In this document: positions 1-33,714 of the stretch, one piece after another
Layout of the letters: every line of letters starts with the position of its first letter
Numbering within the stretch: the stretch's first letter is position 1
Source of the DNA: a virus
Virus record (IMG/VR): IMGVR_UViG_3300030101_003413
Location: 1 to 33,714 of that record
Length of the DNA stretch: 33,714 nucleotides
Direction: 5' to 3' (one strand)
Made by a program: the position numbers and the translations under genes
Notes under the pieces: generated by a model
Told to the model about the DNA's origin: nothing
The model's database searches: none
Seen by the model: only the letters and a program-made list of their open reading frames with translations

Positions 1-1
1 G

Positions 2-130
2 CCGGATGGAAACAAATTGCGAGAGGCTTGGCTTGACAAGAGGAAGGTCAGCGCGGTACAAGAGGTATCAGAAGGCGACATCCAGAAAGCCATTGAATAT
101 CTGGAAACCCAAGCGAAAGGATTGAAGTGA
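2..130 (+). CDS. C-terminal end of an unidentified phage protein (partial)
   Basis: Open reading frame entering from the left edge in frame 2 and ending at TGA 128-130; only 42 residues are visible. The fragment is charged and probably helical, ending in a lysine-rich tail. Its stop codon shares one base with the ATG of the next gene (TGATG), so the two are translationally coupled and belong to one + strand operon. In many phages the gene before a DUF669-type protein is a P-loop ATPase or recombination protein, but nothing in these 42 residues shows that, so the function is left open. Confidence 0.6.
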   Translation, partial: PDGNKLREAWLDKRKVSAVQEVSEGDIQKAIEYLETQAKGLK

Positions 131-612
131 TGTCAACGTTTATTCCATACACTCCCGGCATTGCCGACGATGCCGGAGGCGGTGAATACCCTGTGCTTGA
201 GCCGGGCATTTACCGAGGAACCCTCACCGCAGTTGAGGCAAAGGATCAGACCCTGGTCGTGTCGTGGGATGCATTTGATCCCTCGCAACAGCGATCAGTC
301 TTCTTGAAGGACTGGCTCAACATGAGCAAGAGCGTCTGCGTCCACCGACTGAAGCAACTTGCCAGGGCTTCCAATCGGCTGGCCGAGTTCGAGGCTGGAA
401 CATTCGATGCTGGAAATCTGATCAACCAGACTTTCAACATCAAGATCACGAAGAAGAAATCCAGAGACGGAGACGGGTGGAAGAACTGGATTGATGATAT
501 CATTCCGCCAGAAGCACCAGCCAACGCACCGGCGGCTCCGCCGGTTGCCACGGCAGTGCCGCCACCACAACAGACACACACGCCGGTTGCGAACGAAGAC
601 ATCCCATTCTAG
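130..612 (+). CDS. DUF669/SSB-like single-stranded DNA-binding protein
   Basis: A 160-residue protein with a compact N-terminal beta-rich domain (about residues 1-125), a Pro/Ala-rich flexible linker (about 126-150) and an acidic tail ending in E-D-I-P-F. Such a tail on a Pro-rich linker is the hallmark of SSB-type proteins, which use it to recruit replication and repair partners. The core pattern (an LEPGIYRGTL-like opening, then a WLNM segment and a helix rich in Leu/Arg) resembles the phage DUF669 family, placed beside phage replication genes and considered ssDNA binding. I prefer ATG 130 over GTG 127 because AAAGGA (116-121) lies 8 nt upstream and the upstream stop overlaps this ATG. The role as replication SSB is inference from the tail, fold pattern and neighbours. 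Confidence 0.7.
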   Translation: MSTFIPYTPGIADDAGGGEYPVLEPGIYRGTLTAVEAKDQTLVVSWDAFDPSQQRSVFLKDWLNMSKSVCVHRLKQLARASNRLAEFEAGTFDAGNLINQTFNIKITKKKSRDGDGWKNWIDDIIPPEAPANAPAAPPVATAVPPPQQTHTPVANEDIPF

Positions 613-621
613 TTTTCCTTT

Positions 622-665
622 CCCCCGCCCCTCTTGGAGAGAAATCCTTGGGGGGCGGGGTTTTT
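622..665 (+). terminator. Rho-independent terminator after the SSB-like gene
   Basis: A perfect 9-bp GC stem, CCCCGCCCC (623-631) pairing with GGGGCGGGG (652-660), is followed directly by five T (661-665). It sits 10 nt after the SSB-like stop codon. The next gene's Shine-Dalgarno begins only 16 nt after the T tract, so either partial readthrough or a promoter buried in the hairpin region must express the downstream genes. Confidence 0.85.
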
Positions 666-692
666 ACCACACTGCTTTGAAAGGAGGCAGCC

Positions 693-1418
693 GTGGCAAC
701 ACCTTGGATCAAGATGAGAACAGACCTGCTCGAAGACCCCAGAGTCGAGCGGATGTCGCTGATTTTGGGATGCACCGCCCTCCAAGTGGTCGGCGGCTGC
801 TACCTGCTGTGGAGCCTCGCAGACAAATACTCGGTCGATGGGGCGATACCACATTTTTCAGGGGACGCCCTAGACGCCCGCTCAGGGCTTCCTGGGTTCT
901 CAGATGCCCTCCGAACCGTTGGATGGCTGGAATCGCCCGAGAGCGGCTCTGAGGACGCCCAGGGAGGTCTGAAGGTTCCTCGCTTCGGTGAGCATAACGG
1001 CCAATCGGCAAAAAGACGCGCTCAGGAGGCAACCCGGAAGTCCAAGACCCGCGCGTCCGCATTGGATGCGGACACAAAGCGGACCAGATCAGAATCAGAT
1101 CAAGAGCAAGAAGAAGAACAAAGTCAAAAGTCACGCATCCAGGGTGCAATGCTCGCTGTGGGGTCAGAAATCAACTCTGCGGAACTGACCAGAAAAATCG
1201 CAGAAAAGCCCAATTTCATGCGAGCATTCCAGATTCTGAACGAAAAGAGCGGAATTAAAGGCAAGAATTTGTCTGCAAGTGTTGCTTGTTTGATTGAAAT
1301 TGACGCGAACGGACGCGATCCGCTACCGATCTTGTCGGTAATTGTCGATAAGTCGAAAAAGGCAGCCAACCCGCCCGGATACATTTTCTCGGCACTGAAA
1401 AAGGAGGCCACCAGATGA
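693..1418 (+). CDS. Phage replisome organiser / helicase-loader-like replication protein
   Basis: A 241-residue protein starting at GTG with a strong AAGGAGG (681-687) 5 nt upstream. The N-terminal domain has a W-I-K-x-R-x-D-L opening (5-12), a helix that ends in an LWSLADK-like stretch, a G-W-L-E motif (77-80) and a PRFGEHNG-like element (96-103) followed by a basic SAKRR stretch. This order is typical of phage replication proteins whose N-terminal winged-helix-type domain binds the origin. A long charged Glu/Gln/Arg linker (about 108-150) joins it to a C-terminal helical domain (about 155-241) that in such proteins would contact the helicase. It overlaps the next gene by ATGA. Function by pattern recognition only; a primase-like alternative is less likely because no catalytic motif is seen. 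Confidence 0.6.
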   Translation: MATPWIKMRTDLLEDPRVERMSLILGCTALQVVGGCYLLWSLADKYSVDGAIPHFSGDALDARSGLPGFSDALRTVGWLESPESGSEDAQGGLKVPRFGEHNGQSAKRRAQEATRKSKTRASALDADTKRTRSESDQEQEEEQSQKSRIQGAMLAVGSEINSAELTRKIAEKPNFMRAFQILNEKSGIKGKNLSASVACLIEIDANGRDPLPILSVIVDKSKKAANPPGYIFSALKKEATR

Positions 1419-1834
1419 GAATGAGAGCAGGCGCTACCACAAGGGATGACATCAAATACGTCAAGATTGCTACCCGGCTAACCGGAAGAACACCAGGCGA
1501 GATGACAAATTCATCGGCAAACACCGTTTTGAAATCGATTTGGATTGGAATCGTTACCGAAAATTGTCCATACATGACCTGCCCAGACTTGGCACACCAC
1601 GCTAAGTACAAGTCTCACAGCAACATCGTCAGCCTTCGGCAGCGGTGGTACGAGTTAACCTGGAAGGATCGACACGGCTGGCTCATGTTGGCAGAAATGA
1701 TGAAATCGCCACACAGCGTCTCTGCCGGAGCAACAAACGCCATGATTATTCAAAAAAAGGTTAAGGAACTCGCTGAATTTTTTCTGGAATCAGACAAGCC
1801 AGTGGGGGTTGGCAAGGATGGGTTCCTGCCCTGA
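1415..1834 (+). CDS. Stand-alone DnaA domain IV-like DNA-binding protein
   Basis: A 139-residue protein, ATG 1415 with AAGGAGG (1401-1407) 7 nt upstream and a 4-nt ATGA overlap with the preceding gene. Residues 54-77 align without gaps to the DnaA domain IV signature: a T-C-P-D-L-A start (S-L-P-E-I-G in DnaA), then H68-S-N-I-V matching the D-H-T-T-V element that reads the DnaA box. The preceding helix (about 35-50) fits the Arg-rich helix of DnaA, although the key arginines are mostly replaced. There is no AAA+ ATPase region. Following a replication protein, it probably recognises the phage origin or acts as a transcription factor. A Trp-repressor-type HTH regulator is the main alternative, since both share this fold. 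Confidence 0.55.
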   Translation: MRMRAGATTRDDIKYVKIATRLTGRTPGEMTNSSANTVLKSIWIGIVTENCPYMTCPDLAHHAKYKSHSNIVSLRQRWYELTWKDRHGWLMLAEMMKSPHSVSAGATNAMIIQKKVKELAEFFLESDKPVGVGKDGFLP

Positions 1835-1837
1835 CGC

Positions 1838-2113
1838 CTACATATTCCTGATCCAGTCACCCACCTTGTTGCCGTCAACATCAAACTCTGGAAGGCTGCT
1901 TTTCTGCTTGGGTTCGGCACTAACAGCGTCCTTGCTGTTGTTGTTTTCACACTCACTGCAATCCTTTGCAACAGTGCCTGCCCAGTCTTCCATAATCTTG
2001 TCAAACATATCCGGCCCCTTCAGTCCCGCGTCATTTGCGGCCTGCTGAAACCTGGCGTAGGTGTCCTTGCGGACTCGAATCGAAACGGTAAGTGTCTTCT
2101 TGACAGCCATCAT
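1838..2113 (-). CDS. Ribbon-helix-helix-type small DNA-binding protein
   Basis: A 91-residue protein. Residues 5-14 form an alternating basic/hydrophobic strand (K-K-T-L-T-V-S-I-R-V), followed by two helices (about 16-26 and 31-44), the pattern of MetJ/Arc repressors that act as dimers inserting a beta ribbon in the DNA major groove. The C-terminal half is polar and ends in a short D-G-N-K-V-G-D-W segment. Two start codons are tandem (ATGATG, 2113 and 2110): the first overlaps the giant gene's stop as ATGA, the second as TGATG, and an AAGGG lies just upstream. As last gene of the structural run it may be a late-made regulator, or a DNA-binding protein carried in the virion beside the giant protein. 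Function is inferred from fold pattern only. Confidence 0.6.
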   Translation of the reverse strand: MMAVKKTLTVSIRVRKDTYARFQQAANDAGLKGPDMFDKIMEDWAGTVAKDCSECENNNSKDAVSAEPKQKSSLPEFDVDGNKVGDWIRNM

Positions 2114-5100
2114 TTGCCCTTTTGTTGATCTTTGGCTTTTATTTCTTCAAGAAACGCCTTGATTATGGCGTCTTGTACGTTTTCTGGTGCATTAAGAATC
2201 AAGTTTCTTTCTACTTCGTCTGGGAAGCGGCCAAACTGATCCGCAAGCCATTGACCACTTCTTTGCTTAAGCACACGCTTAACTTTATCCGCAATGTTAC
2301 TCGGGGTAACCATGCCTTCAGCGCCAAGGAGTTTGTTTACTTTATCAAGATCATTTTGCATATCGACGAGAGCCTGGCGTTTTTCGTCACGAGTCAGATC
2401 ATTGTTGGTTATGGTTTTAATGACTTGCGTTGACAAATCGGTAATGGTGTAATTTCTGATTTCGGAAACCGTTTTCAAGAACTCGCTTGCACGCCAGTTT
2501 TCCATGTCATCTACAGAACTAAAGAATCCCAAAGCCTCGGCAATCAATTTGGTTCTGTCTTTAATGGCAACAATCTTGCCAGACTTTGTGCGTTTGACGC
2601 CCTCTTCGCCATTCAGCAAATCATTGAATGCATACGCTGACCTAAGCATTGGGAACTGGGACAGCCCCTTTCTAAGTCCACCTTCAAGACCAGGATCATC
2701 GGCGGCTTCCAGTGCTTCTGATATTGATCCAACTGTAGCGCCCTGGATTATCTTGTAAAGCGTTTCTGCCGGAGTGTTTCCACCATGCAAACCAACGGCT
2801 GCTTGGCTGGATGTTTGGTACTCACCGTTGTAAATAGCGGAAAAAATACCGTATCGAGCCATGTCCATCATTACGTCATCAAAGTCTCGTTTGCCCCCAA
2901 AAAACCTGTTTCGGTTTTCTTCTTGTGACGTGTAAGAAACCTGCTCATCTTCCAGTTTTTTCCGCAGTTTTTCTTGGTTTGCTGTCTCGATTGCCTTCCT
3001 GTCATCATCGTCGGCATCGCCGCCAATAAGATTTGACATCATCCAGCCAAAGACCCAGGCGGGAGCAGACCATACGATCTTAGGCAGACCCTGTAGGCCG
3101 ATTCCGGCTGCAACAGCGGCTCCACCAGCCGTTTGACCAACAAGCCTTGCGCCTCGGCCAACAAGAGATTTTGGCTGAGTTGCCGTGCTTCCAACAAAAG
3201 TTGCCACGCCCGCAGCGGCAGTAGATTCAGGTATCCACGAGAAAGATCCGTGAAGCAAGGTTTGTGCCGCCATCATTCGCACTGCACCCTTTTTGTTGCC
3301 GTCTCGGACAAACGAATACAAGAGGCCGGTGTAGTTAAGGCCAAACCTCTTAAACATCAGCATGCCCTTAACCGCAGTTGACCTCCACAGCATTTGCAAA
3401 GACGCACGGTTCGGCTTGAATTGAGTCCTGGAAGTGCGTATCAAAGCCCATTCTGCTGCATCCTGTTCGTTATAGCCAAATTGGTCTACAGCAAGTTTCA
3501 TGTAAAGCAAGAACGCAATTCTTTGGTTTCGACGCTCACTGACACCAAGAACCTTCTGCAAGCCACGGCCAATCCTCGACATTGTCGGCGTAGTGTCAGT
3601 GCCATCCTTAAATTTGCCCATTGCATCGACGTAGCCGTATTGTTTAAGCCACCGCTTGCCCTGTTTTCTCAACGCAATTCCTTGATTTCGCAACACGAAC
3701 AACAAAGGGAGTCTAGTAAACGCACCTATGTCAGCGTATGTCGTAATAAACGGTTGCGTTAGATTAATTAACTGGAATGAAGCCTTTCCAAGCATAACAA
3801 ATGCTGTTGCAGACATTGCAAGCCTGGTAACCAACTGAGTAACGCCCAAAGAAACATGCCGACCAACAAACGGAAATTTACGCAAGGTCAAATCAATCAA
3901 ATCGCCAATTTCGTGTTTGCCTACCGTTACCCATCGTCCAGTCCAAAGATAATTAAGCAAATTTTCAAGTTGTTCGGCAGCAAGAGGTTTGCCATTAGGT
4001 CTTCTTAATGATTGGATGGCAGGTTGAACTTGTTCGTTCAACTGGGTAAGCGCCTTCCACCTTTCAAACCCTTCCACGTTCATTGCCCAAACCTTGGAGA
4101 AATCAACCAGGTAATTTTCTGCGCCTTTTCTGTACAACGTAGACGCCCAAAATTTTTCGCGGTTGGCTTTGCGTCCCACTACTCCGCGCAAACCTTCCAT
4201 AACAGTGCCGCCATCGGTTTCAATTGCTTCTTTCAATCCACCGACTAGGTTCCAATACGCACCTTCATCGAGACGCATAACGTCGTTTGACGGAATTGAA
4301 TCTTCGGTCTTGTATTCAAACGTTACGTTGTATTTTTTAAGATCAATTACGCCCTCTGGTTTGTAAGTTTCTGCAACCTCTCCTATGTTGTCTTGAAAAG
4401 CATTTGCCATCTTGGCGGCTTCAACATCAGTTTTTGCTTTGCCAAGAAACACCGTGTCGGATTCTCCGGTTTCTTTGTCGGTGTAACGTGCAGAAACAAT
4501 GTAATCGCCCACCCAGATGTGAGGCATGTGGCCCCATTGGTAGCCCCAGGCGTCGTTGAATTCGGTTGGGTCAATTGGGTAAACCTCGTTAACCACAAAC
4601 TCAATGAATTCATTTTTAAAGAACTGCTTCCATTCTCCGCCAATCTTGACGTGGAACATCAATCGCGTTTTGCCAGTCAAACCAATTACTGGCTCTAGTT
4701 TAGCTTCGATGTTTTCAAAGCCGAGTGATTCAAACTCCGCAAACAAACCACTGTAAGTTTTAGATGACAAATATTTTCGCAATTTGCCTTGCTTGTGGCG
4801 AACGTAATATTGACGCATTTTTTCTGTGCGTCTCTTGAAGTAAATCAATACCTTTTTAGTTTGCGGCTTGGCTTTTTTAAGTTCTTCAACAACTTCCTTG
4901 AGTTCTTCCGATGACTCTTCGTTAATCTCAATGGTGTTTGGATCTTTGATGTTGTCAGGGCTAATTACCTCGTTCATCAAGTGGAAGAACAATCGGCCAT
5001 TATTCTTGTTCCAAACAGATCGCCAACCCAACTTTTTGCGCATCTTACGATCTTGTTCTAGTTTTTGAGCCGTGTCGCCTTCTCTGCGAATTTCTGCAAG

Positions 5101-8100
5101 TTCCATTGCGCGATGAATTCTGCCTTCTGTTGTAGTTGGGTTCCCTTGTTCGTCTACTTCACTTTGAAAATGCAGCCACTGCTCAAAAAACAGTTGTCCA
5201 AGAACATTGGGCGATTTGTCACGCGACTCAATTTTAGTTACGCCTTTCTTTGGCTTAGGATTTAGGCGACTAAAAATGCTAAATGGATTTATGACAAGCC
5301 CGCGACGGTTTGATGCCTTCTGCCTTCTAAACTCACGCGCCGCTCTGTCTTTTCTTGCCTGTTGAACCTTCTTTATGTGGTCCTTGCGGTTGACTGAGGG
5401 GTCTTCGTCCGCAACATATTCCCAGGCCAAGTCGAGAACCTTGCTGGCGACCTTGGGATTGCTGGCGGTCAACTGGTATTTCTTGCCGAGCAGGTAATCC
5501 ACAACCTTTCTCAGCGTCTTCGTATCAAATTCAGCAAAGAACCCCTTGTTCTTTCCCTTGCCCTCGGTCAAATCAACCAGGTCCATGAACTCACGGTCGG
5601 TAGTGAACTCATCAGAATCTCTTCTGGCGGTGCTTGAAATATTAAGCATGAACATCCCAGAGTCCGCTGACTTGCTGGGAGATTTGTAGATTGTAAAACC
5701 GCTTGATTTAATGCCCTCGTTAGAAGCAAGTTCCTTGTCAGTGATGTACTCAAGCACTTGCTCGGTAGTTTCGAACGGCATGCTGGTTGCGGCGCCACTC
5801 AAGTCCGTTGAAGGCGGCAACATAATAACGCGATTGTTTGAAACCTGGTCATTGTCAACAGACGTTGCAAATCGCACGTCTCTTGCTCCAAGTACGCCAA
5901 CCGCTCGGACCAGGTTGCCAGTAGCGAGCCATCGCAACTCACGAGACGTTTCGTTAATGTTTGCAATGCTTTCGGTCACTTCGTCCATTGACGTGGCAAT
6001 GTCGCTGGTAAGCCAAATCTTAGACGGATCGCTCGGAGAATCCTGGATTTCACCAGTGCGTTCGTCTACTGCAATTTTGCCAACAGACGGGCCTTCAATG
6101 TTAAACAGATTAAATTGAATTTGGCCTTCCAGTGTGTACCCAGTAATAGTCACGTTTGACTGTTTGAAAACGTCTGGATTGGTTGGGTCAGTGGTTTTAA
6201 ACCTGACAGACTCAATCAAAATTGGCTCGTTGGTTAACAGTTCGCCTGGGTTTTCCGTATACGGAACCATCCCGTAAAGGCGATTTATCAATCCGGCGTT
6301 AACGTAATTCTGAAATTCCGTGATTCGAGATATCGTATTTTCGCCGCTTCTTTCTAGACCTAAAAGTCTCGCGTAATCAACATTGGCCTGTTTTTCTTCT
6401 TCTGTCAAAGACGGAACTTCTTCCTCTTTGTCTTGTGCCGCCTTAACTTTATCTTTTCGTTTATTTATGACATCAAGAGCCTTGGCCTTGTCTTTGCCAA
6501 TTTCTCCTGAACGTTTTTCCCACGCGGATTTAATTGCGCTTATTTGAGCAAACACTTCGCTGTCTGCTTCTTTTAGGCCGTCACCAAGTTTAATGTCTGA
6601 TTCATCTGGATTAATGCCAGCGTTTTCAAACATGCCGTCACGCATTTCTCCATACGTTGCCAGGGTTTTCAGCGCGTTGGCTTCTACTTCTTGAATCGTG
6701 AATTGAGTTGTGCCTGAGCCAACAACCATTTTTCTCGTAGTTCGATACTCCAATGGCGAGAATTTGGCTTTCAACGGATTCATGCCCCTAGAATCCATTT
6801 GATTTAACAACTCTACAAACCGAATTCCCCATTCAGTAATAATTTTGCCTTGCTCTGCTTTGGGAAGAAGCACAAGACGGCCAGACACCTTGTCAAACAA
6901 ATCTCCCGCAGTAGCAACGGCTTCAAGAGTTGGTGCTTTTTCAGGAACGGGAAGGCCCATCTGAGACATAAGCCCCGTGTTTTCTTGCGCCCAGTTGTAA
7001 ACAACAATATCGCCAACAATAGTGCTGAGGTCTGGAACCTCCATTTCCATTGTTCCGCCAGCCTCTGCGGCCACGTTAGCATTCAGGGAAGACAGTTTTT
7101 GCGACACCCTGGCAGCCATGCGGGTTTCTACCGGCAAGTCGGTCTGCAAATATGTAAAGATTGGCTTGTTTACCTGCCCAAACCTGTGCGGGCGACCAAG
7201 TGCTTGAACAAGCAAATCAACCTTGTCTCCTGGGTCAAAGATAAACAACCGCCGTCTTCGGAGGTCGGTTCCTTCCTTTGGCGAAGCGTGCATGCTGACG
7301 CCAGTAGACATGCTTTGGTTGTATATAAGAACGTCTACATCGCCATTGTTGAACCTGGTCTTGTTGTTGACTTTGTTCTTTTCTTTAGACGTTCGCCTTC
7401 TCAAAATCCATTTTCCGTTTTCCCAGTTGAGATAATCGTCTCGCCCAGTTCCCTCGGCAACGGTGTATCCCTTTTTCTCCAACTCGGTTCTAATAACGTC
7501 AAGGGGAGAACCAACGGTGCTGGTAAGAAATTGGTTTTCTTCAATTGACCTAATCAAATTCATGTATTGGTCGTAGACGCCAAATTCTCTAAGTTCTTCG
7601 TCGGTTGCTTCTACAACCTGTTTTACTTTGTTTCCGTTTGCGTCTCTACCGCTGATGCTAACTGTTCGCAGTTTTCTTGCATAAACAGCAACTACGTCAG
7701 CAAGCGTGTAATTGACCGTATCTCCAATGCCAATGTTGTTTAATTCTGCAAACGCTTTCAGCCCAGCCTCGCCAGTTCTGTCAACGTAAATCATTGGCTT
7801 TTCGCCAACCATTTCAACTGGCTTGCCGCCAGCCTCTTCTGTTGCTTCGTATTTGGTTTTAAGTGATGCAATTACTTCATCAATGCCGTATTCTGCTTTC
7901 ATAGAAAGAAGAACCGTCCTGGTCAAATTAGCCAGGTCTTCAACAAACGCAGGGGCGTGAGTGTTGAATGTCCCAGGTTCAATTCGTACATCGTCAATAA
8001 CTATGTTTTGCTGATCGAATGAGACGTTTGGGTTGTACCCAGAAGATGCCCTAGCAACATGCATCATCATGTGTCTGCGGTCTTCGCTGTCGGCAAGGTT

Positions 8101-11100
8101 GATAGCCGACCTAAGCACCTCCAACATTTCGTCGTTGGCTTCGTCTCCTACCGGAATAGTGTCAGTGCCAAAATCAACGCCTTCAAAACTCTTTTCGCGT
8201 CGAACGTAAAGGCCGCGTTCTACAAGTTCTGAAGACAACGCCTGCATAAGAGGAACGCCGCCACGGTTCAACGCTTTTACCAACGCTGCCGGGTTGAGGT
8301 CCATCATTCCGGCTGGCTGATAAAGGTCAAGAACGTCGCCTCTCTTGCCAAAGGTGGCTGACAGGTAGAGAATGTTTCCAGGCGGAATAGATTGCCACAA
8401 ACTACGAAGCAGCAAAGAAACAGGAGGAAGCGCATTTACGTTGTCAAGAAGTTTCATAGCGTAAGCGTCTGCCACGCCAGCGCCGCCTGCGGCTTCATGC
8501 ACTTCGTCAAGGGCAAGATAAACCTTGCCTGATTCAACCAGTTTTCTAAAAATCCTTTGTCTGGTAGCGTAATTCTTGGAATTGCCGGGTCGCAACTGAG
8601 AATATGTCCAAGCAATACCAAACGGGCTGATAGCCTTGCCGTCTTTTTCGGAACTGTAGTCTGTGACTACCATTTCTCCGGTTTCAATAAAATTGTCTAC
8701 GGCCTCTTCAAGTGCTTCCAGTTTGGATGAAACATTTTCGGCGCCTTTGACAATCTTGGGCCAACTCCTGCTCAATGTTCCGTCTTTGACTGCGTCAGAT
8801 ATATCAAACCTGGTTGCACGTTTAGTTTCTGTGTTTGCTTTTCCTTGATCAGTAACAGAAAGCAATTCTCTGCTTTCAAGATCGGTCGCATTTTCTGTAA
8901 CAGCCACAATGTCTCGGAGCATGTCGCCCCAAAGGTCTGGGCTTTTTGTTACAAACAACGGAAGCAATCCGCGTCTCTTGGCTGCAAGCATTGCCGCTGC
9001 TGCGGTTCTTCCCTTGCCAAGCCCAGTGTCATCTCCAATAATAAAAGCATCGCCGCGTTCGTTGGCCCTATTGAGAAGTGCTACACCGTCAATTTGAGCG
9101 CCGTGCAGAGCATTGGCAGTTTGCCCCTCAGTAAGACCGAGAGACTCAGCAACATTGGCAAGCACAGATTTTCCGGTTTCAGATTCAAGTTCTAGCAGGG
9201 TTTGAGTAATCACCGTGGAGTGATTCTGCGGAACCACTGTCATTGGGTCGTTTACCCTGGCATCTTTGGCTGATACCGGGGTGTACGGCACGCTTGATTC
9301 GCCTTCAACAAATTTCGTTTCAGCGGCTTCCAGTTCCTGCTCAATCTTGACCTGTTTTGCTGCGGTAGCGGTTCCTCTTGCAGTAGTTCCAAGAGATTTG
9401 CCAAAAGCGTTGTGGATTCTGTCAAATCCAATATCGAGTGCTTCGCCAAGATCAGCATCTGGATCAGTGATTATTTCAATCGCACCAGGAACATGCTGCC
9501 TCAACCATTTGATAAGACCACGGAAAGATTTGATGCCAAGATCGATGACTTGTCTAATCAACGCAACGGCTTCTTTAAGGTCTTCTTTGCTAGGAACAGC
9601 AGCAAAACCTCGATTGTTTCTTCGTTGCTTAAATTTATCTGCGAATTTCTTAGCGGCTGCTATTGCTTCAGCGGTTTTTTGTTCGTCGGATTTCTTTACG
9701 CCAGGCTGTTCAGGTTGAACAGGCTCTGCACCCACGACTCCACTGTCATCGACTCTAGTTCCTTCTGTTGCTGCTTCGTCACCACTGGGAGGCTTTTGAT
9801 CGGGGCGTTTGGTTTGTCTAGTGTCGCCCATGCCTGTTCTGCGATCACCTCTACCTGGCCCAGTTTCCACACTATCTGGCCCTCGTTCAGTTTGTCTAGG
9901 TCCGGCTGTTGGTTTGTCCAATCCAACACCAGTTTCTTCAGATTCTCCAGTGGCATCGGGTTTGTCTCTTGCATCGATTGCAGTTTCAGACTCAAGTAGT
10001 CCGCGTATTCCCACCCGCTCAGATGATCGATAGAATCCGGCACTATCACTGCTCCCAAAGGTATTTCTGTCGAGTTGTCCAAGGGTTTCCCGAGCAACCT
10101 CATTTGCCGTTTCGATCTTTCTTGTTTCATCTGTGTCCTTAATCGGCTCTATGCCGGATTCTTCACTGTCAATCGCGTTGTTTCTTTGCCTGGCAATTCC
10201 ATCAATTACCTGCTGCTTCAGTTCTTCTACCGTTGTAACCATTGGCGGCAGGTTTTCTTCTCCTTTTCCAAACATGCCTTGGTTTGGCAACCAAGAATTT
10301 GGAACGTTATTTACTTCGGTATCTCGCGGCATAGCCGAAAAGACAATTACGTCTACCGGGAATTGCGTTCCCATTTGCCTGTACAACTCGCCAGCAACCG
10401 TAAAGTGCGCATGCACGATGTGGTTTCTGTACAGTTGGGCTAAAACGACACTTCGATTGCCAACGCTGTACGCTCGCAGTCGATCGTCTTGCGTAAGTTT
10501 CGGCCCACCCCTTGCGCCGACAATAAAAACCTTTGTTTTCCAATAGGTTTTTGTAAAAGCCTGTGCTAACGCCAGATCGGCCTTGTCATAAACCTTTATG
10601 TTGGTTTTGCGGAAATCATAATCCGAATATTCAAATTCTTTTCCAAACACCGAGACATTTTGGCCCTTTGGAATATTTCCAAAAGGAGGATTTGAAATAA
10701 CAAGGTTTGGTTCAGCGCCGCTGTCGCCGCCTCCATTATCGTTATCTGCATTAAGAATTTGATATTCAGGAGAACCTCTATAATCAACCTCTTTGGGGTC
10801 TTTTGTTGGATTCAAAGAATCATATTGAAGAACAACGTTGGCAGCGGGAATGCCAATTCTGCTTAGTTCAACTCGCAAGATATCAATGTCGGCGCCATAT
10901 ATCCTAGATTTGTGTCCTCTCGTTTCTTCGGTTGCATTAGCCACATCATCGGGGTTGCTTGCTTCTATTTGCGAAGCAAACAACGAAGTAAGCATTCCGG
11001 TTCCTGACTGTGGCTCAAGAACCGTAGGATGCACGTTGACATATTTAACGCCATCAGGGTGTCCTCTATGTACCACAAAGTTTTCGTTGCCTGGAGAAAA

Positions 11101-14100
11101 TCCTGCCATGCCAAGAAGTTGTGCTGCAACAGCCAGGACCGGCGGAGTTGAAAACTGCTGATCGCCTCGCTTGCCAGCAACATCGCCTGCCTGAATTGTT
11201 TTAGGCATTTGGCCTTGCAGTGTTTCAGCAATTTCAAAAACGTGTTCAAACAGGTCAGCGTCGTTGTAACCCTGTTGCCTCATTTGATAAACACGCCAGG
11301 CAAGAGAATCTCTAACGGCTTTCTCAAACAAAACCGTAATTACGTTTCTGGTTTTAATAGGATAACTTTTTGGATCTGTAGGCACTGAAAGGCCAGACTC
11401 TTCCATCAAATCCGCGTAAGCATTATAGATGTTAGCCGTTGTTGCGAACTCTGTGCCTTCGTTGAGAAGTGTAAAGAACCGCTTGTATACCGCATACCTG
11501 TTGGTTTGCTCTCCTGCACTTGCTTCGGTTCCGTTGTAAGGCCCAATTGGAGCAACTGCCAACCCTGCTCTGTTGGCAAACGTGGCTCGGTGTGCAGTAA
11601 GCGCATTCTCAATTTGCTCTTTAATGCGTACTTGTATTTCAAATGGCATCTGCAATTGTTCAGCGCGCAAACGGTCTGTATCAACGCTATGAATTACTCC
11701 AGATATTGGATGTTCTGTGTAGCCCATATCAGTGACAATGGATATGACATAACTACGTCCTTCGGCTTCTCCCTCGTAGTCTTCGGGCTGAGTTGTGCTT
11801 ATCTGCGCCAAACGAACACGGGCGCGTATTGAGTTGCCTTCAGAATCTTGCCATTTTTCTGTACCAAAAGGATTGTCTTCAGTGGACCCGCCTTGCTGTG
11901 GGTGCAAAACTTGTGTGCTGCTTATATTTTGTTCAGTTTGCTCAGAATCTGTTAGTGAAACTGCTTTTCTCAAAGCCTGGTCGCCAAGCAAATTGGTTGC
12001 TCGTGCTTCTTCAAAAGATTCAGGAACATCCGGTTCGGCTTCGTCTTCGACTTCCGGTTCCGGCTCGGCTTCGGCTTCTGCGGCTTCGCGGCGCAATCGA
12101 TTCAGTTCGTCTACGACTTGCTGGGGGGAAAGCCCTTCAACAACAATCATGTCGGTTGCCGTTACTTGTTCTTCTTCGGTGAGTTGATTGAAATCAATCT
12201 GGCCGTCTTTATCAAGGGCAAGTTCGCCAGTTGGCGTGTCTTCGATGTCTTCGACCGGCTCCGCTACCGGCTCCGCTACTGGCTCTGTTACCGGCTGCGC
12301 ACCAGGATCTTCAACCGGCTGCTCTTCTACCTCTTGCTCTTCCTCGGTTTCCACCCCTGGTTCTGCCGGGGCTTCCTCAGTTGGCTCGGCAGTTGGGGCT
12401 TCGGTAACTGGCTCGGCAGTTGGAGCCTCTGTTGTTGGATCAGTAGGCGCTTCTGTAATGGGCGCTTTTGGTGCTGGCGCTTCTGGTGCTGGCGCTTCTG
12501 GTGCTGGCGCTTCGACCTCATCAATCGAAGTGATTGCAGCAATCTTGCGACCGCCCCTAGTCAATTCGGTGCTTTCAACAAATCTTTCGTTGCCGTCTTT
12601 GTCTACAACAACTACGCCCCAACTGTCATCATTAGGGCGGTTGCTATACACCTTGCCAACTACAGGCTCTTCATCGCCCCTAACGCCAGGAACAAAGTCA
12701 ATTTGCACCTCTTGGCCGCTTGATTTTTCTACGGCCTCAGCCAGGGCTTTTTCTTCCATCGGCACTGCTTCAGCAGCAGGATCGGCAGCGGGTGCTTCGC
12801 CAACAGGGGCTTCTGGCGTGGGAGTTGTTTCATCTGCGGGGGCAGTTTCTGTGCCATCCCATTCCTGAATCTTGGCGTCAACTTCGTCGTTAATTGCCTT
12901 AAGGCGAGAGTAGTCTTTGTTTGTGTGTGCTTCTTTTGCTTCAATAAACTTCCCTTGCAGCCATTTGCGTTCGTCTTCGTTTCTGTCTCTCGTTTTATCA
13001 TCGTGAGTTTTCATGACAACATCACGCCATGTTTGCTCAAACTCGGATTCCTTGGGATCTGATGCTGGATCTGTGCCGCCAAAGATTGATTCGTATTCTG
13101 CGACAACCGCGTCTCTGAATGCGTTCCGTTCTTCCTGGGTTGTTTTCTTAAAACCGAAGATTGCTTCTACGTCTTTTCGAGAAACATTTCCAGTTGTGGT
13201 TCTCAATTGATCGCGCACAGCCTTGGTCGCTGGATCAGAACTACCAACAAAATCTCTAACCTTGTCTTTGTCAGTCAGGTCTTCTTTGCTGTTAAAGAAG
13301 TTTTTGCCTTCGGGGGCCGGAGCGGGATCAGGAGTTCCGTCAGACGTGTCTGTATCGTCCCCGTATCCAAACCTGTTGCGAATTGGAGTAGTAACGGCTG
13401 CATCAAAAGCCTGACCAACCGATGAAGCGCCGCCGCCAAGAGCAAAGCCGGTAACGGCACTGACATATGCTTCAGTGCTAGTAAGCGATTTAAGAATTTG
13501 CGTAAGCGATGTTTCGCCGTCTATGACGCCATTCATATAAAGATTGACGTGTTCAGCAATAGATTCTGATACATATTGGAAATATTCTGTGCCGCCCTCA
13601 GCCATCGCTGCGGTAAGTATTGCAAACAACCTTTTTCGAACACTTGCTCCGCTTGTACCCTTGGGAAACATTGCGCTGCGAACCTGGTCAAAACCAAGAG
13701 ATTCGAGCAAGCCAGCCGCTGCCCCATAAGCCAAAGACGTATTGAAAGCACTTGACCTTGCTTCTTCTTCAGTAAAGCCAGCCCTAATTAGTTCGTCGTA
13801 ATATGCGGAGTAAAAAAGACCGGCCTCTGCACCGCCAGTAAATGCGGTAGTTGGCGCAATTCTAGAAAAGAATTGGACTGCTTTCTTAGAACCAAACTTG
13901 CCGAGAAGAGTGGCGCCTTTTACTGTAACGGACCCTGCTGGACCAGTTGGACCCATTGCAATCAAAGAACCCGCGCCGTCTGCTACGGTTCTAAGCATGT
14001 TGACGCGACCGGCAAACGTACTCATGTTAAAGTTTTCGGGATCAATAATGCCTGCCGGTCCTGGCATAAGCATGTTTGATTTTTCTGCCCACTCTAGATC

Positions 14101-15222
14101 GCGGTCCCAATCGCGTGCTTCGGCAAAATAATCATCCAAAATACGATCTTGTTCCATATCAACAAGATTTTTGACTTGTTCGTATTTTTCGTTGCTAAGT
14201 GCAAACCAAGCGCCAAGTTTCAGCGGTTCGTATTTAAGTGAATCGGCAACGCCAGCAAGACGAATGCCGGTTGCAGCTGCCCCGTAATACATCTTGCCTG
14301 CACCTAAAACAACGCCACCGGGTACGTTTGCGTTTTGCTCGTGCATTTCAAGGTACTTGCGGTGCAATGCAATAAACGCAAGCCGCTGTGGGCCTTCAGG
14401 AATAGTGTATGCATTCCTGGGATTTGCAATGTAAGAAGCAAGCGGCAACGACCAGGTTGCCATTACGTCTTGGTCTTCAATAGCGAGACGAAGATTGCGC
14501 GGCATTCCAGAACGAATGTCCAAAGATGTTGCACGGATGTGATTTATCAAACTATCAGAAGAAGAAACGCCAGGCAATTCTCCATCATCCCAACCCCATT
14601 GAGTTGCTTGTGCAGCAGTAAATTCTTTTGCGGCTTTTTCGGCTTCATCCGGGTAATTCTTACTTAGCCAAGCAAAATTGTTTTTTTCTTCCTGGCTTAA
14701 AGATTCCCACGATTTATTCCAAATCGCGTTCGCAATTTCTCTGTTTGACGGGTCGTTGATGTCCCTAGACACAACAGGCTTATTTGTAAAACCTTGATTA
14801 GTGTATTCCCAATGCAATGGGTTAAATTGATCGGCCTTACCAACCTTGCCCATGTCTACTTTGCCATTGGACAAAACAGCATTAAGATCATTGGTCGAAA
14901 CGTCCCAATGATAAACACCTAAAGTGCTTTGGAAAAGCGTATCTGAAGCGCCCATTCCGGTAGGAGCCTTGGTTTCGGGTTCCATACCAGGCAATTGACT
15001 AATGAATTCTCCGGACCTGGCAAACCGAAGGCTGCGTTCTTCTGCAAATGCAGCCCTTGCGCGGTCGCGTTTTGCTTGCTGAACTTCCTCTCTTGTCATT
15101 ATTTCAACGTCAGGAAATGCCATTCCTTCACCAGAAGGCATGTCTTTAAGTGTTCCGCTTTCTTCTTGGTTTGGAAACAGTTCGGCCAGGTCTTGTTCTT
15201 TAGTTCGCGGTGGGGTTGCCAT
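2110..15222 (-). CDS. Giant polyvalent protein: adenine methyltransferase + strawberry-notch helicase + PLxRFG/LPD38-type region
   Basis: An uninterrupted 4370-residue ORF, 4 nt after the preceding stop. In order: an unrecognised N-terminal region (1-400); an Ala/Gly-rich amphipathic segment (about 410-605); a long acidic Pro/Glu linker with repeats (about 620-1080); a Rossmann-type N6-adenine methyltransferase (about 1350-1635) with motif I E-P-Q-S-G-T-G (1403-1409) and catalytic N-P-P-F (1511-1514); a second low-complexity linker; a superfamily 2 helicase of the strawberry-notch type with Walker A G-D-D-T-G-L-G-K-G-R (2063-2072), D-E-V-H (2239-2242), an L-S-A-T motif and motif VI Q-A-L-G-R-P-H-R-F-G-Q (2673-2683); and a C-terminal region with a PLxRFG-like element (3567-3576), N-L-T-Q-P (3820-3824), an LPD38-like helical stretch (about 3890-3965) and hydrophobic segments (about 4000-4065). 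Known relatives (P1 DarB, polyvalent proteins) are packaged, ejected with DNA and protect it from restriction. The ejection role here is inference. Confidence 0.85.
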   Translation of the reverse strand: MATPPRTKEQDLAELFPNQEESGTLKDMPSGEGMAFPDVEIMTREEVQQAKRDRARAAFAEERSLRFARSGEFISQLPGMEPETKAPTGMGASDTLFQSTLGVYHWDVSTNDLNAVLSNGKVDMGKVGKADQFNPLHWEYTNQGFTNKPVVSRDINDPSNREIANAIWNKSWESLSQEEKNNFAWLSKNYPDEAEKAAKEFTAAQATQWGWDDGELPGVSSSDSLINHIRATSLDIRSGMPRNLRLAIEDQDVMATWSLPLASYIANPRNAYTIPEGPQRLAFIALHRKYLEMHEQNANVPGGVVLGAGKMYYGAAATGIRLAGVADSLKYEPLKLGAWFALSNEKYEQVKNLVDMEQDRILDDYFAEARDWDRDLEWAEKSNMLMPGPAGIIDPENFNMSTFAGRVNMLRTVADGAGSLIAMGPTGPAGSVTVKGATLLGKFGSKKAVQFFSRIAPTTAFTGGAEAGLFYSAYYDELIRAGFTEEEARSSAFNTSLAYGAAAGLLESLGFDQVRSAMFPKGTSGASVRKRLFAILTAAMAEGGTEYFQYVSESIAEHVNLYMNGVIDGETSLTQILKSLTSTEAYVSAVTGFALGGGASSVGQAFDAAVTTPIRNRFGYGDDTDTSDGTPDPAPAPEGKNFFNSKEDLTDKDKVRDFVGSSDPATKAVRDQLRTTTGNVSRKDVEAIFGFKKTTQEERNAFRDAVVAEYESIFGGTDPASDPKESEFEQTWRDVVMKTHDDKTRDRNEDERKWLQGKFIEAKEAHTNKDYSRLKAINDEVDAKIQEWDGTETAPADETTPTPEAPVGEAPAADPAAEAVPMEEKALAEAVEKSSGQEVQIDFVPGVRGDEEPVVGKVYSNRPNDDSWGVVVVDKDGNERFVESTELTRGGRKIAAITSIDEVEAPAPEAPAPEAPAPKAPITEAPTDPTTEAPTAEPVTEAPTAEPTEEAPAEPGVETEEEQEVEEQPVEDPGAQPVTEPVAEPVAEPVEDIEDTPTGELALDKDGQIDFNQLTEEEQVTATDMIVVEGLSPQQVVDELNRLRREAAEAEAEPEPEVEDEAEPDVPESFEEARATNLLGDQALRKAVSLTDSEQTEQNISSTQVLHPQQGGSTEDNPFGTEKWQDSEGNSIRARVRLAQISTTQPEDYEGEAEGRSYVISIVTDMGYTEHPISGVIHSVDTDRLRAEQLQMPFEIQVRIKEQIENALTAHRATFANRAGLAVAPIGPYNGTEASAGEQTNRYAVYKRFFTLLNEGTEFATTANIYNAYADLMEESGLSVPTDPKSYPIKTRNVITVLFEKAVRDSLAWRVYQMRQQGYNDADLFEHVFEIAETLQGQMPKTIQAGDVAGKRGDQQFSTPPVLAVAAQLLGMAGFSPGNENFVVHRGHPDGVKYVNVHPTVLEPQSGTGMLTSLFASQIEASNPDDVANATEETRGHKSRIYGADIDILRVELSRIGIPAANVVLQYDSLNPTKDPKEVDYRGSPEYQILNADNDNGGGDSGAEPNLVISNPPFGNIPKGQNVSVFGKEFEYSDYDFRKTNIKVYDKADLALAQAFTKTYWKTKVFIVGARGGPKLTQDDRLRAYSVGNRSVVLAQLYRNHIVHAHFTVAGELYRQMGTQFPVDVIVFSAMPRDTEVNNVPNSWLPNQGMFGKGEENLPPMVTTVEELKQQVIDGIARQRNNAIDSEESGIEPIKDTDETRKIETANEVARETLGQLDRNTFGSSDSAGFYRSSERVGIRGLLESETAIDARDKPDATGESEETGVGLDKPTAGPRQTERGPDSVETGPGRGDRRTGMGDTRQTKRPDQKPPSGDEAATEGTRVDDSGVVGAEPVQPEQPGVKKSDEQKTAEAIAAAKKFADKFKQRRNNRGFAAVPSKEDLKEAVALIRQVIDLGIKSFRGLIKWLRQHVPGAIEIITDPDADLGEALDIGFDRIHNAFGKSLGTTARGTATAAKQVKIEQELEAAETKFVEGESSVPYTPVSAKDARVNDPMTVVPQNHSTVITQTLLELESETGKSVLANVAESLGLTEGQTANALHGAQIDGVALLNRANERGDAFIIGDDTGLGKGRTAAAAMLAAKRRGLLPLFVTKSPDLWGDMLRDIVAVTENATDLESRELLSVTDQGKANTETKRATRFDISDAVKDGTLSRSWPKIVKGAENVSSKLEALEEAVDNFIETGEMVVTDYSSEKDGKAISPFGIAWTYSQLRPGNSKNYATRQRIFRKLVESGKVYLALDEVHEAAGGAGVADAYAMKLLDNVNALPPVSLLLRSLWQSIPPGNILYLSATFGKRGDVLDLYQPAGMMDLNPAALVKALNRGGVPLMQALSSELVERGLYVRREKSFEGVDFGTDTIPVGDEANDEMLEVLRSAINLADSEDRRHMMMHVARASSGYNPNVSFDQQNIVIDDVRIEPGTFNTHAPAFVEDLANLTRTVLLSMKAEYGIDEVIASLKTKYEATEEAGGKPVEMVGEKPMIYVDRTGEAGLKAFAELNNIGIGDTVNYTLADVVAVYARKLRTVSISGRDANGNKVKQVVEATDEELREFGVYDQYMNLIRSIEENQFLTSTVGSPLDVIRTELEKKGYTVAEGTGRDDYLNWENGKWILRRRTSKEKNKVNNKTRFNNGDVDVLIYNQSMSTGVSMHASPKEGTDLRRRRLFIFDPGDKVDLLVQALGRPHRFGQVNKPIFTYLQTDLPVETRMAARVSQKLSSLNANVAAEAGGTMEMEVPDLSTIVGDIVVYNWAQENTGLMSQMGLPVPEKAPTLEAVATAGDLFDKVSGRLVLLPKAEQGKIITEWGIRFVELLNQMDSRGMNPLKAKFSPLEYRTTRKMVVGSGTTQFTIQEVEANALKTLATYGEMRDGMFENAGINPDESDIKLGDGLKEADSEVFAQISAIKSAWEKRSGEIGKDKAKALDVINKRKDKVKAAQDKEEEVPSLTEEEKQANVDYARLLGLERSGENTISRITEFQNYVNAGLINRLYGMVPYTENPGELLTNEPILIESVRFKTTDPTNPDVFKQSNVTITGYTLEGQIQFNLFNIEGPSVGKIAVDERTGEIQDSPSDPSKIWLTSDIATSMDEVTESIANINETSRELRWLATGNLVRAVGVLGARDVRFATSVDNDQVSNNRVIMLPPSTDLSGAATSMPFETTEQVLEYITDKELASNEGIKSSGFTIYKSPSKSADSGMFMLNISSTARRDSDEFTTDREFMDLVDLTEGKGKNKGFFAEFDTKTLRKVVDYLLGKKYQLTASNPKVASKVLDLAWEYVADEDPSVNRKDHIKKVQQARKDRAAREFRRQKASNRRGLVINPFSIFSRLNPKPKKGVTKIESRDKSPNVLGQLFFEQWLHFQSEVDEQGNPTTTEGRIHRAMELAEIRREGDTAQKLEQDRKMRKKLGWRSVWNKNNGRLFFHLMNEVISPDNIKDPNTIEINEESSEELKEVVEELKKAKPQTKKVLIYFKRRTEKMRQYYVRHKQGKLRKYLSSKTYSGLFAEFESLGFENIEAKLEPVIGLTGKTRLMFHVKIGGEWKQFFKNEFIEFVVNEVYPIDPTEFNDAWGYQWGHMPHIWVGDYIVSARYTDKETGESDTVFLGKAKTDVEAAKMANAFQDNIGEVAETYKPEGVIDLKKYNVTFEYKTEDSIPSNDVMRLDEGAYWNLVGGLKEAIETDGGTVMEGLRGVVGRKANREKFWASTLYRKGAENYLVDFSKVWAMNVEGFERWKALTQLNEQVQPAIQSLRRPNGKPLAAEQLENLLNYLWTGRWVTVGKHEIGDLIDLTLRKFPFVGRHVSLGVTQLVTRLAMSATAFVMLGKASFQLINLTQPFITTYADIGAFTRLPLLFVLRNQGIALRKQGKRWLKQYGYVDAMGKFKDGTDTTPTMSRIGRGLQKVLGVSERRNQRIAFLLYMKLAVDQFGYNEQDAAEWALIRTSRTQFKPNRASLQMLWRSTAVKGMLMFKRFGLNYTGLLYSFVRDGNKKGAVRMMAAQTLLHGSFSWIPESTAAAGVATFVGSTATQPKSLVGRGARLVGQTAGGAAVAAGIGLQGLPKIVWSAPAWVFGWMMSNLIGGDADDDDRKAIETANQEKLRKKLEDEQVSYTSQEENRNRFFGGKRDFDDVMMDMARYGIFSAIYNGEYQTSSQAAVGLHGGNTPAETLYKIIQGATVGSISEALEAADDPGLEGGLRKGLSQFPMLRSAYAFNDLLNGEEGVKRTKSGKIVAIKDRTKLIAEALGFFSSVDDMENWRASEFLKTVSEIRNYTITDLSTQVIKTITNNDLTRDEKRQALVDMQNDLDKVNKLLGAEGMVTPSNIADKVKRVLKQRSGQWLADQFGRFPDEVERNLILNAPENVQDAIIKAFLEEIKAKDQQKGK
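12240..12515. repeat. In-frame Pro/Glu/Ala minisatellite within the giant gene
   Basis: Short tandem repeats inside the coding region of the giant. The clearest is three consecutive copies of a 15-nt unit (ggtgctggcgcttct, 12470-12514, last copy with one change), encoding A-P-E-A-P units on the minus strand. Further imperfect units of 12-15 nt around 12250-12300 encode T/A-E-P-V repeats and around 12370-12430 encode T-E-A-P-T-A-E-P repeats. All unit lengths are multiples of three, so copy-number change keeps the reading frame. The product is an extended acidic linker between the N-terminal region and the methyltransferase. Confidence 0.85.
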
Positions 15223-15226
15223 TTTG

Positions 15227-17875
15227 TCAATCTCCCAGGTACTTCAAATTGCCTGTGGTTGCCCACATATTTTCTTCAACATCTTCTGCGTCATTGTAAA
15301 ATGACAAACGCCAAGGACCATGTTTGTCACCAATGATACTTACCAAAAGTTTTTGCGCGGCTTTTTGCCAGGCTTTTGCTTCAGGTATGGCATAGCCTTC
15401 ATTGTAAGAGTACCGAGCAGACCTATGCTTTGGCCTGGCTTCCTCAAACTTTTTAAACGCGGCAAGCGCATCTTTATAGACTTTAGTTTGAGCAAATCTT
15501 TGTGCTGCATTATTGGTTGTATTTGGATCAAAGAACGCGCCATCTTCACTTTCTGCCCTCATGTCAATCAAAGTAAGTCCAACCGGCGCAACAGAACCGT
15601 CTACCCCTGTGTGGGATATAAGTTCGTACCCCATTTTTGAAAGATTGCTAATCATTTTACTGTCAATTTCTGGCAAATTAGGTTCGTATTGCTCGCTCGC
15701 AAGAGCAGCGAGTCCAACAGCAGCCGATCCGTATTCAGATTTCAAATTTTTAAATACCGTATTGCTATTTCTGATTTCTTCGGGCGTATATTCGTATTCT
15801 TGCGGATTTTGTGTGTCAACGTCAGTTTTATCAACGGTTCCAAAAGGGTTTAGCACTGGGTTATCAGAAGCATTTTGTTCAGTAGTTTGCGGTTCGTCTA
15901 TTTTAGTGCCAGAAAACAAACGGCCTTCTTCTGGTTGAGATTGACGAATATCTGGTTTGTCTACGGACTGAAACTCAGCAGCCTGCCTGTTCCATTTCCA
16001 GGTGCTTCCGGAAACGTGCAATGTGTTGTTAGCTATGTAAGGCAAGCCTTCAGGCAAATTAGCAATCTCGTCATCTTTGACAACAGCTGCGTGTATTTCA
16101 ACCATGCCTGACGTGCCATCGTTTTTAGCAACTTTAATTTTACGGGTACGTCCTGTCCAATCTTCAAATTGCGAACCCGTGTGTTCATTGCCTCCCATGC
16201 CAGCCACAGGAGTTCCCAATTTAAATTTGCCTACAGGTACTTCTGCAACTTCTGGGTTGTCAACAATTTCTGAAACGTCAACGCTTTGGCCTTCTGCGGT
16301 TGTAATTTGGTCTTTCTTAATGTTCTCAGCAGCAATGCTTTCTGCATTTTTTTCTCTTTGCATTTGCCGATACTGTTCTTGAATTTCTTCTGGCGTAACA
16401 GGCGGCGTTTCGGCTGGTTTATCGTTTTGATCGAGCCAACCCAGCATTTGACCCATGTCGTTTACACTTGGTGTTAAACCCATCTCCTTTGCTTTGGCTC
16501 TTTCTGCACGCCGCCTTGCCTCTGTAATATCCCTGTCAAACTCTTTTTGTGCGCCCTCTAATTCATCAAACCTGCCTTCTGCCAAGCCCGCTTCGTTTTC
16601 ACGCATTTGCATAACAACGTCGCGCATCATTCTGGTTCGGGCGTCTCTTACTGCTTGAATTGCAGCATTGCGTTCCGGGCCAGGAGCAAACTCAGAAAAG
16701 TCAGTGTTGTTGAGTTCGTTCCATTTTTTTTGCGTATCAGAATCCCAAAAACCCATTCCCATAGCAATGCTTTTAATATTGTTTGCAAGCCTGCCTGCTC
16801 CACCGCCAATTCCAGTTGTTTCTGCATCAAACTGCAAAATAGAACCAAATTGCGATTCAGAAAACATCAATGGGTCAGGAATATGCGTTCCGCTAAAAGC
16901 ATCTTTTTCTTGGTCAAATAGCGTGAAATAACCTGGCGGAGTTTGGTCTGTTGTAATTCCTTTTCTGTCAGGAGTCATTGAAGGCGAACCGACACTTAAG
17001 CCGCTTCTTTGCCCTGTAAAAGGATCAAATGATGGACTGCCAGCGCCGCCAGAATACATTGATGTAGGGCCGGATTTTTGCAGCCGCTTTTTTTTGGCTT
17101 CTTCTGCCCTCTTTTTAATACCCCTTCTACCTTGTTTTGCCAATCTATCTAACACACGTTCTCGGTGTCGGGCCTCTTCATTATTAATTTTGACATCGCC
17201 AATTTGATTGCCGTATCTCGTTCCTTTGCCTGATGACTGATTGCGTATTTCGTCAATTTCTGTTTTTACTTTGCTTCTTTCTCCAAGCAATGCTTCTTTG
17301 TTGCCTGGTACTGCTAAAAACTCCATTGCTTGTTGTTTTTCGGATTCACTTCCCCATTCAACATCACCACCTAAAGCAGCCATAATCAAATTAGATTTGT
17401 GCATTTTTTGCGAAGGAGACAATCCCGCAAAAGTTTCTGATACTTCTTCTTGCCGCCGTTTGCCAAAATTGGGAAACTTTTGTCTTGCCTTAATAAATGC
17501 TTCACGCGCTGCCGGATTTTTAATTTGCCAACCAGGAATGTCGCCTCTTGCGGCGGCGTCAAATTCTGCTTGCGCAGATGGAGACAGTTGAGGATTTACA
17601 AGCCCCAATTCTCTATCGAGTTCTTTTCGTCGTACAGCAGCGCCTAAATCTGCCTGCGCATCATAAGGATTAACTGCTGCGGGTTCCGCAGTTGCTACGG
17701 CTGTGTTTGCCTGTTGCGCAACAGGCTGATGCGCAACAGGCTTAACATTTTTAGGATCAAATTGCGGTTCTTCCCAATAATTAAAAGAACCTTCTTTTGG
17801 CGGATCTTCTGTTATCTCGGTAAACTTGTTATTGTCGCCAAGCAAAAATGTTCGTTTTTTGTTCTTTTTAGCCAT
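15227..17875 (-). CDS. Large unrecognised protein upstream of the giant, likely internal virion protein
   Basis: An 882-residue hydrophilic protein with no family I can name. It opens with a basic M-A-K-K-N-K-K-R start and has an Ala/Gln-rich stretch near residues 45-70. A very basic Arg/Lys helix lies near 245-270, a Gly/Ser/Pro-rich stretch near 270-320, charged coiled-coil-like helices around 440-490 and 520-560, and a C-terminal helical domain from about 720. There is no signal peptide or clear membrane segment. Its size, low complexity and place between a fibre-like protein and the giant, 4 nt before the latter's start, match internal or ejected virion proteins of podoviruses. A partner or chaperone for packaging the giant is plausible but unproven. 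Confidence 0.5.
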   Translation of the reverse strand: MAKKNKKRTFLLGDNNKFTEITEDPPKEGSFNYWEEPQFDPKNVKPVAHQPVAQQANTAVATAEPAAVNPYDAQADLGAAVRRKELDRELGLVNPQLSPSAQAEFDAAARGDIPGWQIKNPAAREAFIKARQKFPNFGKRRQEEVSETFAGLSPSQKMHKSNLIMAALGGDVEWGSESEKQQAMEFLAVPGNKEALLGERSKVKTEIDEIRNQSSGKGTRYGNQIGDVKINNEEARHRERVLDRLAKQGRRGIKKRAEEAKKKRLQKSGPTSMYSGGAGSPSFDPFTGQRSGLSVGSPSMTPDRKGITTDQTPPGYFTLFDQEKDAFSGTHIPDPLMFSESQFGSILQFDAETTGIGGGAGRLANNIKSIAMGMGFWDSDTQKKWNELNNTDFSEFAPGPERNAAIQAVRDARTRMMRDVVMQMRENEAGLAEGRFDELEGAQKEFDRDITEARRRAERAKAKEMGLTPSVNDMGQMLGWLDQNDKPAETPPVTPEEIQEQYRQMQREKNAESIAAENIKKDQITTAEGQSVDVSEIVDNPEVAEVPVGKFKLGTPVAGMGGNEHTGSQFEDWTGRTRKIKVAKNDGTSGMVEIHAAVVKDDEIANLPEGLPYIANNTLHVSGSTWKWNRQAAEFQSVDKPDIRQSQPEEGRLFSGTKIDEPQTTEQNASDNPVLNPFGTVDKTDVDTQNPQEYEYTPEEIRNSNTVFKNLKSEYGSAAVGLAALASEQYEPNLPEIDSKMISNLSKMGYELISHTGVDGSVAPVGLTLIDMRAESEDGAFFDPNTTNNAAQRFAQTKVYKDALAAFKKFEEARPKHRSARYSYNEGYAIPEAKAWQKAAQKLLVSIIGDKHGPWRLSFYNDAEDVEENMWATTGNLKYLGD

Positions 17876-17887
17876 CGTGTTGCCCTA

Positions 17888-19324
17888 TTAAGCAATAACT
17901 GAATCGGCAACAGTGGCTGTGCCGGTAGTTCCTGGGAAGTAAATGCTTTGCGTGTACAGATCAAAGAACCTGTCTAGTTCCCTGAACCATTTGCCCGCAT
18001 AGTTGTTAGAAAACGCAGCAGTGTGACTGTCTTCGATTACAGAATCGGTGTTTCCTGCAAGAATTCCAAATGCAGCAGACCCTGCATATGGCTGGTAAAG
18101 AGGAATCAAGCACACCCCGTCAATGTAAACAATGTGAGTATTGCTCAAAGCAGTAGTAAACTCAATACTCATACGCAAACTAGTAGTGGGGTTAGTTGAA
18201 GTTCTAAACACAAGCGACTTAGTCGCAAACGAAGTGGTCAATTCAGAACCAGAAGTGCAGTCTACGCTAATCGCGGCTGTACCAGAATTAGCGGTTGCCA
18301 AAACAGACCCGCTAGTTTCGTTTTCAATTTGAAACTTGAGAACACCGGCGGTGGGCTGAGAAGCACCACGAGCAACCCTAGCTACCATCAAATACGTCGT
18401 GTCTGGCCTAAGAATGCCAGCTGTACCGCTGGTGCTGTTGTTAAGTTTTTGAGCCAAATTGGTGAGAGTCGATCCGTTGCCGGTAACCTTTAAAGCAGAA
18501 CCGCCGTCGTAATACGTTCCGGCTGATGTTGTTTGAGTTGTTTGTGTACCCGCAACACCAACTTTTAATTCCCAGTTGTCTGGAACATGAGATGTGAAAG
18601 ATTCCATGTCACTGTTTGTCAGAATGTTTTGACCTGGAGAACCGCCCGCGTCTGTTGTTGCTGTGCCAGCCACAATGTTAAGAGCCAATCCGCTTTTTGC
18701 GGGCCATTCGTACCAATCGTTCTCTACAGCATTTCCGCCACGAATAGACCAAACTTCGTTTCCGGCCTGAGCGCCTTGAGCAGAGTCCTGAACACATCGA
18801 GCAGTCAATGTTTCAGTTCGAATGTACGGGTTGTCATCTGACAGCGTGGCTCCGCCAACCTGAGACGGAATCGTAGAAACAAACATCGTGGAGTTGCCTA
18901 CATTATCGGCTGGGGTCAACGGGCCAGTTGTAGTAATTGCGTCGGCTTCCAGGGTGCTGCTGCTTGCAACCATCTGGCGGCTTAGTTCTTCTAAAGCCGG
19001 GTAAATCGATTTGTCCGCCAAAGACACGTCAGCATTAACCATCTCTACGACAGTATTTTTGGCAGCAGTTTCCAATTCCTTTTGAATTGATGCCACAAAG
19101 CCAAGGATCTCATCTCTTTTTTTGACTAGGTTGCCAATAATCTCAAGGTCTTGATCCGTACTGCCGGACACTGATGCAGACACCCGATAGAGCGCGTAGA
19201 TGTTGTCCAGGTCGGTTGCCAGGTTTGTAGCAGCAGTCCTGATTCTTTCGTGGGCATAAAGAATCTTGCCTAACCGACTAAAAACACCGTATTTAGAAGA
19301 ATCTGTCAGAAGTTGAACAGTCAT
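17888..19324 (-). CDS. Virion protein with carbohydrate-binding jelly-roll domain (fibre or appendage candidate)
   Basis: A 478-residue protein starting at ATG 19324 with GGAGG 5 nt upstream. The first about 125 residues are helical (R-L-G-K-I-L-Y-A-H-E-R-I-like) and probably dock to the particle. Residues about 230-390 read as a CBM4/9-type jelly roll: an N-I-L-T-N-S-D-M-E opening, a W-E-L turn, a Y-D-G-G-S-A-L-K-V segment and a Y-L-M-V-A-R-V-A-R strand with a later V-Y-I-D-G-V strand, the usual order in this superfamily. The C-terminus has a short helix rich in aromatic residues. It is therefore a likely glycan-binding appendage (tail or head fibre). Binding specificity cannot be read from sequence, and a purely structural jelly roll is an alternative. 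Confidence 0.55.
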   Translation of the reverse strand: MTVQLLTDSSKYGVFSRLGKILYAHERIRTAATNLATDLDNIYALYRVSASVSGSTDQDLEIIGNLVKKRDEILGFVASIQKELETAAKNTVVEMVNADVSLADKSIYPALEELSRQMVASSSTLEADAITTTGPLTPADNVGNSTMFVSTIPSQVGGATLSDDNPYIRTETLTARCVQDSAQGAQAGNEVWSIRGGNAVENDWYEWPAKSGLALNIVAGTATTDAGGSPGQNILTNSDMESFTSHVPDNWELKVGVAGTQTTQTTSAGTYYDGGSALKVTGNGSTLTNLAQKLNNSTSGTAGILRPDTTYLMVARVARGASQPTAGVLKFQIENETSGSVLATANSGTAAISVDCTSGSELTTSFATKSLVFRTSTNPTTSLRMSIEFTTALSNTHIVYIDGVCLIPLYQPYAGSAAFGILAGNTDSVIEDSHTAAFSNNYAGKWFRELDRFFDLYTQSIYFPGTTGTATVADSVIA

Positions 19325-19352
19325 GTAGCCTCCGTGCCATCAATAGTTTCGT

Positions 19353-19574
19353 CTATTTGTGGTCGCCAATTGGGAACCATTTATTGAGTTTATCGGCTCG
19401 TTTTTGGCATCCGCACTTACCATTGGTCGCTTTGTTTACCACACGCTTTACGCCAGTTTTTTCAAAAATCTTGGTCAGCACGTCGCCCAATCCGCGATAC
19501 TTGCGGCGGGGCTTTTTAAAATGCGAGCAATTTTGGCTAATTACTCCCGAAGTGCCTGGGGTCATGTAATTCAT
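19353..19574 (-). CDS. Small conserved phage protein with C-terminal CGC motif
   Basis: A 73-residue basic protein whose C-terminal half (G-L-G-D-V-L then V-N-K-A-T and C-G-C-x-K-R-x-D-K-L-N-K-W-F-P) matches a pattern I recognise from small, uncharacterised proteins of many phages. It has a C-x-H pair near residues 16-18 plus C-G-C, which could bind a metal, though this is speculation. Its ATG overlaps the stop of the cysteine-rich gene upstream (ATGA), so the two are co-translated. No function is known to me. Confidence 0.65.
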   Translation of the reverse strand: MNYMTPGTSGVISQNCSHFKKPRRKYRGLGDVLTKIFEKTGVKRVVNKATNGKCGCQKRADKLNKWFPIGDHK

Positions 19575-21508
19575 TCGTCGTTTTCCTCTGGCCTAATTTT
19601 GTCGTTATTTGGACTAGAACTCTTTTTAACAAAAAATTCCCACGGCTTGCGAACGCTTCTTGCCAGCAACTGGAACCAGCAATCGTCAGATACAGGGTTG
19701 CTGGCAGGGCAATCTGTAAAAGATCCCGTGACCTGCCTTAGCCCCCTGCCCCCACAGCACAGATTAGACAACGGGAAGCACCCACGCCTCCACATTTGAG
19801 ACACCTGCTCAGGAATCCAATGGAACAGACGGCTTGCCATCAAATTCCAATCAATTTCTTCTGTCTCAGAACAACTTTCAGGGCTTGCAGGATCAGTAAC
19901 ACACAAAAACGCACGGTGTTGCGAGCAAGCATATTCGGGGCAATCTACATCAGAACCACCCTCTGTATAGGACTGGTACTGAAACAAAATTGACTTGCAT
20001 GAAGCAGACCATGCATCTGAATCGCAAGTTTTTACAAACATTCCATTGCCACCACAACTACTTTGGAAAGCAACCGCACAACCGCCACCGGGCATGTCGC
20101 ATGCGTTTACGCCTCCGCAAGACACCCCAGTGTCGCAAGTTACTTCTGCCGGAATTGGGGCGGCAGTCCAGCACGTCAATTTTGACCCATCTGGATATTG
20201 GTTTCCATACCCCTTGTTTCCAGAACAAGAAGCAGTGCCGCCAAAAGTAGATGATCTTCTAGCCACGTTAGGCCACGCATTAGAACCCTCCATAGGGTAT
20301 TCAGGGTTCTCATAATTTCCGCCGCTGTTTGTTGCGCCGTTGCATACAAAATCCCAACCGCCTTCTCTGGCGTAAAACCTAGACTCACTGGTTTGCCATC
20401 CGCCGGTTCCGGTGTTGTAAAATCGCATGCGTTTACGAATTGGCCTGTCGTCGCCTTCAGGAGGCTGATAAAACGACAGAATTCCAACCGCCATCATTGC
20501 GTTGGTGTAAGAAAGCGGCAGCGGATTTTGTTGGTGAATACGCATGAAGCAATCTTCACGATCAAACCCAGGAGCAATGTTTGGATCATCAAGTTCTGGG
20601 TAGACCAAGGGGTCAAGCAATTCCCATCCATAGACGGGAATTCCTGAACAGGCAAAAATCCAATCGATAGGCGTCCGACACCAATGGTTTCCGCCAACCG
20701 CAGGATCTGCGTTTTCAAAGTTGTGATCATAACGACGCCACCATTTTTCTTGGTGAAAAACAGCGAGCAATGTTTCGCAAAGGTGAAAGTTTGCGCCGCC
20801 AAATCGCTCTCGGATAGAATTTTGAAAAACATACCAACTCTTAAACCTGTGGCTTGTCTTTCTGTTAGACACCCCTTGAAGCCATTTGTATTGTTTGCCA
20901 AACGGGCAGTTTCCAGCGTCACTGTTTGCGGGATCGATTGGCTTTGATGCGCCATCCCTAATGGCTTCCATTTGATACTGCGATGCGCGCTTGGTAACTT
21001 CGGGGCTTAGGGGGAGTGTTCTTTCGAAGTTTTCTGGAGTGTAATACCCAGTTGGACAACTTGTTTGACCTGGAAAAACCCAACTGTCGCAGCATTCGGA
21101 ATCTCGGTTGTCTCCACAACATCCGCTGTTGCACGAAGGGAAAAAACTGTTTGGGTTTGGCGGGTTGTTGTTTCCATAAACTCCGCCAGTAAAATACGCC
21201 CACGGGTAGTCGTACCCGGTAGTTCCTGGTTCGCCTTGGAAATTGTTGAAGTGCTGGTAATACGCACGCAACTCGTCGCCTGGCTGCACGCAATAGTCGA
21301 TTTGGAAAGGGGCTTGCCCAGTGCATGCACAAAAAGTTCCCTGCAAACCTGCGGCCAAAGACGTAAAACAAACACCGTCACGAGGAACACGCAAAAACAG
21401 ATTGCTTTCAATTGTGTGTTCGCAAAGTGCTGGGTTTTCCAAATCCCACTCTGGCGCCCAAAGACATCCTATTTCTGGCTGACAACAGCATGTTCTAACG
21501 GGACTCAT
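19571..21508 (-). CDS. Cysteine-rich virion-module protein of unknown function
   Basis: A 645-residue protein with about 39 cysteines (6%), several as CC or CCC, plus many Trp, Tyr and Gly. Cysteines cluster at the N-terminus (C-C-C within the first ten residues), near 110-150, and in the last third with repeated C-x(3-8)-C spacings. There is no signal peptide and no membrane segment. I choose ATG 21508, which overlaps the previous stop as ATGA, rather than the TTG at 21514. A domain around residues 200-300 is rich in Trp, His and aromatic pairs. I do not recognise a family. Location in the virion run and dense cysteines suggest a disulfide- or metal-stabilised structural or adhesion protein, but this is inference. 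Confidence 0.6.
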   Translation of the reverse strand: MSPVRTCCCQPEIGCLWAPEWDLENPALCEHTIESNLFLRVPRDGVCFTSLAAGLQGTFCACTGQAPFQIDYCVQPGDELRAYYQHFNNFQGEPGTTGYDYPWAYFTGGVYGNNNPPNPNSFFPSCNSGCCGDNRDSECCDSWVFPGQTSCPTGYYTPENFERTLPLSPEVTKRASQYQMEAIRDGASKPIDPANSDAGNCPFGKQYKWLQGVSNRKTSHRFKSWYVFQNSIRERFGGANFHLCETLLAVFHQEKWWRRYDHNFENADPAVGGNHWCRTPIDWIFACSGIPVYGWELLDPLVYPELDDPNIAPGFDREDCFMRIHQQNPLPLSYTNAMMAVGILSFYQPPEGDDRPIRKRMRFYNTGTGGWQTSESRFYAREGGWDFVCNGATNSGGNYENPEYPMEGSNAWPNVARRSSTFGGTASCSGNKGYGNQYPDGSKLTCWTAAPIPAEVTCDTGVSCGGVNACDMPGGGCAVAFQSSCGGNGMFVKTCDSDAWSASCKSILFQYQSYTEGGSDVDCPEYACSQHRAFLCVTDPASPESCSETEEIDWNLMASRLFHWIPEQVSQMWRRGCFPLSNLCCGGRGLRQVTGSFTDCPASNPVSDDCWFQLLARSVRKPWEFFVKKSSSPNNDKIRPEENDE

Positions 21509-22215
21509 TGGCAAGCCACCGAAACACTGTTTGGAAGCACAAAGAAATATTCTGGCAAAATCAAATCGTATTCTCGGTCAGTATTAAAATACCCCTGGTA
21601 CATCAAAACAACCGGGTTTGAATATTCGCAAAGGCAGTTTGTTTCTGGGTCATCTTCTTTAAGAATTGCGCACGCTTCTGCTTCAGCCAGGTTTCCGCAA
21701 CTCCTCAAAGCAATGTTTGCGCCAGCATATTGACCAATGGTTTCTCCGTGTGAAGCAACGTAGGTGTCTTTTGATGCAATACCTGGCCTTTGATACAACT
21801 CAAGAAGGTTGTAGGCCGGAGAAGAAAATCGATTTTCTCCCCCAACCGGATCTGGATTTCCTATTCCTTCAGAATGACTGGTCCTGCTTGTCAATACCTC
21901 TTCTTCGTCGTAATCTCCGCCTGGGTCAGCAGCCCCACTTACTCTCACACTGTAAGGAATGTTGTTTACTGCAATGTTTGGGTCAAACTGTTCCCAGCCG
22001 TACATCCAATATGCAGATCCGTTTTCTTCGGATTCCATTTGTTTGGCACACTGAAGCCGCGCCCAAAAGTAATTAGTTCCACTACCTTTAACGGAAGATA
22101 TTTTGCTGTCTAATGCAGACAGGCTAGATTCAACTGCTTCTACTTTCTGTTCAAGTTCCGTAAGCATTCTTCGAAACTCTTGAGAAAACAAATTGACATA
22201 GTCAAATGATTGCAT
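21505..22215 (-). CDS. Unknown virion-module protein with N-terminal coiled coil
   Basis: A 236-residue protein. Residues 10-45 form a heptad-like helix (L-T-E-L-E-Q-K-V-E-A-V-E-S-S-L-S) of the trimeric coiled-coil type, followed by a beta-rich domain with aromatic residues and a C-terminal part containing a C-L-C pair and a hydrophobic E-Y-F-F-V-L segment. Six cysteines echo the composition of the cysteine-rich protein encoded next, with which it overlaps by ATGA. The pair is therefore likely made together and may assemble together. No known family is recognised. Confidence 0.5.
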   Translation of the reverse strand: MQSFDYVNLFSQEFRRMLTELEQKVEAVESSLSALDSKISSVKGSGTNYFWARLQCAKQMESEENGSAYWMYGWEQFDPNIAVNNIPYSVRVSGAADPGGDYDEEEVLTSRTSHSEGIGNPDPVGGENRFSSPAYNLLELYQRPGIASKDTYVASHGETIGQYAGANIALRSCGNLAEAEACAILKEDDPETNCLCEYSNPVVLMYQGYFNTDREYDLILPEYFFVLPNSVSVACQ

Positions 22216-22222
22216 AAATATC

Positions 22223-23041
22223 TCAAGTCAATGCTGCGGGCCAGTTTGTTGTATTGTACATGTTTTCCCAAGCCCATTGCCATTTTGGCCTTAGCCTTGG
22301 ATCTTCAAGATACCCTCTACCAAAAAAGGGAACTTGGTGTCTAAATCCGCTAGGACGATACAACAACGTGTAGTAGCCGCCATACCTGTAGCCGGTCGCG
22401 GTTGCCACGGTTTTGCAGTGAATCCCTTCAAACCGAAGTTGGTTTGGCTTGACCGTGTACGAGACACCAAACAGTGTAAATGGCGTAGCGTTTACTGTGC
22501 CAAGCAACTTGCCGTAAACAATGTCTGGATGAACCCCTCTGTCAAAAGGAACCCTAACTTTAGTTACTGGAACGGTAGCCAATGTCCAATTAATACGGGG
22601 TTCGGCGGTTGGGCTGTACCAAAGAGCTTTTGGCATATTAATTGGACCAGCCGGAAGTCCGTGTTCGTATTTAATTGGCTGATTAAAATGGCCTACGTTA
22701 CTCGCGCAAACTTGAACGGTCATGTGACTTGTTTGAGTATCCGCAATAAGGGTGTTGGTTTGCGGCAATCCGCTTGCGGCGCTTCGGTTGTAAACAGCCG
22801 TAACTAACCAGCGCATTACGCCAATGCGAGTGGCCGTCAGGCTTTGCAAAGGCAACGAAGTCAACTCGTTGTGCAACGAGCCAATCTGATCAAACACTTC
22901 GCTAACTACGTCTTCTTTGTCTTCTGACGTTGCAGTTGTGCTTACCAAGAACTTACGGACAGCCTTGTCCTGGTTAAAGTCCTTGTAACCAACAGACATT
23001 TGCGAACCTGAAATATCAGATTTGACAATTGAAACAGTCAT
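22223..23041 (-). CDS. Unknown virion-module protein
   Basis: A 272-residue soluble protein with a charged helical N-terminus (about 1-60) followed by a long beta-rich region and a C-terminal aromatic-rich stretch (W-Q-W-A-W-E-N-M-Y). Its ATG shares a base with the previous stop (TAATG), and it ends 7 nt before the next gene. Position between the small beta proteins and the coiled-coil/cysteine-rich pair suggests a tail or neck component. I recognise no family, signal peptide or membrane segment. Confidence 0.5.
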   Translation of the reverse strand: MTVSIVKSDISGSQMSVGYKDFNQDKAVRKFLVSTTATSEDKEDVVSEVFDQIGSLHNELTSLPLQSLTATRIGVMRWLVTAVYNRSAASGLPQTNTLIADTQTSHMTVQVCASNVGHFNQPIKYEHGLPAGPINMPKALWYSPTAEPRINWTLATVPVTKVRVPFDRGVHPDIVYGKLLGTVNATPFTLFGVSYTVKPNQLRFEGIHCKTVATATGYRYGGYYTLLYRPSGFRHQVPFFGRGYLEDPRLRPKWQWAWENMYNTTNWPAALT

Positions 23042-23319
23042 TACCCATTGCCCCCAATAACCCTAGCCATTTCTTGCAAATGCGTGTTTGCTTCGGCCAT
23101 CTGTTCTACCAGGGTTTCAAGCATCAACATCTGTGCGTCTTGCCGTGCATTTTCTGGAGTGCTTCCGCCCCTCTCCAGCGCTTCCTTTAATCCGCCAGCA
23201 CTAGACAACTCTTCGATTTTCATCGGCTCAGACGTGACTTCTTCAATTTCGGGAAGTTCTACACCTTCAAACTGCTTGTGTAGTTCGTCAAGTGCCTTTT
23301 GGTCTTCTTTGCTGATCAT
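23041..23319 (-). CDS. Small acidic helical protein, possible assembly chaperone
   Basis: A 92-residue, largely helical protein with an acidic middle (E-I-E-E-V-T-S-E near residues 24-31) and a Met/Gln-rich C-terminal helix (about 60-88). Both ends are coupled by one-base overlaps: its ATG lies in TGATG with the upstream gene's stop, and its TAA overlaps the next ATG. Small acidic helical proteins in tail modules often act as assembly chaperones, but no motif shows that here. Confidence 0.45.
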   Translation of the reverse strand: MISKEDQKALDELHKQFEGVELPEIEEVTSEPMKIEELSSAGGLKEALERGGSTPENARQDAQMLMLETLVEQMAEANTHLQEMARVIGGNG

Positions 23320-23801
23320 CAGGTAACCGTTTCTTCGAAGATTGAATACTTATTGGCGTTGTTTGCAACATGACTTGTGATTATGCCAGCCATTGTAATT
23401 TGCGTTGCCGGGGCAGTTTGCACGAATTGCGTAGAAATACGATTGATCATTGTTTTAAAATACCAGTAGTATTTCTTTTCGCTACTTTGCTGATCACTGC
23501 CAACATAAAGCCTCATTAGAATGTTGTTGTTTTCTGTAGCGTTCCTCAAATTGTCTAGAGCAGGCTGTTTGTCTCTAGCCATAAACCCAGACAGTTTGAA
23601 ACTGCCGCCCATAAAATTTAAATGACGTATGTCTGGAAACTCGTCGGTTTCGCTAGTTAGATCAATTGGTTTGTTCTGAAGATCCAATGCAAAACTGACA
23701 ACCTTCAGGTAAAACTTTTTGGTTCCTGAAGATCCAATGCCGCTGTCAGAATGAATAACAGCCCCAGCAGTGCTGCTTGGTTTGAGTAGGTTAACGGCCA
23801 C
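23319..23801 (-). CDS. Beta-rich virion protein, paralogue of the protein at 24662-25174
   Basis: A 160-residue protein starting at GTG 23801 with AGGGG upstream. It shares with the 170-residue protein at 24662-25174 an L-L-K-P-(S/N)-x-T-A-G opening, a G-S/Q-x-x-L-S/T-G-F element near the middle, a Y-x-x-F-K-(T/M)-(M/I)-I segment and a Q-(F/Y)-(V/M)-(Q/R)-T-A-P motif near the C-terminus. The two are diverged duplicates. The fold looks like a compact beta barrel, as in tail-tube or decoration proteins; the exact role cannot be read from sequence. Confidence 0.55.
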   Translation of the reverse strand: MAVNLLKPSSTAGAVIHSDSGIGSSGTKKFYLKVVSFALDLQNKPIDLTSETDEFPDIRHLNFMGGSFKLSGFMARDKQPALDNLRNATENNNILMRLYVGSDQQSSEKKYYWYFKTMINRISTQFVQTAPATQITMAGIITSHVANNANKYSIFEETVT

Positions 23802-23841
23802 TTAGATTAAAACCCCTTGTTTGGCTTTTTATTTTTGCCAT
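23791..23841 (-). CDS. Possible 16-residue leader ORF before the beta-rich paralogue
   Basis: ATG 23841 with AGGAA about 9 nt upstream opens a 16-codon basic peptide (M-A-K-I-K-S-Q-T-R-G then F-N-L-S-G-R) whose TAA lies within the first codons of the next gene, which starts at GTG 23801. Such an overlap could couple translation of the GTG-started gene. It may equally be chance, since an ORF of 16 codons is statistically weak. Confidence 0.25.
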   Translation of the reverse strand: MAKIKSQTRGFNLSGR

Positions 23842-23855
23842 TTTAAAACTTCCTT

Positions 23856-24104
23856 TTACTCTCGCATGTTTTTTACGATGGAATACATTTTGTCGTTGTG
23901 GTTGTCTACTTTTGAAATTATGTAGTCAATGTCTTTTCTAAGTTCCCTGGCATCGTGGGTTTGCAGTTCTCTAATTGCTTCAATCCTCTTTTCCAGGTCA
24001 CTGTTTTTGTGGCTAATTTTCCAAACAAACCCAATCAAAGCAAAAACCGCCGCACCTATACCAGACATGGCGAGTTCGATAAAACGCTGTTCGAATCCAT
24101 CCAT
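23856..24104 (-). CDS. Small membrane protein with one TM helix and coiled coil (holin-like candidate)
   Basis: An 82-residue protein with a single hydrophobic segment (about residues 11-29, with a G-I-G-A-A-V core) followed by a charged coiled-coil helix (about 33-75). ATG 24104 has GGAG upstream. This topology is seen in XhlA-type haemolysins, some holins and i-spanins. With no endolysin in the window, a lysis role is a guess from topology; a membrane-linked tail component is the alternative. Confidence 0.5.
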   Translation of the reverse strand: MDGFEQRFIELAMSGIGAAVFALIGFVWKISHKNSDLEKRIEAIRELQTHDARELRKDIDYIISKVDNHNDKMYSIVKNMRE

Positions 24105-24177
24105 TGGTCGCTCCGCTCAGTTACATCTCCTACTTTCCCCCCGGACGCGCGAAACGACCGGCCTAATTGTTGCCTAA

Positions 24178-24399
24178 TCAAGAAGCGCTAGTTACGAGTT
24201 TCCAGGCTGATGAGGCGTGAGTGCCGCCATTGACGTACAACTTGCCATTTGTAGTGTCAATTCCAATAGCGCCTCTTCCGTATCCTGCTTCGCCATCCGT
24301 GCCGCTAACTGCGCCAGCGTGAAATTTTAGAAGTTTGCCCTCAAACTCAACTCCGGTTTGATCTTGTCCGAGTTCAAAAGCAGTGCTATGTCCAGGCAT
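24178..24399 (-). CDS. Small beta-rich protein, copy B of a tandem duplicate
   Basis: A 73-residue protein. The frame is open further upstream to 24453, but the start is placed at ATG 24399: GGAG lies about 7 nt upstream, and from there the sequence aligns end to end with the neighbouring copy. It opens M-P-G-H-S-T-A-F-E-L-G-Q-D-Q-T-G and carries a G-Y-G-R-G-A-(I)-G-I-D-x-T-N-G-K-L-Y-V-N motif. Such short G-x-L-Y-V-N proteins occur in phage structural modules and may decorate heads or fibres. The function is unknown. Confidence 0.7.
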   Translation of the reverse strand: MPGHSTAFELGQDQTGVEFEGKLLKFHAGAVSGTDGEAGYGRGAIGIDTTNGKLYVNGGTHASSAWKLVTSAS

Positions 24400-24418
24400 A
24401 ATATTCTCCGTTGTAAAA

Positions 24419-24637
24419 TCAGGAACTAAGTACGATGTTCCAGTCCGATGCATTTACGTCACCGTTGTTAATGTAAAACTTGCCGTTAGTTACATCTACG
24501 CCAAGCGCCCCTTTTCCGTATCCTTTTTCCCCGTCAGTGCTATTAAGCGTACCCGGATAGATTTTGAGAAATTTTCCTTGAAAATCGGTTCCGGTTTGGT
24601 CTTGTCCAAGTTCAAAAACAGTGTTATGCCCAGGCAT
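24419..24637 (-). CDS. Small beta-rich protein, copy A of a tandem duplicate
   Basis: A 72-residue protein, nearly co-linear with copy B next to it: same M-P-G-H-x-T-x-F-E-L-G-Q-D-Q-T-G opening, same G-Y-G-K-G-A-L-G-V-D core and same G-K-F-Y-I-N-N-G turn, diverging at the C-terminus (D-W-N-I-V versus W-K-L-V). AGGA lies about 11 nt before the ATG at 24637. The two arose by tandem duplication and are probably virion decoration or adhesion subunits. Confidence 0.7.
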   Translation of the reverse strand: MPGHNTVFELGQDQTGTDFQGKFLKIYPGTLNSTDGEKGYGKGALGVDVTNGKFYINNGDVNASDWNIVLSS

Positions 24638-24661
24638 GTCAACGTGTCCTAAAAAGAAAAA

Positions 24662-25174
24662 TTAAGAAGTATCAACCACAGCGTCTGTGTGTTCGACGAT
24701 TGTGTCAAGCAAAGTAGTTCCCGCAGTCATGTACGTGTCGGTCATTGGTCCGCTTACCGAAATTCCAACAAACGGAGCCGTTCGCATGTATTGAATGTTC
24801 ATCTGCTGAATAATCATTTTAAACAACAGATACCTGTTCGACCCTCCCCCAATACCCGTAAACAGACCCACGGAAACAGGGTTGTTTGCACCCTTAAGTT
24901 CTGCAATGCCAATTGTGTTGCTCGCAACCACAAATCCGGTCAAAGATGCTTGGCCCCGAAGCATTTCGTTGTGTTCGTAATGCTCAACCGCATCACCATC
25001 ACCAGTCGTTTGAGCAACAGTGGTTCCGGTAACAATGTTTGCCGATTGCAACTTCATAAACATCTTGACAGACGACCCCGCCTGGGCAGAAGCAATTGTG
25101 CTTTCCGCTGTCGAGTTAGTGGCAATAATTGCCGAACCAGCGGTATTTGGTTTAAGTAGTGATACTGTTGGCAT
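24662..25174 (-). CDS. Beta-rich virion protein, paralogue of the protein at 23319-23801
   Basis: A 170-residue protein, starting 3 nt after the adaptor's stop. Conserved elements shared with its paralogue are an L-L-K-P-N-T-A-G-S opening, a G-Q-A-S-L-T-G-F core, a Y-L-L-F-K-M-I-I segment and Q-Y-M-R-T-A-P near the C-terminus. Directly after the head-tail adaptor gene, it is a candidate neck or tail-tube-like subunit, but the family is not recognised. Confidence 0.6.
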   Translation of the reverse strand: MPTVSLLKPNTAGSAIIATNSTAESTIASAQAGSSVKMFMKLQSANIVTGTTVAQTTGDGDAVEHYEHNEMLRGQASLTGFVVASNTIGIAELKGANNPVSVGLFTGIGGGSNRYLLFKMIIQQMNIQYMRTAPFVGISVSGPMTDTYMTAGTTLLDTIVEHTDAVVDTS

Positions 25175-25177
25175 GCT

Positions 25178-26206
25178 TTAACTCGGGTAAATGTTGCCCA
25201 ACTTGTCTGTGTATGTCGCCCTGTTAAGCCGCTTCTTCACGAATACCTGGCTGTCAGAACGATCCGCGTTGTATCCGTAATATTCCGCCGTGTTCGATTG
25301 GCGATCCAAGGCAACGCTTGCAACAAGGCGTGTCAGATAATCCTGCCGATACCTGGTGCTTTCTTCTGGGGCATACAGTTCAGCAACTGCAAGGCAGGAT
25401 GCCATGATTGTTTCGCCGTGAAGAGTGCCGCCTGGAGGGTAGTTGCCATCGTCATCAATCAACTTGTTGATCAAAAACGTATATCGATACGTCAAGACGT
25501 AATCGGCATCAGGCGAAGGCCAGACCAACAACTCAAACCTGGAACCCTCTTCTGGGTCACCGGCTGCGACAATAGTATCTCCAAAGTCGTTTCTCGGTCT
25601 TACCGCTGCATACCTTGGAGCATCATCGGTTTGACCCGTGTTCTGCTCAAGTTCGCGGATGTAGTTTTCAGAAACAATACGAATCTCTTCTTCGCCAGAC
25701 TCTCGCTGATAGGTGATTGGCCCAACAATGCCACCAAAGGCGTCTGGCAATTCGTACTTCGGAAACTTTAGAGAATACTCAGATCCGGCTGCATGGTCGT
25801 TGTCTGACGTTTGATCCGTGAGAGTCAACTGCGTATTGCTGTCTCTTGATGCAACCGTGTATTCGTTTCCTCCAACAGTAAACACGTTGCCAAACTGGGC
25901 GGAATACGTTGGAAAAACATTTGATCCGGCCAGGGTAACTACGCCGTCTACAACCGTAACCGTGGACGTGGAGTAAGGCGCCCTGACCGTAAGGTTTGCA
26001 ACAGGCTGCATAAACGACCACTCGTGTGCCGAACTTTCCCCTGGCAGAACAGCAGGCGCGTAGAACTGCCTAAGGCCACGCTTAAGGATTGCATCTACAT
26101 CGTTTTTGGCATCACCAGCACCAAGTGCTGTACGGCCCCAGCCAAGAAATCGTTGCACCTCAAGGCGAATGTCTTCAATTGTCGGTGACAGTGTGCTTTC
26201 AGCCAT
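25178..26206 (-). CDS. Head-tail adaptor/connector protein
   Basis: A 342-residue protein; ATG 26206 with AGGTGAG upstream. A helical N-terminus (about 8-50, with L-K-R-G-L-R-Q-F-Y-A-P) precedes a beta insert (about 75-150) with the V-V-D-G-V-V-T-L-A-G and S-R-D-S-N-T-Q-L-T-L pattern, a small barrel often inserted in this family. The C-terminal region has the conserved L-L-V-W-P-S-P-D-A-D-Y-x-L-T-Y-R-Y segment and a G-E-T-I-M-A-S-C-L-A-V-A-E-L helix. These are features I associate with phage adaptor proteins that dock under the portal. The link to a specific family member is by pattern only. Confidence 0.65.
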   Translation of the reverse strand: MAESTLSPTIEDIRLEVQRFLGWGRTALGAGDAKNDVDAILKRGLRQFYAPAVLPGESSAHEWSFMQPVANLTVRAPYSTSTVTVVDGVVTLAGSNVFPTYSAQFGNVFTVGGNEYTVASRDSNTQLTLTDQTSDNDHAAGSEYSLKFPKYELPDAFGGIVGPITYQRESGEEEIRIVSENYIRELEQNTGQTDDAPRYAAVRPRNDFGDTIVAAGDPEEGSRFELLVWPSPDADYVLTYRYTFLINKLIDDDGNYPPGGTLHGETIMASCLAVAELYAPEESTRYRQDYLTRLVASVALDRQSNTAEYYGYNADRSDSQVFVKKRLNRATYTDKLGNIYPS

Positions 26207-26209
26207 AAC

Positions 26210-26845
26210 TCACCTAATAAGGTTGCTCCAAACGGCAACCGTACCAGCCGAAACCGTCGTAAAGCAGCATTGAAGATAGTTAAATGCGCCGCAAGGGACA
26301 GCCAAGAAAGCCGGTCCAGAATCCGTGCCGGTTCCGTTGAAATACCACAGTTTGTTGGCTATCGCTAAGTCGCCAGACAAAACGCCCGTAGTATCTGCGG
26401 AATCGAGGTACGCGGGTACGCTTTGTTGTCCTTGAAGTCGATTGTACCAATGAATTGATGGGATTGGTACGGCAGATGATGTATTATCGTCTACAGCACC
26501 GGACGGAGCAAAGGTCACGCTTTCCAGCGCTGCAAACGCAGTAATAGCGCTGCCAGGAACAGTCATTGACCCCAAAGAATTAGTTCCCGTGTCAGTTGCG
26601 GTAACAAGCAGGCTGTTAATGCAAAAATCTATCGACTGCGAGGTTTCTCCGTTGGTCTGAGTTCCCCACACCTCCAAAACCGCTGACGTATCAACGCCGC
26701 TAGTGCCAAGTCCAATAAGGCACATCGACGAAGATTCACATGGAATGACCATGCCCTCCGCACCCTTTAGTTCGGTTTGAAACGATTCAATGGCTGTTGT
26801 AACCGCTGTAACCTCGCTCGAAAGTTTCCATCCAGTTGGATACAT
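26210..26845 (-). CDS. Unknown beta-rich virion-module protein
   Basis: A 211-residue protein lying 3 nt before the adaptor start, with AGAGGA overlapping the end of the upstream small gene as its ribosome binding site. It begins with a short helix (about 8-25) and then consists of Thr/Ser/Gly/Val-rich beta segments with a C-C pair near the C-terminus (about 192). The look is of a head decoration or neck component. I recognise no family, signal or membrane segment. Confidence 0.5.
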   Translation of the reverse strand: MYPTGWKLSSEVTAVTTAIESFQTELKGAEGMVIPCESSSMCLIGLGTSGVDTSAVLEVWGTQTNGETSQSIDFCINSLLVTATDTGTNSLGSMTVPGSAITAFAALESVTFAPSGAVDDNTSSAVPIPSIHWYNRLQGQQSVPAYLDSADTTGVLSGDLAIANKLWYFNGTGTDSGPAFLAVPCGAFNYLQCCFTTVSAGTVAVWSNLIR

Positions 26846-26857
26846 GTTTAATGTCCT

Positions 26858-27013
26858 CTACTTCTTGCGCTTTTTAGATGGTCTGCCGCTAGCGCCTTTT
26901 GGCGCACTGGCTTTTCCACCAGCCTTGGCTTTAGATGTACGAACACCTGATGACTTTGCTGATCGTGACCCCATAGACGTGTGGCCTCTAGCCGTTCCTC
27001 TTGCGTGTCCCAT
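26858..27013 (-). CDS. 51-residue very basic Gly/Ser/Lys protein
   Basis: A short gene, easily missed: ATG 27013 preceded by AGAGG about 10 nt upstream and ending at TAG 26858. The product is about one third Lys/Arg/His, with Gly, Ser and Ala, no hydrophobic core and a C-terminal P-S-K-K-R-K-K. It starts 3 nt after the preceding stop and its own end supplies the next gene's ribosome binding site, so the reading frame fits the operon perfectly. A disordered, DNA-condensing or packaging-associated peptide is the natural reading. Confidence 0.6.
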   Translation of the reverse strand: MGHARGTARGHTSMGSRSAKSSGVRTSKAKAGGKASAPKGASGRPSKKRKK

Positions 27014-27016
27014 TTG

Positions 27017-27142
27017 TCAATACCTCTTTTTGCTTGAGGGCTTGCGACTAGTCACCTTTTTGCCCGTTTTTTTCGCATGTGCTTTAGCCTGCTTTTTACC
27101 CTTTGACGTATATGGGAACTTCTTTTTTCCAACATTTGGCAT
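27017..27142 (-). CDS. Nested in-frame start giving the 41-residue basic MPNVGKKKFPYT-type protein
   Basis: ATG 27142 is preceded at 6 nt by AAGGAG (27149-27154 on the + strand as ctcctt), the best ribosome binding site in this stretch. From there 41 residues, nearly half Lys/Arg, match the small basic phage protein that in other phages is an independent gene. It would give a second product from the same frame. Independent translation is inferred from the binding site and homology in pattern, not shown. Confidence 0.45.
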   Translation of the reverse strand: MPNVGKKKFPYTSKGKKQAKAHAKKTGKKVTSRKPSSKKRY

Positions 27143-27439
27143 TGTTGTCTCCTTAGATTTTGCACGTTTAGCCATTTCTACCACAGACTGACGTGCTTTT
27201 TCGTAACCAAGTACAAAATCACTGTTGTCAAACGAATCTAAATCTTCTCCCCCCGTCACTATATCGGCCAGAATCCTGATTCCCGCAACTGCCAAGCAGT
27301 ATAATTCTCGATCCGTTAATTCGCTTACGTTTTGCGAGCCTTTAAATCGTCGGTTTGGCTCACCAATGGAAGCGAGCCGGATTAGGCTTTTTTGCTCTTT
27401 CCGACTTGCAAGGCAAAATGGGCAGGATTCTTCCGGCAC
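27017..27439 (-). CDS. Basic-tailed protein with N-terminal C-x-x-C domain
   Basis: A 140-residue protein. Residues 1-99 are a helical domain beginning with P-E-E-S-C-P-F-C-L, a C-x-x-C that could bind metal, and a Leu/Ile-rich helix (E-L-Y-C-L-A-V-A-G-I). Residues 100-140 are a separate, very basic module starting M-P-N-V-G-K-K-K-F-P-Y-T, matching a small conserved phage protein usually encoded alone. Its start overlaps the lipoprotein gene's stop. It may be a fusion, or two genes read in one frame (see the nested entry). The role is unknown. Confidence 0.5.
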   Translation of the reverse strand: MPEESCPFCLASRKEQKSLIRLASIGEPNRRFKGSQNVSELTDRELYCLAVAGIRILADIVTGGEDLDSFDNSDFVLGYEKARQSVVEMAKRAKSKETTMPNVGKKKFPYTSKGKKQAKAHAKKTGKKVTSRKPSSKKRY

Positions 27440-27927
27440 TAATTCTCATCCGATTTGCCCATAGCGAGATTAACAGCTTGCTTTAAACCGGCATTGAACG
27501 ATTTCTCTTTTTCTTTGCCGACCTTCTTGTCGTCGCCAGGACGTTTCATAAAAAGACCGGCCATCAGGCTCAAGCCTGAAACAATAAAAGTCCCCCCAGG
27601 AAGGACAGATGCGTGATCAGAAGCAATGCCAATGCCCATTTCTGTTATGCTGCTAATGAGCGAATATCGGCTTTCTGCTTCTTTAATCGAAGACGAGAGC
27701 CTTTTGCTGTTCTTTTCAACATAAACGGTCCAATCTTCCCAAAGCATTGGAGCATCGGCCAAGGTCGATTGCTCGTCCGTATCCAACGCAGATGAAACGT
27801 CTTTTGGAACGTCCAACTTGACCATTTTTTGAAGATCGCACCCCTGAACAGTCAGGGCCACACCAGCAAACAAAATTACCACAAGAATGCTGGTGGTTGC
27901 CATTTTGTTGTTTTTTAGCCAGTTCAT
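27439..27927 (-). CDS. Lipoprotein, candidate outer-membrane spanin (o-spanin-like)
   Basis: A 162-residue protein with a basic N-terminus, a hydrophobic signal (about 12-27) and a lipobox V-Q-G-C with cysteine 30. A periplasmic charged region follows, then a second hydrophobic segment (about 97-127) and a basic, disordered C-terminus. Its ATG overlaps the stop of the upstream TM-plus-coiled-coil gene as ATGA. A lipoprotein directly behind a single-TM coiled-coil protein is the layout of the Rz/Rz1 spanins that fuse the membranes at lysis. It is long for an o-spanin, and the second hydrophobic segment is odd, so a virion-linked or superinfection lipoprotein is an alternative. Confidence 0.5.
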   Translation of the reverse strand: MNWLKNNKMATTSILVVILFAGVALTVQGCDLQKMVKLDVPKDVSSALDTDEQSTLADAPMLWEDWTVYVEKNSKRLSSSIKEAESRYSLISSITEMGIGIASDHASVLPGGTFIVSGLSLMAGLFMKRPGDDKKVGKEKEKSFNAGLKQAVNLAMGKSDEN

Positions 27928-28199
27928 TTAGACTCCAATCTGTCTACCCGTCTCTTTAAATCGTTTAGTTGTTCTGCCTGATAACTATCGTTTGAAGAAC
28001 CCAAAACCTGGCTTTTCACCAAATCCTGGGCTATATCTCGTAGTTCAGTAATTTGTGTTGAATTGAACTGAATCATTTGATCTTTCCTTCCAATTACCAC
28101 AAACATCCCAGCAATGCCCAAAATCATTGTTGCCAATGTAATTGTTTGAACAATGGTTTGGAATCGGATCATCTGACCGCCTGTTTCTTCAGAACTCAT
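27924..28199 (-). CDS. Candidate inner-membrane spanin (i-spanin-like)
   Basis: A 91-residue protein from ATG 28199, chosen over the upstream TTG 28220 because AGAGGA lies 11 nt upstream and the previous gene's stop (TGA 28203-28201) sits just before it. One transmembrane helix (about 16-37) is followed by a soluble coiled-coil-like region (about 45-90, ending in L-K-R-R-V-D-R-L-E). This is the i-spanin topology, and a lipoprotein is encoded directly downstream with an overlapping start. Assignment rests on topology and gene order. Confidence 0.5.
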   Translation of the reverse strand: MSSEETGGQMIRFQTIVQTITLATMILGIAGMFVVIGRKDQMIQFNSTQITELRDIAQDLVKSQVLGSSNDSYQAEQLNDLKRRVDRLESK

Positions 28200-28200
28200 T

Positions 28201-28455
28201 TCAAGAATCTTCCTCTTCAATTTCTGTCTCGTCTATGTAGACAATTGTTTCAGTGTGATATGCATGCCTTAATAGCGAGTCGCATAGAAGAGTATTTCCA
28301 TACCTGTGCAGCATAGTCTTGCTCTTTTTGTTCTGTGTCAAGGCTGATATTACCACAACCGCATCCGCCCCGTTTTCGATTAATTCTGTTTGAAAACGAG
28401 CAACGATGTTTTCTAGGTTCTTTTCTAGATCGGTCATGTTTCGTTTTCTGGGCAT
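28201..28455 (-). CDS. Small conserved phage protein of unknown function
   Basis: An 84-residue protein with a helical start (M-T-D-L-E-K-N-L-E), a hydrophobic strand (D-A-V-V-V-I-S-A-L) and an acidic end (E-I-E-E-E-D-S). The stop of the metallophosphoesterase gene overlaps its ATG. The alternating strand/helix pattern suggests a small alpha/beta fold. I know of similar small proteins in phage late regions but none with a defined function. Confidence 0.5.
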   Translation of the reverse strand: MPRKRNMTDLEKNLENIVARFQTELIENGADAVVVISALTQNKKSKTMLHRYGNTLLCDSLLRHAYHTETIVYIDETEIEEEDS

Positions 28456-29321
28456 TATTTGGCTTCCTGAACGTCAAAATCGAGCCTTTTGTCGCTGTTA
28501 ATGTACATACGAATCCACCACGCCCCAAGGGGTTTTGGCGGGTGTCCTCGCTCTGTTGCCCATCCCTCATAATGCTCAAACTCTCGTTTATAGCCCCCCA
28601 TTTTAAGGTGGAGTTGCCGGTCTGTGTAAGGCTTGCCGACATGGCTCAACCTGGACCTGGCAATGTTCATTGACCATTGTTCGTGAACGTGACCTGACAC
28701 CACAATGTTGCAATCGGGGAGATAGGTGGCCTGCCGGTTTGTTTGAATCACCCCCTTTGTTACAGGACCACCCCCCCCATATCCGTGCGTGTAACCCATG
28801 ACCAGTCTTGTTGAATGGCGTCCGTCCATCTTAGCGCTAAACCGAATAAATCCAGCGTAGGTTCCTTGGACGAGTTTTTTTGCTCCGGCCCTTTGCATCC
28901 CTTCAACAAAGCGAGCAGTCATGTCTGTTTCGTGCCTGCGAAGAACAGAAGTTTCGTGATTACCAGGACTTACAAAGATCCAGTTTTTGGCTTCTGGGGT
29001 ATAAAAATCGACCGCTGTCTCTACCACACTGTCGAGATAGCGGCCATCTTGATGTTCTGGTCGGCATTGCGACATGTCGGCCCTGGAATCCCATTTCCCC
29101 TGCATTAGGCACATGAGATCGCCAAAATCTAAAATTCCAGCATCTCTTTCTACTGCCTCTTTCAGGTGTTTCTTTTCGAGATCCCAGTCGGTCAAAGCGT
29201 TGTCGTGATGTCTGTCTGATGTGATTAAAAACCACTGCTCCCACGAGGAGCCTTTGACCATCATGTCAATCGTCGTGCTGCCCTGGTGAGGCTGGTTGAT
29301 CTTTATGTCCGCAAGTGCCAT
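28455..29321 (-). CDS. Calcineurin-like metallophosphoesterase
   Basis: A 288-residue protein with the family's metal-binding motifs in order: D-x-H (D36-R-H38), G-D (67-68), G-N-H-E (120-123), H in a Y-T-H-G context (177-180) and G-H-V-H (210-213). These coordinate two metal ions for phosphoester hydrolysis, usually on nucleic acids or nucleotides. ATG 29321 has a weak AGGGGA upstream and overlaps the nuclease gene by 56 nt. ATG 29264, just after the nuclease stop, is an alternative that would remove the overlap and place the D-x-H near the usual distance from the start. Substrate unknown; pairing with a nuclease suggests DNA processing. An intact run of 8 G lies in the Gly-rich loop. Confidence 0.8.
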   Translation of the reverse strand: MALADIKINQPHQGSTTIDMMVKGSSWEQWFLITSDRHHDNALTDWDLEKKHLKEAVERDAGILDFGDLMCLMQGKWDSRADMSQCRPEHQDGRYLDSVVETAVDFYTPEAKNWIFVSPGNHETSVLRRHETDMTARFVEGMQRAGAKKLVQGTYAGFIRFSAKMDGRHSTRLVMGYTHGYGGGGPVTKGVIQTNRQATYLPDCNIVVSGHVHEQWSMNIARSRLSHVGKPYTDRQLHLKMGGYKREFEHYEGWATERGHPPKPLGAWWIRMYINSDKRLDFDVQEAK

Positions 29322-29655
29322 TGTTTTCCCCTATTAGATGAATTATGGAGGAAAGGCTTTTTAGGGATTTCAGACGAACCTGCACAACCCAATCCTTATC
29401 GCCATTCTCTCTCATAACTACTATCGGCACTTCTCCTAATCTAGCATCAATTTCTGCCTGTCTTAGAAAATCGATAGATGAAATCCTCTTGTATCGCTTT
29501 ACCTCTATGTGAATGCCGTCAATTCCCACAATGTCTGCGTCTCCAGCCTTACCACAATACTGCTGGCTTCTACGCATTTTTCCGCAATCCAAAGCCTCTT
29601 CAATTGCCTTGGCCGCTTCTAGTTCGCCGTGCTTGCCTTTTTGTCTGCTGTTCAT
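29266..29655 (-). CDS. PDDEXK-type nuclease, Holliday-junction-resolvase-like
   Basis: A 129-residue protein from ATG 29655; the frame is open to 29697 but that extra stretch runs through the terminator hairpin, so it is rejected. Motifs are E11 in H-G-E-L-E, then D41 in G-D-A-D-I-V-G-I, E51-V-K53 in the I-H-I-E-V-K-R strand, the E...D...ExK core of small phage and archaeal Hjc-like resolvases, with a basic Q-Q-Y-C-G-K-A loop before. Such enzymes cut branched DNA before packaging. Its gene sits in the structural run directly after a terminator and overlaps the phosphoesterase. Confidence 0.7.
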   Translation of the reverse strand: MNSRQKGKHGELEAAKAIEEALDCGKMRRSQQYCGKAGDADIVGIDGIHIEVKRYKRISSIDFLRQAEIDARLGEVPIVVMRENGDKDWVVQVRLKSLKSLSSIIHLIGENNGTCGHKDQPASPGQHDD

Positions 29656-29667
29656 ATTGCCCAATAT
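29654..29667. promoter_or_regulatory. Inverted repeat over the nuclease start codon
   Basis: ATATTG-CC-CAATAT, two perfect 6-bp arms around 2 nt, covers the start codon and the place where a ribosome binding site would be. It lies 2 nt beyond the T tract of the terminator. It could be an operator or an RNA hairpin that limits translation. Only the symmetry is seen; the role is inference. Confidence 0.35.
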
Positions 29668-29669
29668 AC

Positions 29670-29708
29670 AAAAAACCCCCCGCCTTGCATTGCACACAAG
29701 ACGAGGGG
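29670..29708 (-). terminator. Rho-independent terminator after the lectin-fold protein gene
   Basis: On the minus strand, a 12-bp stem with two G-U pairs (left arm 29708-29697, right arm 29687-29676, GC-rich outer half) and a 9-nt loop is followed by six T (29675-29670). It marks the end of the portal-to-decoration transcript and the start of the second late block. Confidence 0.85.
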
Positions 29709-29728
29709 AATGAGAGAGGGTCTTTAAA

Positions 29729-30544
29729 TCAACTACGGTTCATGGCTGCGCTGCAACCGAAGTAATCAATGTAGAAAATGTCAGCCGCACCAGTATCGTT
29801 CGACATCAGCAAACAGGGATACAAAGCAGTATCGCTGATTGTACTTGTGTCAGGCGCCGTGTAAACATGCACGCCATCAATGTAGAACGACGCAATGCCA
29901 CCCCGAACTGACAGGCCAAGACGAACATATTCGTCATCTGCAAGAGTGCCAGATGCACCGGCATCCATTTCAGTTGCAAGTTGAGCAACATCGGTTCCGC
30001 CAAGACCGGCAGTGCCAAGACTTGAAAGGAGATCAAACTTGCCAGTATTTGTTGCGGTGTCAAAACCAATACCTACGCGGTCTGCACCATTAGCAGCAGC
30101 AGTAAAAGCGCCGCCATCAGCAACAAGACCAGCATCTGCAACGGTTTCTGACAAACCGAAAAACAGACAAGAGTCTGCAATGTCATTAATTGCAATACGG
30201 CATTCCATTGCTACGTCATTTGCATTTGGCGCATTAACAGAAAAACCAGGGAACAGCAAAATGCCATCATTATCGCCAGTGTGACTAGTGAATTTGAGGA
30301 CACCACCAGCAATTTCCTGCGCTGCTGTGTAAACAGGGAAGGTGGAATTAGCGTCGTACTGCGTGTAACTCCAGTTGTTGAAAATCTGGGTGTCACTGCC
30401 ATCTGCTGCATTAGCCAGCGTTTGAAACGATGGAAGCAGAAAATCATCCCAGAAACGAATGGCATCGTTGCCGTCAACAAGAGCGTCGTAATCGAAACCC
30501 ATGCCGCCAGAAGTGCCTTTGTATGTAACTTTACCTTGTGCCAT
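29729..30544 (-). CDS. Lectin-like (concanavalin A fold) head decoration protein candidate
   Basis: A 271-residue protein starting with ATG 30544 behind AGGAGA (8 nt). The sequence is a run of beta segments rich in Ala, Gly, Asp and Thr. Recognisable are an F-W-D-D-F-L-L-P opening, the central V-A-M-E-C-R-I-A-I strand, and a terminal R-L-G-L-S-V-R-G-G-I-A-S-F-Y-I-D-G strand with a Y-I-D-Y-F-G end, typical of concanavalin A-like lectin/glucanase jelly rolls in phage particles. Placed directly downstream of the capsid gene and ended by a terminator, it is a likely head decoration protein or glycan-binding head fibre. Confidence 0.6.
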   Translation of the reverse strand: MAQGKVTYKGTSGGMGFDYDALVDGNDAIRFWDDFLLPSFQTLANAADGSDTQIFNNWSYTQYDANSTFPVYTAAQEIAGGVLKFTSHTGDNDGILLFPGFSVNAPNANDVAMECRIAINDIADSCLFFGLSETVADAGLVADGGAFTAAANGADRVGIGFDTATNTGKFDLLSSLGTAGLGGTDVAQLATEMDAGASGTLADDEYVRLGLSVRGGIASFYIDGVHVYTAPDTSTISDTALYPCLLMSNDTGAADIFYIDYFGCSAAMNRS

Positions 30545-30559
30545 GTTTTAGTCTCCTAA

Positions 30560-31612
30560 TCAACCGTCGCCGGGATCGGCAGTGGCAAGCAAGAAGTTAC
30601 GACGCCGGTCGTAACACATGAGGTTCATAGTAGTGTCCACATGCGTTTGGAAAACCGTGTGCTGGTTTGACGCAGCAGTCGGGCCTTCTTCTCGCATGTA
30701 TTCGCCAGAAAGGAATGCTGGCTTCATTACGCTCCAGTTGATTCCGTAAATCGGATCGCCGGAACGGCTTTCCAACTGCGGAACCCAAGTAACCGGAACC
30801 TGGCGGAACAGCAGGCGACCATCCTTGGATGCGATGTCGTTGCCAAGGTTGTCGTTCTGGGCTTCCAGAACTTCTTCCAGGGGTCCAATCACATCGTAGT
30901 TGGTGTAGTAACCGTACTGCTGGCCGGAACTGTAGGGGCTACCAGGCACTGGGGGCTTAAAATTGGTAAACGTAGCCGCACGTCGCCACTTGCGAATCAG
31001 GTCGGTGCTAGTCACGTTGGTGTACTGGGCAGTGTAGTTTTTCCACTGGTCAAAGTCGGCTGCGGACGAGTCGATGCCGCCAGCGCCACTTGCAAAACCA
31101 GAGGGGTTTCCACCGTTGAAACCTTCGGTGGCGTTGTACACAATCCAGTACGGAACACCAAAGCACTGCTTGTTGTCAGACGAACCACTGGGCTTTGCCC
31201 AGAATCGCTGTTCCATGTGCTTGGCAAGGTCGATCATTGCGTCGTTACGGCGAATCCGCACGAGTTCAACAATCTGTGCTGCCCCGGTGTTCATTGCAAT
31301 CTCACGTCGCTCGATTGCATAGTTAGTGGTCATGTGACGCCACGGAATGCTTGCCGTAGTCATCACGTCTGCCACGTTCACGTTATCAGTTTCGTACAGA
31401 CCAACGTCCTTGGCGGCGCCACTGGTCTTGTACATCACGTTCCACTGAATCGACTGACCGCTTTGGAACGACACCTTCTTCTTCTGGAGAATCATGGGCA
31501 GAGCCACATACTCCTGAAGATCATAAGCAATGTCGGTCCATCGCAACTTGCCCAGGTCGGCCTGAGTAGTTGTAATCAGGTCAGCGATATCGGCTGCTTG
31601 AAGAGTTGCCAT
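30560..31612 (-). CDS. Major capsid protein
   Basis: A 350-residue protein after the scaffold gene. Characteristic elements are the N-terminal D-L-I-T-T-T-Q-A-D-L-G-K-L-R-W-T-D helix, the S-G-Q-S-I-Q-W-N-V-M strand, P-W-R-H-M-T-T-N-Y-A-I-E-R-R-E-I around residues 90-110, and a M-I-D-L-A-K-H-M-E-Q-R-F-W spine-helix-like segment. I recognise this set in a family of phage major capsid proteins from environmental podovirus-like genomes. Position between scaffold and decoration genes supports the call. HK97 fold is expected from family knowledge. Confidence 0.8.
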   Translation of the reverse strand: MATLQAADIADLITTTQADLGKLRWTDIAYDLQEYVALPMILQKKKVSFQSGQSIQWNVMYKTSGAAKDVGLYETDNVNVADVMTTASIPWRHMTTNYAIERREIAMNTGAAQIVELVRIRRNDAMIDLAKHMEQRFWAKPSGSSDNKQCFGVPYWIVYNATEGFNGGNPSGFASGAGGIDSSAADFDQWKNYTAQYTNVTSTDLIRKWRRAATFTNFKPPVPGSPYSSGQQYGYYTNYDVIGPLEEVLEAQNDNLGNDIASKDGRLLFRQVPVTWVPQLESRSGDPIYGINWSVMKPAFLSGEYMREEGPTAASNQHTVFQTHVDTTMNLMCYDRRRNFLLATADPGDG

Positions 31613-31625
31613 GTTTCGCTACCTT

Positions 31626-32537
31626 TCATTCGAAAGATTCGGATGAATCATCCAGCATGCCTTTGTCTCGCATCAACCGTGACACGTTTCTAACTGCTTG
31701 CTGAACTGATCCCTTGCTTTTAGAAGCCCGATTGGTCGGGCGTGAAATACGATTTTTGTGACGCGCTTCTACCTTTTCAGTAAATTCACGCCTTGCTTCG
31801 GAACTCATTTCTTCGCCAATTGCTGCCCGTACTGCCTTCTGAAACAATTCAGGGAAATCCGGCGTTTGTCTGCCGGTTGCTTCGTAGCCGCGCGTCAAAG
31901 ACAATAGTTCTTCTTGCACCTTGGTTCTGTTGGCGTATTCCTGGGAATTCTCGCTTAGATCGGAAGTCTGACCTTTGCCAAAGAATTTCTCCATTCCAGA
32001 ACCTTCAAACATGCGATCAATCTTTGCGCCATACGCTTCGTTGCCAAGCGAATGAATCACCGCATTAAGTTCTGTGATCTTTCGATCGTAATGTTCGTGC
32101 ATTGACTTGAGTTGTTTGACCAAGTCAGGATCGTAAACATCACTATCTAAATCGATCTGGAACGAACCGTCATTACCACTTTCATCAGGCGAACCTGGAA
32201 CGTCATCACCACTTGTGGTGGATACATCATCTGTATTCGGCTGTTTTGTAGCCGCAGAAACAATTTTTTCCAGAATTGGTGAATCTTTCAGAGCCGAAAG
32301 ATCCGATTCATCAAACCCCATAGATGACAAAGCATTGATTTGCTCTGCCGTAAGCGGGCTTGGTTCTTCTGTCGAATTGCTTGTTTCAGTGTCGTTGGTT
32401 GCAGTTGGATTTTCGTCACCGGCTTCGTCAGATCCCCAAGTGGTATCGTCGAAGTCCAGGTCTGAGAAAACCTCTTCTTCGGCCTCGGTCTTTGTTTCGT
32501 TGATTTCCTCAACCTCATTGGTCGTTTCCTCAGACAT
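31626..32537 (-). CDS. Capsid scaffolding protein
   Basis: A 303-residue protein whose first 60% is strongly acidic and low-complexity (Glu/Asp/Thr/Ser). A helical stretch follows (about 140-170), and the C-terminus is basic (about 255-295, N-R-I-S-R-P-T-N-R-A-S-K-S-K). Acidic N-terminus, helical middle and basic C-terminal shell-binding tail, encoded immediately before the major capsid gene, are the classic features of phage scaffolds. ATG 32537 is preceded by GGAG. No catalytic protease motif is visible, so it is a scaffold rather than a protease fusion. Confidence 0.75.
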   Translation of the reverse strand: MSEETTNEVEEINETKTEAEEEVFSDLDFDDTTWGSDEAGDENPTATNDTETSNSTEEPSPLTAEQINALSSMGFDESDLSALKDSPILEKIVSAATKQPNTDDVSTTSGDDVPGSPDESGNDGSFQIDLDSDVYDPDLVKQLKSMHEHYDRKITELNAVIHSLGNEAYGAKIDRMFEGSGMEKFFGKGQTSDLSENSQEYANRTKVQEELLSLTRGYEATGRQTPDFPELFQKAVRAAIGEEMSSEARREFTEKVEARHKNRISRPTNRASKSKGSVQQAVRNVSRLMRDKGMLDDSSESFE

Positions 32538-32538
32538 T

Positions 32539-32901
32539 TTAATCTCCGTATCCGCCGTTTCTATCGTGCATGCCCATTGCCTTCATGTAGGCTTTTCGAT
32601 GCGACCTGTCTCTAAAAACGGCCTGCCCAGTGTTTTTATCGAAATCAGTAGGTACGCCAATCTTTTCAGCGCCCTTCATCGCTTTCAATGCATCTTGCGG
32701 ATGAACGCCAGCCGCATCACTCTTAAGCGGCCAACCGCTGATTTTTTTGTGTCCACAGTGTTCACTGGCAATATCACGCTCATATTGAACACCATCAATA
32801 ATCATTCCGCCTTCTTCTTCAAACTGACACATCTCAGCAACCGTCATTGTTTTTTCTACAACCTCTCCAGTGTTTCGGTTTTTGTAGCAATATGTCGGCA
32901 T
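32539..32901 (-). CDS. FmdB-like zinc-ribbon-type small protein
   Basis: A 120-residue protein starting M-P-T-Y-C-Y-K, the opening of FmdB-family zinc-ribbon proteins. Possible ligands are C5, C25, C49 and H51 (C-G-H), though the usual C-x-x-C pair is degenerate. The C-terminal half, with F-D-K-N-T-G-Q-A-V-F and R-S-H-R-K-A-Y-M-K-A-M-G, is typical of small phage proteins found between portal and scaffold genes. A structural rather than regulatory role is likely; the function is unproven. Confidence 0.6.
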   Translation of the reverse strand: MPTYCYKNRNTGEVVEKTMTVAEMCQFEEEGGMIIDGVQYERDIASEHCGHKKISGWPLKSDAAGVHPQDALKAMKGAEKIGVPTDFDKNTGQAVFRDRSHRKAYMKAMGMHDRNGGYGD

Positions 32902-32911
32902 AGTTTACCAA

Positions 32912-33714
32912 TCAGGTTGAAGGTGCAAAGTTGTTTGCCTCCGCAGGCTGGACATCTGCACCCATGAGGATACGAGACATTACATCATCTTTGCCCTGCT
33001 GGGTAGCGCCAGAGCGGTTTTCGCGGACGTAATTCCTGGTTGTAACCGGGGATTGACGTGCTTCACCGCCTGACATTTCCATTGCCCGAACCATGTCTTC
33101 TTGCGACATAAGACCAAGAATGTCGTTCAATTCTGGAGTGTTTGAATACTTACTGAGGTATTGCATGAATTTGCCAATATCAGGCTGAATGCCGTACTGC
33201 GGCAACTGGGGAGACATGGGAAGGATAATCTCGTTCATTACCTGGAGCATGGTTTGCACACGCTCTGCCGGGCTGCGATCCTGCATTGAATATGGAGCAA
33301 TGTCTAGGTCGTACTCAAGCAAATCCGCTTCACGCATTTCAGGCGGGAAAGACGTTTTGATAGCCAAGTCTGTGTTGCCTATTTGCTTTTCAATAGGAAA
33401 CTCGTTTACGGGGTCATAATACACCCATTTAGCCATAGTCTGAATGGCAGATTTGACTGCCTTGGTAGTACGCTCCTGCATATCTACCACCTTCATGGCA
33501 CTACTCTGCTTGAGAAGCCGTTCCTGACCAAGGGTGTCGGCCCCCTTAGCCAAACCGCCCATAACGTCAAGATTGCCTCCAAAGTATGAGAACAGATCCT
33601 TGATTTGAATTAGGAAGGCCAAAGATGGGGCATCTACCCCACCATATTTGACCTCACGAGTGGCTTCTGGACGGTCACTTCTAATGGTGTCTCCGTCGCT
33701 TGCCCTTACCACCC
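32912..33714 (-). CDS. Portal protein, C-terminal part (runs off the right edge)
   Basis: At least 267 residues, open to the window edge; the GTG at 33712 is taken as an internal Val because the frame does not close upstream. The visible part has a P-S-L-A-F-L-I-Q-I-K-D-L-F-S-Y-F-G-G-N-L-D segment and an L-G-Q-E-R-L-L-K-Q-S helix, then a long helical stem and a Met/Gln-rich C-terminal tail (P-Q-L-P-Q-Y-G-I-Q-P-D), the pattern of podovirus-like portals. Order portal, small zinc protein, scaffold, capsid supports this. Terminase would be expected further right. Confidence 0.7.
   Translation of the reverse strand, partial: VVRASDGDTIRSDRPEATREVKYGGVDAPSLAFLIQIKDLFSYFGGNLDVMGGLAKGADTLGQERLLKQSSAMKVVDMQERTTKAVKSAIQTMAKWVYYDPVNEFPIEKQIGNTDLAIKTSFPPEMREADLLEYDLDIAPYSMQDRSPAERVQTMLQVMNEIILPMSPQLPQYGIQPDIGKFMQYLSKYSNTPELNDILGLMSQEDMVRAMEMSGGEARQSPVTTRNYVRENRSGATQQGKDDVMSRILMGADVQPAEANNFAPST

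Follow-up and report, generated by a model that had tools for sequence, protein, structure and literature searches.

What is the function of a single gene that takes up 38.9% of a viral contig? The DNA analyzed here (the window) is a 33,714-base (33.7-kb) IMG/VR virus record, IMGVR_UViG_3300030101_003413. It contains one giant open reading frame, denoted P0001, that runs from 15222 to 2110 on the minus strand (4,370 codons, 4370 aa). At the base composition of the window, the chance of an open frame of this length is ~1e-90. A preliminary description had reported one ORF of 4370 residues at 2110-15222, comprising 39% of the window. This ORF is real, though the description had missed that it lies on the minus strand. 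The plus-strand reading of the same interval was rejected, as it is full of stops. Contigs that carry a related capsid gene are as long as 39.6-47.0 kb, and the partial gene at the right end of the window (32912-33712) extends to the edge of the contig; the window is therefore probably a fragment of a larger genome, of which P0001 perhaps makes up ~28-33%. This right-end gene, which is without a PHROG match, is kept in 47 lineage loci (50-64% identity in the best ones) and sits where the portal gene is expected, ahead of scaffold-like and capsid genes.

P0001 is the last gene of the late operon, behind the capsid and tail genes. The major head protein gene (30560..31612, minus strand; phrog_9953, 3e-9) served as the lineage marker. 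Immediately upstream of P0001, in the same operon, is an 882-aa gene (15227..17875, minus strand) without a family match; its place is equivalent to that of 917-1353 aa ORFs in lineage mates, and from this position its product is probably virion-associated. A 478-aa gene further upstream (17888..19324, minus strand) is a syntenic marker, and its homologues in lineage mates (28-33%) lie two genes ahead of the giant in L233, L234, L240, and L241, with a further one in L239. The 91-aa gene directly after the giant (1838..2113, minus strand) is a conserved neighbour, kept behind the giant in L244, L011, L237, L239, and L233.

Two independent contigs are collinear with P0001: L010 over residues 1320-3990 (36% identity) and L011 over residues 1289-4324 (25% identity). 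A chimeric assembly was therefore rejected for residues 1289-4324. The closest relative, L244 (giant gene 3-8357, 91-aa gene 8875-9150), shows 36% identity overall and 53% in the helicase. Its giant stops ~300 residues short of the P0001 C-terminus and is separated from the 91-aa gene by ~500 bases, so that either its C-terminus is shorter or a frameshift has occurred. L215 (IMGVR_UViG_3300030104_000081), which holds a capsid fragment with 96% identity to that of the window, comes from the same metagenome as L010, the closest giant relative; L215 and L010 perhaps represent one phage population.

The middle of P0001 contains two enzyme families. The first is an N6-adenine DNA methyltransferase with preceding helices (residues 1222-1706; 10105..11559, minus strand), matched with E 5e-32 by a profile built from relatives with the window protein left out. 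The motif I and N-P-P-F named in the preliminary description were recovered as LEPQSGTGML (residues 1402-1411; 10990..11019, minus strand) and, as motif IV, NPPFG (residues 1511-1515; 10678..10692, minus strand). Both motif I and NPPF are invariant or nearly so in relatives, with NPP invariant in 46 sequences, and the N-terminal TP motif, QFSTPP (residues 1356-1361), is conserved. Structure prediction, which the description had proposed as a check, returned an adenine-methylase fold: the model (mean pLDDT 67) was nearest to BsaXI (Z 12.5, rmsd 4.3, 257 residues), followed by M.BseCI (Z 11.6), type I HsdM subunits, among them that of EcoKI (Z 10.5), and M.TaqI (Z 9.5). The model thus suggests an EcoKI/TaqI-type enzyme with a fold closest to type I and IIB adenine methylases. 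We looked for LPD36 N-terminal to the methyltransferase; the Pfam scan gave no match to it, and a helical domain was predicted at residues 1234-1338.

The second enzyme is a superfamily 2 (SF2) helicase of the Strawberry-notch (SNO) type (residues 1963-2838; 6709..9336, minus strand). The only matches in the Pfam scan of P0001 were AAA_34 (6e-15, 55.4 bits against a cut-off of 27) and Helicase_C_4 (SNO; 4e-21, 76.6 bits against a cut-off of 30.5), and the SNO profile of relatives covered residues 1963-2838 with E 2e-138. The key superfamily 2 motifs claimed at the outset are all present, comprising the Walker A motif GDDTGLGKGR (residues 2063-2072; 9007..9036, minus strand), DEVH (2239), SATF (2288), and QALGRPHR (2673), and they are conserved in relatives. 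Judged by its sequence, the helicase is a complete member of the SNO family with intact motifs. A PDB sequence search with the methyltransferase-helicase region gave no notable match. In the post-helicase region (residues 2840-3240; 5503..6705, minus strand), a TGNL motif is kept (residues 3101-3104), with GN invariant in 26 relatives and the rest divergent. Of 66 relatives, 60 have a zincin-type HExxH motif after the helicase; this motif is absent from P0001 and L011.

The C-terminal region (residues 3337-4053; 3064..5214, minus strand) appears to be a divergent carrier region of the PLxRFG/LPD38 class that is kept in lineage mates. Blastp of this region to lineage mates gave a best E of 5e-38, and a lineage-mate profile that included P0001 matched the PLxRFG-bearing giants of L062 (8e-20), L057 (3e-17), and L050 (4e-15). 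In P0001 itself, NCBIfam tail-700 (PLxRFG) fell below its cut-off (4e-5, 22 bits against 100), Pfam LPD38 gave no match, and the literal PLxRFG was absent. The PLxRFG-like and N-L-T-Q elements described earlier were thus confirmed in part: NLTQ is present (residues 3820-3823; 3754..3765, minus strand), conserved as NxxQ, while PLxRFG is represented by a degenerate equivalent, HMPHIWVGDY (residues 3565-3574; 4501..4530, minus strand), which aligns with HxxHxFFGxY of lineage mates. Homology to PLxRFG-bearing members therefore places the region in the PLxRFG/LPD38 class, in degenerate form. The corresponding profile of the methyltransferase-SNO relatives matched the giants of BcepIL02 and BcepMigl with E ~1e-96, and a profile of P0001, L010, and L011 matched the pooled Bcep, BS-TP4, and relatives' sequences over 228 columns (hhalign prob 90, E 1.7e-6, as a single pairwise comparison rather than a database search). 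Neither tblastn of the region against named phages (no match) nor a PDB sequence search (no notable match) extended this result, and the structure model, made from 3 sequences (pLDDT 39), was unusable for a fold search.

Towards the N-terminus, a Gly/Ala-rich helical region (residues 421-608; 13399..13962, minus strand) gave weak matches, all of them pairwise, to the N-termini of methyltransferase-SNO relatives (prob 60, E 8.5e-5), lineage mates (E 0.0024), and Bcep giants (E 0.015). This region is possibly a shared N-terminal carrier domain. It is followed by a low-complexity linker rich in Glu, Pro, Ala, and Thr (residues 790-1090; 11953..12855, minus strand). The hydrophobic segments and membrane-active ends attributed to the protein were not borne out, as no transmembrane helix was predicted in P0001. 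Its most hydrophobic 19-mer reaches 1.40 on the Kyte-Doolittle scale, against 1.7-2.0 in the Bcep and BS-TP4 giants, and membrane-active ends were rejected on this basis.

One phage-contig ORF thus holds a methyltransferase, a SNO helicase, and a PLxRFG/LPD38-class region, as claimed, in a late-gene context, and an EcoKI/TaqI-type adenine methyltransferase with an N-terminal TP motif precedes an SF2 helicase. P0001 is therefore a polyvalent protein with the "methylase-helicase dyad" known from the literature, for which translocation along incoming DNA and its methylation have been proposed (PMC5512222). In P1 DarB (2255 aa), the order of methyltransferase and helicase and the proposed role are alike; the 30 N-terminal residues of DarB direct its packaging, and the protein inhibits restriction by EcoK and EcoB (PMC9024508). 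P0001 is ~1.94 times longer, in line with the description of a protein about twice the size of DarB. This size is not unusual, as Bcep22-like giants span 4,515-4,667 residues and 53 of 55 complete relatives 3.5-5.6 kaa. The profile searches proposed in the preliminary description were fruitful for all three regions of P0001 and failed for P1 DarB, which gave no blastp match to P0001 at 0.01, no methyltransferase or SNO profile match at E 10, and no match to the C-terminal profile. We therefore keep the statement that P0001 may work like DarB and drop the statement that it is a DarB.

The "DarB-like antirestriction" giants of Bcep22-like podophages, BcepIL02 gp70 (4667 aa), BcepMigl gp69 (4658 aa), and JC1 gp69 (4515 aa), share with P0001 their size, a place at the end of the virion module, the PLxRFG/LPD38 C-terminal class, and a methylase and a helicase annotated in one protein. 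However, the homology covers the C-terminal part and not the whole length, the BcepIL02 and BcepMigl giants were missed by the methyltransferase and SNO profiles, and the CSP3 giant differs in having a helicase annotated as HepA type and a reported lytic transglycosylase. JC1 gp69 was detected by mass spectrometry in CsCl-purified virions (PMC9144972). Packaging of P0001 in the virion, which the preliminary description had inferred, is suggested by its homology to this class, and since the enzyme profiles miss P1 DarB and the Bcep giants, an antirestriction role would follow by analogy.

Among named phages, the methyltransferase-helicase part was matched only by gp3 of Bacteroides phage BS-TP4 (XPO95421.1, 5391 aa, annotated hypothetical) and by an Acinetobacter phage. 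Like P0001, BS-TP4 gp3 is a single giant gene with a methyltransferase followed by a SNO helicase (helicase region 26-27% identical) and a C-terminal region of the PLxRFG/LPD38 class; the gene adjoins the portal gene. Unlike P0001, it is longer, has additional domains at its N-terminus along with a zincin-like HExxH, and lacks close similarity to P0001 outside the methyltransferase-SNO part. A Strawberry-notch ATPase in a polyvalent protein has been described before, as in Methylomonas WP_020485828.1, though this class was called "a few instances" (Iyer et al. 2017, PMC5512222), whereas our alignment-based search, for which a single-sequence peptide pattern was insufficient, found SNO relatives encoded by 334 viral-contig stretches. 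Among the best 80 of these, 55 ORFs were complete, with a median of 3950 aa and 53 of at least 3500 aa. The scanned relatives add InPase, LPD1, LPD5, ddrB-ParB, PBECR1, SLT, ART, and Acb1-like domains, which correspond to the published polyvalent repertoire. One of them, a 5630-aa protein in L034 (IMGVR_UViG_3300045107_000159, 1418-18307), carries an SLT transglycosylase at its N-terminus and, directly ahead of the methyltransferase, a 2H phosphoesterase with the motifs HVTILYG and HATIAYV (2_5_RNA_ligase2, 9e-8; Acb1 anti-CBASS, 3.6e-5, below cut-off), a possible anti-CBASS enzyme inside a polyvalent protein. On the 167-kb Thalassospira lucentensis plasmid NZ_CP136683.1 (18659-37123; L006), a single 18.5-kb gene encodes both methyltransferase and SNO; its product may be a polyvalent protein of a phage-plasmid or of a conjugative element.

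A search with the capsid protein recovered 43 viral contigs, seven of which have a capsid identity of 65-77% (G031, G034, G035, G036, G037, G039, and G041). In these seven contigs, the C-terminal region of the giant sits in an ORF of 2.2-3.3 kaa; in those that extend over the 478-aa homologue, the ORF lies downstream of it. The methyltransferase and SNO profiles gave no match in these seven records (five of 41-47 kb, two fragments of 14-24 kb). The preliminary description had missed that the same lineage has giants without methyltransferase or helicase. The pair is present in the window and in L010 and L011, which are tied to the lineage by their 91-aa and replication-initiation neighbours; G045 (capsid 52%) has a divergent methyltransferase-SNO form with another C-terminus. 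The sister giants mostly contain HExxH motifs in middles otherwise without an assigned family. In L233, L234, L237, and L239, a zincin-like HExxH middle is accompanied by long stretches without a Pfam or PDB match. Pfam returned nothing beyond a weak metallopeptidase match for the sister payloads, and PDB sequence searches with two of them gave no notable match.

As lineage mates without methyltransferase or SNO keep the C-terminal region, the carrier is separable from the payload. We give an even chance to the reading that, within this capsid-defined lineage, the giant is an ejected delivery chassis that holds its C-terminal part constant, and perhaps its N-terminal part too, and swaps the enzymes of its middle at a single locus, with methyltransferase-SNO antirestriction as the payload in the window, L010, and L011, and zincin-like and unassigned payloads in the sisters. 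It is also possible that the sisters lost the pair from a methyltransferase-SNO ancestor.

We consider it probable that P0001 is a DarB-like polyvalent virion protein, packaged and ejected with the DNA, that methylates and tracks along it against restriction. The C-terminal region, and perhaps the helical N-terminal region, would place the protein in the particle and let it exit with the DNA. The payload would be the N6-adenine methyltransferase fused to the Strawberry-notch DNA translocase. Once ejected, the latter would travel on the incoming genome while the methyltransferase marks adenines, and these marks would stop host restriction enzymes, above all type I-like ones, from cutting before phage genes are expressed. 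This reading is supported by the dyad order and N-terminal TP motif, as published (PMC5512222), by the intact motifs of both enzymes and the methyltransferase fold, by a position at the end of the late operon like that of BcepIL02 gp70 and BcepMigl gp69, by the C-terminal class common to these giants, and by the lineage mates that retain this region without the enzymes. Against it speak the absence from P0001 of the zincin-type HExxH of most relatives, the failure of the enzyme profiles to match P1 DarB or the Bcep giants, and the fact that none of the further Dar genes (darA, ddrB, hdf, ulx) was identified.

The position and size of P0001 also resemble those of ejected giant proteins, such as the N4-like virion RNA polymerase, a protein of ~3,500 residues that is described as ejected, and SNO is an SF2 translocase family. 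P0001 could accordingly be a DNA-entry machine in which the translocase mainly pulls the genome in and methylation is secondary. We regard this as unlikely, because same-capsid sisters lack SNO in the available sequence, so that it is seemingly not needed for entry in the lineage, and because SNO is coupled to the methyltransferase motif ([NDS]PP[FYW] ahead of the helicase) in all 76 relatives among the best 80 with more than 450 aa of upstream sequence. Bacterial contigs, too, carry methyltransferase-SNO genes, of 1.3-2.2 kaa, and defence systems use methylase-helicase pairs, as would fit a late-made, unpackaged protein acting in the infected cell, for instance against superinfecting phages. 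There is little probability of this, as the C-terminal class is common to P0001 and a virion protein, lineage mates retain that region with other payloads, and PADLOC yielded only a weak match to a DinG-like helicase (E 0.006), on which a defence-system reading was rejected. Polyvalent proteins often bear host-directed effectors (PMC5512222), yet it is very unlikely that the methyltransferase or helicase targets host DNA or transcription after injection, since the modelled methyltransferase fold is that of restriction-modification methylases and the best-studied member of the dyad shields phage DNA in cis.

The dyad and giant DarB-like virion proteins were already known, mostly from P1, Burkholderia, or Ralstonia phages. 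The results reveal that the SNO version is common in uncultured phages (334 stretches, the best 80 mostly of 3.5-5.6 kaa). Capsid relatives of the same lineage with or without methyltransferase-SNO on the same carrier form natural pairs, which could show the role of the payload against host restriction and the parts needed for packaging.
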